Assembly (NCBI RefSeq): GCF_000327485.1
Contig: NC_019943.1
Location: 1,736,001-1,800,000, forward strand
From: Methanoregula formicica SMSP
Lineage (GTDB): Archaea > Halobacteriota > Methanomicrobia > Methanomicrobiales > Methanospirillaceae
Length of the DNA: 64,000 bases
Reading direction: 5' to 3'
Part shown: in pieces, positions 1 through 64,000 of the stretch
Layout: every line of letters begins with the position of its first letter
How positions within the stretch are numbered: position 1 is the first letter of the stretch
Translations under genes and position numbers: made by a program
The notes under the pieces: model-generated
The model's input: the letters and a program-made list of their open reading frames with translations, nothing else
What the model was told of the DNA's origin: nothing
The model's database searches: none

Positions 1-88
1 AATCAATCACCATTCCAGCCTAACCCCGAATCCATAATCCAAAACTGTTGGTCCCTCTAATACCAACACCCTTTTTGTCATTTTCAAA

Positions 89-358
89 ATGCAGAAGATG
101 GTCGCCATGGCATCACGACGGTACATCACAAACGAGAACCCGGTGAGGGAAGTGAACCTGCAGAGCGCAAAACTCTTTAAAAGCGACTTGGAATTCCTCC
201 AGGCACGAAAGATCCCGGTGCGTACAGCGCTGCGCGAAGCCCTCCATGAGCACGTGAAGAAAATCCAGTCCCGCGGCCTCCCGGCCATGACCGCAGAACA
301 GCGGGCAGCATTCATCCTGAACGGCAAGGTACCGGCGGGAGACGCTCCCCGGGAATAA
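89..358 (+). CDS. hypothetical protein, 89 aa
   Basis: I do not recognise this protein. It is a small, basic, soluble product with no signal peptide or membrane segment; residues about 25-60 look helical (around LFKSDLEFLQARKIP) and the tail is rich in Ala, Gly and Pro. Three in-frame ATG codons at 89, 98 and 107 could each be the start, and no ribosome site decides between them; the first is used here. It stands alone at the left edge, so context gives no clue. The reading frame is open and protein-like, but a regulator or small structural protein would fit equally well. Confidence 0.5.
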   Translation: MQKMVAMASRRYITNENPVREVNLQSAKLFKSDLEFLQARKIPVRTALREALHEHVKKIQSRGLPAMTAEQRAAFILNGKVPAGDAPRE

Positions 359-381
359 TCCCATATCCCCGAAACGTGCAT

Positions 382-793
382 GCAGTTGTAAAAACGGGAC
401 CTGCAACATCCTTTACAACATACCTGTTTTGTTTTTCAGCCGGAATCACGGCGAAACACTTAATAGCACACTCTTCCTTTAAAATATAGTACATTCGACC
501 AATCCTTCGCTGGGAGGATGGGGGCAAAATCCGCAGGAGCGGTATGCCCCGGTATCGGGAGTTGAACATCATGAACAGAGTGTCGAACAAAGACTTCAAA
601 GCGGAGTCTTCCCTGAATTCTGCGCTAAGTATCTTTTCTGATGTTTTTCGCCCTGCATCCTGTATGCAGAGTATTTACACTGGCACGACGGGAGGCCGGA
701 CGGAATACCACGGCCTTCCTGGTTCCGGAAGCCTCATACGAGCGGGTGTGCGCCTCCCTTGAAGGGACAATCAAAATGAGGAGTTGGTAACGC
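382..793. other. 412-bp intergenic leader region with a TATA-like box
   Basis: No convincing gene lies here. A TATA-like tract, tttaaaatatagt at 478-490, could be a promoter for the rightward coiled-coil gene, which would give that transcript a long leader. The leader holds GC-rich segments able to pair (ggaggcc near 690 with ggccttcc near 711), and GAGGAG about ten bases before the ATG at 794 is a good ribosome site. The short open frame at 544-762 is not protein-like and was not called. Confidence 0.35.
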
Positions 794-1654
794 ATGTTGA
801 ATGACCTGATGGAAAAGAGAAAGAAAACCCTTGCTGAGTCTGAAGAACACAAGAACCGCCGGAACGAGCTGAACGCGAATGCCAGCAAGTTCGCCCGCGA
901 GCGGAACACCTTAAATAACCAGACCCGCGAGTTTGTAGAAGAGGCGCAGAAGAACAAGGACCTCCGGGACAAGTACAACCAGGAAGTCCTTGACATCAAG
1001 GCCCAGAGAAACGAGCTCAACGACAAGGCAAACGTCCTGTTCGAGGACATTGAGTCCTTCAAGAAGGAGCACGGCACCCAGAAGAACCGCGGCGTCAAGG
1101 AACTCCAGAAGCAGATCGAGTACATGGAGTACCGCCAGCAGACCGAGGTCTTCACCACCGACAAGGAACGCGAGCTGATCGAGAAGATCAAGCAGATGAA
1201 AGGCCAGGTCCGCGAGCAGGAAGCCGAGCTCGAGCAGAACAAGGAGATGCGGACCAAGATCACCGAGGCCCGCGAGTTCCGCAAGCAGGCATCGGACCTG
1301 CACGCGAAGGTAACCGAGGTCGCCGAGCTTGCCCAGAAACACCACGACCTGATGGTCGAGTCCTACCGCAAGGCCGACAAGTCCCGGGAAGCTGCCGATG
1401 CCGCCCACAAGAGCTTTGTCGAGGCACAGGAGTCCGCTGACTCCGAACACAAGTTCTTCATTGCCTGCCAGAAGGAGCTCCGCGACTACGACAAGGTCAT
1501 CTCCGGCCTGCGCAAGAAGACCAAGAAGGTCAAGGTCACCAAGGAACAGAAGGCGGTCAGGAAAGAGGCAGAGAGCCTGTTCAAGAACTTCCGCGCCGGC
1601 GAGAAACTCACCACTGACGACATCCTGCTCCTCCAGCGCTCAAAACTTATCTGA
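794..1654 (+). CDS. archaeal coiled-coil protein (COG1340-like)
   Basis: This 286-residue protein is almost entirely charged heptad-type sequence rich in Glu, Lys, Arg and Gln, predicting long coiled coils over residues about 5-240. It has no signal peptide or membrane segment, so it should be cytoplasmic. It resembles the uncharacterised archaeal coiled-coil proteins grouped as COG1340, which are common in methanogens and have no proven function. The C-terminal 40 residues (EKLTTDDILLLQRSKLI at the end) look like a small helical cap. A GAGGAG ribosome site stands about ten bases before the ATG. The next gene begins 73 bp downstream on the same strand after a T-rich tract that could end transcription. 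Confidence 0.75.
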   Translation: MLNDLMEKRKKTLAESEEHKNRRNELNANASKFARERNTLNNQTREFVEEAQKNKDLRDKYNQEVLDIKAQRNELNDKANVLFEDIESFKKEHGTQKNRGVKELQKQIEYMEYRQQTEVFTTDKERELIEKIKQMKGQVREQEAELEQNKEMRTKITEAREFRKQASDLHAKVTEVAELAQKHHDLMVESYRKADKSREAADAAHKSFVEAQESADSEHKFFIACQKELRDYDKVISGLRKKTKKVKVTKEQKAVRKEAESLFKNFRAGEKLTTDDILLLQRSKLI

Positions 1655-1727
1655 TTTCCATCCCCCATTTTCCTGTTTTTCTGCCGTCAGCAATGATTTA
1701 ATAGATTTACGGCATTTTTATAGTACA

Positions 1728-2861
1728 ATGACAGAGGGGCGGACGCTGGTCCTGAGCGTTGACCGGGACGACGATATCGGCTGGAAGGCCCAGGTCGAAA
1801 GCCCGTGCATCGGCCGGGCCGCATGCCTGAAAGCGGCCAACACCCTGGCACTCACCGATCCCGAGGATTCCGATGTCAATGCGATCTTCTCTGCGATCAA
1901 GATCTATGACGAGCTGACGGCAAAAGGAGAGGACGCGGCAGTCGCGGTCGTTGCTGGCAACCACCTGCACATGATCGAGGGGGACCGCCGGATTGCAGCC
2001 TCGCTCCAGAAGGTTGTGGAAGAGACCGGCACGACAAACTGTATCCTTGTCACAGACGGTGCCGAAGACGAGTATGTCATCCCCGTCATCCAGTCCAAAC
2101 TCCCGGTAACGAGCATCCGCAGGGTCATCGTCAACCAGATGCCCAATCTCGAAGGCACGTATTATATCCTGAAAAAACTCTTCGATGACCCGAAGATCTC
2201 CCGCATGGTCTTCATCCCGATAGGCCTTGCCATGCTTCTCTATGCAAGCGCATTTTTGCTTGGTGCACCCGGCCTTGCAACCATCATCGTCGTGATGGTC
2301 ATCGGGTGTTTCCTCCTGTACAAGGGCTTCGGGTTCGATGAACTCGCCCATGGAGTCATGGACGCCCTGCGGGCCTCCCTCTCCCGCGGACGGTTCTCGT
2401 TCATCACCTACACGACCACGATCCTGCTCGTGATCATCGGTTTCACCCAGGGGTTCTACAACATCCTGCACTATTATTCCGCGGATAGCAGCTTAGGCCT
2501 TGTCACCTACCTTGTGACATTCATCTACGGTGCCATCGAATGGCTCATCTTCGCCGGACTCGTCCTCTCGATAGGAGTTATCATCGACGTATACCAGAAC
2601 GACCGGAAGAACCTCGGCAAGGTAATCGTCTTCCCGTTCTTTGTCACAGCGATCGGCCTCCTCCTGTATGCAGCCAGCATCTACCTGATCCCCACCCTGG
2701 GTGTGCCCGACTTCCCGCTCTCCCAGGAGACCATATCCCGGTATATCCTCTGGGACACCATTGCCGGCATAGCCGCCGCAATAGCAGGAGTCCTCATCCA
2801 GAACTATGTGACAAAGAAAGTGGCCGAGCAGAAGAACGAAGAGATAATCGAAGTGATCTGA
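1728..2861 (+). CDS. DUF373 family membrane protein
   Basis: A 377-residue protein with a soluble N-terminal domain (residues about 1-155) followed by six or seven hydrophobic segments (first near MVFIPIGLAMLLYASAF, last near IAGIAAAIAGVLIQNYV). This layout and the N-terminal sequence (LSVDRDDDIGWK) match DUF373, an archaeal family predicted to be integral membrane proteins of unknown function. The frame is open far upstream, but the earlier part overlaps the coiled-coil gene and is low-complexity Ser/Arg, so the ATG at 1728 is chosen. The short charged C-terminus should face the cytoplasm. Confidence 0.8.
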   Translation: MTEGRTLVLSVDRDDDIGWKAQVESPCIGRAACLKAANTLALTDPEDSDVNAIFSAIKIYDELTAKGEDAAVAVVAGNHLHMIEGDRRIAASLQKVVEETGTTNCILVTDGAEDEYVIPVIQSKLPVTSIRRVIVNQMPNLEGTYYILKKLFDDPKISRMVFIPIGLAMLLYASAFLLGAPGLATIIVVMVIGCFLLYKGFGFDELAHGVMDALRASLSRGRFSFITYTTTILLVIIGFTQGFYNILHYYSADSSLGLVTYLVTFIYGAIEWLIFAGLVLSIGVIIDVYQNDRKNLGKVIVFPFFVTAIGLLLYAASIYLIPTLGVPDFPLSQETISRYILWDTIAGIAAAIAGVLIQNYVTKKVAEQKNEEIIEVI

Positions 2862-3055
2862 AGCAATTGTATTTCCAGAACTTTTTTCTGCAAATACCCT
2901 GCAGGTCTTTCCTCCATAACAGGGTAAACTAACTTGGTGTGTACCCGATTCCACTATCTGGCAGGGCCCTGTCCCAAGGAGCGGGGGGCTCGCAATAGTG
3001 TGCACGGGAGAAGAGTGTAATAAAAGTCGTTAAGGGGGAAAAAGCAGCGCGACCG

Positions 3056-3526
3056 TTACCCCTGACGGACAGGAACTTCGGCCAGGGAGAAATACCCGAT
3101 CCCGCTCGGGAACTCCCGCACCATGGTGAAATTCCGGGTCACCTGCGGGGACCGGACGGTAAGGTTGGGGATGACAACATTGAAGGTATGGGCCGGGTAC
3201 CAGTAGATCCCGTCGCCATAGGAGACTGCCGCTTCATTGACGGTGAACTCGGCACCTTCGAGATCGATACGCTGGATCTTTGCGTCGTCATAGTTCAGGA
3301 TCTTCATCAGCTTGTTTTTCAGGTCCTGTTTTCCGAAGAAAAAGAAGATAATCCTGGTGCTCTCGTCAACAGAATAGTTCACGTGAATATTTGCCGTGCC
3401 ATTGTCCAGCTGGACATCGACATCGTATACCTTGATGTACCCGTACCGGTCTTCCTCGGCAGCAAGGGCTGGTGCTGCCAGGAGTACCGCCAGGAGCAGG
3501 ATCAGTGCCACGGCACGGGCTCGCAT
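3056..3526 (-). CDS. secreted protein with signal peptide, unknown function
   Basis: This 156-residue protein starts with a clear Sec signal peptide (MRARAVALILLLAVLLAAPALAA, likely cleaved after ALA-A). The mature part is beta-rich and acidic, with several Asn-Xaa-Ser/Thr sites (NGT, NYS, NLT, NFT) that could carry archaeal N-glycans. It has no second membrane segment, so it is exported or loosely attached to the envelope. I recognise no named domain. It is the last gene in the leftward direction after Alba, 105 bp away, and converges with the DUF373 gene. Confidence 0.65.
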   Translation of the reverse strand: MRARAVALILLLAVLLAAPALAAEEDRYGYIKVYDVDVQLDNGTANIHVNYSVDESTRIIFFFFGKQDLKNKLMKILNYDDAKIQRIDLEGAEFTVNEAAVSYGDGIYWYPAHTFNVVIPNLTVRSPQVTRNFTMVREFPSGIGYFSLAEVPVRQG

Positions 3527-3631
3527 AACATACTCATTTCGTGAAGAGCGCTTAAAGCGTTTTTGGTTATTGGAGCGCGGATATCGTCGAAAAACCGTGA
3601 AAATGCGCGACGGATATGATATAAAAATATA

Positions 3632-3913
3632 TTATTTATTGTTGGCAAGGATGATCTCGATGGACGAGACATTCGTTTTGCCGGTATCGGTATCGATGAT
3701 CTCCGTTGAGGTGAGGATCTCTTTCTTGGTCACTCCCTCAAGGAAGCGGTTTAAGGCTATTTCTGCAGTATCCACGGCACGGGAGATTGCCTTTCCCCGG
3801 GCCTTTATCGCAACTTCAGGTGCACCATTGTTGAACTGGGTGACCACGGCTAGCACGTAGTTCATGACCGGCTTGTTGCCGACGAATACTGTGTTCTCTC
3901 TCGGCTGCTGCAT
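3632..3913 (-). CDS. albA: DNA/RNA-binding protein Alba
   Basis: A 93-residue Alba family chromatin protein. It shows the family's N-terminal strand and lysine-containing loop ([16 protein letters not shown], the lysine being the residue acetylated in Sulfolobus Alba), the helix [23 protein letters not shown] and the C-terminal hairpin with EIILANNK. Family members dimerise and coat DNA or RNA. Length is typical (about 90 residues). It lies 16 bp downstream of asd in the same direction, so it may share that transcript or have its own start within asd. Confidence 0.92.
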
Positions 3914-3929
3914 AGGTGCCTCCCGTACT

Positions 3930-4949
3930 CTAGAGATATTTCTTCTTCACAATCAGTTCTGCATTCAGTACACTTGCCCCGGCAGCACCACGGATGGTAT
4001 TGTGACCCATGGCAACGAACCGGACGCCTTCACGGAGCCGGCCTACGGACACGGTCATGCCTCTCCCTCTCATGCGGTCAAGGCGGGGCTGGGGCCGATC
4101 GGGCTCCTCGTCAAAGAAGTGTACCGATTCCGCAGGCTGGGTCGGCAGGCCCTTGATCGGGGGCTTGTAGTCCATGTATGCCTTCCGGATTTTGGCAAGC
4201 GGCTCTTTGATATCCGCCCATACGGCCATGGTATGACCGTCAATCACCGGCACGCGGTGGCAGCTTGCGCTGACTTTGAACGGAGCGTTTACGACTTTCT
4301 TTCCTTTCAACGTGCCCATGATCTTGAGCGCTTCCGTCTCCATCTTCTCCTCTTCCTTGCCGATGTACGGGATCACGTTATCGTAGATCGCCATCGCTGC
4401 CACGCCTTCGAATCCTGCTCCGGAGATCGCCTGCATGGTCGCAACCCGGATATCGGTGAACTTGAATTTTCTTAAGGGAGCGAGCGCAGTAACCATCATA
4501 ATGGTTGAGCAGTTCGGGTTCGTGACGATAAAGCCGTCACGGCCCGTATCCTTCTGGACATCGATCAGGCCCAGGTGTTCCGGATTGACTTCCGGTACTA
4601 CGAGCGGGATCGTGGGCTCCATACGGTGGGAACTTGCATTGCTGCACACCGCGATGCCGGCATCGGCAAACTCCGTCTCCGTAGCGGTCGCGATGTCCGC
4701 CGGGAGGGCGGAGAAGACAAGGTCGACATTCTTCATGGCGGAAGGAGAGGTCGGGACGACTTTGATCTTCCCGATATTCTCCGGAAATGGCGTATCAAGG
4801 CGCCATTTCACAATCTTTCCATAGGGTTTTCCCGCACTGCGATCGGAAGCGGCAAGCGTCGTAAGTTTGAACCAGGGATGATCCGCAAGAAGTTCAACGA
4901 ATCGCTGACCAACCGCGCCGGTAGCACCGAGCACTCCAACATTGATCAT
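3930..4949 (-). CDS. asd: aspartate-semialdehyde dehydrogenase
   Basis: A 339-residue enzyme that reduces aspartyl phosphate to aspartate semialdehyde with NADPH, feeding lysine, threonine and methionine synthesis. The Rossmann nucleotide loop [10 protein letters not shown] is at residues 8-17, the catalytic cysteine is in [10 protein letters not shown], and the substrate/catalytic histidine region is [13 protein letters not shown]. The frame extends to 5021, but the upstream residues are not enzyme-like and the ATG at 4949 begins the canonical MINVGVLG. An AGGACC-like ribosome site lies upstream. With dapA and dapB on the same strand it supplies the diaminopimelate branch. Confidence 0.93.
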
Positions 4950-5026
4950 GATGACAGGTCCTGTATGTTTGTTTTCCCCGTTCCTTCTTGAATAATGGCG
5001 GGTTGTAAAATCCCATTTCACTTAGG

Positions 5027-5075
5027 ATGATAAAAACGTTGTTTTTTATAATTTATATTACGGGAAATATGCTGG
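5027..5075 (-). promoter_or_regulatory. AT-rich promoter region upstream of asd
   Basis: On the minus strand an AT-rich tract (cgtaatataaattataa, plus positions about 5048-5064) has TATA-box character and lies roughly 100 bases before the asd start. The neighbouring T-run could also help end the ferredoxin transcript. This rests on base composition only. Confidence 0.35.
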
Positions 5076-5208
5076 CGACGACATCCGGGTGCTACCTGCC
5101 CGTTAACAAAACGGGCACGGTTATGTATGATACGCCCCATAGCCCTGGAAAAATCCCAATACGGGAAATACACAAAAACAAAAAGAGAGCCGGCAGGAAC
5201 CGGACACC

Positions 5209-5391
5209 TTATTCCATGTGGATAGCTTCAGACGGGCAGACATCCACGCAGGTCTGGCAGTCGACACACATGTCCTTGTCAACCTTTGCCTTGTCGTTCT
5301 CCATGGCGATTGCCGATGCAGGACACTCGCTCACGCAGGTTTCACATCCGGTACACTTATCGTTGTCAACGATTGCTACCAACTCGTTCAC
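5209..5391 (-). CDS. 2[4Fe-4S] ferredoxin, 60 aa
   Basis: A 60-residue clostridial-type ferredoxin with two complete cluster motifs, CTGCETCVSECP and CVDCQTCVDVCP, each with the CxxCxxCxxxCP spacing. It should carry two low-potential [4Fe-4S] clusters and act as a cytoplasmic electron carrier. It lies between dapB and asd on the same strand, a neighbourhood seen in other Methanomicrobiales. No lysine-pathway step is known to need it, so the linkage may simply reflect co-transcription. Confidence 0.93.
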   Translation of the reverse strand: MNELVAIVDNDKCTGCETCVSECPASAIAMENDKAKVDKDMCVDCQTCVDVCPSEAIHME

Positions 5392-5519
5392 TCCGGGATA
5401 TATGTTTCTATTCAGGGTAAAAAAAGGGTTACTATCCGGGCACAGAACTGGCAGGGCGATCAGGACCGGAGAAGGGAGTAAAAAACGGAGTGAAAAAACG
5501 GGATTGGTAAGGGGAGAGG

Positions 5520-6284
5520 TTATTTCTTCAGGCCGAGGACGTCATTCATGTCGTAAATGCCGGGCTTCTTCCCGACAACCCAGCGAGCCGCACGCAGGGC
5601 ACCGCTGGCAAAGACCGAACGATCATAGGCCCGGTGGGAGAGCTCTATCGTCTCGAAGTTCTTCGAGTACATGACCTTATGGTCGCCAACAATGTCCCCG
5701 CCCCGGATCACGTGCACACCGATCTCGTTCTTCCGCTCGGTCATGCCTTCGCGACCGTACAGCTTCTCGCGGGTGCCGGCCTCCTCCTCGATGATCTGGA
5801 GGAGGGTTTTTGCCGTGCCGCTCGGGGCGTCCTTCTTGTTCCGGTGGTGTGCCTCGATAAGCTCGATATCATAGTCTTTCAAGAGCCGTGCCGATTCGCG
5901 CACGAGCTGCTGGAAGATGGCTACCCCGATCGAGAAGTTGGTGGTGATGACAGCCGGGACATGGCCGAGGATCGCTTTCTCCATCTCAGCACGCTGTGCC
6001 GGGGATATACCAGTAGTGCCGATAATCAGGGCGCAATTGTTCCTTGCCGCCACCTGGACATTCCCGACAACCGCACTGGCAATCGTGAAATCGATGACAA
6101 CATCTGCCTTTGTCCTTTTCAGGAGCGCATCGGCATCTTTTGCTTCAACGATCTCGGCGCCGAAAAAGGAACTGGGTTTGAGGTTGATGCCCCCAACCAG
6201 TTCCAGGTCATCGGATTCATGGACCATCCTCCCGAGGGTCTGGCCCATCCTGCCCGAAGCTCCGCAGATGACTACTTTTACCAT
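5520..6284 (-). CDS. dapB: 4-hydroxy-tetrahydrodipicolinate reductase
   Basis: A 254-residue enzyme that reduces the dapA product with NAD(P)H in diaminopimelate/lysine synthesis. The Rossmann loop GASGRMGQTLG is near the N-terminus, the active-site region is ELIEAHHRNKKDAPSGTA with the catalytic His and Lys, and the family motif RGGDIVGDH follows. A TTG at 6290 is also in frame, but the ATG at 6284 is preceded by GGTGAT, which overlaps the dapA stop codon, so translation is probably coupled to dapA. Length fits the family (about 250-270). Confidence 0.94.
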   Translation of the reverse strand: MVKVVICGASGRMGQTLGRMVHESDDLELVGGINLKPSSFFGAEIVEAKDADALLKRTKADVVIDFTIASAVVGNVQVAARNNCALIIGTTGISPAQRAEMEKAILGHVPAVITTNFSIGVAIFQQLVRESARLLKDYDIELIEAHHRNKKDAPSGTAKTLLQIIEEEAGTREKLYGREGMTERKNEIGVHVIRGGDIVGDHKVMYSKNFETIELSHRAYDRSVFASGALRAARWVVGKKPGIYDMNDVLGLKK

Positions 6285-6291
6285 GACCAAA

Positions 6292-7269
6292 TCACCGCGT
6301 GCGCCGTGGTGCAGCGGGTTTGGTTTTCCTTTTTGCCGCTGCTGCCTTCACCGGCTTCTTTGCTGCGGCCTTTGCCTTCGGTACAGATCGCTTGATCGGG
6401 ATGGTTGAAAGCACTTTTTTGAGCTGTTCGGTCTTCTTTGCATCCAGCTCATCGAGCGGGAGACGGACCGGGCCGCCTGCAAGACCGATCAGCTCGACCG
6501 CCTTCTTGACCGGGATAGGGTTGGTGTCGATGAACATAGCACGGTGGAGGGGGGACATGGCATAGTGGATCACCAGGGCCTTCTGGTAATCGCCCTGCCT
6601 GAACGCCTCGTACATCGCCACCATCCGGGCCGGGTCGACATTTGCCGTAACAGAAATGACACCGGACCCGCCAAGGGTAAGGATCGGGAGCGTGATACCA
6701 TCATCGCCGGAGATAACGTGGAAGTCCTCGTCCTGCGTCTCCTCGATCACCCTTGAGATCTGGCCGATATTGCCGCTTGCTTCCTTGATCCCGACGATAT
6801 TCGGGTGCTGCGCCAGTTCCGCGACAAGATCGGGCTCCAGGTTCTGGCCGGTCCGTCCCGGGACATTGTACATGACAACCGGGATGTCGAGGTCTGCAAG
6901 TTTCGTGTAGTGCCTGATGAGCCCCGCACGGTTGGGCTTGTTGTAGTACGGACTGATGACGAGCACGCCGTCCGCACCGATGTCCTTCGCCGCCTTCGTC
7001 AGGCGCACTGCCTCGGCAGTGTTGTTGGAACCCGTACCGGCAAGTACGGGGATCCTGCCATTGACCTTGTCGACCGTGATATCGATGACCTTCTCGTGTT
7101 CATCGAACGTCAGGGTCGCAGACTCTCCAGTCGAACCGCAGGGTACAATCCCGTGGATGCCGCGGGAAAGAAGAAAACTGATGTTCCGCTCAAGACCCGG
7201 GATGTCCAGGCCCATTGCAGGGGTTCTTTTAAAAGGGGTTATGATTGCCGGAAGGACACCTTCGAACAT
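6292..7269 (-). CDS. dapA: 4-hydroxy-tetrahydrodipicolinate synthase with a basic C-terminal tail
   Basis: A 325-residue class I aldolase that condenses pyruvate with aspartate semialdehyde. Family landmarks are GSTGESATL near residue 45, the catalytic Tyr region YNVPGRTGQN and the Schiff-base lysine in VGIKEASG. The catalytic domain ends near residue 292 (QLKKVLSTIPI). It is followed by about 33 residues of Lys/Ala/Pro-rich sequence (KAKAAAKKPVKAAAAKRK) that normal DapA proteins (about 290 residues) lack. The tail resembles the disordered basic ends of nucleic-acid-binding proteins; its function is unknown. The frame stays open into dapB's ribosome site, so the tail is not an obvious frameshift artefact. 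Confidence 0.93.
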   Translation of the reverse strand: MFEGVLPAIITPFKRTPAMGLDIPGLERNISFLLSRGIHGIVPCGSTGESATLTFDEHEKVIDITVDKVNGRIPVLAGTGSNNTAEAVRLTKAAKDIGADGVLVISPYYNKPNRAGLIRHYTKLADLDIPVVMYNVPGRTGQNLEPDLVAELAQHPNIVGIKEASGNIGQISRVIEETQDEDFHVISGDDGITLPILTLGGSGVISVTANVDPARMVAMYEAFRQGDYQKALVIHYAMSPLHRAMFIDTNPIPVKKAVELIGLAGGPVRLPLDELDAKKTEQLKKVLSTIPIKRSVPKAKAAAKKPVKAAAAKRKTKPAAPRRTR

Positions 7270-7276
7270 GAACAGG

Positions 7277-7468
7277 TTATGAGCGTTTCTTGGTATTTAT
7301 TTTTCTTGTAATGTATCCGGCGATCCGGTTCCGGACACGCTTGCTCCCGATGACCGCGGAGGAGCCCAGCTGCTGCTTGTTCTCATCAAAGTTGCTCGAG
7401 AAGTTCTCCCGCTGCTTGTTCAGGAGCTCGGTTCCCATTGTCTTGATATATGACGGCTTGATTCCCAT
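7277..7468 (-). CDS. rps17e: 30S ribosomal protein S17e
   Basis: A 63-residue archaeal S17e. The family signature is visible: MGIKPSYIKTMGTELL, NFDENKQQL and the highly conserved SKRVRNRIAGYITRK. It is a small-subunit protein specific to archaea and eukaryotes. It lies 7 bp upstream of dapA on the same strand, an arrangement familiar in methanogens, so the lysine genes are probably transcribed with a ribosomal protein gene. Confidence 0.93.
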   Translation of the reverse strand: MGIKPSYIKTMGTELLNKQRENFSSNFDENKQQLGSSAVIGSKRVRNRIAGYITRKINTKKRS

Positions 7469-7494
7469 GAACGATTCCTCAAGGATTCTATATG

Positions 7495-8028
7495 TTAAAT
7501 GCGGTTTGAGCAGATAATGATATTGTTTGCAACGTCGACCGGCTCCTCGCCAAGGAGGATAAGCGGGGCGTTTTTATCACTGCGGTCTTCCGTAAAAATC
7601 ACGTCGGGGACTTCCTCCCGGCAGCACGATGCGATTCCCCAGTCCATCGTGTTGATCCCGTTCGGTGCCCGTGCTGCATTAAAAGAGGCACATTCCAGGA
7701 ACAGGTTCCCGTCCAGGACATCAAGGGCCCTGTCGGAATATCGGAGAATCGCAGCACTCCTGCGGAGCGGGTCGAATTTCATGACAGTAAGGATCACCCG
7801 TGCAATCTCCTCGTCCGCGCCGAAGGCACATGCACCAGCAGGTTTTCCAGCGCCCGTGATCCTTCCTTCAACCGCTGCAACGCCCCCGTTGTCCCGGGCG
7901 CCGCGGATCGCGTAACCGATCTGCGCACCCGTCGGGGGAATGAGCTTTTGGCTGATCGATTCCGCAAGCGGGGCAATGGCTTTCTCCAGCTGTGCGATGA
8001 CGGCGTTGCGCTCGAAGGTCGGGTCCAT
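7495..8028 (-). CDS. ThiN-domain protein (thiamine-phosphate synthase family)
   Basis: A 177-residue standalone ThiN-type domain. Family features are LIPPTGAQIGYAIRGARD and VAAVEGRI near the N-terminus, RSAAILRYSD in the middle, NTMDWGIA, then PDVIFTEDRSDKNAP and EEPVDVANNIIICSNRI at the end. ThiN domains in archaea either make thiamine phosphate (usually fused to ThiD as ThiDN) or bind it as the sensor of the repressor ThiR. This copy has neither a ThiD nor a helix-turn-helix domain, so enzyme and sensor roles both remain open. The ATG at 8028 is preferred to one at 8073 because family similarity starts there. Confidence 0.72.
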   Translation of the reverse strand: MDPTFERNAVIAQLEKAIAPLAESISQKLIPPTGAQIGYAIRGARDNGGVAAVEGRITGAGKPAGACAFGADEEIARVILTVMKFDPLRRSAAILRYSDRALDVLDGNLFLECASFNAARAPNGINTMDWGIASCCREEVPDVIFTEDRSDKNAPLILLGEEPVDVANNIIICSNRI

Positions 8029-8150
8029 TACAAGTAGTGGAGCCCGGGAGATTATTAACGGCGCTGGTGCCACCGTATTTTGTTGCGATTCCTCCTCTTC
8101 TCCCCTTTAAAATTATTATCAGATTCAAAGAAGCACTATTGTCCATTGGT

Positions 8151-8344
8151 ATGATCTTCAAAGTTGTCATAACGCCGGATACCGAAGATGGCGGATATAC
8201 GGCCAGCTGCCCCGCGCTCCCCGGTTGTCATTCCGAAGGGGAGAGCATGGAGGAGGCACTGGAGAACATCAAGGATGCGTTGCCGTACTGAACGAGCGTG
8301 CGCACCGCAGGCAGGGCAGCAAGGTTGCCGAAGTCTCCCTATAA
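8151..8344 (+). pseudogene. hicB antitoxin, broken by a one-base deletion
   Basis: The start reads MIFKVVITPDTEDGGYTA, then the HicB core CPALPGCHSEGES and EEALENIKD. After position 8276 the frame breaks and stops at 8291. If one base is restored there, the sequence continues as VAVLNERAHRRQGSKVAEVSL and stops at 8344, two bases before a hicA-like ATG, the normal hicBA spacing. The restored product would be about 64 residues. A one-base deletion near 8277 is therefore the best explanation; a sequencing error cannot be excluded. Confidence 0.7.
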
Positions 8345-8346
8345 CG

Positions 8347-8409
8347 ATGGTAAAACTTCCCGTAATATCCGGTCATGCTGCAATAAAGGCTTTCAGCAAA
8401 GCCGGGTTT
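8347..8409 (+). pseudogene. hicA toxin, 5' fragment of 21 codons
   Basis: The fragment encodes MVKLPVISGHAAIKAFSKAGF, the N-terminus of a HicA mRNA interferase up to its first helix. The conserved Gly-Ser-His segment that should follow is missing; the frame runs on to 8478 through unrelated sequence. The break coincides with the start of a hepT remnant on the other strand, so a recombination joint lies at about 8410. Confidence 0.65.
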
Positions 8410-8460
8410 ACCGGCAATCGCCTGCCAGGGCATATCCGGATATTCGTTTTGAACGATACC
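8410..8460 (-). pseudogene. hepT toxin remnant (about 17 codons)
   Basis: Read leftward, this encodes VQNEYPDMPWQAIAG, which is nearly the same as the core preceding the catalytic RxxxxHxY motif in the HepT proteins of this window (VQKEYPEIPWRAIAG in the copy at 27.4 kb). Neither the catalytic motif nor the N-terminus is present. It is fused directly to the truncated hicA on the opposite strand. Confidence 0.6.
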
Positions 8461-8510
8461 GGGGGACTGTTCTTCTGAAGGAAGTATGCGGGGACGGTTG
8501 TGGAAACGCC

Positions 8511-8745
8511 ATCCCGGTTCGTTTCGCGTGCTCATGTCCGGAAAAAATAGCGATCCTCCATCCAAAAGGCACCAATTAGGCGATTTTTAGAGGCTGAAAT
8601 GGCACCCAGATCCTGAAAATCTCCCCGGTTCACCCGTATTTCCAAAACCGCCTGCTGCAATTCACGAAAAAAGGCGAGTGTCTGGAAAGCCGTTTTTCAA
8701 AATGGGCTCCGTGTTCGAAGATTTCTGGAGAAATCTTCACTACCT
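8511..8745. repeat. intergenic repeat R3, copy A
   Basis: This stretch matches 28275-28500 in blocks: gtgctcatgtccggaaaaaa, atccaaaaggcaccaatta, cgtatttccaaa, and gtgttcgaaga near the end. On the minus strand both copies can be read as KNRLIGAFW-three residues-R-FFRT followed by a stop, so the repeat may be the decayed end of a gene. The rest of the gap 8479-9028 shows no gene. Confidence 0.6.
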
Positions 8746-9028
8746 CTGGGTCTGATTACCCCTCGGTTCCGAAAAATAACCTCAAATTAAAGAGATAATT
8801 TTCCCTCAAAGAATCTCTTGGATACGCCCGAAAAATAGGGGGTATCCCCCACTCCTGCATATCCACCCCGGGCTAATCCGCCGTAATGAAGCCTGTCTTT
8901 ACCGAGGTACTCATACTATACCGCATAGACGCCGGGCTGGGAACAGATACAGACTGGCGTCTTCCCGGTGCTGCCGATGATCCCGTTGTTCCCGATGTCC
9001 TCAGCTCACAATGCCGGCGCTCCGGCCG

Positions 9029-12000
9029 TCATTTGTACTCCCACCTGAGCGGGTCGCGGTCGCGGCGACGCTTCCGGATGTACCCGGCAACCGCTACCGT
9101 GAGGATGGCGATTGCGGCGATGGCTTCCGCCACCAGGAACCAGGGGTTCTTCCACAGCCCCACGGCTTTTCCCGGTGCGGTTGCGGTATCGGCAATGACC
9201 CCGGCAACATCCTGCTGCGGTGCGGGCTGCACCTCTTCGGTCGGCCACGGGGTGATCCTCACCTTCTGTTTCGTGGGTTCGGTTTGGACCGGGGTTGCGG
9301 TCGGCGTGGCGGTCGCTGTCCCCGTTGCCGTGACCGCAGGAATTGCCGCGGTGGGCGGGTAATAGGAATAACTGTCGCCGTACTCATAGTACGACCAGGA
9401 CGATGATGAACTGCTGCTGGTCGTTGTCGTCACCGGCGCGTATGCGGTCAGGACGAATGTCGAGAGGCCGGTGGGGGAGATGGCGACGAAGTAGTCGTTG
9501 CCGTCCGCAGCGCAGAGGCCGGTCCATTCGGTTGCGAGGAACGTGACCGTGCCTTCGTCCGACCGGTGCATGACTTTGATCCGGGAGGTCCCGCCGTTGT
9601 CCTCGACCCAGGTGTGGTTGACGGCCATCGTGATGTTGGCGCTTTTGATGATGCCGCCGCTCCCGTAGTTGTCAATACCGGACTTCGAGAAGTATACCGT
9701 GTACGCGGTGGCGATGATGTTCTTCTTTTCCGATGCGGCGAGAATGGTGAACGAGCTCCAGACCGAGGAGTCCGGGTCGGAGGTGATAGTGCTGTTGATC
9801 GCGGCCGAGCTATTCGGGAGCTGCGAGAGCGTAAGGGTAAGCGTCACATTCGGTTTGCCGAGCGAGTCGATATTCACGCTGACGTTGGTGGCAACGGCCT
9901 CCAGGCTCTTTACCGTGCCGGTCACGTTCCCGGAGTCGGTCACGGCAGGAGCATCGAGAGTGATCTTCAGGTGGTCCCAGGCAGTGCCGACATTGTCCAC
10001 CGTGACGATATTCGTATTGGTACTGTCGATGGTTGCATTGGCGGCGCTGATGTTGATGCCCTGGCTCGATCCGGTGGCGTTTGTCACGATACCCGGGAGT
10101 TCGAAGGTCTTGTTCGTGCTGACCGGGTTGATTACTGTGATGTAGTTTGTCCGGATCTTCGTATCGGAGCCCTTGCTGTTGGTTGCGTTGAGCTTGACCG
10201 AATAGGTGCCGGCTTTCGTGTAGGTGTAGTCCGGGATCTGTTTTGCTGAGGTACCGTCATCGCCGAAATCCCATGCCCAGCCGGTCGGCGTGTTGAGCGA
10301 GGTGTCCCTGAACCTCGGGTTGAACGGTGCGATGCCTTCGGTCTGGCTGGCGGCGAAGTCCGCGACCGGGGGGATCACCTTCGCGGTGACGGAGTACCCG
10401 CTATCGATGGGGTTGGTCCAGCCCATGCCGGACGAGGCACGGTACCCGTACACGTTGAAGACGGCGTTGTCCGGAAGGTTTGTGAACGCGTAGTCGACCC
10501 GGACCGCGCCGTTGTTCTTCAGGCCCGGACTGCTGCTGAGCAGGCCGGATCTCGTGTCGATGAACATCAGCCGGTACTGGCTGGCCGGGCTGTTCATCTC
10601 CTCTCCCTTGAAGAGCGGGTAGTCCGCGTTGCCCTGCGTGGGTTTCCAGCTCTGCGGGCCGTAGAAGAGGTCGGCTTTCGTGAACGTCTGGTCGAGGGCC
10701 GTGGACTGGTAGGTGTACGTGCCTGCAGACGGTGCTTTTCCAGAAACCGGCGTCCACGTGTACCCGCTGGTCTTGATCCGGGCCGTGAAATCGTCCGGGA
10801 TGGTGCCGTTGACCGCCAGCAGGAGGACGACCTCGTCTTCGTACGAATCCCCGGTGATATAGAATGTCCCGGACTGGCTGTTCGTTATCGTGATCTTGTT
10901 GGACGTGTCCGCAGGATCGGTCGAGAGATGGAGCACGCCAAGACCGCCCGATCCCGTCGGGAGGTAATACGTGCCGTTGTCGTTATCGTTGAACCGGATG
11001 CCGTCGTGGTTCGCTGTCCGGATGTATGTCTTGTTGTTACCCGGGACCGGGCCGGTGGCGTTGACCACGTACACGAGGCCGGCCTTTGTAACGGTGCTGC
11101 TTCCCCCGGCATTAGTTACCGTGAGCTTGACCGGGTAGGTCCCGGCCGAGCCGTAGGTGTGTGTCGGGTCCCGGTACGTCGAGGTCGCAGTATCACCGAA
11201 GTTCCAGGACCATGACGTCGGGCTGTTGGTCGAGGTGTCGGTGAAGGTTACGGCCAGCGGGGCGACGCCGTTGACCTGGGTGGCGGTGAAGGAGGCGACA
11301 GGGGAGGGAGTGGGTGTGCCGCTGCCACCACAGGTGGTGGCGGAACCGGCGCAGAAGTCGTCGATGTTGGCATTCATTCCCAGACTATTCACATCGAATG
11401 CAACTTGCACCAGATGAACTCCGGTGTACCCGGATATCGGGACTCTATATTGTGTCCAGCTATGGGCGCATATATCGGTCTGGACCAAGACACCATCGAT
11501 ATAGGTTTTAAAATACTGGTTATAAGAACTACTGCCGTCCTCATATCCCCAGAACGAGATGTTGGAAATATCAGTCAGATCGACATGCTGCGCAATGTAA
11601 TCATATGTAGTGTGACCCATATAATCGAAAAAAACGGCATAATTTCCAGTATGTACTTTACTTGAGGAGACGGATGTATACCCAACGCCTGCGGTCCAGT
11701 CTGTCAGATCTCCCGTCTCGAATCCGGGGTTACTGAACCGGTTGGTTGCCACTGATGGAGTGACCGTGATGAGATTTGTTTTCAGGAGACTGTCATTGCC
11801 CCCGCCATTCATTACGGTCAGGTTAACCGTGTATGTCCCAGGCGCATACCAATGGATCGGGTTCTGTTCGGTCGAGGTGATTCCATCCCCGAAGTCCCAC
11901 GACCAAGCAACCGGGGAATTGGTTGAGGTATCGTTGAACTGAACCGCTACAGGTGAGATACCTGAGGTGACATCCGCAGTGAAGTCCGCAACCGGAACCG

Positions 12001-14854
12001 GGGGAACGGATATGTTTATTGTCCGGGTCGTTAAGTCTGTGCCTTTTATATTCGTCGCCGTGAGTTTTACTGAGTAAGTCCCCCCTGAGGCAAATGGGTG
12101 GGACGGGTTCTGGAGGGTCGATGTAGTACCGTCACCGAAGTCCCAGAGCCAGGATTGCGGGACATTTGCCGATGTGTCGGTAAACCGGATGGGAACAAGA
12201 TTATATTCCGATGTCGTACTTGGTGAGAATCCAGCAACCGGAGCTGCCGGAATCCCGATGACCGAATACCCACTGGCACCGTAGGTGGAGCCCCCCAGGA
12301 CATCGTTGGTCATGATCATGGTACCGTGATTACTGGCAAGATACCACCCGTACGCATTGAATGCAGCGAAACTCGTCAGGTTGGTGAACGCATATTCAAT
12401 TTTGATATTGTCATATGCTTTTCCGGCGTTCAGGTCGATGAACATGATCCGGAACTGGTTGATGGGATCGGCCTGGTCCTCCCCGTAATAGATCGGATAT
12501 CCATCGGGTTTCCAGCTCTGGGGGCCGTAGATGAAATCATCCTTCGTGAATGTCTGGTCTACGGCGCCTTCGACATAATTCCACACTGACGGTAAGCCCC
12601 CATTAGAATAGGCAGGACCGGGAGGCGTCCAGTTGTCCCCGCTCGACCGGATATGGACACGGAAATCATCGGGGATCGTCCCGTTGACGGCGAGCATCAG
12701 GATCCCCTCGGGCACGGTCGATTGTCCTCCGGTATGGGTGAAATAGAATGTACCGGACTGGTTGGTGGTGGTGGTTATATCAGAGACGGAGTTTCCCGAT
12801 GAGATGTGCAGGGCGTTCAGTCCCCCCATCGTGGCGAAAGAGTAGGTATTGGGGACATAGACAAGATTGGTGCCGTTGATATCGTACTTGACTCCCTCGT
12901 CATTGGCTACGTAGAGATAGGGGTAGTCCATATTTATAGGCCCTGGCGTTACGACCGTGATGAATCCCGGTTTTGAAAGATTGGTTCCCCAGCCGATGGC
13001 ATTTTTTGCGGTAAGATTTACCATATAGGTGCCTGAACTTGCATACGTGTGGACCGGATTCTGCATGGTCGCATTTTCATTGCTCCCGTCCCCGAAGTCC
13101 CAAAGCCACGCGGTTGGCTGAAGGGTCGAGGTGTCGTGGAACTGCACGGTCAGGGGCGCTTTTCCGCTTACTCTTGGGGATCCGGTAAATGAGACAACCG
13201 GCGCAGTCGAATAGAGCGTGATATATCCTGTTTTGCTTGTCTTGTTGCTCCCAGCTAAGTTGGTTGCCGTCAGGTTGACGGTATATGTTACCGTATCTGT
13301 TCCTGTAGTGGAATAAGAATGGGTTGGATTCTGAATATCCGATGTCACACCATCCCCGAAGTCCCAGTGCCACAATGTTGGTGAACCTGTCGACGTGTCG
13401 GTAAACTGAACGGTAAACGGGCTTTTCCCGGAGGTGACGTCCGATGTGAAACCTGCGGCCGGTGGAGAATAAACCTTGATATAATCAGATTTGATTGCAT
13501 AGTTTGTTCCACTGGCGTGAGTGATCGTCAGTTTGACGGTATATGAACCGGGATTTGCATAGGAATGCTCCGGGTTCTGTTCGTCCGATGTCATGCCATC
13601 CCCGAAGTCCCAGTGCCACGTAGTTACCGCGAGAGGCGATGAGCCTATGAACTTAATGCTAAGAGGTGCTGAACCATTGATTGGACTTGCGGAAAAGTCT
13701 ACTACACCAGTAAATGCATATAATCCCCTACTGCCGGAATAACTTGTAATATATAGTGTTCCATCCGAACCGATTGAGGGAGAACCATCAGGTCTTACTC
13801 CGTTAGTAAGATAAAACCATTTCAGAGTTCCAGTTGGATTGAGAGCATAGATTTTACCATCACGACTTCCGATGTAGATGGTTCCATCCGCACCAATTGC
13901 AGGTGAAGCCCATAATATTACACCTCCCGTAGTGTAGCTCCATTTCAGGGTTCCATCCGGGTTCCATGCATATACCTTTTTATCATTGCATCCGACGTAA
14001 ATAGTTCCATCCGCACCAACTGCAGCTGAACCATACATTTTTCCTCCTGTCGTATTGCTCCATTTCAGGGTTCCATCCGAATTAAATGCATAAAATTTGG
14101 AAGTACTACTCGAACCGATATAGATTGTTCCATCTGATCCAATCACTGGTGAGGCCCTGAAAGGCACATTTGCAGAAGAATTACTCCACTTCAGGGTTCC
14201 ATCCGGATTATATGCATAGAGGGTATTCTTTGATTCACTTCCAATGTAAATGGTGCCATCCGATCCAATCGCCGGGGTAGCATATTGTGCGGTTCCTGTC
14301 GTATTGCTCCATTTCAGGGTTCCATCTTGGGGATCGAACGAATATAATGCATCGGCTCCAACATAAATCGTTCCATCTGCACCAATCGCAGGTGAACCAT
14401 ATAGGGAAGTACCGAACGTAGCGGATTGCCACTTTTTGGTTCCGTTTGGATTAATTGCGAAAAGCTTATAATCGTTACTCTCCACATAGATGGTTCCATC
14501 TGCACCAATTGCAGGCGAACCATAAATAAAAGATGTCGAACTACTCAACGATACCTGCCACTTTTGAGTTCCGTTTGGATCCAAAGCTCGGAGATTCGCA
14601 TCCTGACTTCCAATATAAATGGTCCCATCAAATCCAATAACTGGATTAACGTACCAAAAGTCTCCAGCATTCGTATAAATCCATTTGGTTGTATTTGATT
14701 GTGATCCGGTATACTGAGATCGTCCAGTGTTCTGGAGATCGTGCTGGAATTTTGGCCATGCAGTATTCGCAAGCTCTGCTGCGACCGGAACAAACAACAG
14801 GGCAAGGAAAAGAATAAGGATTCCTATACGGAATCTGAACTCATATATTTTCAT
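9029..14854 (-). CDS. giant cell-surface protein: PQQ-like propeller, seven PKD domains, C-terminal membrane anchor
   Basis: A 1941-residue exported protein. Residues 1-26 are a signal peptide (IGILILFLALLFVPVAA). Residues about 35-385 hold eight or more PQQ-like propeller repeats of the type IGADGTIYVGS...NPDGTLKW. PKD domains with the WDFGDG motif lie near 390, 465, 550, 870, 955, 1180 and 1500. Two copies of a domain shared with the neighbouring protein (LNALHISS/LGVLHLST, VNGTIPDDF, YGPQSWKP) lie near 640-865 and 1275-1495, and a lectin-like NPGFETGDLTDW domain near 1036-1175. A Ser/Thr/Pro-rich stalk, a membrane helix (WFLVAEAIAAIAILTVAVAGY) and a basic tail end it. It is likely an envelope or adhesion protein. 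The ATG at 14854 follows GGGGGAT. Confidence 0.88.
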   Translation of the reverse strand: MKIYEFRFRIGILILFLALLFVPVAAELANTAWPKFQHDLQNTGRSQYTGSQSNTTKWIYTNAGDFWYVNPVIGFDGTIYIGSQDANLRALDPNGTQKWQVSLSSSTSFIYGSPAIGADGTIYVESNDYKLFAINPNGTKKWQSATFGTSLYGSPAIGADGTIYVGADALYSFDPQDGTLKWSNTTGTAQYATPAIGSDGTIYIGSESKNTLYAYNPDGTLKWSNSSANVPFRASPVIGSDGTIYIGSSSTSKFYAFNSDGTLKWSNTTGGKMYGSAAVGADGTIYVGCNDKKVYAWNPDGTLKWSYTTGGVILWASPAIGADGTIYIGSRDGKIYALNPTGTLKWFYLTNGVRPDGSPSIGSDGTLYITSYSGSRGLYAFTGVVDFSASPINGSAPLSIKFIGSSPLAVTTWHWDFGDGMTSDEQNPEHSYANPGSYTVKLTITHASGTNYAIKSDYIKVYSPPAAGFTSDVTSGKSPFTVQFTDTSTGSPTLWHWDFGDGVTSDIQNPTHSYSTTGTDTVTYTVNLTATNLAGSNKTSKTGYITLYSTAPVVSFTGSPRVSGKAPLTVQFHDTSTLQPTAWLWDFGDGSNENATMQNPVHTYASSGTYMVNLTAKNAIGWGTNLSKPGFITVVTPGPINMDYPYLYVANDEGVKYDINGTNLVYVPNTYSFATMGGLNALHISSGNSVSDITTTTNQSGTFYFTHTGGQSTVPEGILMLAVNGTIPDDFRVHIRSSGDNWTPPGPAYSNGGLPSVWNYVEGAVDQTFTKDDFIYGPQSWKPDGYPIYYGEDQADPINQFRIMFIDLNAGKAYDNIKIEYAFTNLTSFAAFNAYGWYLASNHGTMIMTNDVLGGSTYGASGYSVIGIPAAPVAGFSPSTTSEYNLVPIRFTDTSANVPQSWLWDFGDGTTSTLQNPSHPFASGGTYSVKLTATNIKGTDLTTRTINISVPPVPVADFTADVTSGISPVAVQFNDTSTNSPVAWSWDFGDGITSTEQNPIHWYAPGTYTVNLTVMNGGGNDSLLKTNLITVTPSVATNRFSNPGFETGDLTDWTAGVGYTSVSSSKVHTGNYAVFFDYMGHTTYDYIAQHVDLTDISNISFWGYEDGSSSYNQYFKTYIDGVLVQTDICAHSWTQYRVPISGYTGVHLVQVAFDVNSLGMNANIDDFCAGSATTCGGSGTPTPSPVASFTATQVNGVAPLAVTFTDTSTNSPTSWSWNFGDTATSTYRDPTHTYGSAGTYPVKLTVTNAGGSSTVTKAGLVYVVNATGPVPGNNKTYIRTANHDGIRFNDNDNGTYYLPTGSGGLGVLHLSTDPADTSNKITITNSQSGTFYITGDSYEDEVVLLLAVNGTIPDDFTARIKTSGYTWTPVSGKAPSAGTYTYQSTALDQTFTKADLFYGPQSWKPTQGNADYPLFKGEEMNSPASQYRLMFIDTRSGLLSSSPGLKNNGAVRVDYAFTNLPDNAVFNVYGYRASSGMGWTNPIDSGYSVTAKVIPPVADFAASQTEGIAPFNPRFRDTSLNTPTGWAWDFGDDGTSAKQIPDYTYTKAGTYSVKLNATNSKGSDTKIRTNYITVINPVSTNKTFELPGIVTNATGSSQGINISAANATIDSTNTNIVTVDNVGTAWDHLKITLDAPAVTDSGNVTGTVKSLEAVATNVSVNIDSLGKPNVTLTLTLSQLPNSSAAINSTITSDPDSSVWSSFTILAASEKKNIIATAYTVYFSKSGIDNYGSGGIIKSANITMAVNHTWVEDNGGTSRIKVMHRSDEGTVTFLATEWTGLCAADGNDYFVAISPTGLSTFVLTAYAPVTTTTSSSSSSSWSYYEYGDSYSYYPPTAAIPAVTATGTATATPTATPVQTEPTKQKVRITPWPTEEVQPAPQQDVAGVIADTATAPGKAVGLWKNPWFLVAEAIAAIAILTVAVAGYIRKRRRDRDPLRWEYK

Positions 14855-15273
14855 ATCCCCCACACTTCCTCTGGGAGGGAGAATGTACGGCGGATATTCC
14901 CGGTGAATGAACACGAGAACCCTACTTCGTAACGGGTTATCTGGTTCATAGTTATATTGTCAGGGGGTATTAGGAATCTTGTTGCCATCCGCGAGATCAT
15001 TAGAACAACAATATCCGGAACAAACAGGAAGAAGGACTGGGTAGGGAAACAGCAAATCATATCCATTATTGTCATATTTTGAAAAGGGCTACGTAAATTG
15101 ATTTCTATTTACATTTTTAAAAAGTTAATATTTTATTTTTTACAAAAAGATAAGACAAGAGTACGTGTAAATCCCAAATAATAATCAGGTGTTTCTCGTT
15201 GAAAATATCCAAAAAAAGAGGGATTTACTGCCGAAATTCGACATCACTCGGCTTTAATAATTTCAAGTTAAGG
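14855..15273 (-). promoter_or_regulatory. AT-rich region between two surface-protein genes
   Basis: This 419-bp gap follows the 15.3-kb gene and precedes the giant gene on the minus strand. Its right half is strongly AT-rich (15100-15160, with runs such as ttaatattttattttttac), suitable for a terminator of one gene and a promoter of the next. The motif tcatattttga at about 15071-15081 also occurs in the cassette promoters at 16.3, 18.3 and 19.5 kb. No gene is seen. Confidence 0.4.
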
Positions 15274-16218
15274 CTACTCAGATGGCGGAATAACCAACCA
15301 TCCGCTGGAATTCGGCTTAATTAATCCATCGGTCCGTTGATCATAAGAATACACCATATTCAGCCAGTTGATACCCGGTGCCAGGGACTCCTTCCCCAGC
15401 GAGGTCTGGTTGTTAGCTGCATAGACATTGAAGGCAATCCTTGCCTTGTCTGAGGGAGCACTCAGGATGTTGTATTCGATCTTCGTTGTACCATTGTTAT
15501 ATATCAGGTCGGGATCGTATTTTGCATTATACCAGGTACCGTTGATTGTTCCAATCTTGTTATCAACCACGATAAACTTGAATAATAAGCTTCCGGATCC
15601 CATATCCTGATCACAGTAGATGGGATACTCCGCAGTTGGTGCAAACTTCCATTTCTGGAATAGATCTACGGAATTATTTTCCAAGTAGTTATCTGCGTTG
15701 AGTGTCACGTCAATTGACGGATCTTTGTAAACGACGGTCTGATTGGGAGACCCAGTTGATGTTGGTATCCAGTAATACCCACGCTCCTTGATGTTAATGC
15801 TGAAATTGCTGATATCTGTTGGTTCACTACTGTTGACCGCTATGAGGAGGATAATGTCATCCTCACCACCTTTTCCGCCAGTATCCGATACATAGAATGT
15901 ACCAGAAAGGGCATTCGTCTGATCGCAGAATCCTTTGAAATCCGCAGTGTTATTCGTAATGTGGAGCGCGTTCAGTCCACCCGTGGGTTTCGTCAGGTTG
16001 ACGTAATAATACGGGTCACCCAGATATGTGCTACTGAATCTGATGGGAGGATTTGCCATCGGGATATACGTGTGATTGTTCGTATACGGCGCACTGTTTG
16101 AGTACGGCGTTACATTATAATTCGCCGCCACCGGCCCAACCGCCAGCGCGACGAACAGGAGGACGACCGCAGAGGCCATCCACCATAGTCTGTTCATGTC
16201 TTTGTTTCCTTTTTCCAT
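15274..16218 (-). CDS. secreted surface protein related to the giant protein
   Basis: A 314-residue exported protein. The signal peptide MNRLWWMASAVVLLFVALAV with cleavage near GPVAA-N starts at residue 8. The mature part is one copy of the domain found twice in the giant neighbour: GGLNALHITN, SGTFYVSDTGG, ILLIAVNSSEP, GYYWIPT, a segment like YGPQSWKP (FQKWKFAP), and RIAFNVYAAN. No PKD repeat or membrane anchor is seen, so it is probably released or assembled onto other surface proteins. The ATG at 16218 lies seven bases after GGAGGT. Its promoter, leader and signal peptide are copied at 18.2 and 19.4 kb. Confidence 0.78.
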   Translation of the reverse strand: MEKGNKDMNRLWWMASAVVLLFVALAVGPVAANYNVTPYSNSAPYTNNHTYIPMANPPIRFSSTYLGDPYYYVNLTKPTGGLNALHITNNTADFKGFCDQTNALSGTFYVSDTGGKGGEDDIILLIAVNSSEPTDISNFSINIKERGYYWIPTSTGSPNQTVVYKDPSIDVTLNADNYLENNSVDLFQKWKFAPTAEYPIYCDQDMGSGSLLFKFIVVDNKIGTINGTWYNAKYDPDLIYNNGTTKIEYNILSAPSDKARIAFNVYAANNQTSLGKESLAPGINWLNMVYSYDQRTDGLIKPNSSGWLVIPPSE

Positions 16219-16230
16219 AGTCTGTACCTC

Positions 16231-16253
16231 CGCGCAGGGCACCGCCCCGCGCG
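16231..16253 (-). promoter_or_regulatory. leader hairpin next to the ribosome site, cassette copy 1
   Basis: The sequence cgcgc-a-gggc-acc-gccc-c-gcgcg folds into a nine-pair hairpin with one mismatch and a three-base loop. It directly abuts the GGAGGT ribosome site of the surface-protein gene. The same 23 bases occur unchanged at 18261-18283 and 19467-19489. A role in translation control is inferred. Confidence 0.55.
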
Positions 16254-16254
16254 C

Positions 16255-16326
16255 GTCAACAAAAAACCATTGATCATGGCGGTTTGTTAACAATGAAACA
16301 TTGATCAAAATATGACACGATATATC
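16255..16326 (-). promoter_or_regulatory. TATA promoter and upper leader hairpin, cassette copy 1
   Basis: On the minus strand CGAAAGATATATCG (TATA core at plus 16318-16326, preceded by a BRE-like cgaaag) is a good archaeal promoter, placing the RNA start near 16295. Immediately downstream, 16255-16291 can fold by pairing gtcaacaaa...acc with ggtttgttaac. The corresponding hairpin in copies 2 and 3 uses different bases but still pairs. Confidence 0.55.
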
Positions 16327-16593
16327 TTTCGGCCAAGTAAAAATGAGAATATAATTTGTTTTTGAGATTCCTGCGGCATATTATGCCGGATCGATAATTC
16401 TCGCCGTGAACGATCGGATGGACCGGGAGCGGTGCACCGGAGAAAGGATTATGAAGAGGGCCGGGCGGATGCGAGGGAGGATAGGCGGGCCGGGGAGTGC
16501 ATGCGACCCGGCAGGGGATGATACTCCGGCGACTCCCTCACAAATCCTTATCAGATACACAATACAACATAAGAGACAAAGGTGCTCGAAAAA

Positions 16594-16755
16594 ATGCCGG
16601 CAAAAAAATTCAAACCGGAAGACGTTATCGGGAAACCCTACCGGAGAGGCCTGCTCCCGTACGGGGGTGGAATTGTTCGGGGAAAGATCGCATTTGCAGT
16701 CAGTGAGGAAGAGCACAACGCCGATATGAAACGATTGAAAGCTCTTCGTCCATGA
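16594..16755 (+). CDS. small hypothetical protein, 53 aa, possible orphan antitoxin
   Basis: A 53-codon frame beginning MPAKKFKPEDVIGKPYRRG and ending EEEHNADMKRLKALRP. The basic N-terminus and the acidic helical C-terminus are typical of small DNA-binding antitoxins, but I recognise no named family. It starts about 55 bp after the end of an R2 repeat, the same position that R2 copies hold before the TA operons at 19.9 and 20.9 kb. No toxin partner follows; the next gene is hicB. The composition and codon use look like real coding sequence. Confidence 0.45.
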   Translation: MPAKKFKPEDVIGKPYRRGLLPYGGGIVRGKIAFAVSEEEHNADMKRLKALRP

Positions 16756-16907
16756 ACCCCTCTATTTTTCTCGATACTCCGGTATTTCCCGTGCATTGAA
16801 CATCCATTATCCGGCACAATACCTGGACATGCAATGAATGCCTTGAGTTCCAGCACCACATATCTCATTACCAGGTACAAACATACAGGTAACCGGAGAG
16901 AGGGCAT

Positions 16908-17186
16908 ATGCGGAATCTCATCACCACTGCCGAAATCTGGAAAGAGGGGGGCATGTATACGTCCTATTGCCCGGAGCTCGATATCGCCAGCTGCGGTCAC
17001 ACACCGGAAGAAGCGCGTAAGAACTTACTGGAAGTCATCGCTATTCAGCTGGAAGAAACGGAAAAACTGGGAACTCTTGATGATCTGCTCAGCGAATCCG
17101 GGTATACCCGGGACGGGGATGTGATCAAGACCGGCAAAAAGATCGTTTGCTTTGAAGAGATCCGGGTCCCGGTCTCAATACAATAA
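16908..17186 (+). CDS. hicB: HicB family antitoxin
   Basis: A 92-residue HicB. The partial RNase-H-like fold is seen as TTAEIWKEGGMYTSYCPELDIASCGHTPEEARKNL, with the conserved Tyr-Cys-Pro-Glu-Leu and the alternating helix after it. HicB proteins bind and block HicA and often repress their own promoter. The C-terminus (GKKIVCFEEIRVPV) is the strand that packs against HicA in related pairs. The ribosome site GGAGAGAGGG lies just before the ATG. hicA starts 78 bp downstream, an unusually wide gap that holds a perfect palindrome. Confidence 0.85.
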   Translation: MRNLITTAEIWKEGGMYTSYCPELDIASCGHTPEEARKNLLEVIAIQLEETEKLGTLDDLLSESGYTRDGDVIKTGKKIVCFEEIRVPVSIQ

Positions 17187-17189
17187 TAC

Positions 17190-17205
17190 GGAATATATAT
17201 ATTCC
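17190..17205. promoter_or_regulatory. 16-bp perfect palindrome between hicB and hicA
   Basis: ggaatatatatattcc is a perfect 16-base palindrome with a central TATA-like core, four bases after the hicB stop codon and 60 bases before hicA. It could be an operator for HicB, an internal promoter for hicA, or both. Its position inside the operon is unusual. Confidence 0.5.
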
Positions 17206-17264
17206 ACGATACGAGATCGTTTGTTCGCCAGCAACTTCTCCAGGTCTGTCGCGTGTGATGCCTG

Positions 17265-17492
17265 ATGAAAAAAATTTCCCCAACAGACTGGAAAACACAG
17301 GTACGGGTATTTGAAAAATCAGGATGCACATTTATTCGCCAGAGCGGCGATCATTTGATCTTCCACCATCCCTCTGCAAAACGGGCAGTCGTGATTCCCC
17401 GGTATGATGAAGTCCCTGTTACGATCATCCTCAATAATATGAAAACTATCGGCATGACGCGGGAAGAATATCTCCGGCGGATTCAGGAATAA
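17265..17492 (+). CDS. hicA: HicA family toxin (mRNA interferase)
   Basis: A 75-residue HicA with a double-stranded RNA-binding-like fold. It shows KSGCTFIRQSGDHLIFHHP, containing the catalytic histidine segment (Gly-Asp-His in place of the commoner Gly-Ser-His), then VVIPRYDEVPVTIILNNMKTIGMTREEYL. HicA cleaves mRNA when not bound by HicB. The product looks intact and of normal length. A PIN-domain fragment begins three bases after its stop codon. Confidence 0.85.
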   Translation: MKKISPTDWKTQVRVFEKSGCTFIRQSGDHLIFHHPSAKRAVVIPRYDEVPVTIILNNMKTIGMTREEYLRRIQE

Positions 17493-17494
17493 TC

Positions 17495-17689
17495 ATGTCA
17501 CGATCCGCGAACCCACGGACCGGACTTAACCACGCATATGCGATGGCGTACAATTCAGATTATTTCCTGACTTCAGACAAGAACCTGATCAAGTACCGTA
17601 TTCCGGCTATGTTGGAAAACGCCGGGTTCTTCAAACCGGAAACGATGCCCCTTGAACAATTCCGGGATGAGATCTCAAAGAAGAAATGA
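17495..17689 (+). pseudogene. PIN-domain (VapC) C-terminal fragment
   Basis: A 64-codon frame whose middle reads NHAYAMAYNSDYFLTSDKNL, typical of the last third of a VapC-type PIN ribonuclease, where the final metal-binding aspartate lies in TSDK. The N-terminal two thirds, with the first aspartate and the glutamate, are absent; hicA abuts the break. It is not expected to be an active nuclease. The open frame suggests that the break is recent or that the piece is kept. Confidence 0.55.
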
Positions 17690-17783
17690 TCTGATGGACC
17701 AGGTAAGAAATGGCGAAACTCATGTCAGGTAAAACAGCTTTGTACAATCATTGAAAAATATTCGCTTCTGGAGGAGGAGCCCG

Positions 17784-18038
17784 GTGTATAAATATGCAAT
17801 AGAGATCTTCTACAGCGAAGATGATGAGGGGTATATTGCGGTGGTACCGGAATTGCCCGGCTGCTCGGCATATGGTGAAAGCGAAGAACAGGCATTACGG
17901 GAGATCAAGACCGCGATAGATCTCTGGCTGACAACTGCCCGGAGCATGAGACGTGAGATCCCGGAGCCGCAGGGCAGGGAAGTATTGCGCGATCTCCTGG
18001 ACGAGCGTTCGCGGCAGAACGCTACTTCATGCGAGTGA
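17784..18038 (+). CDS. orphan HicB family antitoxin
   Basis: An 84-residue HicB-like protein: YAIEIFYSEDDEGYIAVVPELPGCSAYGESEEQAL, then a helix (IKTAIDLWLTTARSMRREIP) that ends in a Pro-rich linker and a charged tail. The GTG at 17784 is chosen because GGAGGAG stands a few bases before it; upstream codons back to 17751 are not family-like. No HicA frame follows: the downstream sequence is the converging signal-peptide cassette. It may neutralise the HicA at 17.3 kb, act on its own, or be a relic. Confidence 0.75.
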   Translation: MYKYAIEIFYSEDDEGYIAVVPELPGCSAYGESEEQALREIKTAIDLWLTTARSMRREIPEPQGREVLRDLLDERSRQNATSCE

Positions 18039-18128
18039 CAGCCAGCCGTACATGCTCCCATCCCCGCCAATGTTGGACCCGTACGTGCCAGCGGCGGCAT
18101 GCTTTACATTGTACACTGATAGATTCAC

Positions 18129-18248
18129 TCATTGTAGGGAAATAATCTTATCCGCCGCCACCGGCACCACTGCCGCAGCGACGAACAGGAGGACGACCGC
18201 AGAGGCCATCCACCACAATCTGTTCATGTCCTTGTTTTCTTTTGCCAT
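18129..18248 (-). CDS. signal-peptide-only ORF, cassette copy 2 (39 aa)
   Basis: The minus strand encodes MAKENKDMNRLWWMASAVVL and on through LLFVAAAVVPVAAD, then six unrelated residues and a stop. This is a complete Sec signal peptide matching that of the surface protein at 15.3-16.2 kb, with the same GGAGGT ribosome site, leader hairpins and promoter, but with no mature protein attached. It may be a decapitated gene or a kept leader cassette. Confidence 0.5.
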   Translation of the reverse strand: MAKENKDMNRLWWMASAVVLLFVAAAVVPVAADKIISLQ

Positions 18249-18535
18249 AGTCTGTACCTCCGCGCAGGGCACCGCCCCGCGCGCGCGTTAAAAATTAGTA
18301 ATTGGTTTTACCAATTTTTAACATCAAACTGTTAATCGAAATATGACACGATATATCTTTCAACTGAGTGAAAAATAAGAATATAATTTGTTTTAGGGAT
18401 TCCTGCGGCATATCGGGCCGGATAAAAAATCCTCGCCGTGAACGATCGGATGGACCGGGAGCGGTGCGGCTGCGAAAGGATTATGGGCGAGATCGGGCGG
18501 ACGCAAAGGGGATACGGCGGGGGTACCGGATGGAA
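18145..18535 (-). repeat. composite repeat copy 2: signal peptide, leader, promoter and R2 element
   Basis: Copy 2 of the composite repeat. The invariant GC hairpin is at 18261-18283, the upper hairpin (gttaaaaatt paired with aatttttaac) at 18287-18322, the TATA core cgatatatc at 18349-18357, and R2 from about 18416 with ccgtgaacgatcggatggac. Differences from copy 1 are spread through the repeat, so the duplication is not very recent. The gap 18249-18570 holds nothing else. Confidence 0.75.
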
Positions 18536-18570
18536 CAATCATCCCATGAACATGCCCCGGGTCAGGGGAC

Positions 18571-19050
18571 TCATCTGGTAAAAAGCGATTCCGGATCAAG
18601 ATCCCGGATCAGCCAGGCAGCAATCGATCTCCGCTGGCAGATCCGGAACATCCCCGCATCGTCAGTAAACAATGGAACCGACTTCAGCTCGGCAAGCGCA
18701 AGAAAATAGGTATCAAAACCTGGACATCCTTCATCAAGAGCAATGGTCATCGCAGTCTCGTAAACACGATCTTCCGGGACAAGCGTGTAGCTGTTTTCCA
18801 CTTCATTACAGATATCCTTGGAATTGTGAGAATTGGAAAGCCTTATGGATACCGCAGCAATCTCGATAAGGCCGCAGCGGGGAAGGATCACTTCTATCCC
18901 GTGGTCATCAAGAGCAGCAAGCAATGCGATACAAGAGTGATGAGTTTTTAATTCCCTAGAATAGGTAACGCCCGCATTCTTTCGTGACGGGGAGAAGAGT
19001 GCCTTGATGATAACGGAGGTATCGATAACACAGGAAGAAAACTCAGGCAT
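18571..19050 (-). CDS. vapC: PIN-domain toxin (VapC-like)
   Basis: A 159-residue PIN nuclease. The acidic metal-binding residues are visible: Asp in CVIDTSVIIKAL, Glu in CGLIEIAAV, Asp in CPGFDTYFLALAEL and Asp in LFTDDAGMF. VapC toxins cut tRNA or rRNA. The ATG at 19050 overlaps the end of the antitoxin gene by eight bases, and upstream in-frame residues belong to the antitoxin region. The gene looks intact and ends 41 bp from an R2 repeat. Confidence 0.83.
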   Translation of the reverse strand: MPEFSSCVIDTSVIIKALFSPSRKNAGVTYSRELKTHHSCIALLAALDDHGIEVILPRCGLIEIAAVSIRLSNSHNSKDICNEVENSYTLVPEDRVYETAMTIALDEGCPGFDTYFLALAELKSVPLFTDDAGMFRICQRRSIAAWLIRDLDPESLFTR

Positions 19051-19246
19051 CCCGTATTCGTCTCCGGTTCTTCGCAAGGATAGTATCAATATCCTCTTTA
19101 GCCTCCGGTTCACCGAATTTTTTTACAAAATCAGAAAATTTTTTCCGGATCACAACTTCTACCCGGGCATGTTCCGGAAGGTTCACGCGATCCTCAAGTA
19201 TGAGCGTCCCTTCTTTATACACGGCATTCGTTTTGATCGCAGACAC
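19043..19246 (-). CDS. vapB: VapB-type antitoxin (DUF104/AbrB-like)
   Basis: A 67-residue antitoxin. The N-terminal swapped-hairpin DNA-binding part is NAVYKEGTLILEDRVNLPEHARVEVVI, close to the DUF104 family of archaeal antitoxins, and the acidic C-terminus (EPEAKEDIDTILAKNRRR) would wrap the toxin. It overlaps vapC. It lies about 100 bp downstream of cassette copy 3 on the same strand, so that promoter and its 34-codon leader peptide could drive this operon. Confidence 0.8.
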   Translation of the reverse strand: MSAIKTNAVYKEGTLILEDRVNLPEHARVEVVIRKKFSDFVKKFGEPEAKEDIDTILAKNRRRIRDA

Positions 19247-19349
19247 AATTCATCACAACCGGATAATTCACATCATAATAGCAGGGAATTAAAGATAATG
19301 GTTGTGATGAAAGAATTTTAATATTCTGAATCATCCGCAGACAATCAGC

Positions 19350-19454
19350 TCACGGATAATCCGCCGCCACCGGCGCAACCGCCAGCGCGACAAACAGGAG
19401 GACGACCGCCGAGGCCATCCACCATTGTCTGTTCATGTGTTCTTGTTTCTTCAT
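19350..19454 (-). CDS. signal-peptide-only ORF, cassette copy 3 (34 aa)
   Basis: The minus strand encodes MKKQEHMNRQWWMASAVVLL and on through FVALAVAPVAADYP, then a stop. It has the same promoter, hairpins and ribosome site as the genuine surface-protein gene. As in copy 2, nothing of the mature protein remains. The vapBC operon follows on the same strand. Confidence 0.5.
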   Translation of the reverse strand: MKKQEHMNRQWWMASAVVLLFVALAVAPVAADYP

Positions 19455-19740
19455 GTTCTGTACCTCCGCGCAGGGCACCGCCCCGCGCGCGTTAAAAATT
19501 AGTAATTTACATTTACCAATTTTTAACATAAAACCGTTGATCAAAATATGACACGATATATCTTTCGTTTGCATGAAAAGGTTGAATATATTTTATTTTT
19601 GAAATTCCTGCAGAATATTATGCCGGATCGATAATTTTCGCCGTGAACGCTCGGATGGACCGGGAGCGGTGCACCGGAGAAAGGATTATGAAGAGGGCCG
19701 GGCGGATGCGAGGGAGGATAGGCGGGCCGGGGATATAGTG
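19357..19740 (-). repeat. composite repeat copy 3: signal peptide, leader, promoter and R2 element
   Basis: Copy 3. The GC hairpin is at 19467-19489, the upper hairpin (gttaaaaatt / aatttttaac) at 19491-19527, the TATA core at 19554-19562, and R2 at about 19622-19735, nearly identical there to copy 1. A relB-like gene begins about 120 bp to the right on the other strand. The gap 19455-19860 contains no other gene. Confidence 0.75.
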
Positions 19741-19847
19741 CAGGGAACCAGGGGAACGTGCCGGAAAAACCCGGATTTCCGACACATCTGCACGAGCCCG
19801 GTGACATAAGATCCAATCTATCGCAGGATTTATCCGTTTACAATAGT

Positions 19848-19859
19848 TACAATATTGTA
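19848..19859. promoter_or_regulatory. 12-bp palindrome before the RelBE-type operon at 19.9 kb
   Basis: tacaatattgta is a perfect 12-base palindrome ending two bases before the ATG at 19861. The position suits an autorepressor site for the antitoxin. A related half site, acaatagt, lies just upstream. Confidence 0.5.
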
Positions 19860-19860
19860 T

Positions 19861-20136
19861 ATGACCGCACTTACCAAGCGGATACCCGTGTCCGAACCGG
19901 TCTGGAAAGACCTTGCAGAGCTGCGGAGGGCCGGGCAGACCTACGATGACATCCTCGTGGAGATGATCGACCTCCAGAAGAAACAGCGGCTTGAGGAAGA
20001 TATCCGGCAATCCCTTGAAGAAGGTGATTTTGTTCCTCTCAATGAGATCAAGGCACGGAAAAATAAAGGATATGCAACGGGAGAACGGACCACACCCAAG
20101 ATTACCCGGAACAAACGCCAGGGTCTCCCGGCATAG
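19861..20136 (+). CDS. RelB-like antitoxin
   Basis: A 91-residue antitoxin candidate. The N-terminus (TKRIPVSEPVWKDLAELRRAGQTYDDILVEMI) reads as a ribbon-helix-helix-like DNA-binding domain, followed by a charged helix and a Lys/Arg-rich tail. The ATG at 19861 is preferred to a TTG two codons earlier. The RelE-like toxin starts 20 bp downstream. A palindrome next to the start suggests autoregulation. The tail (KITRNKRQGLPA) is longer and more basic than usual. Confidence 0.75.
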   Translation: MTALTKRIPVSEPVWKDLAELRRAGQTYDDILVEMIDLQKKQRLEEDIRQSLEEGDFVPLNEIKARKNKGYATGERTTPKITRNKRQGLPA

Positions 20137-20156
20137 ACGATCCGGATCTGGTACCC

Positions 20157-20444
20157 TTGGGTTTTACCGTGGTTGCCGGGCCAAAAGCCCGGGCGTTTAT
20201 CGATCTCCTGCCCGTAAAAGATCAACAGATCATCGTTACCACTCTTGACCGGCTGGCAGCCGGTCCCTGGCCGGGGAAAGGCGGCGATAAAGAGAAACTC
20301 GTACTACCCGGGGGAATCATCTCGTACCGGATACACGTTGGCAGAAGGTATACGGCATTCTATACAATTGACAAAGAAGCAAAACGGGTCCTGGTTCATT
20401 TTGTGATGACCATCGAGCAGGCCCATAAGAAATACGGGCGCTGA
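20157..20444 (+). CDS. RelE/ParE family toxin
   Basis: A 95-residue RelE-superfamily protein: FTVVAGPKARAFIDLLP, a helix, LAAGPWPGKGGDKEKLVLPGG, then the core strands ISYRIHVGRRYTAFYTIDKE and VLVHFVMTIEQAHKKYGR. The Arg/Tyr-rich strands match mRNA interferases of this fold. The best start is TTG at 20157, since no ATG or GTG is in frame nearby. It is probably translated together with the antitoxin. Confidence 0.78.
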   Translation: MGFTVVAGPKARAFIDLLPVKDQQIIVTTLDRLAAGPWPGKGGDKEKLVLPGGIISYRIHVGRRYTAFYTIDKEAKRVLVHFVMTIEQAHKKYGR

Positions 20445-20543
20445 TGATCCACAGTTTTCTAGAGAGCCGGAAGAATTATTAAAGAAATCCCCGGCCGGAA
20501 TGACGCAATCCGGCAGGATCTCTAAATAACATTCAAAAACCTG

Positions 20544-20726
20544 TCAACACTCTCGACACGTCTCAATAACCTCCTTGACCCGGGAACGTGCTTCCTCAAT
20601 AGTCCTGCCGTAGGTATGACAGCCTTTGAACTGAGGACAAGAGACAATAAACACACCGTCTTCATCCGCCGTCCCAATAATAATAAGATGATGGAGTGGT
20701 TTTGTACCTGATCCGTTGGCATCCAA
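20544..20726 (-). CDS. HicB-like orphan antitoxin, possibly truncated
   Basis: A 60-residue frame with a HicB core: LIIIGTADEDGVFIVSCPQFKGCHTYGRTIEEARSRV. The only start is TTG at 20726, and protein-like codons continue a little upstream without a start, so the 5' end may be lost. The end (VIETCREC) stops abruptly, and another frame continues with DRFLNVI and a stop at 20522, which may mark a frameshift. No hicA is present. Treat as a degenerate or unusual HicB. Confidence 0.5.
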   Translation of the reverse strand: MDANGSGTKPLHHLIIIGTADEDGVFIVSCPQFKGCHTYGRTIEEARSRVKEVIETCREC

Positions 20727-20794
20727 ACGTAAATTCTTTTTGTCGTTACTTGTAGTGGTTCGCGGAATATAATTCGTGATGAGACCTGTCGGGG

Positions 20795-20877
20795 GCCCCG
20801 GGCGGACGCAAGGTGGACGGCGGGGCCTGGGTGAGCATGCGACCTGGCAGGGGATGACACCCCCCGTACCTCCGCCG
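20795..20877 (-). repeat. partial R2 repeat, copy 4
   Basis: ccgggcggacgcaaggtgga followed by gagcatgcgacctggcagggg matches the right-hand part of composite copy 1. The promoter and signal-peptide portions are absent. It ends about 55 bp before a RelBE-type operon, like copies 1 and 3 before their neighbours. Confidence 0.55.
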
Positions 20878-20915
20878 CGGGCAATCCCGAAGGATCTGGT
20901 TTAATATCTATAGTC

Positions 20916-20925
20916 ACCTATAGGT
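20916..20925. promoter_or_regulatory. palindromic operator candidate before the RelBE-type operon at 20.9 kb
   Basis: acctataggt is a perfect 10-base palindrome seven bases before the ATG at 20932, and ctatag is repeated just upstream at 20908-20913. A TATA-like ttaatatcta at 20901-20910 overlaps it, so a repressor bound here would block transcription. Confidence 0.5.
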
Positions 20926-20931
20926 CTTACT

Positions 20932-21168
20932 ATGCAGGCTGCAAGTTCCATTTACATCCGGGAAGATCTCAAAACCCAGCTGAACACCCTGAAACGTCAC
21001 CCGAAAGAATCGTACAATGACGTTATTGAACGCCTGGTGAATCTTGCTGTTGACGATGAACCGCTCAGTGCCGATGCTATCCGGGGTCTGGAAGAAGGTC
21101 TCCATGATATCAAAGCGGGAAACCTGATCCCTGAAGAGGAAATCCGGAAGAAATACGGTGCTGAATGA
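20932..21168 (+). CDS. antitoxin of a RelE-type pair (ribbon-helix-helix-like)
   Basis: A 78-residue protein: SSIYIREDLKTQLNTLKRHPKESYNDVIERLVNLA looks like a ribbon-helix-helix DNA-binding domain, and the acidic C-terminal helix (LEEGLHDIKAGNLIPEEEIRKKYG) is the usual toxin-binding element of archaeal RelB/VapB proteins. Its stop overlaps the toxin start by four bases (ATGA), the classic coupled TA arrangement. An operator-like palindrome precedes it. Confidence 0.82.
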   Translation: MQAASSIYIREDLKTQLNTLKRHPKESYNDVIERLVNLAVDDEPLSADAIRGLEEGLHDIKAGNLIPEEEIRKKYGAE

Positions 21169-21440
21169 GCCCGTACAGAGTACAGTACACCCATCGTGCA
21201 GACCGGGATCTGGAAAAATTACCCCGGGAGATTGCCCGGAAGGTTGTCAGTGCGATTCACCAGATACGGGATGACCCGTACCAGTTCATCAAAAAAATGA
21301 AGGCGTCAAACCCGGATCATCCGGTGTATTCACTCCGTGTCAGAAGAGACGTTCGTGCACTGCTCTCAATCCATGATGACCTCCTGATTATTCATGTTCT
21401 TGAAATCGAACACAGGAAACAGGCATACCGGGATTTCTAA
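21165..21440 (+). CDS. RelE family toxin
   Basis: A 91-residue RelE-like mRNA interferase: YRVQYTHRADRDLEKLPREIARKVVSAI, then DDPYQFIKKMKAS, the strands VYSLRVRRDVRALLSIHDDLLIIHVLEIEHRKQAYRDF with the conserved Arg residues and C-terminal Tyr-Arg. It is complete and of normal length, with coupled translation from the antitoxin. Only this pair and the one at 19.9 kb are RelE-type here, and the two toxins are clearly different in sequence. Confidence 0.85.
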   Translation: MSPYRVQYTHRADRDLEKLPREIARKVVSAIHQIRDDPYQFIKKMKASNPDHPVYSLRVRRDVRALLSIHDDLLIIHVLEIEHRKQAYRDF

Positions 21441-21450
21441 AAAACATATT

Positions 21451-21540
21451 CCGGCCGGGCGGCAGCACAAATTCTGGCGCATGCCAGCCGCACGGGAGCA
21501 GGAGAGGGGACACAGGCGAACCGGGAACGCGGGCCGGGAG
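21451..21540 (+). repeat. R1 repeat, copy a
   Basis: Begins ccggccgggcggcagcac and continues through gccagccgcacgggagcagg to cgaaccgggaacgcgggccg. It lies ten bases after the RelE stop. The rest of the gap to 21746 shows no gene. Confidence 0.75.
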
Positions 21541-21746
21541 CGGGAACAAGAAAAGATGCAGGAGGAGGTGGGACGGGGAACCCGGGTCTGTGCAGTTCTA
21601 CCGGAGATGGCCTTCTCGTTGTGAGCGGAATACCTGGACGAACACGTAAAAACCCGCCCGAAAAGATCGGGCCCTTATGCAAAGTTGCCCCCGAATGCAG
21701 GAGTGTGAGAAGACCGGAACGGAGGAATAAAAGCCGGGTCTTTTAA

Positions 21747-22881
21747 TCAACTCCGGATATTCTTCAGGTATTCCGCAAAAAGCGGGTGAAACAACGAATA
21801 TTTTCCCCGCTCAACCCTGGACAGCAATGGTGCAGGGGAACCACTCAGGTTCTTTAAGTAGATATTCACGCTTTTCACACCGCTCAATTCTGCGATCTCC
21901 GTATTACTCAACAAATCCTTATGGGACAAAACAAAAGCCTGGAGGATCTTCCGCTCGTTCTGGCTTGTCCGGGAATAAATACTTTCGAATAATCTCTTCC
22001 CCAGATATGCAAGAATCCGGGAAAAGTTCTGTTCCAGATCCGCAACAGTGATCCGGACCCCGGTCTTGGAGGAAAAAAGATTATAGGCAAAAACCTGCAC
22101 AAAATAGGGATGTCCCCGGGTAAGCTCGAAAATTCTGTCCATACAGGCATCCTCGAAAACAATACCGGTACCGGTAAGCGGTTTGGTTATCGCCTCGTAA
22201 GTTTCTTCCCGCGAGAACGGACCAAGATCAATCCCCCAGAAAAAACGCACCGCCGGTTCGGATGCCGAACGCATATCGGCAAACAAGGTCTCTTTACCCG
22301 AGAGGATCAGCATGCATCGTATACCATCGGCAGACTGGATCATCTGGAAGATATTCCGCAGTTCAAATATGGCGCCCTTGATCGCAAGCAGCTGCTCTGC
22401 ATTATCCAGCATAATCAGGTAGGGAACATCAAGCGTACCGGATATAGAGATGAGATCTTCTTTGAACCGGAACATGTCCGGGTTTACTTTCTTCTTATCC
22501 GAATAGGATATCCCGACGGGTCCGTAGTTTACACTCAGGGAAAGCCCCTCAAGAAACTCCCGGATTTTCACTGCCGCTCCGCTCATCGGGGTTGCATCCT
22601 TTGCAAGGCTCCGGGTTATCGTCTCAAAAAGCGCGATGAATGAATCGGTAGATTCACCCAGTTCAATGATTGTCGCGGCACAATTCCTGTGCTCCGCACG
22701 ATGCTTGAATGTCCGTAACAGCGAGGTCTTTCCGATCCCCCATCCCCCAAGGATGGCCAGATTCTTTAAAATTCCCGTCGATAGTATCTGCAAGAAACCG
22801 ATCAAACTCCTCAATCTGGTGTACCCGTCCGGCAAATTTTTCCGGAGGGACCGGGTGTTCAGCGCTGTACGGATTAACCAT
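21747..22881 (-). pseudogene. AAA-type ATPase gene with a +1 frameshift
   Basis: The true N-terminus is MVNPYSAEHPVPPEKFAGR followed by an acidic helix ending in TIDGN, encoded from 22881. About 40 codons in, the frame changes at the run ctttaaaatt (22764-22773). Beyond it the other frame carries the Walker A motif GGWGIGKTS, a Walker B-like LIMLDNAE, a sensor-like LILSGKE, and a C-terminal winged-helix-like region (LSNTEIAELSG). Removing one base restores a product of about 377 residues of the STAND/ATPase type. Such ATPases are common in methanogens with unknown roles. The break may be a mutation, a sequencing error at a homopolymer or, less likely, programmed slippage. Confidence 0.72.
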
Positions 22882-23116
22882 CGTAATCGTTTCTCCACAA
22901 AAATTAAAAAAATTAATGAAATTAATTGGTGGCCTTAATTGATATAATTTTCATCATTTCCAAAAAAGATCCGGGATATCGTTCTTAACAAAGACGACTG
23001 GTTACCTTGCCAGGCACAAATCAAATGACTGCCCATGGAAGCAAAAACGCCAAACGAAATCCGGATTCAGGGGTTTGAAGTCTTGGGAGAAAATCCCGTG
23101 CCTGCGGACGCGATCC

Positions 23117-23246
23117 CGGCCCGGTCCCGGGCCCCGCCTTTCCATAGATCCGGCCGCGCCCGGGCGGCAGCACCAATCCCGACGCAGGCCAGCCGCTCGG
23201 GAGCAGAGGGCGGAACACAGGCGAACCGGGAACGCAGCTCCCGTCT
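23117..23246 (+). repeat. R1 repeat, copy b
   Basis: A full-length copy: cggcccggtcccgggccccg, tttccatagatccggc, cggcagcaccaatcccgacg and gcgaaccgggaacgc. It differs from the others by a few bases and a small insertion (cgcgcccggg). It lies in the 564-bp gap between the ATPase gene and an MntA-HepT operon; the rest of that gap shows no gene. Confidence 0.75.
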
Positions 23247-23445
23247 AATCAGCGGGAAACGATCGAACGGCCATCACAAGGAAAGGGAAAAAGAGATCTA
23301 TACTCCGGCATGATATGAGAGAATAATTCTTTTGCAGTTGCCGGTACCCCCGCCCCAGAGCAAGAATCTATAAACAGCCAGCAGCTAAAACCGTAAACAA
23401 CAGCGATATTCATCAGGTACAGGGAAATTCGGGAGTGAAACGATC

Positions 23446-23757
23446 ATGAATCCACTCATCGTGAGCCGGGAAAAAAAGATAGAAGAGTTCTGTAAAAAGT
23501 GGAACGTACGCGAACTCCTGGTCTTCGGCTCTGCCTTAAGGGCTGATTTCCGCCCGGAAAGTGACATTGATATCATCGTGGATTTCAAACCCGGCTCTGT
23601 GCATACCCTTCTTCATCTCGCAAAAATGGAGGAAGAACTTGAACGGGTTTTTGGCAGGCGTATCGATCTCATTACCCGCAAGGCCATAGAACAAAGCCGG
23701 AATCACATACGGAAAAAGACGATCCTTTCAACAATGGTGCCGGTCTATGTCGCGTGA
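23446..23757 (+). CDS. mntA: MntA-type minimal nucleotidyltransferase antitoxin
   Basis: A 103-residue nucleotidyltransferase with the signature FGSALRADFRPESDIDIIVDF (GS...SDIDxxV). In characterised pairs MntA transfers AMP to a tyrosine of HepT and so silences it. The C-terminal helix (DLITRKAIEQS) is typical. It overlaps the HepT gene by 11 bases. The ATG at 23446 follows gaaattcgggagtgaaacgatc, where GGAG provides a ribosome site. Confidence 0.85.
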   Translation: MNPLIVSREKKIEEFCKKWNVRELLVFGSALRADFRPESDIDIIVDFKPGSVHTLLHLAKMEEELERVFGRRIDLITRKAIEQSRNHIRKKTILSTMVPVYVA

Positions 23758-24091
23758 CGATGCCTATCTTCTCGACCTTCTCCTTATGGCAAAGGACGCA
23801 CACGAGTTCACGAAGAACCAGACCCGGGAATCCTTTCTTTCGGATCGGAAGGGCCAGTACGCAGTTATCCGGTGCCTCGAAGTGATCGGGGAAGTATCGA
23901 AGCGGCTCTCCCCGGAGACAATACGCCGGTTCTCGTCAATCGAATGGTCATCTATGGCACGGATGCGGGACATGCTCATTCATTCCTATGGCAAAGTGGA
24001 TCTTGACGAGATCTGGGACACGGTTAAAGAGGACATCCCGCATCTCATCGCAACGCTTGAACCATGTATCGATGAATTTGAGCGTCAGTAA
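23747..24091 (+). CDS. hepT: HepT-type HEPN toxin
   Basis: A 114-residue HEPN ribonuclease. The catalytic RxxxxHxY motif is RDMLIHSYG near residue 79, with the tyrosine as the expected AMPylation site. The helical layout (LLDLLLMAKDAHEFT, IRCLEVIGEVSKRLSPE, WSSMARMRD) is standard. It is intact. Together with the overlapping mntA it forms one of four MntA-HepT pairs in this island, and their sequences differ enough that recent local duplication is unlikely. Confidence 0.87.
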   Translation: MSRDDAYLLDLLLMAKDAHEFTKNQTRESFLSDRKGQYAVIRCLEVIGEVSKRLSPETIRRFSSIEWSSMARMRDMLIHSYGKVDLDEIWDTVKEDIPHLIATLEPCIDEFERQ

Positions 24092-24186
24092 CCGGCGTGG
24101 CTGCCTTTACCCTGGTGGCGGACCTTCTAAAAATCCTCTCTTCATCAGTCTTTTAATCAGGAAAGCCGAGGAGACCCGGGGGAGTT

Positions 24187-24423
24187 TCACGCCTCGACCT
24201 CAATAACGGAGGTAAATTTTTCCGGGGACGAGATGGAAGGTTCGATATCCCCGATCATATCGTATTCGCGTGCATTTTTCAGGTAGAGATCGATCGCCTC
24301 CCGGATATTTTCGAGTGCTTCTTTGGGGGTATCGCCACAGCTCGCCACTTCCAGTTCAACGCACTTTGATACATACACACCATCTTCTTCCCAGATGGTG
24401 ACCGTAAAATGATAATTTGCCAT
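24187..24423 (-). CDS. orphan HicB family antitoxin
   Basis: A 78-residue HicB-like protein: YHFTVTIWEEDGVYVSKCVELEVASCGDTPKEALENIREAIDLYL, then NAREYDMIGDIEPSISSPEKFTSVIEVEA. It closely follows the HicB pattern at 16.9 kb, including the Cys-Val-Glu-Leu core. No hicA gene lies on either side: the downstream neighbour is the end of hepT. It is the third orphan HicB in the island. Confidence 0.8.
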   Translation of the reverse strand: MANYHFTVTIWEEDGVYVSKCVELEVASCGDTPKEALENIREAIDLYLKNAREYDMIGDIEPSISSPEKFTSVIEVEA

Positions 24424-24679
24424 CTTTTCTCAACCGGATAGATTATCGATCACGGGCAATGAACTTTGTTGTCGCGGTTGTCTGCAAGAAAACGAAAAGA
24501 GAGGGAAAGAGACCACAGGATCCCGGGCATATGGGACATCCACGAACGTCCTGCTGCTGTGAGTTCGCGATCTTGCTGGGGGACCGGTGATGATCTGCTA
24601 AAGATTATGAAGAAGAATGCACCACGTACATCTGTATGTGCAGATAATCCGCTGCACTGGTTGATGGAGGTGAATCATC

Positions 24680-24883
24680 ATGGGGAGTAAAACGATCGCA
24701 AAGATCCAGAGTGAAGGATACGATGCCCTTGTTAATGCACTTGGGCCGGAGGATGCGATTCGGTTCATCAGGAGTTTTGATCCCGGCAGTGGCGATTACA
24801 CCAAGGACCGGAAAAAATATCTTAAGAAAATGACAGTAAAACAGATTGGAAAAGAGATTCTCGAATTGCAGAAATCTCTCTGA
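24680..24883 (+). CDS. hypothetical protein, 67 aa, antitoxin-like
   Basis: A small protein: MGSKTIAKIQSEGYDALVNA, then LGPEDAIRFIRSFDPGSGDYTKDRKKYLKKMT and a charged C-terminal helix (VKQIGKEILELQKSL). A very good ribosome site (GGAGGTGA) precedes the ATG. The size, charge pattern and place in a TA island suggest the antitoxin half of a pair whose toxin is missing; the following 346 bp contain only an R1 repeat. The family name is not known to me. Confidence 0.6.
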   Translation: MGSKTIAKIQSEGYDALVNALGPEDAIRFIRSFDPGSGDYTKDRKKYLKKMTVKQIGKEILELQKSL

Positions 24884-25000
24884 ATATTTCAGCCAGTCTC
24901 TTTTTTATCATAACTTCCTGGAAAATGCCAGTCGAAGAACGAATACCCGGCAGCGAAATGCTTTTCTCCGGATTGGGACCGCTCCAGATACCAGACCCCC

Positions 25001-25130
25001 GGCCGGGACCGGCCCGGTCCGGGCACCGCCTTTCCATAGATCCGGCCGGGCGGCAGCACCGGTCCTGGCGCAGGCCAGCCGCACAGGAGCGGGAGAGGGG
25101 ACACAGGCGAACCGGGAAAGCGGGCCGGGG
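25001..25130 (+). repeat. R1 repeat, copy c
   Basis: A full copy with an extended left flank: gaatacccggcagcgaaatg and cttttctccggattggg just upstream also match the flank of copy f at 28.8 kb. The core runs from ggccgggaccggcccggtcc to accgggaaagcgggccg. The gap 24884-25229 contains only this and the operator described next. Confidence 0.75.
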
Positions 25131-25211
25131 ATTTATCAATTAGCACCATACCACAGGAAGCAGGAGGGGTGCTTTCCCACCGGAGAAGGTGCACAATTGC
25201 TAAATAGTATC

Positions 25212-25247
25212 GTTCATAATAATGAACATATGTTCAAAAAAATGAAC
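25212..25247. promoter_or_regulatory. four-half-site operator overlapping the start of the HTH-nucleotidyltransferase gene
   Basis: GTTCAT (25212) and ATGAAC (25222) form one inverted repeat. GAACATATGTTC (25224-25235) is a perfect 12-base palindrome sharing a half site with it. Another ATGAAC follows at 25242. The array covers the candidate start codons at 25230, 25242 and 25248, so binding of the gene's own helix-turn-helix protein would block its expression. Autorepression is inferred from the position. Confidence 0.55.
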
Positions 25248-25775
25248 ATGTTGGAAACTCCCTCTTTTGAAATACTCACGTTTCTTGGCCGGAATTATCG
25301 CAACGCATACTATGTCCGCGAGCTCGCCAGGATCCTCCCGCTGAGCATTGGTGCTGCAAGCGGGTATCTCCGGATACTGGAAGAACACGGTCTCGTGACA
25401 AGCGAACGGAAAGGAAGAACGCTCCTGTTCCGGGCAGATATCGCCCATCCGCTCGTACGGGAATCAAAGATCCTTGCAACCCTGATAGAACTGTCACCTC
25501 TCATCGCTGCCGGAGAGGGACTCGTGACACGGATGATCCTGTTCGGGAGTTGCGCTACCGGGGAAGATACCGCAGACAGCGATATCGATCTCTATATCGA
25601 AACTGCCAACCGCCCGGAAGTATCCGACCTCATCTCCCGGTACGGCGACACCATTTCCCGGAAAATCTCTCCGGTTCTCGTATCGCCGGAAGAGGCGCAG
25701 CAGCTCCGCACCCGCGACCGCCCGTTCTTCGAAAGGATACGTACAGGAAAACTTCTTGCAGGTGAGATGCCGTGA
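25230..25775 (+). CDS. HTH-nucleotidyltransferase fusion (MNT-type antitoxin with winged helix)
   Basis: A 181-residue protein. Residues about 8-80 form a winged helix (FEILTFLGRNYRNAYYVRELARIL, GAASGYLRILEEHGLVTSERKG). Residues about 95-180 are a minimal nucleotidyltransferase with FGSCATGEDTADSDIDLYIE. Most MNT antitoxins lack the DNA-binding part, so this one probably regulates its operon directly and may AMPylate the HEPN protein encoded next, with which it overlaps by GTGA. Start codons at 25230, 25242 and 25248 are all in frame; no ribosome site is evident, so the mRNA may be leaderless. Confidence 0.82.
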   Translation: MFKKMNMLETPSFEILTFLGRNYRNAYYVRELARILPLSIGAASGYLRILEEHGLVTSERKGRTLLFRADIAHPLVRESKILATLIELSPLIAAGEGLVTRMILFGSCATGEDTADSDIDLYIETANRPEVSDLISRYGDTISRKISPVLVSPEEAQQLRTRDRPFFERIRTGKLLAGEMP

Positions 25776-26191
25776 AGTACCGGTTTGAGGAATGTCTCGA
25801 ACGGGGAAAGATCGTAAAAATCCCGGTCGATCCCGCGCTGGTCGAAAAAGAACGCCAGGAAGCAGCGGCGGATCTTATGGCGGCTGAACATTCACTCAGC
25901 CAGAACCAGGTGAAGTGGGCGATCATCCAGGGATATTATTCACTCTTCCACGCGCTGAGATCCCGGGTATTTGCCAAAGGTTACCGGGAAAAGAGCCACC
26001 GGTGCCTCAGGTTCGCGGTCGAGGCACTGCTGGTCGATGAGGGTGAACTCGGGCCGGAGGTACTGGACCATTTTTCCTTTGCCATGGATCTCCGTGAGGG
26101 GGCCGATTATGGTTGCATCTATAATGCCGAGTCCGCCGGAATTGTCGTCGCGTCGGCACGAACGGTGTATGAGATGATCAGTACGGAATAA
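25772..26191 (+). CDS. HEPN-domain protein, partner of the HTH-nucleotidyltransferase
   Basis: A 139-residue HEPN protein of the larger type associated with nucleotidyltransferases (COG1895-like). It has the helical signature VKWAIIQGYYSLFHALRSRVFAKGYREKSHRCL and the tail SAGIVVASARTVYEMIS. The GTG start overlaps the stop of the previous gene. Unlike the HepT proteins here it has no clear RxxxxHxY motif, although GYREKSHRCL holds an R-x3-H arrangement; ribonuclease activity is therefore uncertain. The pair is best seen as a TA module or related two-gene defence unit. Confidence 0.8.
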   Translation: MKYRFEECLERGKIVKIPVDPALVEKERQEAAADLMAAEHSLSQNQVKWAIIQGYYSLFHALRSRVFAKGYREKSHRCLRFAVEALLVDEGELGPEVLDHFSFAMDLREGADYGCIYNAESAGIVVASARTVYEMISTE

Positions 26192-26245
26192 TAAAACACC
26201 AGCAAACGGATGCCGGACAATTATGGTGCACAGAAAATATCATAT

Positions 26246-26330
26246 GCCGGGCAGCACAGGTCCCGGCGCAAGCCAGCCGCACGGGAGCAGGAGAGGGGAC
26301 ACAGGCGAACCGGGAACGCGGGCCGGGAGC
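26246..26330 (+). repeat. R1 repeat, copy d (left-truncated)
   Basis: Begins at ccgggcagcacaggtcccgg and runs through agccagccgcacgggagcag to accgggaacgcgggccg. The left third (tttccatagatccgg) is missing. It lies between the HEPN gene and the next mntA; no other gene is in that gap. Confidence 0.72.
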
Positions 26331-26426
26331 GGGGGAGAACGATGCAGGAGAAAGGGGGAACCTGCCGTGGATATGACAAAGGAAATAATTATTGTGGGAC
26401 ACAGCAGATAGGATGACAGGAATAGC

Positions 26427-26720
26427 ATGACAAGCCGGGACGAAATTCTCGATCTGCTCAAATCCTTAAAAAGCGATCTTACCGTACGGTATAAAGTCCG
26501 CAGCATCGGTGTATTCGGCTCATTTGCCCGGAAAGAGGCACGCTCTGACAGCGATGTGGACATCCTTGTCGATTTTAATGAGGGTGCAGATCTCTTCGAT
26601 CTCATCGGACTTTCAGATTATCTTGAAGAAAAGATCGGGAGGCACGTGGATCTTGCTACCCCCCGGGCACTCCGGCCGGAGATTCGTGACGGAATTTACC
26701 GGGATGTCGTGTACGCATGA
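26427..26720 (+). CDS. mntA: MntA-type nucleotidyltransferase antitoxin
   Basis: A 97-residue minimal nucleotidyltransferase with IGVFGSFARKEARSDSDVDILVDF and the C-terminal VDLATPRALRPEIRDGIYRDVVYA typical of the family. It overlaps hepT by four bases (ATGA). It belongs to the common short MntA class, unlike the copy at 23.4 kb. Confidence 0.88.
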   Translation: MTSRDEILDLLKSLKSDLTVRYKVRSIGVFGSFARKEARSDSDVDILVDFNEGADLFDLIGLSDYLEEKIGRHVDLATPRALRPEIRDGIYRDVVYA

Positions 26721-27055
26721 GGGAATACCGGCTCCTTCTGGAGGATATCCTCAAAGCCGCTGAAGATATCCGAAATTTTACTCAGGGCATATCCATGGAA
26801 CATTTTGTCGCAGATGAGAAGACCCGGTCTGCGGTTCTGTACAAATTCGCCGTCATGGGTGAAGCGACTAAACTGTTACCGGATCAGGTCCGGGCACAAT
26901 ATCCCGATATCCCGTGGCGCAGCATTGCAGGACTGCGGGATAAAGTAATTCACGGATATATCGGTGTGGATTACGAGCTTCTTTGGGAGACAATTGACAA
27001 GAAAATCCCGGTTGTAATCGAAGGTCTTCATCGGATCCTGAAAGATGTTCCCTGA
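26717..27055 (+). CDS. hepT: HepT-type HEPN toxin
   Basis: A 112-residue HepT. The core YPDIPWRSIAGLRDKVIHGYIGVDYELLW carries the catalytic RxxxxHxY motif (RDKVIHGY) with the tyrosine that MntA modifies. The N-terminus (LLLEDILKAAEDIRNFT) and C-terminus (KKIPVVIEGLHRIL) are normal. It is an intact pair with the overlapping mntA. Confidence 0.9.
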   Translation: MREYRLLLEDILKAAEDIRNFTQGISMEHFVADEKTRSAVLYKFAVMGEATKLLPDQVRAQYPDIPWRSIAGLRDKVIHGYIGVDYELLWETIDKKIPVVIEGLHRILKDVP

Positions 27056-27124
27056 CAATACAACAGGCAGGTTCACCGGCTCTATTCACGGGAATGAATC
27101 CGGGAATTCCTGAATTTCCAGGAT

Positions 27125-27170
27125 GAGGGGGGCATGGCTAAACTCATGAGGGGGGCATGGCTAAACTCAT
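27125..27170. repeat. tandem duplication of a 23-bp unit
   Basis: gaggggggcatggctaaact followed by cat is repeated twice head to tail, with a partial third start (gaggg). Each unit contains ATGGCTAAACTCATG, a start-like string (MAKLM) that also appears as ATGGCGAAACTCATG at about 17711, but no frame continues as a protein. It may be a relic of a gene start. Confidence 0.6.
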
Positions 27171-27230
27171 GAGGGAGGCGGGTAAACCGGAGTGGGTCCG
27201 GGGAGACTTCGATGACGGGAAGGCAGGCTG

Positions 27231-27357
27231 GAGGCCGGGCCCCCGCCTGTCCATAGATCCGGCCACCCGGGCGGTGGCACAGATCCCGGTTCAGGCCAGC
27301 CGCACGGGAGCCGGGGACACAGGCGAGCCGGGAACCCGGGCCGGGAGAGCATTATGG
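27231..27357 (+). repeat. R1 repeat, copy e
   Basis: A divergent full copy: ccgggcccccgcctgtccat, agatccggccacccgggcgg, tcaggccagccgcacgggag and caggcgagccgggaacccgg. It lies between a hepT end and the end of the broken hepT on the other strand. No gene is seen in 27056-27417. Confidence 0.72.
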
Positions 27358-27417
27358 AGGAGGGGGGACGGGTAGTTACAGAAGAGGAACTGCGGGAGGG
27401 AGTTATCAGACAGGCAC

Positions 27418-27784
27418 TTATTCCCGCGAGCCCTTGTTCCGAAGGTCCCGGAGTATCCGTTTGAGTCCGGTCTTCAGGGCAGGAAGATCCTGTTCGACAG
27501 TAGTCCATAAGTGCCGGACATGGACATCAAAATAGGCATGGATCAGCTTGTCCCTGGTCCCGGCAATAGCCCGCCAGGGTATTTCCGGGTATTCTTTCTG
27601 GACAGATTCCGGGACATGTTTTGCCGCCTCGCCGATGATCTCAAGTGCCCGGGTGACTGCAAATATCTTCTCATCATTGCTGAGGAATGCGGAAGAGCTC
27701 CATCCCCCGGGTAAACTCGCAGGCTTTCTCTGCAGCATGCAGCATATCCTCTCAGTAGACATCAAAATCCCGGGCGGACTTCAT
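27418..27784 (-). pseudogene. hepT toxin, inactivated by a stop codon and a frameshift
   Basis: Reading from the ATG at 27784, which overlaps the mntA stop, gives MKSARDFDVY, a TGA at codon 11 (27754-27752), then EDMLHAAEKACEFTRGMELFR. An extra base near 27688 moves the frame, after which it continues FLSNDEKIFAVTRALEIIGE and on to YPEIPWRAIAGTRDKLIHAY with the catalytic motif RDKLIHAY. Two independent lesions make a sequencing error unlikely. A shorter product starting inside the gene would lack the first helix. The antitoxin upstream is intact. Confidence 0.8.
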
Positions 27785-28110
27785 AGAGAGACTGCCTCAC
27801 TGATGATACGATTGCGGAGGGCCGGCTTGACAGCACTTTTTTCAACCAGATCGATCGGGATAGCAAGATAGGATGACAAATCCTGCTCAAGGGAAACAAG
27901 ATCGAAGAGCGAGATCTTCCGCGCAGGATCGAACTCCACAAGAATATCCAGATCGCTTCTTTTGGTCTGCTCGCCCCGTACCCAGGAACCAAAAATCTCA
28001 AGGGAGGTGATCCCGTACATTTGCCGGAGTTCCGGCAACCTCTGGCGGAGAAGGGCCTTCATCTCTTCCAGGGATCTCTTTGTCAGGGAGTTCGGTACCG
28101 TCTTTTTCAT
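27781..28110 (-). CDS. mntA: MntA-type nucleotidyltransferase antitoxin
   Basis: A 109-residue nucleotidyltransferase with ITSLEIFGSWVRGEQTKRSDLDILVEF and the C-terminal PIDLVEKSAVKPALRNRIISEAVSL. The N-terminal extension (SLEEMKALLRQRLPELRQMYG) is a normal family feature. Its toxin is a pseudogene, so the AMP-transferase may have no local substrate unless it acts on the other HepT proteins nearby. Confidence 0.88.
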   Translation of the reverse strand: MKKTVPNSLTKRSLEEMKALLRQRLPELRQMYGITSLEIFGSWVRGEQTKRSDLDILVEFDPARKISLFDLVSLEQDLSSYLAIPIDLVEKSAVKPALRNRIISEAVSL

Positions 28111-28274
28111 GATACAAACGCTGGATCTGGTTTTGGGTGTTGTTCAGCAACCGGGTTCCTGTACTGGCAGATTCTTTTCGTACAGTTCTGTTCTATTAAA
28201 GATAGGTGAATGAGATAATAAACGCAAGCTATCCCGGCCCGTTTGAACAATGTCAGCTATATCCGGAAACCCCC

Positions 28275-28500
28275 TCCCGGTTTATTTCACGTGCTCATGT
28301 CCGGAAAAAATGGCGGTTGTTGATCCAAAAGGCACCAATTAAACGGTTTTTTGGGGCAATATTGGGCCCGGATAGGGATGATGTCAACGCCATGGGCGTA
28401 TTTCCAAACGATGTGCTGTAATTCGTGAAAAAATGTGAGTGTCGGAAAGAGGTGTTCGAAGAATACTGACGGATTCTTCTCATCCTCTTGGTCTGACGAC
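28275..28500. repeat. intergenic repeat R3, copy B
   Basis: Matches 8511-8745 in ordered blocks, including gtgctcatgtccggaaaaaa and gatccaaaaggcaccaatta. On the minus strand it reads KNRLIGAFWINNRHFFRT and a stop, close to KNRLIGAFWMEDRYFFRT in copy A. It ends near the inverted sequence tggtctgacgaccagtc at 28490-28506, similar to ggtctgatgaccagtcgg at 58694. Apart from this and R1 copy f, the 849-bp gap 28111-28959 shows no gene. Confidence 0.6.
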
Positions 28501-28802
28501 CAGTCAGTTTTTCAAAATGAGCTCGGAACCGAAAACGAAGCGATTTACGTAGAGATTATTCCCGCAGGGAATAACCTCTGGAGAAGAATGCCCAGACAGG
28601 GCCTTCTTGGACGGGAGATTGGTTTTTGGGATTGTGTCTCCTTCCTGGGAGGGGGTGTTCCAACGTGAGGGGGTCTGCCGGGAAGCCCGCTGCGCCAGGA
28701 ACTCATGCACGCCAGCGGCCCGGATTACCTGCCGGACTGAGTGGTGCACCACACTGCATCAGGAATGCCCGGCTGGGAATTGCTTTTCTCTGGATGGGGA
28801 TC

Positions 28803-28922
28803 AGCCCGGTCCGGGCCCCACCTTTCCCGCAGATCCGGTCGGGCGGCAGCACCAATCCCGACGCAGGCCAGCCGCACGGGAGCAGGAGAGGGGACACAGG
28901 CGAACCGGGAACGCGGGCCGGG
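28803..28922 (+). repeat. R1 repeat, copy f
   Basis: A full copy: cccggtccgggccccacctt, gcagatccggtcgggcggca, caccaatcccgacgcaggcc and caggcgaaccgggaacgcgg. Its left flank (gaatgcccggctgggaattg, cttttctctggatgggg) also matches copy c, so the repeat unit can reach about 160 bp. The vapBC operon starts 38 bp after it. Confidence 0.75.
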
Positions 28923-28959
28923 CAACATTCATAACCTCACACAGAGGAATGATATATCA

Positions 28960-29169
28960 ATGACCGAGATTGTCCTGAACGTCCCTGACGACCTGCCACT
29001 TCCCGGGCTTGTTGCACGACTGGAGCGTCTCATTGAGGAAGAACACTTAAAATGGATGTTGTTCTCAAAGAGCGTAGATGCCATTGCACTTGACGACAAG
29101 GACCAGGCCGCGTTTGAAAAGGTGCGGGAGCAGGCATGGAACGGGACAAAGAAAGAATTCGGATTGTAA
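28960..29169 (+). CDS. vapB: VapB-like antitoxin
   Basis: A 69-residue antitoxin: MTEIVLNVPDDLPLPGLVAR, then the helix LERLIEEEHLKWMLFSKSVDAIALDDKDQAAFEKVREQAW. The N-terminus resembles a ribbon-helix-helix strand, and the acidic helix should bind the toxin. It overlaps the PIN gene by 34 bases. The start at 28960 follows a TATA-like gatatatc, and GAGGAATGATATATCA gives an upstream ribosome site. Confidence 0.72.
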   Translation: MTEIVLNVPDDLPLPGLVARLERLIEEEHLKWMLFSKSVDAIALDDKDQAAFEKVREQAWNGTKKEFGL

Positions 29170-29579
29170 TCGATACCAACGTCCTGATAGGGGCTCTCAT
29201 TAAGGACAATTCATTCAAAGCCAGGATAGTAAAAGACCGGCATTTTGATTTTTTCTTCCCTGATTACGGACACATTGAGATCGAAAAATTCCGGGATTAT
29301 ATCAGTACGAAACGCGGGAAAGTCCCTGCTGCTCCTTCCTTCGATTATGCCATAACGTTCCTGCTCGACTCGGTTACTACGGTTCCCCGGCAGTTATACA
29401 AGGATCAGGTCCAGCGGGCATACAAAGAGATGGCTGCAATCGATCCCAAGGACACGCCGTTTCTGGCACTGGCCCTCCACCTTGAAAGCCCGATCTGGTC
29501 GGACGATACCCACCTGAAGCGGCAGACACTTGTCCCTTGTTACACGACGGGGGAGATCTCCAGGCTTTCTGAAAGATGA
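29136..29579 (+). CDS. vapC: PIN-domain toxin (VapC-like)
   Basis: A 147-residue PIN nuclease with the expected acidic residues: Asp in IVIDTNVLIGAL, Glu in YGHIEIEKF, Asp in DPKDTPFLALALH and Asp in IWSDDTHLKRQ. It begins inside the antitoxin gene (34-base overlap), which would tie its translation to the antitoxin. It is unlike the VapC at 18.6 kb, so the two pairs are independent acquisitions or very old paralogues. Confidence 0.85.
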   Translation: MERDKERIRIVIDTNVLIGALIKDNSFKARIVKDRHFDFFFPDYGHIEIEKFRDYISTKRGKVPAAPSFDYAITFLLDSVTTVPRQLYKDQVQRAYKEMAAIDPKDTPFLALALHLESPIWSDDTHLKRQTLVPCYTTGEISRLSER

Positions 29580-29634
29580 GAGTAAAAGTAAACTTTTTTG
29601 ACAGATTTTCCTGAATTTATCGTCCCAAACGAGG

Positions 29635-29856
29635 TCAATCATTCAGCTCGCTCATGAGATCGTGTACGGAACCGGATCGTACCTGGCCAAGAGAATAATT
29701 CTTCTCCGCATCGCGTGCCCGTTCTGCGATACGCTCGCGTTCGGTCTCGATGAGTCGGCTGGACAATATCCGGTACATCAAAGAGAACCCGGACTCGTAG
29801 ATTCTCTTGAACGACCTCGGCTGCTGCCTGATGAAGAAGAGGTAGTACGACAATGC
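29635..29856 (-). CDS. hypothetical protein, 73 aa, next to an R1 repeat
   Basis: Read leftward from the ATG at 29856 the frame encodes MALSYYLFFIRQQPRSFKRI, a hydrophobic/basic segment, then a long charged helix (RLIETERERIAERARDAEKNY) and GSVHDLMSELND. It looks more like a protein than the shadow frames around it. An R1 repeat begins 15 bases upstream, so its original promoter and possibly its first codons may have been replaced. I recognise no family. Confidence 0.4.
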   Translation of the reverse strand, partial: ALSYYLFFIRQQPRSFKRIYESGFSLMYRILSSRLIETERERIAERARDAEKNYSLGQVRSGSVHDLMSELND

Positions 29857-29870
29857 CATCCCGTCGTTTG

Positions 29871-29997
29871 GCCGGGACCGGCCCGGTCCGGGCCCCGCCT
29901 TTCCATAGATCCGGCCGGGCGGCAGCACCAATCCCGACGCAGGCCAGCCGCACGGGAGCGGGAGAGGGGACACAGGCGAACCGGGAACGCGGGCCGT
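29871..29997 (+). repeat. R1 repeat, copy g
   Basis: The best consensus copy: ggccgggaccggcccggtcc, tttccatagatccggccggg, cggcagcaccaatcccgacg, gccagccgcacgggagcggg and acacaggcgaaccgggaacg. A short extra gggagcaggagaggg follows at 30006, as if the right end had been partly re-copied. The rest of the gap to 30152 has no gene. Confidence 0.78.
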
Positions 29998-30152
29998 GCC
30001 TGACCGGGAGCAGGAGAGGGATGGCGGAAGAATTGGCCGGGACAGGAAAGACCAGAGCGGGGCGAAAGCCCTATTTTTTATTATATATACAAACCAATCG
30101 GATACATTGATATCCAGCAAAGGGACCCGCGGCCCGGATATCCGGAAGGAAA

Positions 30153-30575
30153 ATGTTGAAGAAAAATTCCATTCTCACAAACCGGCAAAAAGAGGTATTG
30201 CGATACCGGAGAGACGGGCTGGCGCAGTGGCAGGTTGCACAGATCCTCAATGTTTCGGAATCGGCCATCTCCGTAGTTGAAAGAGCTGCGAAGAAAAATA
30301 TCCGGCTTGCCAAAAAGACCCTGGATGCTTTCTATACCATGGATGCCCGCTTTTTCTGCACGATAAAAGAGGGTGCAAACCTCTTCGAAGCGATCGTCAT
30401 GATTGCAGATGAAGCTAATAAGGCCGGCTTTACGATAACCGCCGATCCGGTTGAACTTGTCCGGCAGCTGCGTACGGAGAACCCGGAATGCATAAATGAC
30501 CAGGCCGTCAGGGGATACATCAAAGTGTTTATCCGGGACAACGGGCAGGTTTACTTCGAATGTTTTTATGAATGA
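30153..30575 (+). CDS. Tfx family DNA-binding protein
   Basis: A 140-residue archaeal regulator. Residues about 7-55 form a helix-turn-helix of the Tfx type (LTNRQKEVLRYRRDGLAQWQVAQILNVSESAISVVERAAKKNI); the rest is the Tfx C-terminal domain (ARFFCTIKEGANLFEAIVMIADEANKAGF ... AVRGYIKVFIRDNGQVYFECF). The founding member binds downstream of the molybdenum formylmethanofuran dehydrogenase promoter in Methanothermobacter. No fmd genes are in this window, so its target is unknown. It stands inside the TA island, unlike its usual context. Confidence 0.82.
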   Translation: MLKKNSILTNRQKEVLRYRRDGLAQWQVAQILNVSESAISVVERAAKKNIRLAKKTLDAFYTMDARFFCTIKEGANLFEAIVMIADEANKAGFTITADPVELVRQLRTENPECINDQAVRGYIKVFIRDNGQVYFECFYE

Positions 30576-30649
30576 AGGCGCACCTGATCCGGAGCCGGGA
30601 CAGGAACTTATTCACCTATCTCCGGATTGGATATTCCCTACCGGTGTTT

Positions 30650-30949
30650 TTAATACCGGCAGGTCATGTTCAACAACTTTCCCGACAGCATCCCCCGGTC
30701 GATGCCGAAATAGTGATGCACGGGAATGTTTCTCATGCCGATGATGTCGGACCAGGGAATACCCGGGTTCGCATTCCTGAATTCCGGTGAAAGCCCCCTC
30801 ACCGCTTCCCCAAGGATCCGGAGATGATGGACCACCCAGACCTGAGCCATTTCATCATCGTAGAAATAATCCCTGCCCTTACAAGAGACCCGGAAAATCC
30901 GGCCGATTGCCTCGATAATGTCCGGCAATCTTCCCATGTCGTCTCTCAT
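30650..30949 (-). pseudogene. hepT toxin with a frameshift after the catalytic motif
   Basis: The frame encodes a HepT with LLDI-like GRLPDIIEAIGRIFRV, VHHLRILGEAVRGLSPEF, IPWSDIIGMRNIPVHHYFGIDRG. The catalytic RxxxxHxY motif is present as RNIPVHHY. Then a G-run (five C on the plus strand, 30692-30696) shifts the frame and the protein ends after 99 residues. The other frame continues DAVGKVVEHDLPVLKT, the normal HepT end, to a stop at 30612. A one-base insertion in the run explains this. The shortened protein lacks the last helix; activity is doubtful. Confidence 0.7.
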
Positions 30950-31248
30950 AATGCCCGCGCTTCCTGTAAAACCTGCGGACGGATCCGATCCCGAAGCCCG
31001 GCTTCTGTAACAACATCCACCGGGTGGCCAAGCAGTGCAGAGAGATCCATGGCCAGGCCCCCGGCATCGAGAAGACTCCTGCCAGGGTCCGGATCGATCA
31101 GGAGATCGATGTCACGGTCAGCCCGTGCTTCGTTCCGGGCAACAGAACCGAATAACCGGATATTCCTCGCACCCCTCCGGTCTGCAAGAGCGGGGATCTC
31201 CTGCCGGTCCCGGATAAGGAGTGCCAAAAGATCGGCTTCCGTGGCCAT
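30946..31248 (-). CDS. mntA: MntA-type nucleotidyltransferase antitoxin
   Basis: A 100-residue minimal nucleotidyltransferase with [25 protein letters not shown] and [27 protein letters not shown]. The usual Ser before Asp-x-Asp is replaced by Arg (ADRDIDLLI). It overlaps hepT by ATGA. It marks the right-hand end of the TA island; the next genes are housekeeping. Confidence 0.87.
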
Positions 31249-31303
31249 ATATCAGGTACTTATATCGGTACGGGGCCTATAAAACTCACGGCGGATCGTT
31301 CGT

Positions 31304-31855
31304 TCACCTCAATCCCAGTTCTTCCCGGATCTCCATCAGCCCTGCCAGAGCAATCGCGTAGAACTCCGGCAACGGAATCTCCGGTGCAACAAGCGCGATC
31401 CGGTCACGGTCGCACCCGGCTGCAAACGACTTCTCTTTTGATTTTTTGGTTATGGTCTTGGCAGAGACATCCGAGAGATTGCCACCCTTGACAAGCCCGC
31501 ACGCAATCACGAGCCCCGAAACGCTGTCGGCTGCCTGCAGCACGATCTCCACCGGCTGGGTGTAAGACCCCTGGTGCAGCAGGTGGTTGTGCCTGCGGAT
31601 GATCTCCGTTTCTGTCGGGTTGATTCCTTCTTTCACAAGGATTTCTGCACCAGCTGCACCATGCCTTTGCATGTCGCCGCTGATTTCTTCAAAATCGATA
31701 TCGTGCAGGATACCGATCCGCTCCCATCGGGCTTCGTCTTCCCTGAGATGCCGGGCTGCGTGTTTCATGACAGCACCGGTTGCAAGACAGTGCCGTACGA
31801 GGTGTTCGTCTTTGATATGGCCCCTGATAAGGGCGATACAAGCCTGTCGGTCCAT
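31304..31855 (-). CDS. HD-domain protein (predicted phosphohydrolase)
   Basis: A 183-residue HD-superfamily protein. The metal-binding residues appear as His in EHLVRHCLATGAVM, the His-Asp pair in IGILHDIDFEEI, and later His in IRRHNHLLHQGS and Asp in LQAADSVSGLV. Such proteins hydrolyse nucleotides or cyclic nucleotides; the substrate here is unknown. The start MDRQACIALI at 31855 is used because upstream residues do not fit. It is transcribed leftward, away from the primase genes. Confidence 0.82.
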   Translation of the reverse strand: MDRQACIALIRGHIKDEHLVRHCLATGAVMKHAARHLREDEARWERIGILHDIDFEEISGDMQRHGAAGAEILVKEGINPTETEIIRRHNHLLHQGSYTQPVEIVLQAADSVSGLVIACGLVKGGNLSDVSAKTITKKSKEKSFAAGCDRDRIALVAPEIPLPEFYAIALAGLMEIREELGLR

Positions 31856-31948
31856 GCATGGGATGGGGCGCACGCAGGATATACGCATTGTCATCCGTGC
31901 GGGAAAAAGTGGATAAGCCTATATCCTCCCGGATCGAAAAGAGTATGA

Positions 31949-32125
31949 ATGGACGCGCGACTCCTTGACGTGATCATCGGCCTTGCCGCCTTTATTGTCC
32001 TCGTAATCCTGCTGGCTGTCCTGCCCACAGCATTGCCGGCCGCGATCGCCTACCTTGCAGCAATCGTGGGGTTCATCGTATTCCTGTCCGGTGCCGGGTA
32101 CCTGGTGAACGACAAGATCACGTAG
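31949..32125 (+). CDS. small membrane protein, 58 aa
   Basis: A short frame encoding MDARLLDVIIGLAAFIVLVI, a first membrane helix, a short loop with two prolines, then a second helix (AIAYLAAIVGFIVFLSGAGYL) and the tail VNDKIT. Two transmembrane helices and a clean start and stop support a real gene. Its 3' end overlaps the end of priL on the other strand by eight bases. Function is unknown. Confidence 0.6.
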   Translation: MDARLLDVIIGLAAFIVLVILLAVLPTALPAAIAYLAAIVGFIVFLSGAGYLVNDKIT

Positions 32126-33212
32126 ATGGCGGCGGCGGTTTGTCCGCTGTCTTTCCTTCCGCTTTTTTCGGTCTGCTCTTTGCGAGATCCCGCTTCTTTG
32201 ACCGGTAATAACTGAGCGGGTGATTCACTTTCTCGCAAAGATGATCCTGATGCACGCAGAGGCCGGTCGTCCGCATAGCTGCACAGGCCGGTGCGGTATA
32301 TTCTGTCCCGGAACCCCCCCGGCCAGTGATGTGCTCCACCTGGTACATCGTCTTTTCCGGGTCGAAGTCCGGCGAGCGGGCATACATCGCGGCGATCCCG
32401 TTCACGTCCAAGCCGATGGTGTGGAGGAACGAGGTGAGCGAGAACCGGCCCGCATGTGTCAGGTTGACGCCCCCGGTCAGGGCCTTGATGAGCGCCTGCA
32501 TGCACGGCGGGAAGGCACTCTCTTCCACGGCGCCGAACTGTTCGAGCATCTGCTCCTGGTAGGCTTTCTTGATCTGGGCAACCTTCGGGGAGATCTGTTC
32601 GCAGAGCGATGCCGGCACCTTGTGGGGAAGATCCCGCCGCAGGAGACTGCGGACACGTTCCCGCACCAGCTCGTACCGCTCCTCTTCCCTGATCGTGACA
32701 AAGCCGTGTTCAACCCGCCGGTTGACGAGGTGGAACCGGTCCTCGTGGAGCGGTGCCACCATCTCCACATAATCGAGAAAAGGCATCTTGTCCTGCGTGA
32801 TCCGGATCCCCAGTTCTTCTGCAAGCACGATACAGAGCCGCGAGTATTCGCCGTCTTCCTGCCTGTAGCTCTGGTTCCAGTCCTCTTCGTGGACAAGGAA
32901 ATAATATGCCCGCTCAGCCTCATACCGGGTCAACCGGTCGATCATCTGCCGGTCATTGACGCAGGAAACGATGATCCGGGCAAGGGCGTATGCCGCGATC
33001 TCCTCCTCCGGCGTCCCGGATACGTTGGGAGTGAATGTCTTTTTAGGAGTGATCGCGTCCTTTACCCGGGCAAGGGCACGGTCAACCAGGGCTTCACCGC
33101 GCTTGTCTTTCAGTACAGCGTCAAGCGAGGCAAAGCGTCCCTTGACATGATCCTGGGCTTTTTTTAAAAAAGGGAAATGGGAGAGTTCCTTTGCCGATGG
33201 GGAATACTCCAT
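32118..33212 (-). CDS. priL: DNA primase large subunit
   Basis: A 364-residue archaeal PriL, which pairs with the catalytic PriS to make RNA primers. The C-terminal [4Fe-4S] domain has its four cysteines at about residues 236 (FPPCMQAL), 308 (APACAAM), 316 (GLCVHQD) and 323 (HLCEKVNHPLSYY). The N-terminal helical domain (FPFLKKAQDHVKGRF, ARIIVSCVND) is typical. The Lys/Pro-rich tail is extra. It begins immediately after the pcn stop codon, so the two replication genes form one operon. Confidence 0.92.
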   Translation of the reverse strand: MEYSPSAKELSHFPFLKKAQDHVKGRFASLDAVLKDKRGEALVDRALARVKDAITPKKTFTPNVSGTPEEEIAAYALARIIVSCVNDRQMIDRLTRYEAERAYYFLVHEEDWNQSYRQEDGEYSRLCIVLAEELGIRITQDKMPFLDYVEMVAPLHEDRFHLVNRRVEHGFVTIREEERYELVRERVRSLLRRDLPHKVPASLCEQISPKVAQIKKAYQEQMLEQFGAVEESAFPPCMQALIKALTGGVNLTHAGRFSLTSFLHTIGLDVNGIAAMYARSPDFDPEKTMYQVEHITGRGGSGTEYTAPACAAMRTTGLCVHQDHLCEKVNHPLSYYRSKKRDLAKSRPKKAEGKTADKPPPPST

Positions 33213-33956
33213 CTAGTCAGCCTCGATACGGGGCGCGAGGAGGTACTCGACATGGCCGTTGCCGCCCGCAATATCGAAGGAGAACCGGACCGGGTGGTCG
33301 ATGCCAAGGAAGATCTCGACCTGTTCGGCCTTGCTCATGACCTTGCCCATGTCCTTTAAATAATCGAGGGAGAAGAGCGAGCGGGCCTCTGCCGGGGTAA
33401 GCGAGACGAGCTCGTCCTTGGTGAACTCGCGCCGGATGTGATCGGTGTCGCCTTCCGCAACAAGGTAGAACGTCTGGTCCTTGGGATTGATCCCGAGTGC
33501 GATCTTGTCCGAGATCACGGCCGCAGCCTTCATCGCATTGTTGAGATCCTCGCCCTTGATGACGATCTTGCCGGGCAGGTTGATGGTCGGCGGGTTCGGG
33601 TCCTTCCGGATCGTGTTCGTGTCAAGGAGCGTGATCGAGTAGTGGTAGCCATGGACAGAGACCGACATCTTCTGGGCGTTGTCCGCCATCTCGATGCTGA
33701 TCAGGTCGCCCTTGTCGGCCATGCCGAAGATGTTCTTCATCTTCATTAAGTCGATGCCGAGCTGGCTTTTTGTCGCCTTGTAGGTGTCGAACGCTTCCTT
33801 CCTGAGCGTGAGGGAGATCATCGCCACGTTCGCCGTATCAACGGCCCGCGTGGAGAAACCGCTCTCGTCCGTGTGCAGCCGGCACTCAGGGATGAGGGCC
33901 GAGATTGCTTCTATAGCTTCCCTGAACATGTCTGCATCAATGGTTGCTTTTAACAT
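33213..33956 (-). CDS. pcn: DNA polymerase sliding clamp (PCNA)
   Basis: A 247-residue PCNA. Typical features are LKATIDADMFREAIEAISALI at the start, the interdomain connector region near FGMADKGDLISIEM, and VEYLLAPRIEAD at the end, close to the canonical C-terminal strand. It forms a trimeric ring that tethers DNA polymerase, ligase and FEN1. It is the first gene of the pcn-priL operon, divergent from rlmE, with an AT-rich shared promoter region at 33965-34015. Confidence 0.95.
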   Translation of the reverse strand: MLKATIDADMFREAIEAISALIPECRLHTDESGFSTRAVDTANVAMISLTLRKEAFDTYKATKSQLGIDLMKMKNIFGMADKGDLISIEMADNAQKMSVSVHGYHYSITLLDTNTIRKDPNPPTINLPGKIVIKGEDLNNAMKAAAVISDKIALGINPKDQTFYLVAEGDTDHIRREFTKDELVSLTPAEARSLFSLDYLKDMGKVMSKAEQVEIFLGIDHPVRFSFDIAGGNGHVEYLLAPRIEAD

Positions 33957-34061
33957 CGGTTACCCCTTAACAAACTCTAATACAGTATATCGGCATATGA
34001 TAATTATAGTGTTTTGGGTTTAAACCCACAATTTCGCGTATTGCGGGGAACGATCAACGCC

Positions 34062-34643
34062 ATGGGCTCACAATGGGGATATGACAAGGCATACATGAGG
34101 GCAAAACTGGAGGGATACCGCTCCCGTGCAGCCTACAAGCTCATGGAGATCCAGAAGAAATCCGGGATCATCCGCGACGATGACAACATCGTTGATCTCG
34201 GCGCAGCACCGGGAAGCTGGCTCCAGGTGGAGAGGACCCTGACCCGGGGGAGAGTCATCGGCATCGACCTCAACCCGATCGCGACCCTTGACGGGGTAGA
34301 GACCATTGTCGGGGACATTAACGACCCCGAAGTCCTCGCCGAACTGCAGTCCATGGTGGATGTGGTCAATGTCGTTGTCTGCGATGCCTCACCCAAGCTC
34401 TCGGGGCACAAGAGCTATGACCAGGCCCGGATCATCGAGCTGAACGAGCAGGCGCTGCTCTTTTCTTGCCGGATCCTCAAGCAGGGCGGGAATTTTGCCG
34501 TCAAGTCGTTCCAGGGGACAGACTTCCCGGATTTCTACCAGGATGTAAAACAGCACTTCCATTCGGTCCGGACCATGAATACCAAATCGAGCCGGAAAGG
34601 AAGCACAGAACTATATGTTATCGCCAAGAACTTTTACGGGTAA
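34062..34643 (+). CDS. rlmE: RlmE/FtsJ-type 2'-O-ribose rRNA methyltransferase
   Basis: A 193-residue SAM-dependent methyltransferase of the RrmJ family. The catalytic K-D-K-E tetrad can be seen: Lys in YRSRAAYKL, Asp in CDASPKLSG, Lys in FAVKSFQG and Glu in GSTELYVI. The SAM loop is VDLGAAPGSWLQV. It methylates a 23S rRNA 2'-hydroxyl. The ATG at 34062 is chosen because MGSQWGYDKAYMRAK fits the family; in-frame codons upstream do not. moaA starts 10 bp after it. Confidence 0.9.
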   Translation: MGSQWGYDKAYMRAKLEGYRSRAAYKLMEIQKKSGIIRDDDNIVDLGAAPGSWLQVERTLTRGRVIGIDLNPIATLDGVETIVGDINDPEVLAELQSMVDVVNVVVCDASPKLSGHKSYDQARIIELNEQALLFSCRILKQGGNFAVKSFQGTDFPDFYQDVKQHFHSVRTMNTKSSRKGSTELYVIAKNFYG

Positions 34644-34653
34644 ACAACCAGCC

Positions 34654-35532
34654 ATGCTCCTTAAAGACTCCTACGACCGCCCCGTCAGCAACATCCGGAT
34701 CAGCCTCACACCCCGGTGCAACTTACAGTGCATCTACTGCCACCGCGAAGGCGAGGTGAAGCCGGAGAAGGAGCTCTCACAAGAGGAGATTGCCGAGATC
34801 CTCCGGGTTGCGGCAAAGTTTGGGATCCGGAGTGTAAAGTTCACGGGCGGCGAGCCGCTCCTCAGGAAGGACATTGTCGAAATCGTCCGGTCTGTTCCGG
34901 AAGGCATGGAGTCTTCGATGACCACGAACGGGATCCTGCTTGCGCAGTACGCAACGGATCTCAAGGCTGCCGGCATGAAGCGGGTGAACGTGAGTATCGA
35001 CAGCATCATTCCTGAAACCTATAAGAAAATCACCGGGCACGATTCACTCAAAAAAGTCCTTGAAGGGGTGCAGGCTGCTCTCGATGCAGGCCTTACACCA
35101 ATCAAGATAAACATGGTGGTTCTTGAGGGAATCAACGACCACGAGATCGATGACTTCCTTGCCTACATCCGGGGCAACCGCAATCTCGTCCTGCAGTTGA
35201 TCGAACTGATGAATTTCAACAACTGCGAGCACCATACGAAACTCAATGACCTTGAGGACTCCCTTGCCGCACGCTCGAAGACAATCATTACACGCCGGAT
35301 GCACCACCGCAAGAAATACTGCCTTGACGGTGCGGAAGTCGAGGTGGTCCGCCCGCTCCACAACTCCGAGTTCTGTAAGTTCTGCAACCGGCTCCGCGTC
35401 ACCTCGGATGGGAAACTGAAGCCCTGCCTCCTCCGGACCGACAACCACATCGATATCCGCGGGAAGAGCAGAAAGGAACTCGAAGATCTTTTTGTGAAAG
35501 CTGTGGCCACCCGCGAGCCGTTTTACAAATAA
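34654..35532 (+). CDS. moaA: GTP 3',8-cyclase (archaeal MoaA)
   Basis: A 292-residue radical-SAM enzyme for the first step of molybdopterin synthesis. The N-terminal cluster motif is TPRCNLQCIYCHREGE (CxxxCxxC); the C-terminal cluster cysteines are in EFCKFCNRLRVTSDGKLKPCL. The SAM/GTP region FTGGEPLLRKDI is present. The family's usual C-terminal Gly-Gly is not seen (it ends REPFYK), which is worth checking against other archaeal MoaA proteins. Molybdopterin is needed for formylmethanofuran and formate dehydrogenases in methanogens. Confidence 0.9.
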   Translation: MLLKDSYDRPVSNIRISLTPRCNLQCIYCHREGEVKPEKELSQEEIAEILRVAAKFGIRSVKFTGGEPLLRKDIVEIVRSVPEGMESSMTTNGILLAQYATDLKAAGMKRVNVSIDSIIPETYKKITGHDSLKKVLEGVQAALDAGLTPIKINMVVLEGINDHEIDDFLAYIRGNRNLVLQLIELMNFNNCEHHTKLNDLEDSLAARSKTIITRRMHHRKKYCLDGAEVEVVRPLHNSEFCKFCNRLRVTSDGKLKPCLLRTDNHIDIRGKSRKELEDLFVKAVATREPFYK

Positions 35533-35822
35533 TCTGTGACCGGCCCCCGTACTGCCATTTCTGCCAGTTCCGTGCCCTGACGACACCTGTAATTTTTCGA
35601 TTCAAAACAGAAGCGCCCGTTCCCATCATGCTGTTTTTTAGTACACCATCCGACCCCCCACGTGGGGTTCCGCTTCTCGGCACGGACAATGAGGGACTGG
35701 TGCCCGTACGGGATTGTATCACATGAACCGTGCCAACCAGGGTAAAGATTACTCAGCGGGCTTCGCGTGCAGGGAAGGCTTTCTCCAGGGGGAATAATCT
35801 CCACTGTCCTGAAAAAAGGTAT
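35533..35822. other. 290-bp convergent intergenic region
   Basis: Lies between moaA and the membrane protein gene on the other strand. No protein-like frame, TATA box or repeat was recognised. The only T-runs are short, so the terminators are not obvious. Confidence 0.3.
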
Positions 35823-37082
35823 TCACTCCGGTGCCGGCAGAGCCGAGAGGATCCCTGCCAGCAGGAACAGCAAAAGCCCGTTCACGAAGAGGATGACGGC
35901 CACGACCAGTCCCGGGATGAATCCGGGGAGGAGCATGGAGAGGCCAAAGAGGATCCCCACGATGTTAAGCACGGTCTGGGTGATGAGCAGTTTCTTGAGC
36001 TGCGGGGGGATCACTGCCGGCCGGGCCGGGGGTTTTCCCATAGCCTGCAGCATCGGAAGGAACCGCAGCATGAGCGGGACGATACCACCAAGGATGTTGA
36101 GTACGGCAAGGAGGACCACGAGGACGGGGGTCAGTACTCCCGGCACTATGCTCGCTATCGCACCAAGCGTCACGAAGAGCAGGCCGGAAAGAAGGATCAG
36201 CCACGTGCGCCGGAACTGGCCAACCGGGGTCTCGCCCATGGCAAGGAACTGGATGGCCATGATGACAATCAGGAGCCCGAGCTGGCCGTCCGGCGAGAAC
36301 GGGATGATGCCGAGGTTGACCGGCACAAGAAGCACAGCAAGGAGGGACAAGAGGACACCGAGGAAGAGGAGAAGCGCGATCGTGAACGAGAGGGGCGCAT
36401 CGCGCAAAAAGAACGGGACGTCCCCGGAGCCCTGTGGAAGAGGCGCAGCAGGCGTTTTCGCCTGCGGAGAGTAGAGGGCGGATGCTTTCTGGATGCTCCA
36501 CGCAAGGTAGAACAGGCTGATGGCGGACAGAATGAGGAAAAACGAGGTAACGGAATCGTGCACAAGACCGGGCAGGAGCGTGACAAGGCCCAACAGTACC
36601 GTGAGCAAATAGACAAGGCCGCAGGCAACTGTGAGGTGCCGCAGAATACCAGGGATCCGGATCCATAGCGCGGCTTTCTCTTTGTTTAAGACCAGCTGGA
36701 GGAGGAGAGCGATACCGCCGACAAGGAGGAGTACTCCCACGAGATCGTGGATGACACCGGAAAGGGCACCGGGAATAAAGCAGGCCGTCATCCCGAAGAT
36801 CCCGGCGCAGATCCCCACGACGATGACAAGCCACGTGCGCCGGACTTCTCCAAACGGGGTCTTGCCCATTGTGATTACCTGCAGCGCGACAAGGACAAGG
36901 AAGAGCCCGTACGTGCTGTCCGGGGAATAAGGCAGCGCTCCCGTATGGATGAAAAGAAGGAGTATGCCGAAGATGAACATGAATATGCCAAGGACGAGCA
37001 GGATGACTGCTTCGAGCGTGAAGTCAAACTCCTTTTTTGAGGAAGGGACGGGTGCCGGGTTCTGCGGGATATTGCCAGTCAT
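35823..37082 (-). CDS. multi-pass membrane protein with an internal duplication
   Basis: A 419-residue integral membrane protein with about ten hydrophobic segments. The two halves are homologous: LPYSPDSTYGLFLVLVALQV / IPFSPDGQLGLLIVIMAIQF, then TMGKTPFGEVRRTWLVIVVG / AMGETPVGQFRRTWLILLSG. The repeated TPxGxxRRTWL motif lies at the membrane edge. I know no function for this family. A Pro-rich linker joins the halves near residue 225. It stands alone and has no signal peptide other than the first helix. Confidence 0.78.
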   Translation of the reverse strand: MTGNIPQNPAPVPSSKKEFDFTLEAVILLVLGIFMFIFGILLLFIHTGALPYSPDSTYGLFLVLVALQVITMGKTPFGEVRRTWLVIVVGICAGIFGMTACFIPGALSGVIHDLVGVLLLVGGIALLLQLVLNKEKAALWIRIPGILRHLTVACGLVYLLTVLLGLVTLLPGLVHDSVTSFFLILSAISLFYLAWSIQKASALYSPQAKTPAAPLPQGSGDVPFFLRDAPLSFTIALLLFLGVLLSLLAVLLVPVNLGIIPFSPDGQLGLLIVIMAIQFLAMGETPVGQFRRTWLILLSGLLFVTLGAIASIVPGVLTPVLVVLLAVLNILGGIVPLMLRFLPMLQAMGKPPARPAVIPPQLKKLLITQTVLNIVGILFGLSMLLPGFIPGLVVAVILFVNGLLLFLLAGILSALPAPE

Positions 37083-37372
37083 TTAGGGAATGCTCCTGGA
37101 TCGTTTTGATCGATTGCGGGGCGCCCGGGAGATTACCGGGCAAACGGGCCCCTGTACCATGATTTCTTTACTATGGGGTTCTTTTCCTTTAGTATTTGTG
37201 AATTATTCCGGTACAATAAAGAGCATCCCCGCTATTTGAGCCGTTTCAATGCCCGGGAAAAAGATAGAAAGAGGTCCTTTCTTAGCAAAACCTTTAGAAA
37301 ATTGCCTGCCAACATCTCTGCATTCCGGATAAGCCCGGGTTCCTGAAACCTGCGGGCTGACGGTGAGACCCT
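37083..37372. other. 290-bp divergent intergenic region
   Basis: Holds the promoters of the membrane protein (left) and the kinase-like gene (right). An AT-rich stretch with acaataaagagc near 37213 is the only TATA-like sequence seen. No gene was recognised. Confidence 0.3.
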
Positions 37373-38164
37373 ATGGCAGAAGAAAAAACAGAGACACCGA
37401 CCCATGCACCACCAAAGAACAACGAAGAATTCAAAAAGCGTTATGGCGACCTGATCGGGCTTGGCCAGTCCGCAGCCGTGTATGCTCGGAATGGCATTGC
37501 CGCGAAAGTGTACCGGGAGAACCAGCCGCACTACCAGCCATTCATGGAAGCATTCTACATTGCGCTGGTCGGTGAGATGAATATTCCCGTCCCAAAGATC
37601 TATGCCGTTGAATCGTTCCTGAACCAGACGGCCATCGTCATGGACCAGGTGAAGGGAAAGAGCCTCTATGACATAGCGATCGAGGACCCGTCACGGATTG
37701 AAGAGACCCTTGACACGGTCGTGGAGATGCAGATCGGGATGCACAAGGTGCAGATAGGCGTCTTCCGCTCCTTAAAAAACGTGCTTGGTGCAAATATTGC
37801 CGTAAGCCCGGGGCTGACCCCGGACGAGAAAGACCGCCTGAATGCAATGCTCGCAAAACTCCCGGACGGGCTTGCAATCTGCCACGGGGACTTCCACGGG
37901 GGAAATATCCTCTTTGACGGTGAGAAGTACATAATCATCGACTGGGCAGAAGTGGCCTGCGGTGCTCCTGCCGGCGATGCCTGCAGGACCTACATGGACT
38001 ATTACATGGGGAACAGGGAGATTGCCGAGGCATACCTGAAAAAATACTGCGCCGCATCGGGACTCACCAGCGAGGAGATCCTGGCCTGGCTTCCGGTAAC
38101 CGCAGGATCCATTTACGGGTTCATGACGGATGAGTGGAAGAAGCAGATCCGGCACCTGTTCTAA
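37373..38164 (+). CDS. aminoglycoside phosphotransferase (APH)-like kinase
   Basis: A 263-residue protein with the APH/choline kinase fold. Catalytic signatures are AICHGDFHGGNILFDG (Brenner motif with Asp and Asn) and the metal-binding YIIIDWAEVACG. The N-lobe shows GLGQSAAVYARNGIAAKVYRE, with the ATP-contacting lysine. In archaea these kinases are unlikely to confer drug resistance; a small-molecule substrate is expected but unknown. T-rich sequence follows the stop. Confidence 0.82.
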   Translation: MAEEKTETPTHAPPKNNEEFKKRYGDLIGLGQSAAVYARNGIAAKVYRENQPHYQPFMEAFYIALVGEMNIPVPKIYAVESFLNQTAIVMDQVKGKSLYDIAIEDPSRIEETLDTVVEMQIGMHKVQIGVFRSLKNVLGANIAVSPGLTPDEKDRLNAMLAKLPDGLAICHGDFHGGNILFDGEKYIIIDWAEVACGAPAGDACRTYMDYYMGNREIAEAYLKKYCAASGLTSEEILAWLPVTAGSIYGFMTDEWKKQIRHLF

Positions 38165-38167
38165 TCG

Positions 38168-38180
38168 TCCCTCCTTTTTT
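38168..38180 (+). terminator. T-rich terminator after the APH-like kinase gene
   Basis: cctccttttttgt lies a few bases past the stop codon at 38164. A run of six T fits archaeal intrinsic termination; no hairpin is needed. Confidence 0.4.
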
Positions 38181-38237
38181 GTTCCGTCCTTAACACGAAG
38201 AGAACGTATTTACAATCCAAGATCGAATGTAACCGAT

Positions 38238-38744
38238 ATGCCGGAAGAGAACGAATACCTGACCGTCCTCGATTACCTGTACGGGAAGTCGCTGATGCTG
38301 CAGGACACGTCGGGCTTCAATAAGGTCTTGTATTTCTACCTCATCGACTCTCTCGCCCACATCGATTACACAGCCGGGATCTATGCCTACAACTATGGAT
38401 CGCCAAAGAACATCATCGGCGCCGAGTACATGCGCTGGCGTGTTGACGAAGAGAAGAAAGGCGACCGGGCAAAGTTTGCGGGTTTTGTGAACTGGCTTCG
38501 GGAGAAGTACCCGGAAAAGTTCAACGATCTCCCCTCGCTCTGGCAAATGATCTATGATACTGAAGACGAAGCGAGTTACCGGAGCTTCCGGATCGTGATC
38601 GACCCGGACAGCAAGAGCGCGCTCCCGGCGAACTTTTTCTTCGCTGTCATCGACGAGTTTTTTGACACGGAGTTCTTAAAGAGCATCTATACCGGCGCAT
38701 CGCTTGGCACGCTCTTCTCAACGTACTGTTCACAGAACCCATAA
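38238..38744 (+). CDS. hypothetical soluble protein, 168 aa
   Basis: An acidic, soluble protein rich in aromatic residues (YLTVLDYLYGKSL, FYLIDSLAHIDYTAGIYAYNYG, LPSLWQMIYDTED). No motif, signal peptide or membrane segment is recognised. Several Tyr/Phe clusters suggest a compact helical domain. It lies between the kinase and an M20 peptidase on the same strand (18 bp before the latter), so co-transcription with the peptidase is likely. Confidence 0.6.
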   Translation: MPEENEYLTVLDYLYGKSLMLQDTSGFNKVLYFYLIDSLAHIDYTAGIYAYNYGSPKNIIGAEYMRWRVDEEKKGDRAKFAGFVNWLREKYPEKFNDLPSLWQMIYDTEDEASYRSFRIVIDPDSKSALPANFFFAVIDEFFDTEFLKSIYTGASLGTLFSTYCSQNP

Positions 38745-38762
38745 GATCACAGGATTTCTGCC

Positions 38763-39941
38763 ATGCATGTCAGCCGCATCTGTTCGGATCTCGTGAAGAT
38801 CCGGAGCGAGAACCCGCCCGGGACAACCGCCGAAGTGATTGAGTACATCCGCGGTTTTCTGGATGGCATCGGCATCCGATCAGAGGTCTTTTGTGCCGGC
38901 CAGGGCATGGACAACCTTGTTGCCATACAAAAGGACGCTACGCTGATGCTCTGCGGCCATGTTGATGTTGTCCCGGCACCCGGTGACAACTGGAGCCGCC
39001 CCCCCTTTTCCGGCGACATAGCGGAGGGATGTGTCTGGGGGCGGGGCGCAACGGACATGAAAGGCGGCTGTGCGGCCATCCTCTCTGCGTGCGAGACCCT
39101 TGCCGACGCCGGGAAAGACATGCCGGCAACCCTTGCCTTTGTCTGTGATGAAGAGACCGGGGGCGAGAATGGGACACGGTTCCTTCTTGCAAAAAAAGCA
39201 CTGCCGCCCTGCGACTGCATCATTGCCGAACCCACGCCCTCCCTGCATCCCAGCATCGGGCAGAAAGGGCTCTGCCGGATGGAGATAGCCTTCTCCGGTA
39301 TCCCGGCGCACGGGTCGCTCTACCCTGCCGTGGGCCGGAGTGCCATCATGGAAGCGGTGCCTTTTCTGGAATGGGTAAAAACCCTGTACAACCGCGATTA
39401 CCCGGTTGACGCTTCCCTCCAGGAAATCATCAATCGCTCGGCCGGGGTCGTCGCAAAAGAGTTCAGGATCGATGGCGTGAGCGATGTCTTGCAACGGCTG
39501 ACCTTCAACCCCGGGACAATCCATGGAGGGGAAAAGTCCAATGTCGTGGCTGAGCGCTGCACTCTCGAACTCGAGATACGGGTGCCGTGGGGCTGCTCGA
39601 TTCCGGAGACCATTGCCGAGATCCGGGCGCATGCTGGCAATGCCGTTGTCACCCCGCAGGAAGCCTTCGTCCCCACCATCACCGACCCGTCATCGCGGAT
39701 CGTCACGGTCACCTGCAACGCGGTACAACACGCCTGGAACAAGCCCTCGTTCCCGTTCGTGCAGTGGGCGGCAAGCGATGCCCGCCACCTGAGGAGCGCC
39801 GGGTTCCGGGTTATCGAGTACGGGCCCGGCGAGATCGAGAGCCTGCATGCCGTAAACGAACGCGTAACCATCACATCACTTGAGAAAGCCGTGGAGATCT
39901 ACGGGGACGTGATGCAGCAGTATGCCGGAGAGCAGGCATAG
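38763..39941 (+). CDS. M20 family metallopeptidase (DapE/ArgE-like)
   Basis: A 392-residue dinuclear zinc hydrolase. Metal ligands and catalytic residues appear in LMLCGHVDVVP, GRGATDMKGGCA and FVCDEETGGENGT, with DCIIAEPTPS after them and AHGSLYPAVGRSAI in the lid domain. Family members remove acyl groups from amino acids, including succinyl-diaminopimelate (DapE). The lysine genes dapA, dapB and asd are far away at 4-7 kb, so a DapE role is possible but not shown; methanogens often use an aminotransferase route instead. Confidence 0.85.
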   Translation: MHVSRICSDLVKIRSENPPGTTAEVIEYIRGFLDGIGIRSEVFCAGQGMDNLVAIQKDATLMLCGHVDVVPAPGDNWSRPPFSGDIAEGCVWGRGATDMKGGCAAILSACETLADAGKDMPATLAFVCDEETGGENGTRFLLAKKALPPCDCIIAEPTPSLHPSIGQKGLCRMEIAFSGIPAHGSLYPAVGRSAIMEAVPFLEWVKTLYNRDYPVDASLQEIINRSAGVVAKEFRIDGVSDVLQRLTFNPGTIHGGEKSNVVAERCTLELEIRVPWGCSIPETIAEIRAHAGNAVVTPQEAFVPTITDPSSRIVTVTCNAVQHAWNKPSFPFVQWAASDARHLRSAGFRVIEYGPGEIESLHAVNERVTITSLEKAVEIYGDVMQQYAGEQA

Positions 39942-39943
39942 CC

Positions 39944-39956
39944 TTTTTTCTGGTCT
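39944..39956 (+). terminator. T-rich terminators of two converging genes
   Basis: cttttttctggtc follows the peptidase stop. On the other strand a T6 run (aaaaaa at 39975-39980 on plus) follows the TPR gene stop, so both converging genes end in T-runs here. Confidence 0.4.
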
Positions 39957-39992
39957 TTCCCGTTGAACTACAACAAAAAAGGAGGGCACTGA

Positions 39993-40979
39993 TTATTTCC
40001 GTGCCACCAGGTAAGCTCCCGCAACTGCTGCTCCGATAAGGGCGAACACAACGATTGCTGGCGAGAGCGGGGAGAATGTGGTTTTCTTGGCAACCGGGAC
40101 CGTGGTAGCGACCGTTGCAGTGTCCATAACAACCGGAACCGTAGTGGTCACTTCCGTAATTGTCTCCTGTGAGACCGGCGTTACCGGGGTTGTCCCAAGC
40201 CGGTTGAGGGTTGGCGGCGTTGCAACCGTTGTCGCGGAGTAGTGGAACGCCTGCATCTTACCGGTCATCTCTTCCTTGTTTGCCCGGGCTTCGGCAAAAT
40301 TCGGATCAATTCCGAGCGCCTTGTTGAAACAGGTGAGGGCATCGTTATACATGCCCAGCACAACATAGGCTTTTCCCTTGTTGTTCCATGACGTGGCATT
40401 GGAAATGGTGATGGCAGTCGCCGTGTCGAACGCGGATATAGCATTCTGGTACTCGCCGTTTGCCATATATGCCAGCCCGAGGTTGTTCCATTCCATGAGG
40501 TTGGTGGTGTCAAGAGCGGTGCACTTCTTGTAGGATACGATGGCAGAGGCCGAGTTGTTCAGCTGCATGTACGCGTATCCCTGGTTGCAGTAGGGCCCCG
40601 GGAGGTTCGGCTGGAATGCGAACATGGCGTCATAGGCCGTGACAGCCTCGCTCCACCGCTGGAGACAGTAGAGGGCAAGCGCCCGTGCGGTCATCGCACG
40701 CTCGTCTTTTGAACGCAGGGCAAGCGTTGCATCGGCTGCCTCGAGCGCTGCAGTGAAATTTCCCAGCGCATTGAGTGCGGTGGCCTTCCCCGATAATGCG
40801 GTGGCATGCTTCGCATCCTGGGCAAGGGCATTGTTGAAGTACGTAAGCGCATCGGAATATTTCCCGGCATCGAGCGCTGAGTTCCCGAGGGCCGTCCATT
40901 CGTTCGTGTCCTCGGCCTGGACTGCCGGCATGAACAGGAGCAGAACAAGGAGTGAAAGGATCAGGATTGTGTACCGCAT
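39993..40979 (-). CDS. TPR-repeat protein, membrane-anchored outside the cell
   Basis: A 328-residue protein. Residues 1-22 are a signal peptide (ILSLLVLLLFMPAVQA). Residues about 25-240 carry six tetratricopeptide repeats (WTALGNSALDAGKYSDALTYFNNAL, SWNNKGKAYVVLGMYNDALTCFNKAL and others). A Thr/Val/Pro-rich stalk of about 60 residues is followed by a C-terminal membrane helix (AIVVFALIGAAVAGAYLVA) and a short basic tail. It is therefore a surface-displayed protein-interaction module. It is common in methanogens; binding partners are unknown. Confidence 0.85.
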   Translation of the reverse strand: MRYTILILSLLVLLLFMPAVQAEDTNEWTALGNSALDAGKYSDALTYFNNALAQDAKHATALSGKATALNALGNFTAALEAADATLALRSKDERAMTARALALYCLQRWSEAVTAYDAMFAFQPNLPGPYCNQGYAYMQLNNSASAIVSYKKCTALDTTNLMEWNNLGLAYMANGEYQNAISAFDTATAITISNATSWNNKGKAYVVLGMYNDALTCFNKALGIDPNFAEARANKEEMTGKMQAFHYSATTVATPPTLNRLGTTPVTPVSQETITEVTTTVPVVMDTATVATTVPVAKKTTFSPLSPAIVVFALIGAAVAGAYLVARK

Positions 40980-41069
40980 TTTCTCATGACGAATGTTTCC
41001 CTGAAGGCTGATGAATCTATTGATTCAGGAGAGTGGAGGGCTGTTTTCCAGAGGACGGTTGGCCGGTGA

Positions 41070-42125
41070 TCATTTCCTGCCAACCACGAATGCAACCGTG
41101 CATGACAAGACTGCGGTCACCGCAAACGCTGCAATAATCCCGGACAGGTCCGCGACGAAACCGGCAAGGAGCGGGAGCAGCGCCATGCCAAGATAACTGG
41201 ACGTGGAGAAGAGCCCCATGGCAATACCCTGGTGCTCCCGTTCCCCGGCAAGGAGTGCCATCTGGGCGATCATCACGAGACCGGCAACCGCCCCGAGCAC
41301 CAGGAGACCGGCCGGCGACCATGCAAGGAGCAGCATCCCGCCGGCCATCAGCAGGGACGAGATCCGGATCATCCTGGTTTCCCTGAATGGGAACCGGGAT
41401 ACCACCATCACCGAGACGATAGTGGCGATGCTCATGCCGGCAATCCAGAACCCTGCAGCATCGGCCGTGAGGGAGGAGTGATCGGGAAAGAGTGCCGTTG
41501 CAACGCCGGTTGCCCCGATAAGGACAACTGATGAAAACAGCACCCACCGGTATTTCAGGAAGATATCCCATGAGAGAACAAGGTCATGGCCGGCCGGGGA
41601 GAGGGGGCGCTCGCGGGAAGCGAGGCTGGCCAGCAGGGGAATGACAGAGAGGGCAGAAAAGAGGAGGATGCCGGTTGCCGGCAGGCCGGACAGGGTCGAG
41701 AGCACGCCGGCCGCAATGAGCCCGAGGACGAGGCCGGCGTTGAGGAGGGCAAGGAAATACCCGCTCATCTTCTCGTGATCGTCCCTCCGGTTGACCGCCG
41801 CCATAGCCGGGGCAATGAAAAGTCCGGCGCCGACGCCTTCTGCAAAACGCCCGGCAACGGTCACGGGAGCGCTACCGGAAAGAAAGAGCACGGTCCCGCC
41901 GGCAACGGTCAGGGCAAGCCCGGTGCGCATGAGGGCGGATGGGCCGAACCGGTCCGAGAGGATGCCGGCCGGCAGCGTGCTGATGAACGCCCCGAGGAAG
42001 TATGCAGCATAGACAGCCCCTGTCCAGGACGGGCTGCCGGTAAACGCGGGAAGGACCGGGACAATAGCGTTGGATAACGCCATGACAGAGAAGACACCGA
42101 AGAAAAGAGTGACGTTGTCCCTCAC
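41070..42125 (-). CDS. major facilitator superfamily transporter
   Basis: A 351-residue MFS protein with about eleven or twelve helices. The loop 2-3 signature is GILSDRFGPSALMRTG, and the AFISTLPAG/RFAEGVGAGLFIAPA region is typical of drug-efflux type transporters. It is shorter than most MFS proteins (about 400). The substrate cannot be predicted. It ends 15 bp... the aCPSF1 gene ends just to the right on the same strand, so both may belong to one transcript. Confidence 0.82.
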   Translation of the reverse strand: MRDNVTLFFGVFSVMALSNAIVPVLPAFTGSPSWTGAVYAAYFLGAFISTLPAGILSDRFGPSALMRTGLALTVAGGTVLFLSGSAPVTVAGRFAEGVGAGLFIAPAMAAVNRRDDHEKMSGYFLALLNAGLVLGLIAAGVLSTLSGLPATGILLFSALSVIPLLASLASRERPLSPAGHDLVLSWDIFLKYRWVLFSSVVLIGATGVATALFPDHSSLTADAAGFWIAGMSIATIVSVMVVSRFPFRETRMIRISSLLMAGGMLLLAWSPAGLLVLGAVAGLVMIAQMALLAGEREHQGIAMGLFSTSSYLGMALLPLLAGFVADLSGIIAAFAVTAVLSCTVAFVVGRK

Positions 42126-42140
42126 CGCACAACCCCTTTT

Positions 42141-44051
42141 TTAGACCATGCGGTAGGTCTCGAGGTTCATGGGAGAGTGGGTCTCGATGTGGTAGCGCTT
42201 GTAGATGGAACTGGCAAGATCGATGGTGTTGTTCTCGTCGCCGTGGATGCAGAAGATCTTCTCCGGGCGGGGCGAGATCTGGCCGATGTAGTTCATCAGC
42301 TGCCGGCGGTCGGAGTGGCCGGAGAAGCCGTCGACCGTGACGATCTCGAGATTGATAGTGATTGTCCCTTTCCTGCCCATCGGGACCTCGCGCCAGCCCT
42401 TCTGGATCCGGCGGCCGTACGTCCCGTCGGCCTGGTACCCGACAAAGACGAGCGCATTCTTCTCGTCCTGGGCCAGGTTCATGAGGTACTCCATGACCGG
42501 GCCGCCGTTGAGCATGCCGCTGGTCGAGATGATGACACAGGGATCGCCACCGATGACTTTCTCGCGGAGGTCCTGGCTGTCAACCTGCTGGAAGCACTCG
42601 GCAAGGAAGGGGTTCATGCCCTCGCGGAAGATCTGGTTGCGCAGGTCGGTGTTGAGATACTCGGGATAGGTGGTGTGGATCGCGGTTGCCTCGCGGATCA
42701 TGCCATCGAGATAAATCTTTACTTTCGGGATCTTGTTTGTCCGCATGCCTTCCTCAAGAGCGAGCATGACCTCCTGCGAACGGCCGACCGAAAAGGCCGG
42801 AATGATAACCTTGCCACCCCGCTGGAGCACCCGGTTGATGGTGTCATAAAGCATGCCTTCGCAATCAGCCCGGGCCTGCTGGAAATCGTTGCTGCCGCCG
42901 TAGGTGCTTTCCATGAAGAGGGCCTCAAGGCGCGGGAACTGGTTGATGGCCGGGTTGAAGAGCCGGCTTTTGGCATAGTTGAAGTCGCCCGTGAACGCGA
43001 TGTTGTACATACCGTCGCCGAGATGGAAGTGGGCGATGGCCGAACCGAGGATATGGCCGGCATTGTGGAACGTGAGCTTGATGTCCGGCGCAATGTCCGT
43101 CACGCTGCCGTAGTTGAGGGTGACAGAATGCTTGATGTAGGTCTTGACCTCGTTTGAGCTGTAGGGCACTTTCCGGCCTTCCTTGTTGATAACGTCAAGG
43201 TAATCGAGCTGGAGCATGGCCGAGAGGTCCCGGGTCGGGGGCGTGGAGTAGACCGGGCCCTCGTAGCCGTATTTGTAGAGGAGCGGAACGAGAGCGCAGT
43301 GGTCGAGGTGGGCGTGGGTCAGGACAACGGCATCGAGCGAGGAGAGCGGGTAGATCTCGGGGACATAGATATAGGGGGTTGCACCGGCATTGTCGGGCTT
43401 TTCCCCGCAATCGATCAGCACCTTGCTGTCGGGGGTTGAAAGAAGGAACGCGGCACGGCCTACCTCGCGGCAGCAGCCGAGCGTAGTGACCCGGGCCCAC
43501 TGGTCCTTGCGTGCAGTCTCGTCGCCCCGTGCCGGGAGGTCGCGGTGGATACGCCGGCCGATGGTCCGGAGGAACTGTTTCCGGTCCTCGTTGACCGAGC
43601 GGAGGTACTGCCGGACCTGCTTGACCGTAGAGCTCTCGATGGGGGGAGTCCGGACGACTTTCGGGGTCCAGCCGATGTGCTTGGTGATCTCCCGCAGCGT
43701 AGCCCCGTTCTTGCCGATGACAACGCCCGGCTTCTCGGCCTCGATCAGCACCTCGCCGGTGTCGGCATCAAAAAAGATATCGGTGATGCCGGCTGTCTCC
43801 GGGACAACGGATTTGATCTCGCCGTGGGCCTTCTCGGGGTCCTCAAGGATGGTGGGCCTGACCACGATCCGCTTGCGCAGGTCGCGGGCCAGGATCCGGA
43901 TCAGGTCGGCCTCATCGGCAAACCGCTTGGGGTCGTCCGTGTAGATGACCAGCTCCGGACCTTCAAACTCGACCTGCGTTACATTGATGCCGCGGGGCAC
44001 CTTCTCATTGATCTTATCTTTGAGTTCTTTTAGCCGCTCTTCAATCTGCAT
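42141..44051 (-). CDS. aCPSF1/FttA, KH-domain beta-CASP ribonuclease and transcription terminator
   Basis: A 636-residue archaeal CPSF1. N-terminal KH domains cover residues about 1-145 (VVIGKNGATLREITKHIGW). The metallo-beta-lactamase domain carries THAHLDHCALVP and GSAIAHFHLGDG, and the beta-CASP insert has SVGRSQEVMLALEEG and GFSGHSDRRQLMNYI. In other euryarchaea this protein (FttA) ends transcription genome-wide by cutting nascent RNA at U-rich sites. It follows psmB in the same direction with a 24-bp gap, a conserved archaeal order. Confidence 0.94.
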   Translation of the reverse strand: MQIEERLKELKDKINEKVPRGINVTQVEFEGPELVIYTDDPKRFADEADLIRILARDLRKRIVVRPTILEDPEKAHGEIKSVVPETAGITDIFFDADTGEVLIEAEKPGVVIGKNGATLREITKHIGWTPKVVRTPPIESSTVKQVRQYLRSVNEDRKQFLRTIGRRIHRDLPARGDETARKDQWARVTTLGCCREVGRAAFLLSTPDSKVLIDCGEKPDNAGATPYIYVPEIYPLSSLDAVVLTHAHLDHCALVPLLYKYGYEGPVYSTPPTRDLSAMLQLDYLDVINKEGRKVPYSSNEVKTYIKHSVTLNYGSVTDIAPDIKLTFHNAGHILGSAIAHFHLGDGMYNIAFTGDFNYAKSRLFNPAINQFPRLEALFMESTYGGSNDFQQARADCEGMLYDTINRVLQRGGKVIIPAFSVGRSQEVMLALEEGMRTNKIPKVKIYLDGMIREATAIHTTYPEYLNTDLRNQIFREGMNPFLAECFQQVDSQDLREKVIGGDPCVIISTSGMLNGGPVMEYLMNLAQDEKNALVFVGYQADGTYGRRIQKGWREVPMGRKGTITINLEIVTVDGFSGHSDRRQLMNYIGQISPRPEKIFCIHGDENNTIDLASSIYKRYHIETHSPMNLETYRMV

Positions 44052-44075
44052 ATACTAAACGTCCCAAAAAAGGTT

Positions 44076-44717
44076 TCAGGCTGATGTCTTGGCAAGGTAT
44101 TTTTTTATCGTATCCTCGCCAAGAGTCTGGAATTTGTCTTTGGTAATGGCTACGACGTGGATCCCTTCACCGGACCCGGCATCGCGTTTCATGGCCGACT
44201 TCAGGCCCCGCACCGCGATCTCGATCGCCATCTCTTCGGTCATTCCCGGCTTGTAGCGGTCCTCGAGGACACCATAAGCCATCGGCGAGCCGGAACCGGT
44301 GGCAACGATCTCCTCTTCCTTTGTCGCACCGCCCATCGCGTCCACGGAATAGACGCTCGGGCCTTTCTCGTCAACGCCGCCGACTAACAGCTGGACGTAA
44401 TACGGGAAGTAACGGTTCTGGTTCAGGTAGTTCGAGAGGAGCGTTGCCGTTGCCCCGACGGTAATCGGGCGCGAGCGGCGGATCTGGTAGAGGTTGCACT
44501 CCACGTTCAGGATGCGGGCGAGCTGCTGGGCATCGCCAACGCCCCCTGCCGTGGTCATACCAATACGGTCTGCGACCTGGTAGACTTTCTTGGCTTTCTT
44601 GCTGGCGATCATGAGGCCCATGGTCGCCCGTTTTTCGGTTGCGAGAATCACCCCGTCGGCAAAGACAATCCCGATCGTGGTCGTCCCCTTCATGGACTCC
44701 GGTAACTGTTCAGGCAT
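44076..44717 (-). CDS. psmB: 20S proteasome beta subunit
   Basis: A 213-residue precursor. The propeptide MPEQLPESMKG is cut before Thr12 (TTTIGIVFADG), the catalytic N-terminal threonine. The catalytic lysine is in ATEKRATMG, and the Asp and Ser needed for autolysis are in the C-terminal half (TGSGSPMAYGVLEDRYKPGM). With an alpha subunit not in this window it forms the 20S proteasome. A GAGGTATCT ribosome site and a TATA-like tttatatat (44732-44740) lie upstream. Confidence 0.95.
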   Translation of the reverse strand: MPEQLPESMKGTTTIGIVFADGVILATEKRATMGLMIASKKAKKVYQVADRIGMTTAGGVGDAQQLARILNVECNLYQIRRSRPITVGATATLLSNYLNQNRYFPYYVQLLVGGVDEKGPSVYSVDAMGGATKEEEIVATGSGSPMAYGVLEDRYKPGMTEEMAIEIAVRGLKSAMKRDAGSGEGIHVVAITKDKFQTLGEDTIKKYLAKTSA

Positions 44718-44802
44718 ATGAGATACCTCAAAAATATATAAACGCTGAAATGGTGTAAAAGCGCTTGAAAGTACTTGGGGCTACGTGAAAAGATAAAGGT
44801 TT

Positions 44803-45651
44803 TTATTCAGAATCTTCATTACAGAACGCCCGGATCAGTTCCCGGTCGTACAGCATGGCAACCAGTTTCTTGTCGCCGTTCACGACGGGCAACTGGTCTA
44901 CGCGGGAACGCCGCATCTTCAGCGCACACTCGCTCACTTCCGCGTTCGGAGGCACGGAAACGACACTCTTTACCATGGCAAGCTTGACCGGGCGGTTGGG
45001 CAGCTGGACCTTGGAGATCCCAAAGCTGATGGTGTGGTTGTCCCGGATGCTCTCCCAGGTCCACTCGTCGTCGTCAGTCCCGTTCGAGAAGTCGGAGACG
45101 CCGACGGAGTCCTCGATGTTGGAGTTCCGGATCAGGTCACGCTCGGAGATGATCCCCTTGAGCCGGTTCTCGGCATCAAGGATCGGGATTGCGTCAACGC
45201 CGGAGATTTCCATGACCCGGCCCACGACCGGCAGAGGGGTCTCCTCCCAGAGCGCAAACGACTTGCTCGTGTACTTCTCCTTGATCTCCTCGCGGCACTT
45301 GACCTGCGCAAGGGCGTGGATCACATCGGCAACCGAGAGAAGGCCGACAAGGTGGTTGTCCTCGACAACCGGCAGCCGGCGGATATGCTTTGTGACAAGG
45401 ATGCGGGCTGCTTCCTTCATCTCCATATCCGGTCCGATGGTGACGGGTTTTGCCGTCATCAGGAGGCCGAGCTGGGTCTCCTCGGGCTTACTGAGGAGGT
45501 CCTTTCTCGTAATGATCCCGACGAGCTTCTTGTTCTTGATGACCGGGACGCCGGAAATTCCTGTACGCTTGAGGATCTTTAAGACATCGTCGCGGTTGCC
45601 CGGGATCTCGACGTGGACAACGTCCGATGTCATGTAGTCTCTGACAATCAT
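44803..45651 (-). CDS. four-CBS-domain protein
   Basis: A 282-residue protein made of two Bateman modules (four CBS domains): VRDYMTSDVVHVEIPGN...GVPVIKNKKLVGIITRKDLL, GLLMTAKPVTIGPD...LPVVEDNHLVGLLSVADVI, a third with GVDAIPILDAENRLKGIISERDLI, and a fourth with QLPVVNGDKKLVAMLYDRELI. CBS pairs usually bind adenosine nucleotides or SAM. It has no enzyme domain. The Usp gene that ends six bases upstream on the same strand is a frequent partner of CBS genes. Confidence 0.9.
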   Translation of the reverse strand: MIVRDYMTSDVVHVEIPGNRDDVLKILKRTGISGVPVIKNKKLVGIITRKDLLSKPEETQLGLLMTAKPVTIGPDMEMKEAARILVTKHIRRLPVVEDNHLVGLLSVADVIHALAQVKCREEIKEKYTSKSFALWEETPLPVVGRVMEISGVDAIPILDAENRLKGIISERDLIRNSNIEDSVGVSDFSNGTDDDEWTWESIRDNHTISFGISKVQLPNRPVKLAMVKSVVSVPPNAEVSECALKMRRSRVDQLPVVNGDKKLVAMLYDRELIRAFCNEDSE

Positions 45652-45656
45652 GTCCG

Positions 45657-46085
45657 TTATGATCTCACCACCATGGTAGAAACCCTGCTGTGGGTGACAA
45701 TGAACGTGGAAACGCTCCCGATGAGGAGCCGGTCGGTCTGGCTCTTGCCGTGGGAGCCGACAATGATGAGGTCGGCCTTTACCTTGTCGGCAAGGGCGAT
45801 GACCTCGCTGCCCGCGTGGCCGAACTTGAGGTGCGTGGAGAGGGTGATGCCGTGTGCCGCGGCATCGGTCTTTGCCTTGTCAAGCACCGCTTCGCCCTCC
45901 TTCTGGAGGACGTTATACATGATCTCGACGGTATTGTCTGTAGGAAGGGAAGAAAATAGGCCGGTTTCAACGACATAGGCCGCGTGCAGTTTTGTTTCTC
46001 CTGCCCGGGCCATTTCGACAGCACGGTCGAGCGCCTTCTGCCCGGCCGGTGAGCCGTCTAATGCAACAAGGATATTAGCAAACAC
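45657..46085 (-). CDS. universal stress protein (UspA family)
   Basis: A 142-residue Usp. It starts FANILVALDGSPAGQKALDRAV and ends with the ATP-binding motif IVGSHGKSQTDRLLIGSVS (G-2x-G-9x-G-S type, here Gly-Ser-His-Gly). It is therefore probably an ATP-binding Usp. The GTG at 46085 is chosen because GGTGATTC stands before it; the open frame extends to 46103 without a better start. It precedes the CBS gene in the same transcript. Confidence 0.88.
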   Translation of the reverse strand: MFANILVALDGSPAGQKALDRAVEMARAGETKLHAAYVVETGLFSSLPTDNTVEIMYNVLQKEGEAVLDKAKTDAAAHGITLSTHLKFGHAGSEVIALADKVKADLIIVGSHGKSQTDRLLIGSVSTFIVTHSRVSTMVVRS

Positions 46086-46123
46086 CGGAATCACCCAAAA
46101 CAAACATGCCTGTTTTATTGAAT

Positions 46124-47167
46124 TTACGAATTAAAAACATTTGTGCCGCGGCAGGAAAACGGAGCCCGTTTAACCATGGATGTAACCGGATCGCGGCTGA
46201 ATTTGAGCGCGTTCTGTTCCGGGTCGATGATCCGCAGGCATGCCCGCGCACCCGGGCTGAGGAAAAATTGAGAGCCGGTCAGCACCGATCCGGCAATGGC
46301 GGATCGCAGGATTGATGCGGGATCGGTTTTGTAAAGCGTCGAGACGAACGCCATCTCGCCACCCAGGTCCGGGGGAACGAACATGACATTGTCCGTCCCG
46401 AGCCAGATCGTGCAGCCGAGTTCCTGCATCAGCATGACAGGGGGTTTCTTTGCCGAATCTGTCACGCCCAGCGTCCAGTTGGACCGCGGGCAGATGACAA
46501 CCGGGATCCCCTTCTCCGCACAGGTCCGGAGCTGCTTCTTTGTCGCGTGGGTGCCGTGGACAATGAAGTCCGGGTCAAATGAGAGTGCAGCATCAACGTC
46601 CCCTGCATCCCGTTCCCCGGCATGGAACGCCACCTTCTTCCCCGCCTTTCTCGCTTCCGCGACAATCCGTTCAACACCCGCGACATCCCGGGCGCTGCTG
46701 ATCCCGGTGCCGTCGGAAACACGTTCGCCCCCGTCCCGACCAAAGGCCATGGCATGGAACGGGAGATCCCTGCTGGCATCCCGCAGCAGGATAACACCCT
46801 CTTCCCCCCCTTCCCGGAAGTCTGCACAGCCCGCCGTTCCGGTTCCGATCATCTCCCCGATGCTTGCCCGCATACCGGCAGCAAGATCGTCACGGGATGC
46901 AGCACGGAGGAGCCGGTGCTTCAGGCCGTCCGGGGGGGTGACCAGCGAGACAAGGTCGCCGGTTGCCCCGCAGTCCATGGCAATAGTATCGCCAAGGTGC
47001 GTGTGGGCATTAAAAAGCGCCGGGCAGATCCAGAGCGGCGGGGCCCGGGGATTCTCCTCAATTGCCGTGATCGTCCCGTGCTCGACGATGATGTCTGCAT
47101 GCAGGGGCGCGAGCTCCTCTCCCACCAGCGCCAGTCCGGAGATGATCTGCGGGCTTTTGTCTGTCAT
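46124..47167 (-). CDS. amidohydrolase family protein (TRZ/ATZ/SAH-deaminase-like)
   Basis: A 347-residue metal-dependent hydrolase. The N-terminal metal motif is FNAHTHLGDTI; further ligands are His in AFHAGERDAG and FIVHGTHATKK and Asp in WLGTDNVMF. It belongs to the cytosine/adenosine deaminase group, and archaeal relatives deaminate S-adenosylhomocysteine or related nucleosides; the precise substrate is not known here. The start at 47167 (MTDKSPQII) is used since upstream residues fit no domain. It is divergent from secG. Confidence 0.82.
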   Translation of the reverse strand: MTDKSPQIISGLALVGEELAPLHADIIVEHGTITAIEENPRAPPLWICPALFNAHTHLGDTIAMDCGATGDLVSLVTPPDGLKHRLLRAASRDDLAAGMRASIGEMIGTGTAGCADFREGGEEGVILLRDASRDLPFHAMAFGRDGGERVSDGTGISSARDVAGVERIVAEARKAGKKVAFHAGERDAGDVDAALSFDPDFIVHGTHATKKQLRTCAEKGIPVVICPRSNWTLGVTDSAKKPPVMLMQELGCTIWLGTDNVMFVPPDLGGEMAFVSTLYKTDPASILRSAIAGSVLTGSQFFLSPGARACLRIIDPEQNALKFSRDPVTSMVKRAPFSCRGTNVFNS

Positions 47168-47178
47168 GCGTCTCTCTC

Positions 47179-47206
47179 TTTTATATAGCGAAAAATGAAA
47201 TATATT
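47179..47206. promoter_or_regulatory. divergent promoters of secG and the amidohydrolase
   Basis: On the plus strand cttttatatag (47179-47189) is a TATA box about 25 bases before the secG ATG at 47210, which predicts a leaderless mRNA. On the minus strand aaatatatttc (plus 47197-47207) serves the amidohydrolase, with its start near the ATG at 47167. The two boxes lie within 30 bases, so the divergent genes share regulatory DNA. Confidence 0.55.
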
Positions 47207-47209
47207 TGC

Positions 47210-47374
47210 ATGGCAAAGAAGCAAGGTGGCAGATTACTCTCCTCAGCGGGACTGGTCAACTATTACGAGAGCGAGGACCGGCGGGCAATCCATATCAGCC
47301 CCATCACCGTGATGGTTGTCGCAGCTGCGATCGGCATCATCATCATGGCGCTCGAGATCGCGTTCCCCGGATAA
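47210..47374 (+). CDS. secG: preprotein translocase Sec61-beta subunit
   Basis: A 54-residue protein: MAKKQGGRLLSSAGLVNYYE, then SEDRRAIHISPITVMVVAAAIGIIIMALEIAFPG. This is the archaeal Sec61-beta, with a cytoplasmic N-terminus and a single C-terminal membrane helix. It is part of the SecYE-beta channel that exports the many secreted proteins seen here. It is easily missed because of its length. Confidence 0.9.
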   Translation: MAKKQGGRLLSSAGLVNYYESEDRRAIHISPITVMVVAAAIGIIIMALEIAFPG

Positions 47375-47381
47375 CCCTCGT

Positions 47382-48134
47382 TTACGACCACTCTTTTTTC
47401 AGCACGCGCCGCGTGATATCCTCTTCGCCCGAGAAGTACAGGTTGTCGTGCCCCGTCCATTTCGGGCAGCCCCTGAAGACCACCGCGGGGACGCCGTTGT
47501 TGCTCTCGCCCATCACGAAGTTGGAGAAGCCCGCGATCTCGTCCACAACCGCCTCTTCCGTGATCTTGAGGACGTGGCCGAAGAGATCGGTATCGCCCCG
47601 GAAGTCGCGGATCGCCTGCATCCCGCTCCACCCGATGGCATTGCCGGTCTGGCCGCGCCGGAACGAGCGGCCGCAGGTGTCGGTGATGATGATGCCGGTA
47701 TTCTTTCCCGTGATCTCCCGGATCCGCCCGCGGACCTCGTCGGCCGACTTCATCGGGTCGGGGGGGAGGAAGATCACCATGCCATCCTCGATGTTGCTCT
47801 GGTCCACGCCCGCCCGGACACCGATATGCCCGAACGAGAGCTCGGAGAGGATGAACGGGTGCTCCATGATGATGTCCGTTGACGCATCAAGGACCGCCTG
47901 CACGAAGCGCGGGTCCTCGCCGTTCAGAGCGCCCAGCCGGATCGCACGCTCCGAGGGCGTGATCTCCGACAGGGGCCGGGTATACCCTTTCGCCTTTGAG
48001 TAGATGGTCGAGGCAATGCAGATGATGTCGCCCTCGCCCAGCGGGACGCGGTCGCAGATGAGCGCTGCAACATCGTCGCCCTTTTTGATGAGGGGAAGGC
48101 CCTGCACGCCGATGATCTGGATCGGTTCAGTCAT
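47382..48134 (-). CDS. cofE: coenzyme F420-0:L-glutamate ligase
   Basis: A 250-residue GTP-dependent ligase that adds glutamate residues to F420-0, the hydride carrier of methanogenesis. Family features are IQIIGVQGLPLIKKGDDVA, DIICIASTIYSKAKG, the metal/GTP region ITDTCGRSFRRGQTGNAIG and the C-terminal FRGCPKWTGHDNLYFSGEED. The start at 48134 is clear. Together with Tfx this marks the organism as a methanogen or close relative. It converges with secG, eight bases away. Confidence 0.95.
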   Translation of the reverse strand: MTEPIQIIGVQGLPLIKKGDDVAALICDRVPLGEGDIICIASTIYSKAKGYTRPLSEITPSERAIRLGALNGEDPRFVQAVLDASTDIIMEHPFILSELSFGHIGVRAGVDQSNIEDGMVIFLPPDPMKSADEVRGRIREITGKNTGIIITDTCGRSFRRGQTGNAIGWSGMQAIRDFRGDTDLFGHVLKITEEAVVDEIAGFSNFVMGESNNGVPAVVFRGCPKWTGHDNLYFSGEEDITRRVLKKEWS

Positions 48135-48303
48135 GCAGATCTCTATGAGACAAACAGCCGATATCAGGGTTTCGGAATGGATCGGCAGACCGCTGAACCT
48201 GCCGGTGCAGGTCCGGGTTGTCTGCGGGAGGCCATGTATGAACTCTCCCCCCCGCACCATGCCGATATGTATATATCATGGTCGCGTACATCACCATCTG
48301 ATT

Positions 48304-48588
48304 ATGTACCTCATCATACGCTGCCCGCAGTGCGTGACATTCACGTACGTGGACAATTTCCAGCGCTGGAAACTCTGTCCCACCTGCGGGCACGCGTACG
48401 AGGTGAGCAAGGCGCCGATGTACCTTGAAGTCCAGGACCACCACGAGGCAGAGCACATTGTCCGCCAGATGGAAAAGCACCTCCACGCAAACAAGAAGAA
48501 GGACTTTTCGGCCGAGGAGAAGGAAGAGCTTCGGCACCATTACACTACAGCCCTGAAGCAGAGGCAGCAGCAGCACCCGGTGCACTGA
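48304..48588 (+). CDS. DUF1922 zinc-ribbon protein
   Basis: A 94-residue archaeal protein with a zinc ribbon formed by CPQC and CPTC (MYLIIRCPQCVTFTYVDNFQRWKLCPTCGHAYEV). This matches DUF1922, a small methanogen family of unknown function. A charged helical tail (HIVRQMEKHLHANKKKDFSAEEKEELRHHY) follows. It has no membrane or export signal and may bind nucleic acid or protein. Confidence 0.85.
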   Translation: MYLIIRCPQCVTFTYVDNFQRWKLCPTCGHAYEVSKAPMYLEVQDHHEAEHIVRQMEKHLHANKKKDFSAEEKEELRHHYTTALKQRQQQHPVH

Positions 48589-48606
48589 TCTCGATTTTAG
48601 TGTTCG

Positions 48607-49989
48607 TTAGTCCGAATCCGTATGGATCGTTCCCCGCACCCAGGATGCCGCAATGCCGACAACGCACAGGGCAGTGAAGATGATAAACGCCACCGTGACG
48701 CTGGTCATCAGCGCAGGGTAGACTGCGGGCGTGATGGTCTCCGACCCGATGAAGACGGCAAAGCAGAACATCGCGATTGCCATGGAGAGAAGCTGGCCGA
48801 TCGAGCGCATGGTGGCGTTCATGCCCGAGGCGATGGCCAGGTGCCGCTTCTCCACCGAGCTCATGATGGCATTGGTGTTCGGAGAGGAGAAGAGACCATA
48901 GCCAAGCCCCATCAGCATCAGGCTGCCGACAATGACCCAGAGGGGTGTTTCCGGTGAGAGGAGAATGCAGAAGGAGAGGCCGAGCGCCGTGATTGCCATC
49001 CCGGCCGTGGAGACGATCCGGGGCTCGATACGGTCAGAGAGACGACCGGCAATGGGTGAGAAGATCATCTGGATGACGGGTTGTGCCACGAGGATGAGGC
49101 CGGCAGATGCGGCCGTGAAGCCCTGGACATACTGGAGATAGAGCGAGAGCAGGACACCCACGCCGAACGTTGCGCCATAGTTGATCATCGCGGCGATATT
49201 GGAGAAGACGAATGTCCGGTTGCCGGAGAAGACCGAAAAGTCGATGAGCGGGTGGCCTGCCCGTTTCTCCCACCAGACAAAGACTGCCCCGGATACGAGC
49301 GCGGCACCGATCCACCCAAGGCTGGCGGGGTCCGGCAGGAGGAGCATGCCGTTGATAAACGTAAAGAGCATGATGCAATAGATGACCGCACCTGCCCGGT
49401 CAAGCGTCTCACCGGCAGCATCGGCCCACTCGTGCCGGATGCCGCGGAGGGTGAACGCGATGGTGACAAGCCCGAGCGGAACATTGACGAGGAAGATGGA
49501 CGGCCAGCCGAAGAGACCGGTGAGGACCCCGCCCAGAAACGGGCCGAGCGAGAGCCCTGCATAGACCGTTGCGATGGTGACGCCAAGCGCCCATCCCCGT
49601 TCGCCCGTCCCGTAGACCTGGGTGACGATGGCAAGAGAGGTGGCAAAGAGCATGGCGCCCCCGATCCCCTGGATGAACCGCAATGCGATCAGGAAGCCCA
49701 CGGACGGCGCAAAAACGCAGGCAAGCGATGCGGCGGTATAGATGATGACACCGGATAAGAAGATCTTCTTCCGCCCGACAATATCGGCATACCGCCCGAA
49801 CGGCACGATGAAGATGGCGGCGGAAATGATGTACGCTGAGGTGATCCAGCCCAGCATCACCGCGTCCGCGTTGAACTGCGCCGCCATGGCCGGAAGGGCA
49901 ATGGTTATAGACGAGCCGGTGAAGGGGACGAGGAAACTTGCGAGTGCGGCCACAAAGAGGATGGTCTTCTTCTCGCGTGCATCGATCAT
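48607..49989 (-). CDS. MFS transporter of the DHA2 (14-helix) drug efflux type
   Basis: A 460-residue transporter with about fourteen helices. Family motifs include FGRYADIVGRKKIF (loop 2-3), IALRFIQGIGGAM (helix 4), and GPFLGGVLTGLFGWPSIFLVNVPLG (motif C of DHA2). It probably exports small toxic compounds using the proton gradient. The open frame runs upstream to 50325, but protein-like sequence begins at MIDAREKK, so the ATG at 49989 is used. It is unrelated in detail to the shorter MFS gene at 41 kb. Confidence 0.88.
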   Translation of the reverse strand: MIDAREKKTILFVAALASFLVPFTGSSITIALPAMAAQFNADAVMLGWITSAYIISAAIFIVPFGRYADIVGRKKIFLSGVIIYTAASLACVFAPSVGFLIALRFIQGIGGAMLFATSLAIVTQVYGTGERGWALGVTIATVYAGLSLGPFLGGVLTGLFGWPSIFLVNVPLGLVTIAFTLRGIRHEWADAAGETLDRAGAVIYCIMLFTFINGMLLLPDPASLGWIGAALVSGAVFVWWEKRAGHPLIDFSVFSGNRTFVFSNIAAMINYGATFGVGVLLSLYLQYVQGFTAASAGLILVAQPVIQMIFSPIAGRLSDRIEPRIVSTAGMAITALGLSFCILLSPETPLWVIVGSLMLMGLGYGLFSSPNTNAIMSSVEKRHLAIASGMNATMRSIGQLLSMAIAMFCFAVFIGSETITPAVYPALMTSVTVAFIIFTALCVVGIAASWVRGTIHTDSD

Positions 49990-50167
49990 GAGTATCCGGA
50001 AATTAGCGGTGATGGCCGTTAAATGATGATGATTACCGGGAGGTTTCTGCAGGTGGCAGGCCACGGTTCCTGCCTTCCCGAGCCAGAGCGCGCAGGGTAT
50101 TCCCCTGCGATACCATAAGCGTGCACAAACTAAAAAGTGCCACAAGAACATTGATCTGCTGAAAGGC

Positions 50168-51406
50168 ATGGATCCGTACGATGTTGCTGTTATCGGGGGA
50201 GGGCCGGCCGGGCTCTTCTGCGCGATCCATGCCGCGTCGCCATCAAGCCGCGTTGTGCTGTTCGAGAAGAACGAACAGCCCGGAAAAAAGCTCCTGCTCT
50301 CGGGGACCGGGCAGTGCAATATCACCCATGCGGGCGAGATCCGGGATTTCCTTACGAGGTACGGCGATCACGGGAAATTTGTAAAACCGGCGCTGATGGG
50401 CTTCTCCAACACGGACCTGATCCGGTTCTTCTCGGACCGGGGGCTTGCCATGATGGAGGAGGAGAACGGCAAAATCTTCCCGAAGACCCGTTCTGCTGCC
50501 GATGTCCTTTCCCTGCTGCTCGGCGAATGCAGGACGCGGGGTGTTGAGGTCCGGTGCGGGGAGCCGGTGCATTCGGTGGCGAAGACCGCAGACGGTTTTC
50601 TCATTACCACCGGAACCGGGGCATACCCTGCACGTTCCGTTGTCATCACAGCCGGCGGGGCCTCGTACCCGAAGACCGGGTCCACGGGCGACGGCGCACG
50701 GATTGCGGCAGCGCTCGGCCAGCCGGTGACGGACCTTTCCCCGGCACTCACGCCGGTCTCGGTGCAGGACTACCCGTTCGCTGCTCTTGCCGGCATCCCG
50801 TTTGAAGACATCCCCTTCTCGCTCTGGCATGGCGGGAAGAAAACCGGTTCGTTCTCTGGCGACATCCTCTTCACGCATACGGGGCTCTCCGGCCCCGGCA
50901 TCCTCGATGCATCGCGGTACTTTACGGCCGGGGACATGCTCCGGGTATCGTTTGCCGGGAAGATTCCCCGCGATGCCTTTGAGCGGGACCTGGCCGGGCT
51001 CCTCCTCTCGCAGGGGACGCGCCTTGTCCGGACCGCGATGGCCGGCCTTCACCTGCCCGACCGGCTGCTCCGGAAGATCCTGGAACTGTCGGGCGTCCCG
51101 GACGATCTCACCTGCGCCCACCTTACTACTGCGCAGAGAAAGGAAATCGTCACCCGGTGCACGGAGTTCCCGTTTGTCGTCGACCGGCTCGGGGACTTCT
51201 CCATTGCCATGGCAACCCGGGGCGGCATTGCACTGGAGCACGTGAACCAGAAGACCATGGAATCGAAGATCGTCCCCGGTCTCTTCTTTGCCGGCGAAGT
51301 GCTCGACATCGACGGCGACACCGGGGGCTACAACCTCCAGGCCGCGTTCTCGACCGGATATGCTGCTGCGATGGCGCTCCGGAAACGGCGGGACACACCG
51401 TCCTGA
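50168..51406 (+). CDS. HI0933-family FAD-dependent oxidoreductase
   Basis: A 412-residue flavoprotein of the BaiN/HI0933 family. The dinucleotide motif is VAVIGGGPAGLFCAIHA, followed by GKKLLLSGTGQCNITHAG, a hallmark of the group. The C-terminal FAD-contact segment is FAGEVLDIDGDTGGYNLQAAFSTGYAA. Family members reduce unsaturated steroid or other substrates in bacteria; the archaeal substrate is unknown. Complete and of normal length. Confidence 0.88.
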   Translation: MDPYDVAVIGGGPAGLFCAIHAASPSSRVVLFEKNEQPGKKLLLSGTGQCNITHAGEIRDFLTRYGDHGKFVKPALMGFSNTDLIRFFSDRGLAMMEEENGKIFPKTRSAADVLSLLLGECRTRGVEVRCGEPVHSVAKTADGFLITTGTGAYPARSVVITAGGASYPKTGSTGDGARIAAALGQPVTDLSPALTPVSVQDYPFAALAGIPFEDIPFSLWHGGKKTGSFSGDILFTHTGLSGPGILDASRYFTAGDMLRVSFAGKIPRDAFERDLAGLLLSQGTRLVRTAMAGLHLPDRLLRKILELSGVPDDLTCAHLTTAQRKEIVTRCTEFPFVVDRLGDFSIAMATRGGIALEHVNQKTMESKIVPGLFFAGEVLDIDGDTGGYNLQAAFSTGYAAAMALRKRRDTPS

Positions 51407-51484
51407 ACGCGGTTCATACTCGTAACCGGTCGTTGGCCGGAATGAACCGCCATCTTAAAATCCCGGACAGCGTACCGGGTACCA

Positions 51485-52285
51485 ATGGAGCAAGAGATCA
51501 AAAAGAAATGGGGCATCATGTTCAAGGCGATCCTCATGATGATCGCCCTCCTCATCGTCCGGACAGCAGTCGATCTTGCCGGGCTGGACGTGATCCCGAT
51601 CACGCCCGTTGTGGGTGCGTTTATCACGGGCGCCATTTTCACGATTGCGATCATCTTTACCGGTACCTTCACCGACTTCAAGGAGAGCGAGAAGGTCGGA
51701 AGCGAACTTGCCACCTCGCTCAAGGCCCTGTACAACGACAGCCGCGTACTCCCGGTCACGGACGAGTCCATGACAAAGACATTCCGGGCGCATTTGCGGG
51801 GGGTTCACCGGACAATCCGGGACAGCCTGCTCGAAAACCGGTTCAGCATAGAAGAGGTCAACCGGGCCATGGATCTCCTGAACAACGATGTCCGGGCGCT
51901 TGCCTATGCAAACGTCGCCCCGCCGCTGATTGCCAAACTCCGGAACGAGATGGGCGCTATCGACCGCATCTGCAACCGGATCGAAGTGATCATCCGGACG
52001 GACTTCATCCCGGCAGCCTATGCGCTCGCCGAGATCGCCACCGGCGGTGTTATCCTCCTCCTGCTCTTCATCAAGATGGACGGGCTTGCCGAAGGCGCGA
52101 TCATCTTTGCGGTCATCACGATGATGCTCATCGGGCTTCTCCTTCTCATCCACGACATGGACAATCCGTTCGAGTTCGGACCCGACGCGTTCGCTGACGT
52201 GGACCTCGAATCGCTGGTCATGCTGGAGAAGTATTTCGACGAGCAGGATGCGGCGATAGAGAAGAGAGGGACAGGAAAGGCGTGA
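51485..52285 (+). CDS. membrane protein with cytoplasmic core, unknown function
   Basis: A 266-residue protein with hydrophobic helices near residues 12-28 (MFKAILMMIALLIVRTA), 42-60, 180-196 (GGVILLLLFI) and 205-220 (FAVITMMLIGLLLLI), and a large soluble central region (65-175) rich in charged residues. This four-helix layout and the segment IRTDFIPAAYALAE resemble bestrophin/DUF4239-type membrane proteins, but the similarity is only general. It is followed by strong T-runs. Confidence 0.6.
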   Translation: MEQEIKKKWGIMFKAILMMIALLIVRTAVDLAGLDVIPITPVVGAFITGAIFTIAIIFTGTFTDFKESEKVGSELATSLKALYNDSRVLPVTDESMTKTFRAHLRGVHRTIRDSLLENRFSIEEVNRAMDLLNNDVRALAYANVAPPLIAKLRNEMGAIDRICNRIEVIIRTDFIPAAYALAEIATGGVILLLLFIKMDGLAEGAIIFAVITMMLIGLLLLIHDMDNPFEFGPDAFADVDLESLVMLEKYFDEQDAAIEKRGTGKA

Positions 52286-52301
52286 GCACGGATCTGCATC
52301 A

Positions 52302-52328
52302 CTTTTTTTAGCCTATTCTCTTTTTTCC
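52302..52328 (+). terminator. T-run terminator after the 51.5-kb membrane gene
   Basis: cttttttta and ctctttttt lie 17-43 bases after the stop codon. Two T-runs on the plus strand fit archaeal termination. The remainder of the gap to 52498 has no gene. Confidence 0.45.
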
Positions 52329-52498
52329 AACCACACGGCCTACGGTGATAATGAAGAAAAAATAATGAAGAAAACCTTATTCTGATGATCGTCCCCCCCT
52401 TGCGGCAACCATCCCCGGGGGGTATGGGGGCATCAGCCCCCATCTCTTCGTTTGATGATTTCTACTAAGAAAAACGCATTCAATATCAGAAGAAACGG

Positions 52499-52954
52499 TC
52501 ACTCCCCGCCCTTCTTCACGCCGCCCGGCCCAATCGTTATCCCGGCCTTCTTGATGAGGTAGTATCCGGCAGTGAGACCGACAATGATAACACCGATGCT
52601 CATCATCTCAAAACCGTACTCAAAACCGTTCATGTTCGAGGGGTCCATCAGGATGACCTTCCGCGCCACGGCAATAACGGCCAGCAGGATCACAATCTCG
52701 ACATGGATGGTGTTCTCGCGGAAGTACGCCTTGATGGTGTCGAGGAGTTCTACACCGATCAGGACAAGCAGGAAGGCGCCAAGGACATTGATCATCTCGT
52801 ACGACTCCATCAGGATGGGGCTGGTTGTGAGGAGCGCACCAAAAAGGAGCATGGCAAGGTCAATCATGGCAGTGATAAGGACGATGACCAGCATCACCAT
52901 CAGGGCCGCGTAGATACCCTTCTCAATCTTTTCTATGGTAGTGATAATTTCCAT
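52499..52954 (-). CDS. PsiE family membrane protein
   Basis: A 151-residue protein with four hydrophobic helices (YAALMVMLVIVLITAMIDLAML, INVLGAFLLVLIGVELLDTIKAY, VEIVILLAVIAVARKVIL, MSIGVIIVGLTAGYYLI). The VELLDTIKAY and IHVEIVILLAVIAVARKVI segments are typical of the PsiE (phosphate-starvation-inducible) family, whose role is unknown. It is six bases downstream of cobA on the same strand, where a hemD gene would be expected. Confidence 0.78.
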   Translation of the reverse strand: MEIITTIEKIEKGIYAALMVMLVIVLITAMIDLAMLLFGALLTTSPILMESYEMINVLGAFLLVLIGVELLDTIKAYFRENTIHVEIVILLAVIAVARKVILMDPSNMNGFEYGFEMMSIGVIIVGLTAGYYLIKKAGITIGPGGVKKGGE

Positions 52955-52960
52955 GATTGG

Positions 52961-53719
52961 TCAGTCCCCCCAGGGAACGAGGTCCGGCTCTGCCGGGTCG
53001 TACAGGTTTACGACATCGCCAATGACAATCACCGCCGGGGGTTTGACGCCCGCTTTCTGTGCCTCACCCGCGATCGTTTCAAGGGTGCCGGTCGTGACAC
53101 GGCGGTCCTTCCGCAAGCCGCGTTCGATGATGGCAACCGGTGTTGCCGCCGCTTTCCCGTTCTTCACCAGCACTGCCGCAATCTTTGCAAGGTTCGCGAC
53201 ACCCATAAGGATAACGATCGTGCCCCGGCTCTTTGCCAGCAGCTCCCAGTCGAGCGCCGGTTCCGCCTTGGTCGGGTCCTCGTTGCCGGTCAGGATCGTG
53301 ACCTGGCTTGCATACTTCCGGTGCGTGAGCGGGATTCCGACCGATGCAGGGACAGCAAGGGCACTTGTAATCCCCGGCACCATCTCGACCTCGATCCCCG
53401 CGGCACGGACGGTCTCGAGCTCTTCGCCGCCCCGCCCAAAGAGGAAGGGGTCGCCGCCCTTGAGCCGGACAACGCGTTTCCCTTTCTGCGCCCGGTCCAC
53501 CATCAGCGCCTCGATCTCGTCCTGTTCAAGGTTGTGCTTCCCGCCGAACTTGCCGCAGTCGATCTTCTCTGCACCGGCCGGGAGGGTCGAGAGGATCTCC
53601 TCTCCCGGCAGCTGGTCAAAGAGCACGACCTCGGCCCTGTCAATCACGTCGCGGCCCCGCTGCGTGAGAAGTCCTTCTGCACCCGGTCCCGATCCTACGA
53701 GGTAAACTTTTCCTTTCAT
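52961..53719 (-). CDS. cobA: uroporphyrinogen-III C-methyltransferase
   Basis: A 252-residue SAM-dependent methyltransferase that makes precorrin-2, the branch point to siroheme, cobalamin and coenzyme F430. Signatures are YLVGSGPGAEGLLT, EVVLFDQLPGEEIL, and RLKGGDPFLFGRGGEE, plus PGITSALAVPASVGIPLTHR. Its start overlaps the hemC stop by four bases. hemD (uroporphyrinogen-III synthase), a usual neighbour, is not seen in this window. Confidence 0.94.
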   Translation of the reverse strand: MKGKVYLVGSGPGAEGLLTQRGRDVIDRAEVVLFDQLPGEEILSTLPAGAEKIDCGKFGGKHNLEQDEIEALMVDRAQKGKRVVRLKGGDPFLFGRGGEELETVRAAGIEVEMVPGITSALAVPASVGIPLTHRKYASQVTILTGNEDPTKAEPALDWELLAKSRGTIVILMGVANLAKIAAVLVKNGKAAATPVAIIERGLRKDRRVTTGTLETIAGEAQKAGVKPPAVIVIGDVVNLYDPAEPDLVPWGD

Positions 53720-54600
53720 CCGGTAATCCCCAGTCGTTTGTACGCTTCGTCTATCAGGTCCTGGGCCTTTGCCTTCAGCTTCGCGCCCTCTTCCCGTGCC
53801 TGGGCGATGTCCTTTACATCAACCTCGACCCGCTCGGCCCGGCCCCCGTCCAGCGAGAGCACCTCGGCGATGAGGTGCCCGCCGCGGGAGAAGATTCCCA
53901 GCGGCGTGAAGCAGCCGCCGCCGAGCTGTTCCATTACGGCCCGCTCGATGGCAATGTCGGTGCGGGTCTCCGGGTGGTCGAGAGCCGAGAGCACTTCCAT
54001 GAGCGAGGGGTCAGCCCTGCTCACGACAGCGACCGTCCCCTGGTTGGGGGACGGGACGAACTTTTCCGGAGGGAGCCGCTGGCCGTCGATCTTAATGCCG
54101 AGCCGCTGGAGGCCTGCCTCGGCGAGCATGATGCCGTCGTACTCGCCGGCTGCCATCTTCCGGATCCGGGTATCCACGTTCCCGCGGAGATCCCGGATCG
54201 TGATCCCTGGATCGTGCCGGAGGAGCTGTGCTTTCCGGCGCGTGCTCGATGTGCCGATGACCCGCACGTGGGCAAATTCGCCCTTGTGGGCAAGGTAATC
54301 CGCCGGCGAGTCGCGCTTCAGGATGGCGGCGGTAACAAGGCCGCTCGGGCGGATGGCCGGGATATCCTTCATGCTGTGGACGGCGCAGTCGATGGTTCCC
54401 GCGAGGATCGCGTCGTCCAGTGCCCGGACAAAGACACCCTGCCCGCCGATCTCGTGGAGCGGGACATGGGTCGTAGTGTCGCCCTGCGTGTTAATGATAA
54501 CCTTCTCGGATTCGATCCCAAGATCGCTGAGTTTCTGTATGACTGTCTCCGCCTGGACAAGGGCGAGCTTGCTGCCCCGGGTCCCTATCCTTATCGGCAT
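53716..54600 (-). CDS. hemC: hydroxymethylbilane synthase
   Basis: A 294-residue porphobilinogen deaminase. It starts with [18 protein letters not shown], has [25 protein letters not shown] in the active-site lobe, and carries the cofactor-binding cysteine in [10 protein letters not shown]. It joins four porphobilinogens into the linear tetrapyrrole. The ATG at 54600 overlaps hemL by ten bases. In-frame codons upstream to 54744 lie inside hemL and are not part of the enzyme. Confidence 0.95.
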
Positions 54601-55850
54601 TTCCGGTACGCCTGTGCCAGTGCGGCGAGATCGTGATCGGTATGCGCTTCGGAGAGGAAGTTGGTCTCGAACTGCGAGGGCGGCAGGAAGATATTGGTAT
54701 CGAGCATCTTCTTCCAGAAGACCGGGAAGGCCGCAGTGTCGCATTCCTTCACCTCGCGATAGTCTTTCGGGGGCGATGACCGGAAGAAATACTTGAACAT
54801 CGAGCCGAGGCGGACAAAACAGCCGCCCCCCATATCGCCGATTCCCTCTTCGAGAGCCCGGCCTTTCTCTTCGAGATTCTTATACAGCGACGCGTTCTCG
54901 TGCAGGTACCGGAGGGTGGCAATGCCCGCGGTGAGCGAGAGCGGGTTGCCGGAGAAGGTCCCCGCCTGGTACACCGGCCCCTGCGGTGCAACGAGCTCCA
55001 TGATCTCCCGCCGGCCGCCAAAGGCGCCGATGGGAAGACCGCCGCCGATGATCTTGCCGAGCGTGGTGAGATCGGGCTTTACCCCGAATTTCTTCTGTGC
55101 CCCGCCGATACCCACGCGGTATCCCGTGATTACTTCGTCAAAGATGAGGAGCACGTCATGCGCCTTCGTGATCTTCCGGATCTCCTTGAGATAGCCATCC
55201 TGCGGGAGGACGGGCCCGATATTGCCGAGCACCGGCTCGATGATGAGGGCTGCGACATCGCTGTTCTTTGCAAGCACCGCTTCGAGTGCCTCAGGATCAT
55301 TGTAGGGGACCTGCCGGGTGTGGGCCACGAGGTCGGAAAGCACGCCGGCCGAGTCCGGGACGCCCATCGTTGTTGCGCCCGAGCCGGCCTTGACGAGCAC
55401 CGCGTCGTGCGCCCCGTGGAACCCGCCTTCGATCTTGACGATGTCCTTTTTCCCGGTGAACCCGCGTGCGAGCCGGATCGCGGCCATGGTTGCTTCCGAA
55501 CCGCTCGAAACGAACCGGACCATGTCCATGCCCGGGTGGTCGCCCGTTATCATCTTTGCGAACTCCGGCTCGAACGGCGACGGCGTCCCGTAGAGCCAGC
55601 CGCGTTCCAGCTGCTCCTCGATGGCGCTGCCGATCTCCGGGTGGGCGTGGCCGAGAATGAGCGGACCGTAGGCCATGCAGCAGTCGATGAGCGTTATCCC
55701 GTCCGCTGTCCTCAGGTGCGCTCCCTTCGCGCCGGTGGTGTAGAACGGGTACGGCTTGATCGCCCTTACCGGGCTTGAGACGCCGCCGGGCATCAGGATC
55801 TTTGCCTCTTCGAAGAGCTCGCTGCTCTTCTTGTTTGTTTCAGTGTTCAT
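54591..55850 (-). CDS. hemL: glutamate-1-semialdehyde 2,1-aminomutase
   Basis: A 419-residue PLP enzyme that makes 5-aminolevulinate from glutamate-1-semialdehyde. Landmarks are [47 protein letters not shown] and the PLP lysine in [20 protein letters not shown]. It receives its substrate from HemA, encoded at the right edge of the window. It overlaps hemB upstream by 11 bases and hemC downstream, showing a tight operon. Confidence 0.95.
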
Positions 55851-56844
55851 GGAGCCACCCTGCAACTTCACCGGCAAAGTACGTGATAATCAGGTCGGCC
55901 CCCGCACGCTTGATGCAGGTGAGGGACTCGATGATGGCCTCCCGTTCCCTGAGCCACCCGTTCTGTGCTGCGGCCCTTATCATGGAATATTCCCCGCTCA
56001 CCTGGTAGGCAGCGACCGGGAGGCCGAGGGTCGCGACCTCCGAGAGCACGTCCAGGTAGAACCCGGCCGGCTTGACCATCAGGATGTCTGCTCCTTCGTC
56101 AACATCCATCTGCGACTCGAGCAGCGCCTCACGGCTGTTCGCGGGATGGATCTGGTAGGTCGAGCGGTCCCCAAAGGAGAAGCCGGAGTCGGCCGCCTCG
56201 CGGAACGGGCCGTACAGGGCCGAGGCGAACTTCGTGGAATACGACATGATCAGGACCTCGTCGTACCCGGCCTCGTCGAGCGCCGTCCGGATCGAGCCGA
56301 CCATCCCGTCCAGCATGCAGGACGGGGCAACGATATCCGCGCCCGCCTCCGCGTGCGAGAGGGCGATCCGGTTCATGAGCACAAGCGACGGGTCGTTTAA
56401 GAGGTCCGTCCCGCCCCGGGTCTCGCCTACGATCCCGCAGTGGCCGTGGTCGGTATACTCGCAGGCGCAGACGTCGGTGATGACCACCATGCCCGGCACT
56501 GCCCCCTTGACATTCCGTACTGCCTGCTGGACAACGCCCTGCGGGTCGTACGCCGACTTTGCCTCAGCGTCTTTTTCCTTCGGGATGCCAAAGAGGAGGA
56601 TGGCCCGGATCCCTTTCTTCCAGAGGTCCGCTGCCTCGCCCGCGATGCCACTCACCGGGTACCGGAACTGTCCCGGCATGGCCGAAATGGGTTTCTTCTC
56701 TGAAATGTTCTCGTCCACAAAAAGGGGTGCGATCAGGTCATTTCTGGAGAGAGTGATCTCGCGCAGGAGCGGCTGGATATTCCGGGACCGTGTCCTCCGC
56801 ATCCGGCGTTTGGGAAAGATGCTCGTTTTTGCCACCACCTGCAC
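55840..56844 (-). CDS. hemB: porphobilinogen synthase (delta-aminolevulinic acid dehydratase)
   Basis: A 334-residue enzyme joining two aminolevulinates. The zinc-site cysteines are in [14 protein letters not shown], and the two active-site lysines are in [15 protein letters not shown] and [30 protein letters not shown] and [16 protein letters not shown] are typical N-terminal segments. The start is GTG at 56844 or a GTG shortly after it. It is the first gene of the hemB-hemL-hemC-cobA transcript. Confidence 0.95.
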
Positions 56845-56914
56845 TACTTCTGGTGAGTACTTTTTTGGTCCATGGTATTTATGGTTGCAGTATCCGTGGC
56901 GGTCACCGCGCCGG

Positions 56915-57652
56915 TCACTGGCCGGCGCATTCCTGCTCGTTTTCGCACTGCTGTTTCAGGGCGCACGCGAGCCGGAGGGCGGAGAGCACAAGGTTGGAGA
57001 GGTCCTCCTGTGTGTACCGGTTGTTGTCGATCAGGTCCTTGTCCTTTGTGGTGTCCTCGTCGTTCTCGCCAACCCACGAGGCTATCGCGACTTCAGGGAT
57101 GTGGAACCCCACCCAGGAAAGGAAGTTCAAGAGATTGCCGGCAACGTGCTGCACGCCATCCACGTGACCGATCACGATGAGTCCTGCGACCTTGTTCCGG
57201 ATCAGCCGGTTGCCAAACCACGAGTACTGGTTCTCGATGGCGTTCATCCGTTCCACGAACTTCTGGATCAGGGATGAGTGGTTGTTCCAGCGGATGGGTG
57301 TTGCGAGGATGAGGATGTCGCAGGCAAGGACCGCATCGTATACCTTCTGCATCTCATCGTCCTCGTACTTCATTGAGCTCTGGCAGGGGTAGGTGCAGTA
57401 GGCCGGGTTTTCAGAGTAATTCCCTTCGCACTCGTAGATCTTCAGGTCCTTTAACCGGATAAATTCGGTCGTGCACCCGAATTCCCTGTACTGGGCGAGG
57501 GCCTTGTCGAGAAGCGCCTCGGACTTGCTCATGACTGGCTGTTGCCGGCTCGACCCGGAAAGCCCGAGAACCCGGATCTTTTTGCAGACCTCCTTGTCCG
57601 GAACCGGAATGATGTTGATCCCGAACTTCCTTCCAACCAGCGGGGCAGGCAT
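56915..57652 (-). CDS. iron-sulfur flavoprotein / NAD(P)H-dependent FMN reductase-like protein
   Basis: A 245-residue flavodoxin-fold protein. FMN contacts are LGLSGSSRQQPVMSKSE and LATPIRWNNHSSLIQKFVERMNA. Cysteines at CEGNYSENPAYCTYPCQ resemble the compact cluster-binding motif of archaeal iron-sulfur flavoproteins, but the spacing differs, so a cluster is possible rather than certain. Such proteins reduce oxygen species or quinones in methanogens. The start could be at 57652 or an internal Met. Confidence 0.78.
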   Translation of the reverse strand: MPAPLVGRKFGINIIPVPDKEVCKKIRVLGLSGSSRQQPVMSKSEALLDKALAQYREFGCTTEFIRLKDLKIYECEGNYSENPAYCTYPCQSSMKYEDDEMQKVYDAVLACDILILATPIRWNNHSSLIQKFVERMNAIENQYSWFGNRLIRNKVAGLIVIGHVDGVQHVAGNLLNFLSWVGFHIPEVAIASWVGENDEDTTKDKDLIDNNRYTQEDLSNLVLSALRLACALKQQCENEQECAGQ

Positions 57653-57707
57653 GATTTAATTATCATGGAGAGGGGGATAATCTACTTGTTGATTGCGGGG
57701 TGAGAAA

Positions 57708-57956
57708 ATGGACAGAAAAGACCCGGCTCTAACTGGCGAGAACAAAAAGAAGTGCATCTGCGGGCCCTGCCCGAGCTACACGGAATGCATGCGGGCAGGA
57801 GAGGAACTGCTGTTCTGTATCGGGGGAAAGAGTGCCGACTGCGTCTTTGAAAAGAAAGGCTGTATCTGCCCCTCGTGCCCGGTAACAAAGGAGCTCGGCC
57901 TGAAGAAAGCCTACTACTGCATCCGGGGCACTCAGGAAGAGCAGGAGCAGAAATAG
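57708..57956 (+). CDS. DUF2769-type cysteine-rich protein
   Basis: An 82-residue protein with many cysteines in pairs: KKCICGPCPSYTECMRAGEE, FCIGGKSADCVFEKKGCICPSCPVTKELGL, YYCIRG. This matches DUF2769, small cysteine-rich proteins of methanogens that probably bind metal. The ATG at 57708 follows GGGGTGAGAAA. It is divergent from the flavoprotein gene, so the two may share redox control. Confidence 0.8.
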   Translation: MDRKDPALTGENKKKCICGPCPSYTECMRAGEELLFCIGGKSADCVFEKKGCICPSCPVTKELGLKKAYYCIRGTQEEQEQK

Positions 57957-58014
57957 TCCGGGTGTTTCGCAGGGTATCGGCATCTTTTTCCTCCACCCGG
58001 TTTTATAATCGATA

Positions 58015-58671
58015 ATGCGCAGTGCTCAGGTTCTTGTTCTTTTCCTTCTCCTCTGCAGCGTTCTTGCCGTGGCGGGGTGTACATCCAGTACGGCCAATCC
58101 ACCTCCCGTTACCGCAACCGCGATCTCGCTCCCTTCAATTGCCCTCGACCGCACCGATCTTCCCGAAGGCTATGTCCTGACCATGAGCAACGTGAAGACT
58201 GACGCGGATGTAAGTCCTCTCGCGCAGTCGCTTGGCTGGCAGGCCGGGTATGTTGCAGAGTACACGAAGTCCGCTGCCCCGGGCACGGTCATCCTCCATT
58301 CGCTTGCCGGTTACAAGGAGAGCAGTTTGCCGGATGTCATCGCGTATATCAACCGCGCTGACCGGTCCTGCAGCGATCTTGAATATTTCGATATTGCCGT
58401 GACCGGTCTTGGTGAGAACAGCCGGGGATTTATCGGGTACATGCCAGACAAAGAACAGGTCGCGATCCCGGCATCCGTTCCCGCTTCCGGACCGCTGACC
58501 GATATCGCGGTCTCGAACGAGAAACCAAGCACAAGGTCCTGCGGGCAGAACTATGTCGAGATTGTTTTTACCAAGGGAAACATTCTCGAAGTGATCCGGA
58601 TCTCAGGGCCGACAATCGATGACAAGGAAGCGATCGCGATCGCACAGAAAGCGTACTCTAAAATCCCCTAA
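58015..58671 (+). CDS. lipoprotein of unknown function
   Basis: A 218-residue exported protein with a lipobox: VLFLLLCSVLAVAGC, the cysteine near residue 22 being the likely lipid anchor. A Pro/Thr/Ser linker (TSSTANPPPVTATA) precedes a globular domain with no recognised motif. Family members of this kind are abundant in methanogen envelopes. A TATA-like ttttataatcg lies immediately before the ATG. Confidence 0.72.
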   Translation: MRSAQVLVLFLLLCSVLAVAGCTSSTANPPPVTATAISLPSIALDRTDLPEGYVLTMSNVKTDADVSPLAQSLGWQAGYVAEYTKSAAPGTVILHSLAGYKESSLPDVIAYINRADRSCSDLEYFDIAVTGLGENSRGFIGYMPDKEQVAIPASVPASGPLTDIAVSNEKPSTRSCGQNYVEIVFTKGNILEVIRISGPTIDDKEAIAIAQKAYSKIP

Positions 58672-58796
58672 AGGGGATTTTCTCTTCCTCCCGGTCTGAT
58701 GACCAGTCGGAACCAGAAGACCTCATAAACCCATTTTTTCCCACTGGCAGGATCAATCCGCAAGCATTATTGTATCTGAATAATAACGCAAGCGAA

Positions 58797-59018
58797 ATGT
58801 TATTGCTGCTGGCTTCCGCAACGGTGTTCGGGATTCCCCTTGCCGTTGTATTCGGGATTATTTCTTTTTCCTGTCTCCTTGTCACGGCACTCTTTGGGGA
58901 CCTTGTGCTGAAAGGGAAGCACAACATCCCGCTTGCGTGGCATATGCGGATGGCGGCCGCAACGATCATCCTTGCCGTGGTCCACGCGATTCTGGTCATT
59001 GCGTGGCTGTCGGGCTGA
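58797..59018 (+). CDS. small membrane protein, 73 aa
   Basis: A hydrophobic protein: MLLLLASATVFGIPLAVVFG, then IISFSCLLVTALFGDL and a second helix (MAAATIILAVVHAILVIAWLSG), so two or three membrane segments. A TTG at 58770 is also in frame. Its last 23 bases are antisense to the end of the lipoprotein gene on the other strand, inside a 60-base repeat. Function is unknown. Confidence 0.6.
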   Translation: MLLLLASATVFGIPLAVVFGIISFSCLLVTALFGDLVLKGKHNIPLAWHMRMAAATIILAVVHAILVIAWLSG

Positions 59019-59826
59019 TTACCGCCTGCCAGACCGGGTGGGAGAGGTTCGGGTAGGGTCCATCTGCATACCCGAATTTCCCTTTGGCTGTCTGCCATCC
59101 CTGGGATTCATCCCAGTTAGTCCAGGAATAATAATCGGAATATGAGTTATATCCGGATTCATCGTATCTCTCCTTCCAGAAATTGCCTCCCCTTATACTG
59201 GAAGAGACTTTAACACGGGCAGCCGGAGATGCTGTATACTCGATATAGATAGGAATCTCCTGTGAGATGAGAATTGGAGAATATTGTAAGGAATGGAGTG
59301 AGAGCGAATCAGCCGGGGCGGGCACGAGCGGCTGGAAATCGCGTTTCGGTAAGAATACCGATTCATTGTCAAGGGGATATCGTGTCTCGATGAACTGAAG
59401 GGGTGAATTAGTTCTGGTAAAATTGTCAACTGAGACACGGAATATTGCATTATGGTTGTCCGGGAAAACCTGCGCTGCCTTGATCTTCAGGAACCACGGC
59501 TGGTTGTCCGCAACCGGGTACATTCCACTCAGGTTAATCCCCGGAGGGGCCTGAACAAGTTCCACAGAAAAATTCTCGTTTTCAAAATACTGCTGCGTCA
59601 GTATAACAGGGCCAGCCATGGGTTTTCCATTTTTTACGGGGAGGGGCAGGTACAGGGTCACATTCGACAGTGGTTCCGTGGAGGTAATTCCCAGATCATA
59701 GGAAAAACTTGTGGAGAACATCCGTGGCTCTATTGAAAATTCCGAGCAACCGGCGGCGAGCACCAGCAATCCGATGAGCAGGACCGGGACCGCGACGTAG
59801 ACGATGCGGTTCCACATGTTGATCAT
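58996..59826 (-). CDS. surface lipoprotein, downstream member of a tandem pair
   Basis: A 276-residue exported protein with a lipobox (LLVLAAGC, cysteine near residue 27). It shares LSNVTLYLPLPVKNGKPMAG and the C-terminus YPNLSHPVWQAVISPTATQ with its upstream neighbour (LTNATFYLPLPVKNGTPRVG and the identical end). The similarity over the middle is low but the spacing is preserved, so the pair arose by tandem duplication and diverged. The start overlaps the neighbour's stop by four bases (ATGA). It is beta-rich with several N-glycosylation sites. Confidence 0.72.
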   Translation of the reverse strand: MINMWNRIVYVAVPVLLIGLLVLAAGCSEFSIEPRMFSTSFSYDLGITSTEPLSNVTLYLPLPVKNGKPMAGPVILTQQYFENENFSVELVQAPPGINLSGMYPVADNQPWFLKIKAAQVFPDNHNAIFRVSVDNFTRTNSPLQFIETRYPLDNESVFLPKRDFQPLVPAPADSLSLHSLQYSPILISQEIPIYIEYTASPAARVKVSSSIRGGNFWKERYDESGYNSYSDYYSWTNWDESQGWQTAKGKFGYADGPYPNLSHPVWQAVISPTATQ

Positions 59827-59884
59827 TGCGTGGCTGTCGGGCTGATTACTGCCTGCCAGACCGGGTGGGAGAGGTTCGGGTATA
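58998..59884. repeat. 60-base direct repeat marking the lipoprotein duplication
   Basis: cattgcgtggctgtcgggct and about 40 following bases at 58997-59056 recur at 59824-59883 with one difference (accgcctgcc / actgcctgcc). The distance is 827 bases, the length of the duplicated gene. Outside this block the copies have diverged, so the 60-base block is either selected or kept equal by gene conversion. Confidence 0.65.
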
Positions 59885-60644
59885 CTCCATTGGCGCAGAT
59901 GAATTCACCTGTTGCATTCTGCCAGCCATGGGCCTCACCGGTATGGTGCCAGTCGTAGGAGTCCTGATAGTTATTATATCCGCCGGAGTCATCCCATTCT
60001 CTCCAGGCATTGGAACCAAGCACCAGAGAGTAAATCTCCACCTGGTTTGATAGCACGGTGGAATAGTCTGCATAAAAGGGGATTTCCCGAACAGAAACAA
60101 CTCCAGCGGATCTCTTCCACTGCGAATCCCGGACCCCGGTTGTTGCCGGGAGTGATGCCGGCACTACCGGTTCTGGCAGGAACACTGCTTCATTTCCGAC
60201 CGGAGACACCGTATCGATAAACAGCAGAGGGGTTTTTACAAAGGTGAAGTTGTCGATTTCGACAAGGAACTGGGTTTTTCGTGTGCCCGATGCTGGAAGA
60301 TTATCGACATGAACACGGAGATACCAGGACGACTCATTGCCGGTTACGGGCGTGACATTCCCGATCTCCTCAGTCGACAATCGGACAATATCCGTTGAAC
60401 CGCCGAATTGCCCGAAGCTGCCCGGAGTCAGAGCAACCGTTCCGACCCTGGGAGTACCATTCTTCACGGGCAGGGGAAGGTAGAACGTCGCATTGGTCAG
60501 CGGGTCCGTGGTCCGGATATTAAGAATATAACTGGTGTGGGTGGAGAACGTGTGGGGTCCGGAATGGGAAGAACAGCCGGCTGCAAGCAAAAGCAATGCA
60601 ATAAGAACGCCTTGTATGATGAGTTGGGCAAACCGTTCTCCCAT
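59823..60644 (-). CDS. surface lipoprotein, upstream member of a tandem pair
   Basis: A 273-residue exported protein with signal peptide and lipobox (LIALLLLAAGC). It ends with the same 19 residues as the downstream copy. Both have a Tyr/Trp-rich segment before the end (GGYNNYQDSYDWHH here, SGYNSYSDYYSWTN there). The function is unknown. The upstream gap 60645-60846 is AT-rich and holds the promoters for this gene and the phospholipase-like gene on the other strand. Confidence 0.72.
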   Translation of the reverse strand: MGERFAQLIIQGVLIALLLLAAGCSSHSGPHTFSTHTSYILNIRTTDPLTNATFYLPLPVKNGTPRVGTVALTPGSFGQFGGSTDIVRLSTEEIGNVTPVTGNESSWYLRVHVDNLPASGTRKTQFLVEIDNFTFVKTPLLFIDTVSPVGNEAVFLPEPVVPASLPATTGVRDSQWKRSAGVVSVREIPFYADYSTVLSNQVEIYSLVLGSNAWREWDDSGGYNNYQDSYDWHHTGEAHGWQNATGEFICANGVYPNLSHPVWQAVISPTATQ

Positions 60645-60846
60645 AATGGAATTGAAGTCTGTTATCCGAGTAAATAATAATTCCGATTTGTTATTAGCTT
60701 TAGAATAAAATCGAAATGGCTAAATACTTTAAATTTTTTTAATTAATTCCACCAGACAACATATTCTGCAAAATATATGACTGGTCATAACGGAGGAAAT
60801 TTATTTCCTGTTTTTTTCTTGCAGAATAGAGGAAGTGAACACCACC

Positions 60847-62850
60847 ATGAACAAAAAACAGTGTTTCTTCACAGGATTGATGGTAATTCTGCTCATCGTC
60901 GGGATAATATCCCCGGTAATGGGAGCAGAAGAACGCATGGATAGTAAGGAAAAAGAACTCAATGCCGATCTGGATGCGACACAAGAGAAATTCTCCCGTT
61001 TTTCGCACGAAGGGTACGACCAGAAACACCGGTGTCCGATCAAGGTTCCTGATTCCTATACAATGATCGAGAACCTGACCATCGATGCATCGCTGATGAA
61101 CGCAACCCCGCACTGGGTCTTCCTTGCAGCCGGGAAAACCGAACAAAAAGCACTGCTTTCCTATGTCAGAGCTGCAAACGTGACCGCGAAGAAAAAAATC
61201 CAGTGGTCATTATTCCTGATGAAATCGTGGATGAAATACCCGGTCAAGCTCATCAAAACAGATAATGGCACAACACTAGTCCCCGGGAAAACGCCCTACA
61301 GGTTCTCGATGACTTCCCAGGAGAACAGGACATTCCAGGAGATCGAGCGGTATATTGCTGAGGATATGGCAAACGTCCAGGCTGAAACCGCTACGGTCAG
61401 GTGGTTTGCAGAACCTACCCATACTACGTTTATGCTGACCGCATTTTCAAATGCGGATAATATTCCTGATGATCTGAAAACAATAGCGGCAGGTGCAGCT
61501 ATTCAGCCCGATTCCTGGTACTCATTTCCGGTTCACCAGATGAACCATGGATATGTTCCCATTTCCATTACACCTCCCATTACCGGCGCCGGCATTGCTC
61601 CGGATAACTTCAGGGATTATGCCAATTCAGCAAAGTCCAAGTTCTCATCCCATGATTATGAAGGAGCGTTCAGGGACATGGGCTATGCCAGCCACTTCAT
61701 GACGGATCTAGGGAACCCGTTCCACACGCCCATGGTGCAGCTGATCCCCCTAGAGTATATTGATACGCCATTTTCCCAGGTTGTCTTCCCGAATTCACAG
61801 ATGATCGTGAACTACGAGGAACTGCACAACAGATATGAGGGCATGGTCTCATCGAACTGGGGGATGTTCTATGACGGGAATACAGAACGGTATGATATCA
61901 TCGAACCGGGATTCTCGGCAAAAAGCCATGCAGTGTATTCCTGGGGCATGAGCTACCCGCTCGTATACCAGTGCTACTGGCACTTCGTGAATACCCACAA
62001 TACAGATTTCTCGACCAATTCAGCAATTGTCGGAATCACGAAAAACCGCATCAGCGAGAGCATGAAAAATACCCGGGGTCTCGTCTATTATGTGACCGAA
62101 GGGAAAGCCCCGACACTCACTGTCACGGCATCAGCAGGAACCGGGGGATCCATCTCGCCGGCAGGGGAAAATACCGTTCCCTATGGCGGCTCGCTGACAT
62201 TCACTGTCACGCCTGCTGCCGGATATGAGATCGAGGATGTCAAAGTCGACGGGTCTTCTATAGGAGCTGTCAGCAGTAAGACGATCTCTTCAATAACAGC
62301 CGATCACACCATCTCCGCAACATTCAGCAAGAACCTCCCGCCCATTGTCGCACTCTGCTCTGCGGGGACTGCATTTGACGCAACCAAATACCCGCAGAAC
62401 TGGCCGCAGTCCGACGCCATGACCTCCCAGTGTAACTGGGATGGCAACGGGCGAGTCTACATATCCGGCGATCCCGGGGCGCTCACGGGAATACGGGCGG
62501 ATGACGGGTTCACCGTTCAGATCCAGCCAAGCGGCGCAACCTATGATGCCCAGCCCCACCATGCAACAGTTCATAATATTATCGAACTGACGGGAGGGAT
62601 GACGCCGGGAATGAATACGGTAACGGTTGTCGTAAGGAACTGGATGGGCCTGTCAATGAGTTATGGATCCCTGTCCGGTATCGGGACGGACCAGACGCCG
62701 ACCATCATCCAGGTAAATTCCCAGACACTTGCCTTATCAGCAATGGAAAAAACGTCGGCCAGCGATCTTCCGTCGTTTATTACTGAGAGTCCGGATGGGC
62801 TTATCGTCAACGGAACGCTCATGAAAACCACGAATGAATCGAGCGGTTAA
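60847..62850 (+). CDS. secreted phospholipase C-like protein with an InlB-type repeat
   Basis: A 667-residue exported protein. Signal peptide MNKKQCFFTGLMVILLIVGI and on to VMGA. Residues about 200-360 contain HDYEGAFRDMGYASHFMTDLGNPFHTPM, a histidine-rich helix pattern like that of zinc-dependent phospholipases C/S1-P1 nucleases, with NYEELHNRYEGM following. Residues about 422-493 form a beta-repeat (TASAGTGGSISPAG...GYEIEDVKVDGSSIG) of the divergent InlB type. The remaining C-terminus is beta-rich. Enzyme activity is unproven. The ATG at 60847 follows GGAAGTGA; a GTG at 60835 is also in frame. Confidence 0.68.
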   Translation: MNKKQCFFTGLMVILLIVGIISPVMGAEERMDSKEKELNADLDATQEKFSRFSHEGYDQKHRCPIKVPDSYTMIENLTIDASLMNATPHWVFLAAGKTEQKALLSYVRAANVTAKKKIQWSLFLMKSWMKYPVKLIKTDNGTTLVPGKTPYRFSMTSQENRTFQEIERYIAEDMANVQAETATVRWFAEPTHTTFMLTAFSNADNIPDDLKTIAAGAAIQPDSWYSFPVHQMNHGYVPISITPPITGAGIAPDNFRDYANSAKSKFSSHDYEGAFRDMGYASHFMTDLGNPFHTPMVQLIPLEYIDTPFSQVVFPNSQMIVNYEELHNRYEGMVSSNWGMFYDGNTERYDIIEPGFSAKSHAVYSWGMSYPLVYQCYWHFVNTHNTDFSTNSAIVGITKNRISESMKNTRGLVYYVTEGKAPTLTVTASAGTGGSISPAGENTVPYGGSLTFTVTPAAGYEIEDVKVDGSSIGAVSSKTISSITADHTISATFSKNLPPIVALCSAGTAFDATKYPQNWPQSDAMTSQCNWDGNGRVYISGDPGALTGIRADDGFTVQIQPSGATYDAQPHHATVHNIIELTGGMTPGMNTVTVVVRNWMGLSMSYGSLSGIGTDQTPTIIQVNSQTLALSAMEKTSASDLPSFITESPDGLIVNGTLMKTTNESSG

Positions 62851-62936
62851 TCCATTTTTTCCGCATGTTCCTTTTCCCGGGATCTCCCGGGACAGGGACA
62901 CATTTTAAAATTCCGGAGCGAACGGATATTGCCCGG

Positions 62937-64000
62937 TCATTCCTTCTCCGGCTTCCCTTCGATCCGGTCGCCTTTTGTGATGGCATTGACGAGCGCTTCG
63001 GCAGCCGCTGCATCACCCTCCTCGGCACTGGTGCGGACGGAATACGTGGCATCGGTTAAGAGTTTCTTTGTCAGGACCCGGGTCAGGTCATCGATGACTG
63101 ATATGGTCTTCTCGTCCGCTGCACCGAGCCGGGAGAGGGCTCGCTCGCGTTCCCGCACCCGGACTTCTTCGGCCCAGGTGTGGAGCGAGGCAAGGTAGCA
63201 CTCGGCGGTCCTGCGGTTCAGGTGCCGGAGGAAGAGGGAGAGCTCGGCCTCGACAAAGCCGTGCGCCCGGTCGGCCTCGGCTTTTCTCGTGCTCATGGTC
63301 TGCTCGTTCACCGACCGCAGGTCATCGATGGTGTAGAGCCTGACGCCATCGATCGTGCCGGCGCCTTCTTCCACATCGCGGGGCTGGGCAATGTCAACGA
63401 GAATGAGGGGGCGGGGGTGACCTTCAGGCGGCCAGCACCGGTCTTTCATGGCCCGGGCGAGCTCGGCCCTGCGGATGATCGCGTGCGGGGCTGCCGTGCA
63501 GGAGATGACCACGTCCGAGAGCGTGATATAGTGGTAGAGCTCGTTGAACTTCACGGCCTTGCCGCCGATCTTGCCGGCCAGGATCTCGGCCCGCTTGTAG
63601 GTCCGGTTCGCAACGTACATCGCCGTGAGGTGCTTGGCTGCAAGGGCCTGGGCCACAAGGAGTCCCATCTCCCCGCTGCCTACAACAAGGATGTGCTTCC
63701 CCGCAAGGGACCCGATCTCCGCTTCGGCAAGCGTGACGGCGGCAGAGCCAATCGAGACCGAGCCCCGGTTGATGAGCGTCCGGCGCCGCACTTCCACGCC
63801 CACGTGGACCGCCTTGTTGATGCAGGTCTCAAGGAACTCGCTTGCGGTACCGGTCTCCTGTGCGTCCGAGAGCGATTTTTTGAGCTGCCCGATGATCTGG
63901 TCTTCGCCCACGATCATCGAGTCGATGCCGGACGCAAGCGCAAAGAGGTGGCGGAGGGCTCCCGGGCCCTCGTGCACGAAGAAGTCCTTTCTCCCCTGTT
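62937..64000 (-). CDS. hemA: glutamyl-tRNA reductase, partial (start beyond the right edge)
   Basis: At least 354 codons of HemA; the frame is open to the window edge (FFVHEGPGALRHLFAL at the right). Conserved segments are ALASGIDSMIVGEDQIIGQLK, NKAVHVGVEVRRRT, the NADPH-binding VVGSGEMGLLVAQAL, and the dimerisation helices near the C-terminus. The catalytic cysteine lies in the missing N-terminus. It would make glutamate-1-semialdehyde for HemL, yet it lies 6 kb from hemB, with unrelated genes on both strands between them. Confidence 0.94.
   Translation of the reverse strand, partial: QGRKDFFVHEGPGALRHLFALASGIDSMIVGEDQIIGQLKKSLSDAQETGTASEFLETCINKAVHVGVEVRRRTLINRGSVSIGSAAVTLAEAEIGSLAGKHILVVGSGEMGLLVAQALAAKHLTAMYVANRTYKRAEILAGKIGGKAVKFNELYHYITLSDVVISCTAAPHAIIRRAELARAMKDRCWPPEGHPRPLILVDIAQPRDVEEGAGTIDGVRLYTIDDLRSVNEQTMSTRKAEADRAHGFVEAELSLFLRHLNRRTAECYLASLHTWAEEVRVRERERALSRLGAADEKTISVIDDLTRVLTKKLLTDATYSVRTSAEEGDAAAAEALVNAITKGDRIEGKPEKE

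Follow-up and report, generated by a model that had tools for sequence, protein, structure and literature searches.

A histone H1-like basic tail on DapA of Methanoregula and a sister genus, a candidate polycationic tether whose last codons also serve the dapB ribosome binding site

Polycationic tails are already known on nucleoid and granule proteins, and HupS bears a lysine-rich one. In Streptomyces, this low-complexity HupS tail is linked to DNA affinity (PMC11229371). The C-terminal KPAA domains of AlgP and PhaF in Pseudomonas are disordered, rich in Lys, Ala and Pro, and likened to histone H1; the KPAA tail of AlgP is needed for the spacing of polyphosphate granules, and KPAA peptides bind DNA (PMC9239181). 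The lysine-repeat tail of actinobacterial topoisomerase I is likewise a Lys-rich C-terminal extension on an enzyme, present in one clade only (PMC7398561). The tail of 4-hydroxy-tetrahydrodipicolinate synthase (DapA) described here resembles these tails in its Lys-rich composition, its predicted disorder and its restriction to one clade. Our literature search, judged from listings, found nothing on a Lys-rich C-terminal extension of dihydrodipicolinate synthase; for Methanoregula it found nothing on lysine-rich tails nor, by title, on rubredoxin tails.

The window, the whole stretch of 64,000 nucleotides that was analysed, belongs to a genome consisting of a single contig of 2,820,858 bases, the closest named relatives of which are Methanoregula. 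The features around dapA are the following.

3930..4943, minus strand: aspartate-semialdehyde dehydrogenase gene (asd), of the same pathway, downstream of dapB (Pfam Semialdhyde_dh / dhC)
5520..6284, minus strand: dapB, dihydrodipicolinate reductase (Pfam DapB_N/DapB_C), with its ATG at 6284, 7 bases past the dapA stop
6291..6296, minus strand: GGTGAT, Shine-Dalgarno-like (SD) site of dapB, made up of the GG that closes the terminal Arg codon, the TGA stop and a single further base
6292..7269, minus strand: dapA, 325 aa including the C-terminal tail (ORF; Pfam DHDPS; TIGR00674)
6295..6396, minus strand: Lys/Ala/Pro-rich H1-like tail, DapA residues 292-325, net +14 (composition; pLDDT under 50)
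7277..7468, minus strand: small ORF upstream of dapA, S17e-like (motif)
7495..8028, minus strand: ThiN-domain protein, upstream of the S17e-like ORF (Pfam ThiN)

On the minus strand, the order is therefore ThiN-domain protein, S17e-like ORF, dapA and dapB, with asd further on. The small ORF is presumably ribosomal protein S17e, and an S17e-like motif stands directly upstream of dapA in 75 of the 78 loci with enough sequence. Elsewhere in the window, a large minus-strand ORF (9029-14914, 1961 aa) contains repeats that by eye we take to be PKD-like, and apparently encodes a surface protein.

The dapA ORF runs from an ATG start to a TGA stop, and its product is DapA by equivalog and fold match. 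Pfam DHDPS spans residues 2-288, and the NCBIfam dapA equivalog TIGR00674 covers residues 4-289 with 349.3 bits, above its cut-off of 206.15. The fold is that of solved DapA structures (Foldseek match to 2yxg_B, E 1.4e-31, TMt 0.90). PDB 2yxg, the top solved-structure match, has the same whole catalytic domain at 50-51% identity over query residues 1-288; its chain ends after 289 residues, and none of the best 60 solved matches aligned to the tail of the window's DapA. The first-pass annotation had placed the end of the catalytic domain at about residue 292 and the tail outside the DapA fold, and both statements agree with these boundaries. It had also described a tail rich in Lys, Ala and Pro, which is borne out by residues 292-325 (9 K, 5 R, 10 A, 4 P, 0 D/E, with no acidic residue after 291), and a clean reading to the dapB ribosome site, where we find the stop, the GGTGAT lying across it and the 7-base gap to the dapB ATG. 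Two points go beyond that annotation, namely the SD at the tail's end and the tails on unrelated proteins of the clade; nucleic acid binding, which it took to be usual for such tails, is here a candidate role.

In an AlphaFold2 model, computed from a shallow alignment of 20 rows, the final helix of DapA spans residues 277-287, and residues 292-325 have pLDDT under 50 and no secondary structure; confidence is also low at 247-275, which we ascribe to the shallow alignment. Pooled over 44 genomes, the DapA tails amount to 1381 residues with 26.7% K, 20.1% A, 10.5% R and 8.8% P (K+R 37.2%), against 1.4% D+E and 0.2% aromatic residues. The tail thus has the Lys/Ala/Pro-rich composition, almost free of acidic and aromatic residues, and the predicted intrinsic disorder by which H1-like and KPAA-type tails are recognised. 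Tandem units such as KPAA were not seen on reading the 44 tail sequences. Since tandem units were not seen on that reading and binding is inferred, the DapA tail is best said to work like an H1/KPAA-type tail, in composition and predicted disorder, rather than to be one.

The family search covered 108 genomes and matched dapA in 103. Every readable dapA gene of two genera, 44 in total, carries the tail; the genera are the window's own (36, own genome included) and its sister genus, here called g8 (8), and there is no loss among these 44 genomes. Three further genomes of the window's genus (G038, G040, G047) gave no dapA match and stand outside the 44; one of them is listed as 96% complete. In the other 15 genera of the family, with one genome read in each, DapA is without a tail and ends at residue 286-292, and in 44 untailed loci of a named collection (L037-L080) it ends at 291 or 292. 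An order-wide search of 185 genomes matched 180, and among the matches listed, any from another genus that extends beyond residue 300 does so through a stop codon. Apparent tails in several untailed relatives (tblastn and whole-genome matches that seemed to reach residue 320 or further) were rejected as tails, because the DNA shows the alignments running through the stop into the other frame of dapB. A stop inside the dapA match of G035 falls after the tail, which is present. In a tree of the DapA core (95 rows), a single change explains the tail, on a branch with SH-aLRT 96, and the tail was gained once, in the common ancestor of the two genera.

Past residue 291 the tail measures 17-52 residues, a three-fold variation, and its sequence is poorly conserved. 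The net charge, in contrast to sequence and length, persists, being +5 to +18 in each of the 44 tails and scaling with length (r = 0.80), as does the near-absence of acidic residues. Neutral simulations were started from the observed tails with stops forbidden (L108, with a run of N, was excluded here and from dN/dS). With core 4-fold base frequencies, they gave 4.8% D+E at 0.2 and 6.9% at 0.8 substitutions per site; with the tail's own base frequencies they gave 6.5% at 0.2 and 11.2% at 0.8 (overall range 6.5-12.4%). The pooled synonymous divergence of the compared pairs is about 0.6 in the core and 0.8 in the tail, where the simulated values lie well above the observed 1.4%, so that the scarcity of acidic residues is not drift. 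The pooled dN/dS over 17 pairs is 0.40 for the tail and 0.053 for the core, although the difficulty of aligning low-complexity tails pushes dN upwards and some of the pairs have saturated dS. Sequence is thus weakly constrained and charge strongly, which is typical of a disordered polycation. The first-pass annotation had held that a tail unique to this genome and variable in length would suggest neutral drift, and had proposed an alignment across Methanomicrobiales as a check. Length does vary, but uniqueness and neutral drift do not hold, as the tail is kept in 44 of 44 genes of two genera, absent from the other genera read, and its charge is retained against the neutral expectation.

The end of the tail has a further role at the level of RNA. 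In the 44 untailed loci, an ATG overlaps the dapA stop by 8 bases (43 loci) or 11 (one locus), and the SD lies inside dapA codons 284-287 or thereabouts, most often as GGAGGT or AGGTG; in one of these loci (L075) the sequence after the overlapping ATG is unlike dapB. The tailed genes have lost this internal SD, AAGGTGC at codons 285-287 being seen in one of 44, and the dapB start lies 3-9 bases past the stop in 42 of 44. An SD of at least 4 bases begins in the last dapA codons in 41 of the 44 tailed genes. The GGTGAT of the window is complementary to the anti-SD GGATCACCTCCT, which occurs twice in the genome at what are taken as putative 16S ends. Arg is the terminal residue of 41 of 44 tails, and its codon ends in GG in 37 of these 41 vs 223 of 445 Arg codons in the core (p 3e-7, Fisher test); together with the SD at the tail end, this makes the conserved terminal Arg at least partly an RNA feature. 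An overlapping junction with the SD in the dapA core has thus been converted to a spaced junction, in which the final codon of the tail and the stop together form the SD. The last residues of the tail are partly dictated by RNA, and the remainder is not. At this junction, the same codons can be seen clearly to serve both a protein tail and a ribosome binding site. In one exception (L119, from G011), dapB lies 53 bases downstream with another SD, and the tail is the shortest, has no terminal Arg and contains two Asp; as a single case, it is suggestive of a link between tail and junction. Third codon positions of the tail are 45.5% A, vs 15.9% in the DapA core, with A far above T. In the 42 of 44 tailed genes used for RNA-fold tests (L108 and L119 were left out), the tail RNA shows less structure than its synonymous recodings do, with a mean z of +1.1 vs -0.3 to -0.8 in core windows.

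Similar tails occur on other proteins of the clade. A composition scan for strict H1-like 30-residue stretches covered 1.249 Mb (44%) of the genome, with 1446 crude gene calls, and found them in five: DapA and the four proteins below. At this frequency, the stretch in DapA is beyond chance.

L161:15240-15869 (G000:C1:2565240-2565869), minus strand: double rubredoxin, 209 aa, with an H1-like K/A-rich N-terminal tail (about 80 residues) followed by two rubredoxin domains
L216:5704-6681 (G000:C1:1715704-1716681), minus strand: branched-chain aminotransferase (IlvE) with an H1-like C-terminal tail
L325:18030-19121, plus strand: Cbf5-like pseudouridine synthase (TruB_N, PUA) with a K-rich C-terminal tail
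L313:12463-13155, minus strand: 230-aa protein that matches no Pfam family and has an internal stretch rich in K, P and A

Among the tailed enzymes, only the Cbf5-like pseudouridine synthase has RNA as its substrate. An Arg-rich ORF picked up by the composition scan (L151) was judged spurious, and the matches at relaxed thresholds mostly looked like ordinary basic stretches. Scans of 400 kb each found no strict tail in an untailed genus (G033, 447 calls) or in a second genome of the window's genus (G068, 475 calls), the dapA and rubredoxin genes of which lie outside the sampled stretches. Protein searches of the own genome with the DapA or rubredoxin tail as query returned only themselves, by a method insensitive to low-complexity tails.

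In the same 108 genomes, the best rubredoxin match extends into the tail for 32 of the 39 genomes in the window's genus and for 7 of the 8 in g8, the rest being partial matches or paralogues (counted by eye). Full-length rubredoxin matches in other genera begin at residue 69-85, again by eye, except for two with alignments crossing several stops. Twenty-nine of 30 rubredoxin loci were read, and all have tails. This tail occurs only in the window's genus and g8, and is shorter in the latter. Across the two genera, IlvE was read from 43 genomes (L263/G066, with a run of N, is left out of the count), and 7 of 42 have a long tail; the other 35 end at 289-292, mostly in KK, and IlvE of 7 genomes in other genera ends at 288-289. 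The IlvE tree (49 rows) needs three changes, two of them forced by well supported branches, which puts the number of tail gains inside the two genera at about three. Composition and clade are common to the tailed proteins, not pathway or fold.

Because DapA normally forms tetramers, its tails, four in number and of about +12 apiece, would act as a multivalent electrostatic tether, holding the enzyme on a polyanion, which may be RNA or ribosomes, nucleoid DNA, or polyphosphate; the tail itself would take no part in catalysis. That the DapA tail is a selected polycationic tether to polyanions has, in our judgement, about an even chance of being right. Since two histone-fold genes occur in the genome, as does a polyphosphate kinase, DNA and polyphosphate are both possible partners, and RNA is always available; these facts fit a tether and do not discriminate among partners. 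Given the similar tails on two other metabolic proteins of these genera, the tether appears to be a clade-level habit that does not concern lysine synthesis as such. Against it stands the tail's dN/dS, a far weaker constraint than that of the core, partly on uncertain alignments and saturated dS. The shift to a less acidic DapA core and DapB in the clade, the use of the tail's end at the RNA level and the 400 kb of G068 with no strict tail count against it as well.

Four other explanations bear on the same observations. The tail might be kept mainly because its 3' end supplies dapB with an SD and with a leader that is rich in A and unstructured, the encoded residues being tolerated. The terminal Arg codons, the SD moved from codons 284-287 to the stop, the weakly structured RNA and the exceptional L119 all favour this, but two or three codons suffice for an SD and the tail has 17-52. 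The missing D/E are moreover a protein-level signature, and the double rubredoxin and IlvE have tails of like composition with no such junction role shown for them. Third positions of the rubredoxin tail are also rich in A (40.1% vs 15.4%, A far above T), so that this bias is not only about dapB, and we regard a purely translational role as rather unlikely. A lineage with a generally more basic proteome, as in low-salt habitats, could also have produced the tail as an extreme form serving solubility and not binding. The DapA core and DapB of the tailed clade are indeed less acidic than those of relatives (net charge -6.7 vs -15.6 for the core, +2.6 vs -3.4 for DapB), and predicted proteome pI is reported to differ between marine and freshwater prokaryotes (PMC6706942). 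Part of the tail charge may reflect this general shift of the clade. The tail, however, takes DapA past neutralisation, from net negative to positive (mean +5.3 for tailed proteins), and with H1-like stretches in 5 of 1446 gene calls (44% of the genome) the tails are not proteome-wide; charge adaptation is accordingly an unlikely account of them.

Slippage could yield K/A-rich ends that are merely tolerated, which would suit the three-fold length range, the poor sequence conservation and the sporadic IlvE tails. The absence of losses in 44 genomes, a dN/dS below 1, and charge and D/E scarcity outside the neutral simulations already disfavour such functionless expansion, and we hold it improbable. 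The adjoining dapB and nearby asd would agree with substrate channelling, the basic tail holding DapA to a partner from the pathway by way of an acidic patch. In the tailed clade, however, the charge of DapB is shifted to the basic rather than the acidic side, and unrelated proteins bear the same kind of tail, which leaves little likelihood for such docking. Extending the polyanion tether beyond DapA, we put forward, tentatively and with some doubt, that DapA, the branched-chain aminotransferase and the double rubredoxin repeatedly and convergently gained H1-like tails, through which all three are recruited to a single polyanionic scaffold, be it nucleoid, RNA and ribosomes, or polyphosphate granules. 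If true, archaeal metabolism would here be organised in a manner specific to one clade. Selected tails that recur on biosynthetic enzymes and a redox protein of a single archaeal lineage would suggest that simple electrostatics arranges metabolism in space.

Compared with the described systems, the DapA tail differs in size, arrangement and bearer. The AlgP and PhaF domains have 154-195 residues in tandem KPAA and belong to granule- or DNA-associated proteins, whereas the DapA tail has 17-52 residues, is not tandem and sits on a metabolic enzyme (PMC9239181). By analogy, AlgP may nonetheless serve as a precedent for a Lys/Ala/Pro tail with both a polyphosphate-granule role and DNA binding (PMC9239181). 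Actinobacterial topoisomerase I, unlike DapA, already acts on DNA (PMC7398561), and the HupS tail sits on an HU nucleoid protein, whereas DapA is a biosynthetic enzyme (PMC11229371). What is new here is that polycationic tails of a known kind, similar to those of AlgP, PhaF and TopA, are now found on anabolic enzymes.

What the first reader, a model, noticed from the sequence alone, without database searches (positions are those of the whole stretch)
8151..8460. Chimeric graveyard: frameshifted hicB, truncated hicA and an antisense hepT remnant joined at one base region
hicB is broken by a one-base deletion near 8277 and hicA ends after 21 codons. At position 8410 the sequence becomes, on the other strand, a 17-codon hepT core (NEYPDMPWQAIAG). 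This records at least two TA modules and an illegitimate recombination joint outside the main island.
Basis: seen in the sequence. Interest (0 to 1): 0.6.

Follow-up and report, generated by a model that had tools for sequence, protein, structure and literature searches.

The report
Broken toxin-antitoxin remnants at island edge
This stretch holds the fused wreckage of two ordinary toxin-antitoxin gene pairs (hicBA and mntA-hepT) at the left edge of a 23-kb mobile island in a methane-making archaeon, and a sister species carries the same wreck almost letter for letter, so the dead DNA travelled between species with the island.

Summary
The core observation holds. 8103-8416 is a dead hicB-hicA pair, 82% identical in DNA to an intact pair elsewhere in the same chromosome. 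At about 8411 it is joined to a piece of hepT on the minus strand, 81% identical to the hepT at 27418-27765. Two details and one inference need correction. hicB lost 13 bp between two GATGC repeats, not one base. hicA homology runs 23 codons. The wreck is not outside the main island: in relatives, thiN sits next to an HD-domain gene (45-122 bp apart) or close to the primase gene priL, whereas here thiN and the HD gene are 23 kb apart, and the wreck is the island's left edge.

Sister species Methanoregula sp. STB_131 carries the same joint. The wreck differs there by 1.2%, as little as the island's intact toxin-antitoxin genes (dS 0.00-0.016) and far less than core genes, most of which have dS 0.4-1.0. 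The island therefore passed between the species recently, and the wreck was already broken. Past the hepT piece lies a dispersed repeat that also lies upstream of an intact mntA-hepT pair, suggesting that one deletion removed the rest of that module.

Best reading: ordinary pseudogenes without current function. Interest low to moderate.

The parts
7495..8031 (-). thiN, core gene bordering the island on the left
   Evidence: Pfam ThiN 134.5 bits; orthologues in 28 of 30 congeneric genomes
8067..31303 (.). whole island between thiN and the HD-domain gene (left joint somewhere in 8067-8102, right joint in 31249-31303)
   Evidence: HD and thiN lie 45-122 bp apart in 10 relatives; the leader motif next to thiN is shared with L061 up to about 8066
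8103..8150 (+). 5' leader of the dead hicBA pair, still homologous to the leader of the intact pair
   Evidence: DNA match 8103-8416 to G000:818043-818378
8151..8291 (+). hicB 5' part, 46-codon open frame ended by the frame shift
   Evidence: Pfam PF15919, 32.7 bits
8274..8278 (+). remaining GATGC at the 13-bp hicB deletion
   Evidence: alignment to the intact copy
8279..8344 (+). hicB 3' part in another frame (VAVLNERAHRRQGSKVAEVSL, then stop)
8347..8416 (+). truncated hicA, first 23 codons; the rest of the toxin is missing
8411..8463 (-). internal piece of a hepT gene (VQNEYPDMPWQAIAG), possibly extending to 8472
   Evidence: 81% DNA identity to 27560-27613 inside hepT 27418-27765(-); shuffle test
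8473..8501 (.). 29 bp of unassigned sequence between the hepT piece and the dispersed repeat
   Evidence: no match apart from G052
8502..8828 (+). copy of a dispersed repeat (about 265 bp consensus, more than ten copies in the genome) carrying an extra hairpin stretch of about 55 bp near 8711-8766
27418..28110 (-). intact hepT (27418-27765) and mntA (27781-28110), closest relatives found for the hepT piece; followed by the same dispersed repeat at 28265-28584
   Evidence: Pfam
30650..31248 (-). hepT-mntA pair at the island's right edge, near-identical in the sister species
   Evidence: dS 0.013-0.016; Pfam HepT-like
31304..31894 (-). HD-domain gene, core gene bordering the island on the right
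   Evidence: next to thiN in relatives; dS 1.03 to the sister species

Best explanation
8103-8472 is non-functional debris of two common type II toxin-antitoxin modules at the left border of a 23-kb toxin-antitoxin island. SHOWN: a hicB-hicA pair lost 13 bp inside hicB between 5-bp direct repeats. Its hicA was cut after 23 codons by a joint to an antisense internal piece of hepT. A dispersed repeat follows the hepT piece. A sister species has the identical joint and the identical hicB lesion in dead DNA that differs by 1.2%, like the island's intact TA genes and unlike the core genes. INFERRED: the pair was under selection as a working module for most of its history and broke late. Replication slippage made the hicB deletion. 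Non-homologous joining with little or no microhomology fused hicA to hepT. A further deletion, from inside hepT to near the dispersed repeat, removed the rest of hepT and mntA. The broken assembly then moved between species as passive cargo of the island and has no present function.
For: hicBA match to the intact copy at 818 kb. The intact family is a hicB-then-hicA operon: 61 of 80 relatives have a hicA match, nearly all within 80 bp, 58 nearly full length. Divergence from the intact copy is mostly silent (dS 0.61, dN 0.045, ratio 0.07 over 88 codons), so breakage came late. hepT piece. The island's own hepT-mntA (27418-28110) is followed by the same repeat in the same orientation (28265-28584), which fits one deletion having joined hepT to the repeat region. 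Same joint in G052, 99% identical, on a 60-kb contig colinear with the window at about 88%; its record title is Methanoregula sp. STB_131. Graveyard 8 differences in 657 bp, against core dS 0.4-1.0 for six core genes and 0.12-0.16 for two short conserved ones, and island TA genes 0.00-0.016. The four longest near-identical tracts in the compared stretch all lie inside the island. Site without island in relatives.
Against: The 46-codon hicB frame and the 43-codon hicA-hepT fused frame are open, so a short product cannot be excluded from sequence. 29 bp between the hepT piece and the repeat are unexplained. The actual hepT donor was not found (best match 81%). The single-deletion history is inferred from order and orientation only.
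Confidence: 0.88

Rival explanations
1. The remnant is kept because it does something: for example the 46-residue HicB stub acts as a spare antitoxin against intact HicA toxins of the island or the 818-kb copy, or the antisense hepT piece gives an RNA that dampens hepT messages.
For: The stretch is 98.8% identical in a sister species; the hicB leader is retained; intact HicA proteins exist elsewhere in the genome.
Against: Intact TA genes of the same island have silent-site divergence just as low (0.00-0.016), so recent transfer explains the identity without selection. The stub has lost the last third of the 68-residue HicB from its frame. No Rfam family matches, and the downstream repeat at 8500-8830 has no fold stronger than shuffles.
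Confidence: 0.05
2. Antisense hepT is a chance resemblance; only a truncated hicA lies there.
For: Pfam finds no HepT and a family-specific profile gives only E 0.18.
Against: DNA identity of 81% over 54 bp to one particular hepT, Smith-Waterman 54 against a maximum of 29 in 1000 shuffles; the joint falls exactly where hicA homology stops.
Confidence: 0.02
3. The lesions are sequencing or assembly errors.
For: None beyond the general possibility.
Against: The same 13-bp lesion and the same joint occur in an independently assembled genome of another species.
Confidence: 0.01
4. The wreck is an old resident, inherited vertically by both species from their common ancestor, and the near-identity of island DNA reflects gene conversion or slow change, not recent transfer.
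For: Both species carry it at the same chromosomal site; the near-identical tracts are patchy within the island.
Against: Silent-site divergence is at least 25 times lower than in most core genes on both sides, with sharp drops at the island borders near 8021 and 31303. Recurrent conversion would itself be recent exchange.
Confidence: 0.08

Closest known systems
HicBA type II toxin-antitoxin family (HicB_lk_antitox PF15919, HicA_toxin PF07927)
   Same: Sequence, gene order hicB then hicA, and leader match an intact pair in the same genome; 58 of 80 database relatives have a near-full hicA.
   Different: Both genes are broken: 13-bp frame-shifting deletion in hicB, hicA cut after 23 codons.
MNT-HEPN (mntA-hepT) type II module, HepT-like PF01934
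   Same: 8411-8463 is a diverged internal piece of hepT, closest to the module at 27418-28110.
   Different: Only about 18 codons remain, no mntA, no start or stop; not detectable by the Pfam profile.
TA islands with multi-module horizontal transfer (Makarova et al. 2009, PMC2701414)
   Same: Clustered TA modules, inserted in one lineage between genes that are neighbours in relatives. That paper also describes an MNT-HEPN module inserted in a lysine biosynthesis operon of one Thermus strain; here the island abuts thiN, S17e and the dapA-dapB lysine genes.
   Different: Here the border of the island is itself a TA wreck that is shared, already broken, by two species.

Membership tests
HicBA type II toxin-antitoxin module | HicB antitoxin domain recognised by profile | tested here: met
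   5' part only: PF15919 32.7 bits over profile positions 1-41 of 123
HicBA type II toxin-antitoxin module | Intact hicB reading frame | tested here: not met
   13-bp deletion, stop after 46 codons
HicBA type II toxin-antitoxin module | Complete HicA toxin with its catalytic histidine and C-terminal half | tested here: not met
   Homology ends after 23 codons, before the histidine of the intact copy; no Pfam match
HicBA type II toxin-antitoxin module | Common descent with intact hicBA pairs | tested here: met
   82% DNA identity over 336 aligned positions, E 2.5e-93
mntA-hepT (MNT-HEPN) module | HepT domain by profile | tested here: not met
   No Pfam match; family-specific profile E 0.18
mntA-hepT (MNT-HEPN) module | Common descent with hepT at DNA level | tested here: met
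   81% over 54 bp, beyond 1000 shuffles
mntA-hepT (MNT-HEPN) module | Adjacent mntA nucleotidyltransferase gene | tested here: not met
   None within the remnant; the dispersed repeat follows at 8502
TA genomic island | Insert absent from relatives at the same site | tested here: met
   HD-thiN 45-122 bp apart in 10 relatives
TA genomic island | Integrase, att sites or target duplication | tested here: inconclusive
   No repeat of 8 bp or more shared by the two borders; integrase genes were not searched for systematically

The most novel reading that the evidence does not exclude
The island is a platform of toxin-antitoxin cassettes punctuated by short direct repeats (about 127 bp, seven copies; about 375 bp, three copies) that lets modules be gained, lost and swapped between species at one fixed chromosomal site, and the wreck at 8103-8472 is its dead far end, where old cassettes pile up and decay.
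Probability: 0.2. Interest if true: 0.5.

Novelty: new member of a known kind. Interest (0 to 1): 0.25.

Why it matters
Decayed TA modules in islands are expected, so the wreck itself changes little. It is useful as a marker: because it is dead, its near-identity in two species whose core genes differ widely at silent sites dates the exchange of the island independently of selection on the working TA genes. It also shows that island transfer carries broken modules along with live ones.

Tried and rejected
Function from conservation: rejected after silent sites of the intact island TA genes proved as similar between the species as the wreck. RNA element: no Rfam match up to E 5 in 7900-9100, and the downstream repeat folds no better than shuffles on either strand. 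Target-site duplication at the island borders: none of 8 bp or more. hicBA wreck in other congeneric genomes: of the 39 genomes searched (the window's own included), only G052 shares the joint. A closer hepT donor in the genus: not found. Literature: no open-access paper was found that holds both 'Methanoregula formicica' and 'toxin-antitoxin'.

Full report
WHAT WAS CHECKED. The window is G000:C1:1736001-1800000 of a single-contig genome of 2,820,858 bp. From the size and the neighbours I take it to be Methanoregula formicica, which is my own inference and was not looked up; the genus is supported by the record title of the closest genome. Reading 8103-8520 against an intact hicB-hicA pair at 818 kb of the same chromosome (L033) gives 82% identity over 336 aligned positions. 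Homology starts about 48 bp before hicB and stops inside hicA.

THE LESIONS. hicB is read as HicB_lk_antitox up to NIKDA and then runs into a stop after 46 codons. Against the intact copy it lacks 13 bp between two GATGC repeats, one of which remains at 8274-8278. hicA keeps its first 23 codons (8347-8416). At 8411 the sequence becomes, on the other strand, an internal piece of hepT: 81% DNA identity over 54 bp to 27560-27613, inside hepT 27418-27765(-), with a Smith-Waterman score of 54 against at most 29 in 1000 dinucleotide shuffles. Pfam does not see so short a piece, and a profile of the genome's own 11 HepT proteins ranks it first among non-genes in the window at E 0.18. At the joint the two parents could share about 2 to 6 bases (8410-8415), so joining with little or no microhomology is the likely mechanism; this is inference.

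AGE OF THE BREAK. Over 88 codons the remnant and the intact copy differ mainly at silent sites (dS 0.61, dN 0.045, ratio 0.07). For most of the time since they parted both were therefore under selection as working modules, and the remnant broke late. In the database the family is a hicB-then-hicA operon: 61 of 80 relatives have a hicA match, nearly all within 80 bp, 58 of them near full length.

WHAT FOLLOWS THE HEPT PIECE. After 29 unassigned bases comes a copy of a dispersed repeat (8502-8828; consensus about 265 bp, more than ten copies in the genome and a few in congeners). In the island an intact hepT-mntA pair on the same strand (27418-28110) is followed by the same repeat in the same orientation at 28265-28584. 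The simplest history is that the wreck had the same arrangement and that one deletion removed most of hepT and all of mntA. Order and orientation support this; it is not proven.

WHERE IT LIES. In 10 congeneric relatives an HD-domain gene ends 45-122 bp before thiN; most of the other loci have the primase gene priL within the 1.5 kb upstream of thiN that was fetched. In this genome the HD gene is at 31304-31894 and priL at 32118-33212, 23 kb from thiN. The leader next to thiN is shared with relative L061 up to about 8066. The insert is thus 8067-31303, it holds surface-protein genes and many TA modules, and the hicBA wreck is its left edge.

THE SISTER SPECIES. Genome G052 has the joint at 99% identity. 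Its contig C1 (60,486 bp) has the same length as NZ_JAQTQD010000017.1, Methanoregula sp. isolate STB_131, and is colinear with the window at about 88%. In the wreck (8032-8690) only 8 of 657 positions differ. Six of eight core genes compared have dS of 0.4-1.0 (asd 0.46, dapB 0.41, dapA 0.51, thiN 0.69, HD 1.03, priL 0.64); two short, conserved ones, a ferredoxin and S17e, have 0.12 and 0.16. Intact TA genes of the island have 0.00-0.016. Identity drops sharply at about 8021 and at about 31303, and the four longest tracts of at least 97.5% identity in the compared stretch all lie inside the island. The surface-protein genes inside the island are diverged (dS 0.49-0.56, dN 0.14-0.20), with a near-identical tract in one of them, so the exchange is patchy. 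The best reading is recent transfer of island segments between the two species, with the wreck already broken. Selection on the wreck is not needed to explain its identity.

VERDICT. Two ordinary TA modules, broken and fused, carried as dead cargo at the edge of a TA island. TA islands and multi-module transfer were described by Makarova et al. 2009 (PMC2701414), which also reports an MNT-HEPN module inserted in a lysine biosynthesis operon; the present island abuts lysine genes too, which may be coincidence. New here are the corrected anatomy, the placement at the island border, and the use of a dead locus shared by two species as a clock for island exchange.

Noticed in passing
window 21450, 23116, 25001, 26250, 27235, 28797, 29870 (+ strand): A repeat of about 127 bp in seven direct copies (77-94% identical to the 28797 copy), several of them just 5' of a TA module; only one further copy in the genome, at 728 kb.
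   Followed up: partly
window 16117-16496, 18150-18521, 19356-19733: A direct repeat of about 375 bp in three copies (81-86% identical); two copies bracket the hicBA/hicB block 16500-18150, which is 99-100% identical in G052 over its genes.
   Followed up: partly
window 8502-8828 and 28265-28584: Dispersed repeat of about 265 bp with more than ten copies in the genome; in at least three places (28265; G000:1941684; G000 near 1215780) it lies upstream of a minus-strand hepT gene. No Rfam match for the 8502 copy, no strong fold.
   Followed up: partly
window 8711-8766: Hairpin stretch of about 55 bp inside the dispersed repeat, absent at this place in G052 and present at another position of the repeat copy at 28265; a similar 59-bp unit is in tandem in G014 (L053). 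It may be a small mobile unit.
   Followed up: partly
L127 (NZ_JAQTQD010000049.1, Methanoregula sp. STB_131): A second broken hicB in the sister species: 5' end missing, no hicA match, 88% identical to the intact 818-kb copy of the window's genome.
   Followed up: partly
window 7495-8031: thiN is unusually diverged between the two species (78% identity, dN 0.156) compared with neighbouring core genes.
   Followed up: no
window 9029-14914: Large surface protein with PKD and PQQ repeats (1961 aa), diverged between species overall but with a tract at 9951-10700 of at least 97.5% identity: mosaic.
   Followed up: no

Follow-up and report, generated by a model that had tools for sequence, protein, structure and literature searches.

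Why should the front end of a gene, complete with promoter, leader and signal peptide, occur three times at one locus of Methanoregula formicica SMSP, when a single copy leads a gene body? The preliminary description of this locus reported three composite repeats, each with a TATA element, a two-hairpin leader, a GGAGGT ribosome site and a Sec signal peptide, and all three were confirmed where it had placed them. It also held correctly that copy 1 leads a surface protein and that copies 2 and 3 stop after the signal peptide, at 39 and 34 residues. Positions below are those of the window, i.e., the whole stretch of 64,000 nucleotides that was analysed (1.736-1.800 Mb of the genome).

Repeated heads of a surface gene

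The three heads, as we call these repeats, all lie on the minus strand and share 81-86% pairwise identity over ~370-380 nt (86% between copies 1 and 3, 82-83% between copies 1 and 2 and 81% between copies 2 and 3). Their limits are nearly alike, falling upstream at ~16496, 18521 and 19733 and downstream at the signal-peptidase site. All three carry an exact TATA element GAAAGATATATC (16319-16330, 18350-18361 and 19555-19566, minus strand), and five matches with at most one mismatch were reached in none of 100 shuffled windows. The ribosome site lies at 16226-16231, 18256-18261 and 19462-19467 in copies 1, 2 and 3, respectively. The GC-rich upstream part (R1up) occupies 16390-16496, 18390-18521 and 19595-19733 on the minus strand, its inner limits being approximate, and a repeat match at 20798-20863 (minus strand) is a relic of this part only, devoid of promoter, leader and signal peptide. 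A fourth complete head, at 728 kb of the same genome, leads a paralogous gene of 302 aa, which brings the genome-wide tally to four heads and one upstream relic, with two of the four heads leading real genes. R1up is not universal, being missing from the 728-kb head and from S2, one of the heads (S1, S2 and S3) of the sister genome G028.

The gene behind copy 1 (15274-16218, minus strand) encodes a full-length secreted surface-type protein of 314 aa with an N-terminal signal peptide. No Pfam or NCBIfam family matched this protein and its mature part is all-beta in a low-confidence model (pLDDT 54), which yielded no significant PDB match, so that a fold assignment was given up. Its surface location is suggested by the signal peptide and by kinship with PKD surface proteins. 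The family comprises, in this genome, the two head-bearing genes, proteins of 835 and 271 aa whose N-termini are different, and domains within giant PKD proteins. In genomes G036 and G038, single head-plus-body loci share synteny with 728 kb. Ancestrally, therefore, a lone head preceded its body at the position orthologous to 728 kb, and the three-head locus, which the sister G028 shares, is a derived state.

Copy 2 ends in a stub ORF of 39 aa (18129-18248, minus strand) with its stop 7 codons past the signal-peptidase site, and the same tail is found in S2; the stub of copy 3 has 34 aa (19350-19454, minus strand). No homology to surface bodies was detectable in the stub tails. In frame past its stop, the tail of copy 2 continues into a surface-like peptide, VNLSVYNVKHAAAGTYGSNIGGDGSMYGWLSLA, which was dropped as a body remnant because its profile score did not exceed that of shuffled sequences (rank 197 against 1000 shuffles) and because it is matched in copy 2 and S2 only. 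The stub tails differ between copies and show no conservation outside this pair. All three bodiless junctions lie close to the signal-peptidase site, a clustering that simple crossovers alone do not account for.

A covarying leader RNA

The leader, comprising hairpin 1, hairpin 2, GGAGGT and the ATG, extends over 16216-16293 in copy 1, 18246-18324 in copy 2 and 19452-19529 in copy 3 (minus strand), with matches to the model R1 of 88.9, 83 and 94.3 bits, respectively, and would start near the predicted start site. Both hairpins are kept through compensatory changes in 10 heads from four Methanoregula genomes: 93.1% of cells are paired, compared to at most 53% when the pairing is slid, six base pairs present double changes and this level of covariation was reached in none of 500 shuffles. 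No covariance model of Rfam 15 matched at E<=1 in the 15-31 kb searched. Judged from its covariation, the leader forms a real structured RNA element, whose role is most likely to stabilise or tune translation of the surface mRNA. By inspection only, the arms of hairpin 1 (GTT...AAC) correspond to the outer ends of attC, reversed.

The S-layer gene of Methanosarcina has a long 5' leader with a TATA element and potential secondary structures, and its upstream untranslated regions are conserved between species (PMC3361143). By this description, both are methanogen surface-protein mRNAs with a TATA element and a 5' leader that is at least potentially structured, whereas in Methanoregula this leader is the shorter of the two and has the backing of covariation.

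Toxin-antitoxin cargo and its exchange with a sister genome

A block of toxin-antitoxin (TA) cargo of 1.64 kb extends from head 1 to head 2 (16576-18217). It encodes on the plus strand a probable antitoxin of 57 aa (16582-16755), partner of a PIN-like toxin in relatives, a HicB-like ORF so assigned by position, with no Pfam match (16908-17186), a HicA toxin (17265-17492; PF07927, E=1.8e-11), a 64-aa ORF (17495-17689) and a HicB-like antitoxin (17751-18038; PF15919, E=7e-9). The 64-aa ORF had no Pfam match and is taken as the C-terminal part of a PIN-like toxin by resemblance only (67% identity to residues 96-156 of a 156-aa G038 protein); the pair formed by this toxin and its 57-aa partner is split by the HicBA-type module. 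Heads 2 and 3 enclose a VapBC module (18571-19246, minus strand; PIN toxin and AF2212-like antitoxin), which is present without heads in G030, G011, G010 and G029. Upstream of copy 3 are found an antitoxin-like ORF and a weak ParE-like toxin (19855-20444, plus strand). Further TA units are bounded by seven R2 repeats on the plus strand (21450-21538, 23116-23235, 24947-25129, 26250-26370, 27235-27345, 28797-28923 and 29870-30000). With HicA, HicB, PIN, AF2212-like, ParE, HepT and MNT as recognised families, the region is an island of type II TA modules. R1up and R2 were considered as a single repeat family, an idea dropped for want of convincing similarity. Carriage by a phage, virus or plasmid was rejected, as plasmid, phage and viral collections gave no match, and the window contains no tRNA as an integration site.

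The sister genome G028 is a metagenome-assembled one, with ~4x coverage of the locus contig and array contigs ending at repeats. The main caveat is therefore that some of the mosaics described here could stem from strains being joined during assembly. In the cargo block from head 1 to head 2, the two genomes differ at 9 positions (99.4% identity), despite 87.4-90.5% identity in the flanking core, ~93% in head 1 and ~60% (DNA) in body 1. Identity falls abruptly inside head 2, at 18218-18230, and G028 shares the stub of copy 2 together with its TA cargo. Copy 2 is itself a mosaic, its promoter and hairpin 1 being those of S3 (97-100%) and its signal peptide that of S2 (100%); mosaicism of the heads was supported by a max-chi2 permutation test (0/5000), a kind of test that may be inflated on short, unevenly constrained sequence. 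The upstream block of copy 1 is 96% identical to that of copy 3 and 74% to that of copy 2, and in G028 S1 is 91% identical to S3.

Between heads 3 and 2, where VapBC lies here, G028 has an AAA fragment and a HEPN-MNT module. TA units are permuted between genomes across neighbouring R2 repeats, with the RelBE unit joined via R2 to 23160-24518 and the AAA unit absent, and TA identities across the R2 region amount to 94.6-99.7%. The TA unit that lies beside a paralogous head of the 728-kb type in G028 (L016) is the window unit 24098-25129, at 96.7% identity. No exchange intermediate (circular DNA or empty site) was seen. Chimeras in a sister strain, which the preliminary description proposed to look for, thus exist, but the exchanged cargo consists of TA modules and not of surface bodies.

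Origin of the bodiless heads

We consider it probable that the cassettes are simply the usual 5' ends of genes from a single, lineage-specific surface family of Methanoregula, and that the heads both provide homology anchors for TA exchange by recombination and are its scars. Because they are strongly conserved and repeated in the same orientation upstream of a surface gene, the heads would form a substrate for homologous recombination, either through single-crossover integration of DNA bearing a head and TA cargo or through unequal crossing-over. TA units would have been repeatedly inserted, swapped and transferred at the heads, with one bodiless head left per junction; copies 2 and 3 would be such scars, copy 1 alone retaining its body. 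Recombination at the heads would then have created the stubs, which presumably yield no useful product. Alternatively, the repeats may be merely tolerated in a TA island rather than causing the exchange.

Plain decay, in which tandem duplication gave three surface genes and two bodies were deleted as TA modules inserted in or beside them, the heads being inert in exchange, seems unlikely to us, though it is the closer of the two ideas first proposed. The stub of copy 2 is old enough to be common to the sister and the HicBA module that splits a PIN-type pair indicates that insertion damage is common here, but no body residue is detectable behind either stub, the tail of copy 2 included, and the breakpoint in head 2, the mosaic heads and the differing cargo between the same two heads are left unexplained. 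No relatives with full-length genes behind all three heads were found. Intact promoters, leaders, ribosome sites and ORFs in copies 2 and 3 would, from their sequence, permit functional stubs, acting as promoter donors for neighbours or as sources of short membrane peptides; this is very unlikely given the differing tails and the convergent gene that copy 2 faces. Copy 3 points at VapBC and could serve as its promoter, yet in four other genomes this module is accompanied by a conserved upstream region of its own. That the ~380-nt repeat is a small non-autonomous mobile element, with promoter, leader and signal peptide as chance cargo, would agree with the nearly identical two ends of its copies; it is rendered highly improbable by the lack of terminal inverted repeats at these ends, by the low genomic tally, with real genes behind two heads, and by the heads devoid of R1up. 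No target-site duplications were seen by eye in the flanks of copies 2 and 3.

The other original idea, a repertoire in which heads recombine with surface bodies and so change which surface protein is expressed, can be set beside loci of Mycoplasma. In the vpma, vsp and vsa surface-lipoprotein loci, the 5' untranslated region and the signal-peptide code are conserved within a family while mature parts vary, and there is one unique active promoter with silent genes, and, in vpma, site-specific inversion driven by Xer1 (PMC2268961). The locus described here resembles them in its conserved 5' region and signal peptide with varying mature parts and in recombination at the 5' end. A switching repertoire would also agree with the mosaic heads and with a body 1 that diverges strongly between sisters next to a conserved head. 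The locus departs from those of Mycoplasma in having a promoter per head (TATA and leader being intact in all three), no silent bodies, no recombinase nearby and TA modules as exchanged cargo. The recommended search for headless surface bodies elsewhere in the genome returned none and, as the stub tails have no body homology either, a switching repertoire is unsupported; we regard antigenic variation as extremely improbable.

TA cassette arrays are known from integrons and superintegrons, archaeal integrons included (PMC9668308). The present array is comparable in its small, often TA, units, in the same-orientation repeats between them and in an order permuted among relatives. However, the genome matches to tyrosine recombinases (PF00589) lie at 284 kb, 1.33 Mb and 2.43 Mb and none lies within the window (the nearest being at 1.33 and 2.43 Mb), a reason to reject the integron reading, and the repeats are gene heads (R1) or GC-rich R2 of ~80-180 nt. 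Other archaeal and bacterial TA islands contain the same module families (HicBA, VapBC, RelBE/ParE, HEPN-MNT), clustered and nested, whereas here the units are bounded by surface-gene heads or R2, within which crossovers can be traced. Tentatively, the locus might be an integrase-free archaeal cassette array, where conserved heads and R2 act as homology sockets for taking up TA units, changing their order and handing them on from one species to another, with a bodiless head per capture.

The leader represents an undescribed covarying RNA of methanogen surface-protein mRNAs. A recombination scar can consist of an intact promoter, leader and signal peptide, which may mislead the annotation of "small secreted peptides". 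Integrase-independent growth and movement of TA islands in archaea are poorly understood, and this locus provides mappable crossovers, in the form of 99% identical cargo in a ~90% identical genome, the ends of this cargo lying in a repeated gene head.

Three heads, one body and the older locus

The genome is one contig of 2,820,858 bases, of which the window spans 1,736,001-1,800,000. The three composite repeats reported in the preliminary description are present, on the minus strand, in one orientation and with 81-86% identity across ~380 nt, and each carries a GGAGGT and the Sec signal peptide MNR-WWMASAVVLLFVAxAVxPVAA. The TATA element GAAAGATATATC is exact in every one of the three cassettes; allowing up to one mismatch, it was found five times in the window against 0.26 expected, and the exact matches (n = 3) all lie inside cassettes. 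Copy 1 was also rightly singled out as the sole leader of a surface protein, since it reads on into a 314-aa product; the stubs, copies 2 and 3, pass the signal-peptidase site by 7 and 2 codons, respectively, and then end. Conservation among the copies stops sharply at this site. Elsewhere in this genome, at 728 kb, a 302-aa paralog stands behind another complete head, the fourth, and 20798-20863 is a fragment of the upstream part of the repeat only.

One possibility raised in the preliminary description was that the heads form a repertoire recombining with surface-protein bodies. Behind copy 2, copy 3 and the third head of the sister Methanoregula genome G028, surface-body homology was not detectable, and the genome has no headless bodies that spare heads could join, so that a switching repertoire loses its main support.

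The surface family is present in 5 of 39 genus genomes. G036 and G038, two other genomes compared, have a single head with a single body, neighbored by the same ABC-type genes and larger paralog as the 728-kb copy here, and the window locus occurs only in this genome and G028; the 728-kb locus is therefore ancestral and the window locus derived. At both loci, a giant PKD/PQQ-type surface protein comes after the surface gene. The giant gene and surface-gene body (9029-15830) are ~60-89% identical to G028, compared to 97.9% in the adjoining 7991-8710, which suggests local replacement or diversifying selection.

A structured leader and mosaic heads

Two hairpins, from ~30 nt downstream of the TATA to the ribosome site, are common to ten heads (three in the window, one at 728 kb, four in G028, one each in G036 and G038). 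The sequence of hairpin 1 is free to vary while pairing is kept, which makes an RNA hairpin likelier than a DNA operator. Paired cells amount to 93.1% under the named structure, vs. 38-53% when it is slid; both partners are changed in six pairs, and covariation scores 0.245 vs. 0.150 shuffled (0 of 500 shuffles reach 0.245), these statistics being drawn from kindred sequences that in part also yielded the structure. RNAalifold returned approximately the same fold. Judged from the alignment, the leader is in all probability a real RNA structure. It has no match in Rfam and is lineage-specific, as its covariance model retrieved only the ten known heads in 39 genus genomes and none further in 108 family genomes. 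It may act on the stability or translation of the surface-protein mRNA; the S-layer mRNA of Methanosarcina similarly has a long, potentially structured leader (PMC3361143).

Compared block by block, copy 2 is composite: its promoter and hairpin 1 are 97% and 100% identical to the sister's head 3, its N-terminal codons are of the copy 1 type, and its signal peptide and tail are 100% identical to the sister's head 2. Maximum chi-square permutation rejected a single history for several triplets (0/5000); for copy 3 between copy 1 and the 728-kb head it was not significant (1038/5000). In this genome the upstream blocks of copies 1 and 3 agree at 96%, and in the sister those of its heads S1 and S3 at 91%, suggesting gene conversion inside genomes.

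Toxin-antitoxin cargo between repeats

The interval between heads 1 and 2 is a composite toxin-antitoxin (TA) block, with a 57-aa ORF, its PIN-like partner split by a HicBA-type module, and then a HicB-like gene. The nested insertion lies at 16582-17689; the 57-aa/PIN-like pair is unbroken in G038 (locus L121:8103-8749), and a 64-aa ORF of the window is 67% identical to the C-terminal part of the G038 toxin. Against G028, 16576-18217 differs at nine sites (99.4% identity), as compared to 87.4-90.5% for core DNA on both flanks, ~93% for head 1 and ~60% for its body. On the far side, identity drops over ~12 bases (18218-18230), within the part of head 2 that encodes the signal peptide. Upstream of this drop, the window continues with VapBC and then head 3, and G028 with HEPN-MNT, an AAA gene that is truncated, and a third head unlike the one here. 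A VapBC module matching 18591-19304 occurs elsewhere in the genus, in genomes without a head by the leader model. A STAND/AAA-type NTPase gene occupies 21747-22898; of the G028 version only the first codons are left, joined on after head S3 and interrupted by a HEPN-MNT unit.

Next to this locus, a ~80-180-nt GC-rich repeat, R2, has seven copies in one orientation between TA units (21450-30000). The rest of this genome has R2 only beside the 728-kb head (G000:C1:728073-728255), apart from a 31-nt piece near 761 kb, and the repeat is confined to this genome and G028, save one 31-nt fragment also matching G007. The units are permuted in G028 with junctions within R2: RelBE (20888-21530, 99.7%) joins the 23160-24518 unit directly through R2, the AAA unit being skipped, and one unit adjoins a 728-type head. 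Array TA identities to G028 (94.6-99.7%) are again above the core. Homology between R2 and the GC-rich upstream block of the heads, tried as one repeat, was not convincing. Two other repeats were noticed, an 87-nt stretch (84%) shared by the end of the giant-gene region (8502-8588) and the TA array (28265-28351), and a 63-nt direct repeat (58993-59055/59820-59882; 97% identical, spaced 830 nt).

Proposed exchange by homologous recombination

The most economical account of these observations is homologous recombination between the repeats. The repeats, the mosaics, the cargo identity and the differing cargo in one slot are observed; the intermediate, the direction and how each stub arose are inferred. 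DNA bearing a head and TA cargo would integrate by a single crossover, or unequal crossing-over would occur, leaving the cargo flanked by two heads, the outer one without a body; subsequent crossovers within heads would then exchange cargo. The main rival is plain decay of tandem surface genes. Part of the pattern could also come from chimeric assembly of G028, a MAG of ~4x coverage whose contigs end at repeats, and this is the chief weakness of the exchange account; however, one 60-kb contig links the 88-90% core to 99.4% cargo in which differences still occur, and identities in between are seen for other units.

Each ingredient of this picture separately has a precedent. Mycoplasma surface families likewise conserve their 5′ UTR and signal peptide (PMC2268961), structured S-layer leaders offer a parallel for the RNA (PMC3361143), and archaeal integrons carry TA-rich cassette arrays (PMC9668308). 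A combination of them in which surface-gene heads anchor TA exchange without an integrase was not found in the literature searched (open-licence full texts). In another species (G027, locus L117, G027:C375:7000-14964), VapBC-like and HicB-like pieces lie immediately upstream of a PKD surface gene, a hint of TA hot spots at surface loci.

Follow-up and report, generated by a model that had tools for sequence, protein, structure and literature searches.

Comparison of the methanogenic archaeon Methanoregula formicica SMSP with a second Methanoregula species suggests that R1, a short GC-rich repeat, serves as the recombination site at the trailing end of mobile gene cassettes, which are mostly toxin–antitoxin (TA) operons, form an array at two loci, and exchange inside the 18-nt block ACACAGGCGAACCGGGAA; we put the probability of this reading at about one half. 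Each cassette would begin just past ACACAGGCGAACCGGGAA of one R1, contain one or two genes, and finish where the block ends in the following R1. Through exchange inside the block, loci and lineages would acquire cassettes, lose them, or pass them to one another, with R1 remaining with the upstream gene and the downstream gene retaining only a few bases past the block. The exchange may be site-specific and carried out by a recombinase acting in trans, a circle is the putative intermediate, and the TA cargo may stabilize the array. As far as aligned sequences can demonstrate it, cassettes have been gained and lost at R1 and have relocated, their identity exceeds that of the chromosomal backbone, and the three clean recombinants all have their switch point in the block.

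The window analyzed here is the 64,000-nt stretch C1:1736001-1800000 of the single-contig M. formicica SMSP genome (2,820,858 bp; PMC4155587). A de novo repeat search recovers R1 as a seven-copy family with all copies on the plus strand, in agreement with the original prediction in number, position, and orientation. The common core is ~70–85 nt long and the full unit ~127 nt, with 80–95% identity among copies over 80–127 nt. A 43-nt core pattern allowing up to three mismatches finds five matches in the window against 0.00 expected in shuffled sequence. Neighboring copies share one orientation at a spacing of 1.0–1.9 kb, and a search for inverted R1 pairs within the window found none. R1 length varies with the upstream gene: copies a and d are short forms without the left 40–45 nt, and the extra left flank noticed earlier in copies c and f is indeed common to both. 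The 7-nt string GGCCGGG stands at both ends of full-length R1 and is common to most copies, and ACACAGGCGAACCGGGAA is near-invariant and the best conserved part of the repeat. We rejected R1 as a coding repeat, as 1- and 4-nt indels break the frame and variable sites fall 11/6/12 by codon phase, with no clear coding pattern.

From left to right, the array opens with RelB-like antitoxin and ParE/RelE toxin genes (20932–21440, +), a RelB/RelE-ParE operon trailed by copy a (21450–21540; switch block end 21527). The ATPase cassette (21528–23232, +), which measures 1705 bp from switch point to switch point and is absent from the matching junction in the second species, carries an ATPase gene (21747–22898, −) and is trailed by copy b (23115–23245; block end 23232). 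The MNT/HepT-1 pair (NTP_transf_2 and HepT-like; 23446–24091, +) is followed by a unit at 24187–24883 made up of HicB (24187–24423, −) and orf24 (24680–24883, +), which copy c trails (25001–25131; block end 25118). Beyond it lie the HTH-MNT/HEPN cassette genes (25230–26191, +) with copy d (26244–26330; block end 26316), and MNT/HepT-2 (26427–27055, +) with copy e (27228–27347), the most diverged. A perfect 23-bp tandem duplication (ATGAGGGGGGCATGGCTAAACTC) occupies positions 27123–27168, just left of copy e. HepT/MNT-3 (27418–28110, −) precedes copy f (28794–28924; block end 28911), and a putative antitoxin with a PIN_2 toxin (28961–29579, +) precedes copy g (29870–30000), which forms the right border of the array and adjoins the conserved chromosomal flank from tfx onwards.

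Pfam thus places TA genes between most R1 copies (ParE/RelE with a VapB-like partner, three MNT/HepT pairs, HTH-MNT/HEPN, HicB, and PIN_2), while one R1-bounded unit encodes an AAA/STAND-type ATPase. That R1 always lies between TA operons is therefore correct for the most part; the a/b interval encloses the ATPase, the 0.5 kb left of copy f is gene-poor, and copy g borders a tfx-type regulator. The genes point in either direction. By domain content, toxin and antitoxin domains sit in adjacent genes, as in type II TA systems, and in PADLOC the MNT proteins match mainly the candidate defence families PDC-S09 and PDC-M05A. In the second species, the array cargo adds YafQ, HicA, Phd/YefM, and further PIN units, and the HicB and orf24 of the window are remnants of HicBA and PIN/orf24 units, which are preserved more fully there. 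The small ORF orf24 (window 24583–24918; L176 1544–2237; L129 9582–10214) is conserved in many Methanoregula genomes, with identities of up to 95%. At intact loci it comes after a PIN gene, which has been lost in the window, and orf24 is therefore probably the antitoxin of the adjoining PIN toxin.

R1 has a narrow distribution. A sequence-only model built from 17 copies was run over 232 genomes of the order and finds R1 in two of them, M. formicica (8 copies) and Methanoregula sp. STB_131 (10 matches, 1 partial); the other four matches among the 232 are weak (E 0.003–0.009) and look like chance. A search of the genome and its relatives, as had been proposed, thus yields one further genomic copy and one further species. 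The eighth full M. formicica copy (C1:728052-728217, −) lies at a 728-kb locus, outside the 8.6 kb in which R1 had originally been noticed. Full copies are confined to the two arrays, at the 1.76-Mb and 728-kb loci, and none are scattered. A pattern scan of GTDB gives matches in STB_131 contigs only, and IMG/VR, PLSDB (plasmids), and phage records contain no match. The species comparison sets one finished genome against one metagenome-assembled genome, STB_131, a short-read assembly of ~5x coverage as judged from contig names; its R1 copies are spread over four contigs, each of which breaks off within the array and has a single R1 orientation. Most Methanoregula genomes contain homologous TA operons without R1, and R1 is therefore separable from its cargo. 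We found no description of an R1 cassette array in open-access papers.

BLAST comparison of the array with the STB_131 contigs reveals common cassettes in a different order. Window 20888–21530, comprising RelBE and its R1, is 99.7% identical in STB_131, and the segments 23157–24518, 24098–25129, 25041–26333, 27379–28270, and 28843–29774 are 97.5, 96.7, 94.5, 96.0, and 95.3% identical, respectively. Interspecies identity of the cassettes (94.5–99.7%) is therefore higher than that of the chromosomal backbone (86–90%). The 1.76-Mb array occupies the equivalent chromosomal place in both species, with STB_131 contigs C1 and C18 holding the two flanks and ending inside the array; the 728-kb locus is also common to both. 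At 728 kb, STB_131 holds the HicBA and HTH-MNT/HEPN cassettes, both of which M. formicica has at 1.76 Mb. At R1, two filled/empty pairs show clean junctions. In the first, STB_131 reads RelBE-R1-MNT1/HepT where M. formicica reads RelBE-R1-ATPase-R1-MNT1/HepT. In the second, at 728 kb, M. formicica reads gene9439-R1-x where STB_131 contig C2 reads gene9439-R1-HicBA-R1-x. Cassette order, relocation, and the two clean pairs together bear out the expectation that gene content should vary between the two species while the repeat stays.

Three recombinant copies locate the switch within R1 (numbering is relative to the CCGGGAA end, which is the block end). C33_562 resembles its RelBE parent at 12 of 12 informative sites between −74 and −19 and its MNT1 parent at 20 of 20 from +3. 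C37_10 switches cleanly from upstream to downstream parent between −28 and 0. In K728 the change falls between −22 and +2; three sites run contrary to it, −58 and −32 on one side and +21 on the other. All three intervals include ACACAGGCGAACCGGGAA, near the R1 3′ end. Core identity follows the upstream cassette: pairs with a common upstream cassette reach 0.917 versus 0.833 (permutation P = 0.0004), an effect carried largely by the RelBE trio, and pairs with a common downstream cassette are not raised (0.855; permutation P = 0.30). In the three recombinants, R1 switches from upstream-linked to downstream-linked inside ACACAGGCGAACCGGGAA, so a cassette would consist of a gene and its trailing R1. 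Two copies are exceptions. The core of C18_173 resembles copy c in its left part and copy b in its right part, and that of C37_1225, compared with copy d, is c-like instead of d-like, which indicates a switch or conversion in the left core. From these two alignments, conversion or homologous exchange within R1 evidently also happens.

Such mosaics also fit the strongest rival explanation, in which R1 is passive, cassettes are exchanged by RadA-type homologous recombination between copies within or between genomes, and R1 has multiplied as tandem duplications copied it along with TA operons. We regard this as a plausible second choice, short of an even chance. The 80–95% identity among copies over 80–127 nt favors it, but the identical stretch at the switch points measures only 21–28 bp, which is short for homologous recombination. 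The position of the clean switches bears on both sides: all three lie where the parents have their longest perfect match, a place that homologous recombination would favor too, yet three of three fall in one 18-nt block, against roughly 3% expected for crossovers spread evenly over the core. Homologous recombination also fits the absence of a linked recombinase but leaves unexplained why approximately nine unrelated upstream units end in R1. As in TA and defence islands spread by homologous recombination, TA operons are clustered at fixed places with varying content and decayed copies; unlike in those islands, every unit here is trailed by a specific repeat, R1, one block of which contains the clean exchanges. 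A site-specific recombinase would explain why the switch block is fixed and conserved and why R1 stands at the end of many unrelated units. Between a recombinase in trans and plain homologous recombination as the mover, we lean slightly toward the recombinase.

The M. formicica genome encodes four tyrosine recombinases (PF00589), none in the window and all hundreds of kb from the arrays; one of them is a 305-aa XerA-type protein found across the genus. We found no recombinase gene linked to either array and no serine recombinase (PF00239) in the genome. At their left ends, both loci have a gene without a Pfam match (window 15274–16308; L064 9439–10380); it was considered as a recombinase and rejected, since its sequence looks like that of a secreted protein, signal peptide included. 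A tentative extension of the cassette reading, which we consider somewhat unlikely in this specific form, is that R1 is the site of an integron-like capture of TA and defence cassettes in methanogenic archaea, independent of IntI/attC, in which a double-stranded or other non-hairpin site would be served in trans by a host tyrosine recombinase (for example XerA or a phage-type integrase) or by an unknown enzyme.

Literal integron membership, with R1 as the attC sites of a degenerate integron or CALIN (a cluster of attC sites without an integrase), is very improbable. IntI-less CALINs are common, and integrons also occur in archaea (Ghaly et al. 2022, PMC9668308). The R1 array resembles them as a row of small units, each with a same-orientation trailing site of similar size, that are gained, lost, and reordered with a switch near the site 3′ end; its sites are similar within the genome. 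R1 shows at least two same-orientation sites less than 4 kb apart, as in a CALIN, and, as in an integron, gain and loss of cassettes at a site that the upstream gene keeps. The cargo is TA-rich, as it is in sedentary Vibrio integrons. Unlike integrons and CALINs, the array has no attC motifs, hairpin, or IntI, its genes run in both orientations, and its site is found in two species only. The attC R″ (RYYYAAC)/R′ (GTTRRRY) pair is absent from all seven R1 copies and their flanks on either strand, and no integron integrase lies beside the array, the window being devoid of PF00589 genes. Folding of full R1 and of a 67-nt core, on both strands and with RNA and DNA parameters, gives no excess stability (z-scores ~0 or positive), and the predicted core structures differ from copy to copy. 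RNAalifold predicts 15 pairs with 0 compensatory changes, so the proposed check for a fold with covariation returned neither a fold beyond composition nor compensatory pairs. Archaeal integrons described so far retain the attC fold (PMC9668308). The R1 array is a cassette array in behavior that fails integron membership by sequence, and its assignment to integrons is largely refuted. Of the original prediction of capture at an attC-like recombination site, the behavior is supported (gene content and order change at R1 boundaries, with the switch near the 3′ end and R1 staying with the upstream gene), whereas the attC identity, with no motifs, fold, or nearby integrase, is not.

The two remaining options raised at the outset fare no better. 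R1 is short, repeated, GC-rich, and non-coding, as are MITE and REP-type repeats, and at C33 ~2750 (rc of L067) in STB_131 an R1-less junction joins its two sides at GGCCGGG (compare window 29860–29880 and 27340–27380), the string found at both R1 ends. A non-autonomous transposable element (MITE) landed by chance between TA operons is nevertheless highly unlikely: GGCCGGG, present in most copies, is therefore no target duplication, R1 was found to have neither terminal inverted repeats nor target site duplications, its length follows the upstream gene, and it differs from such repeats in having no palindrome and no scatter, with full copies in a single orientation at two loci only. An expressed small RNA or regulatory element common to TA operons, which conserved non-coding sequence downstream of genes might suggest, is hardly credible given no Rfam match up to E = 1 over 16 kb, no excess fold or covariation, the position of R1 behind genes on either strand, and its absence from homologous TA operons in other species.

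A second one-orientation repeat family extends the array left to ~16.1 kb, with plus-strand copies (R2 tail) at 16395–16560, 18428–18521, 19632–19733, and, partial, 20798–20863, and HicAB, PIN, and ParE-like units between them. Within the genus it is found only in M. formicica and STB_131, and in the latter the same right-hand sequence is joined to different left-hand ones; STB_131 copy C33 5089–5296 joins the second repeat to an R1 right half. The boxes CCGGGCGG and GGCGGGCCGGGGA of the second repeat look similar, by eye only, to R1 CCGGGCGG and GGCGAACCGGGAA. A ~375-bp repeat (window 16117–16496, 18150–18521, and 19356–19733; L064 9321–9568; L183 1061–1436, 3091–3359, and 4843–5219) corresponds to the 5′ end and upstream region of the secreted-protein gene family, which is intact at window 15274–16308 and L064 9439–10380 and mostly present as truncated remnants; its end is a GC-rich tail with the behavior of a second exchange repeat.

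Around homologous TA operons in other Methanoregula, we observed direct repeats in several genomes and almost no inverted ones, and established no R1-like family. Around an MNT/HepT-2 operon homolog in one genome (L138, G008), 0.7–0.9-kb direct repeats with none inverted (5756–6657, 10291–10995, 13660–14551) are possibly another kind of array. A 190-nt repeat in four direct copies (L126, G034; 8778, 10057, 10319, 10586) lies beside an HTH-MNT/HEPN operon homolog, and a 75–85-nt direct repeat with a palindrome (GCGCAAAAC..GTTTTGCGC; L128, G195; 2576, 3271, 4175, 9676) has one copy just before a RelBE homolog. In M. formicica itself, a TA-rich stretch without R1 (L134, G000:C1:806000-825900) contains ten direct-repeat pairs and no inverted ones.

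To our knowledge, integrons are essentially the only described arrays in which each cassette is trailed by a recombination site. Integron-like behavior around an unrelated site would, if the reading is true, mean that this layout arose more than once. The 18-nt block ACACAGGCGAACCGGGAA provides a defined target for an enzyme search in a cultivated methanogen, and the two arrays offer a base-pair-level view of TA operon swapping between archaeal genomes and a new, small setting for the question of how a gene gains its trailing site.
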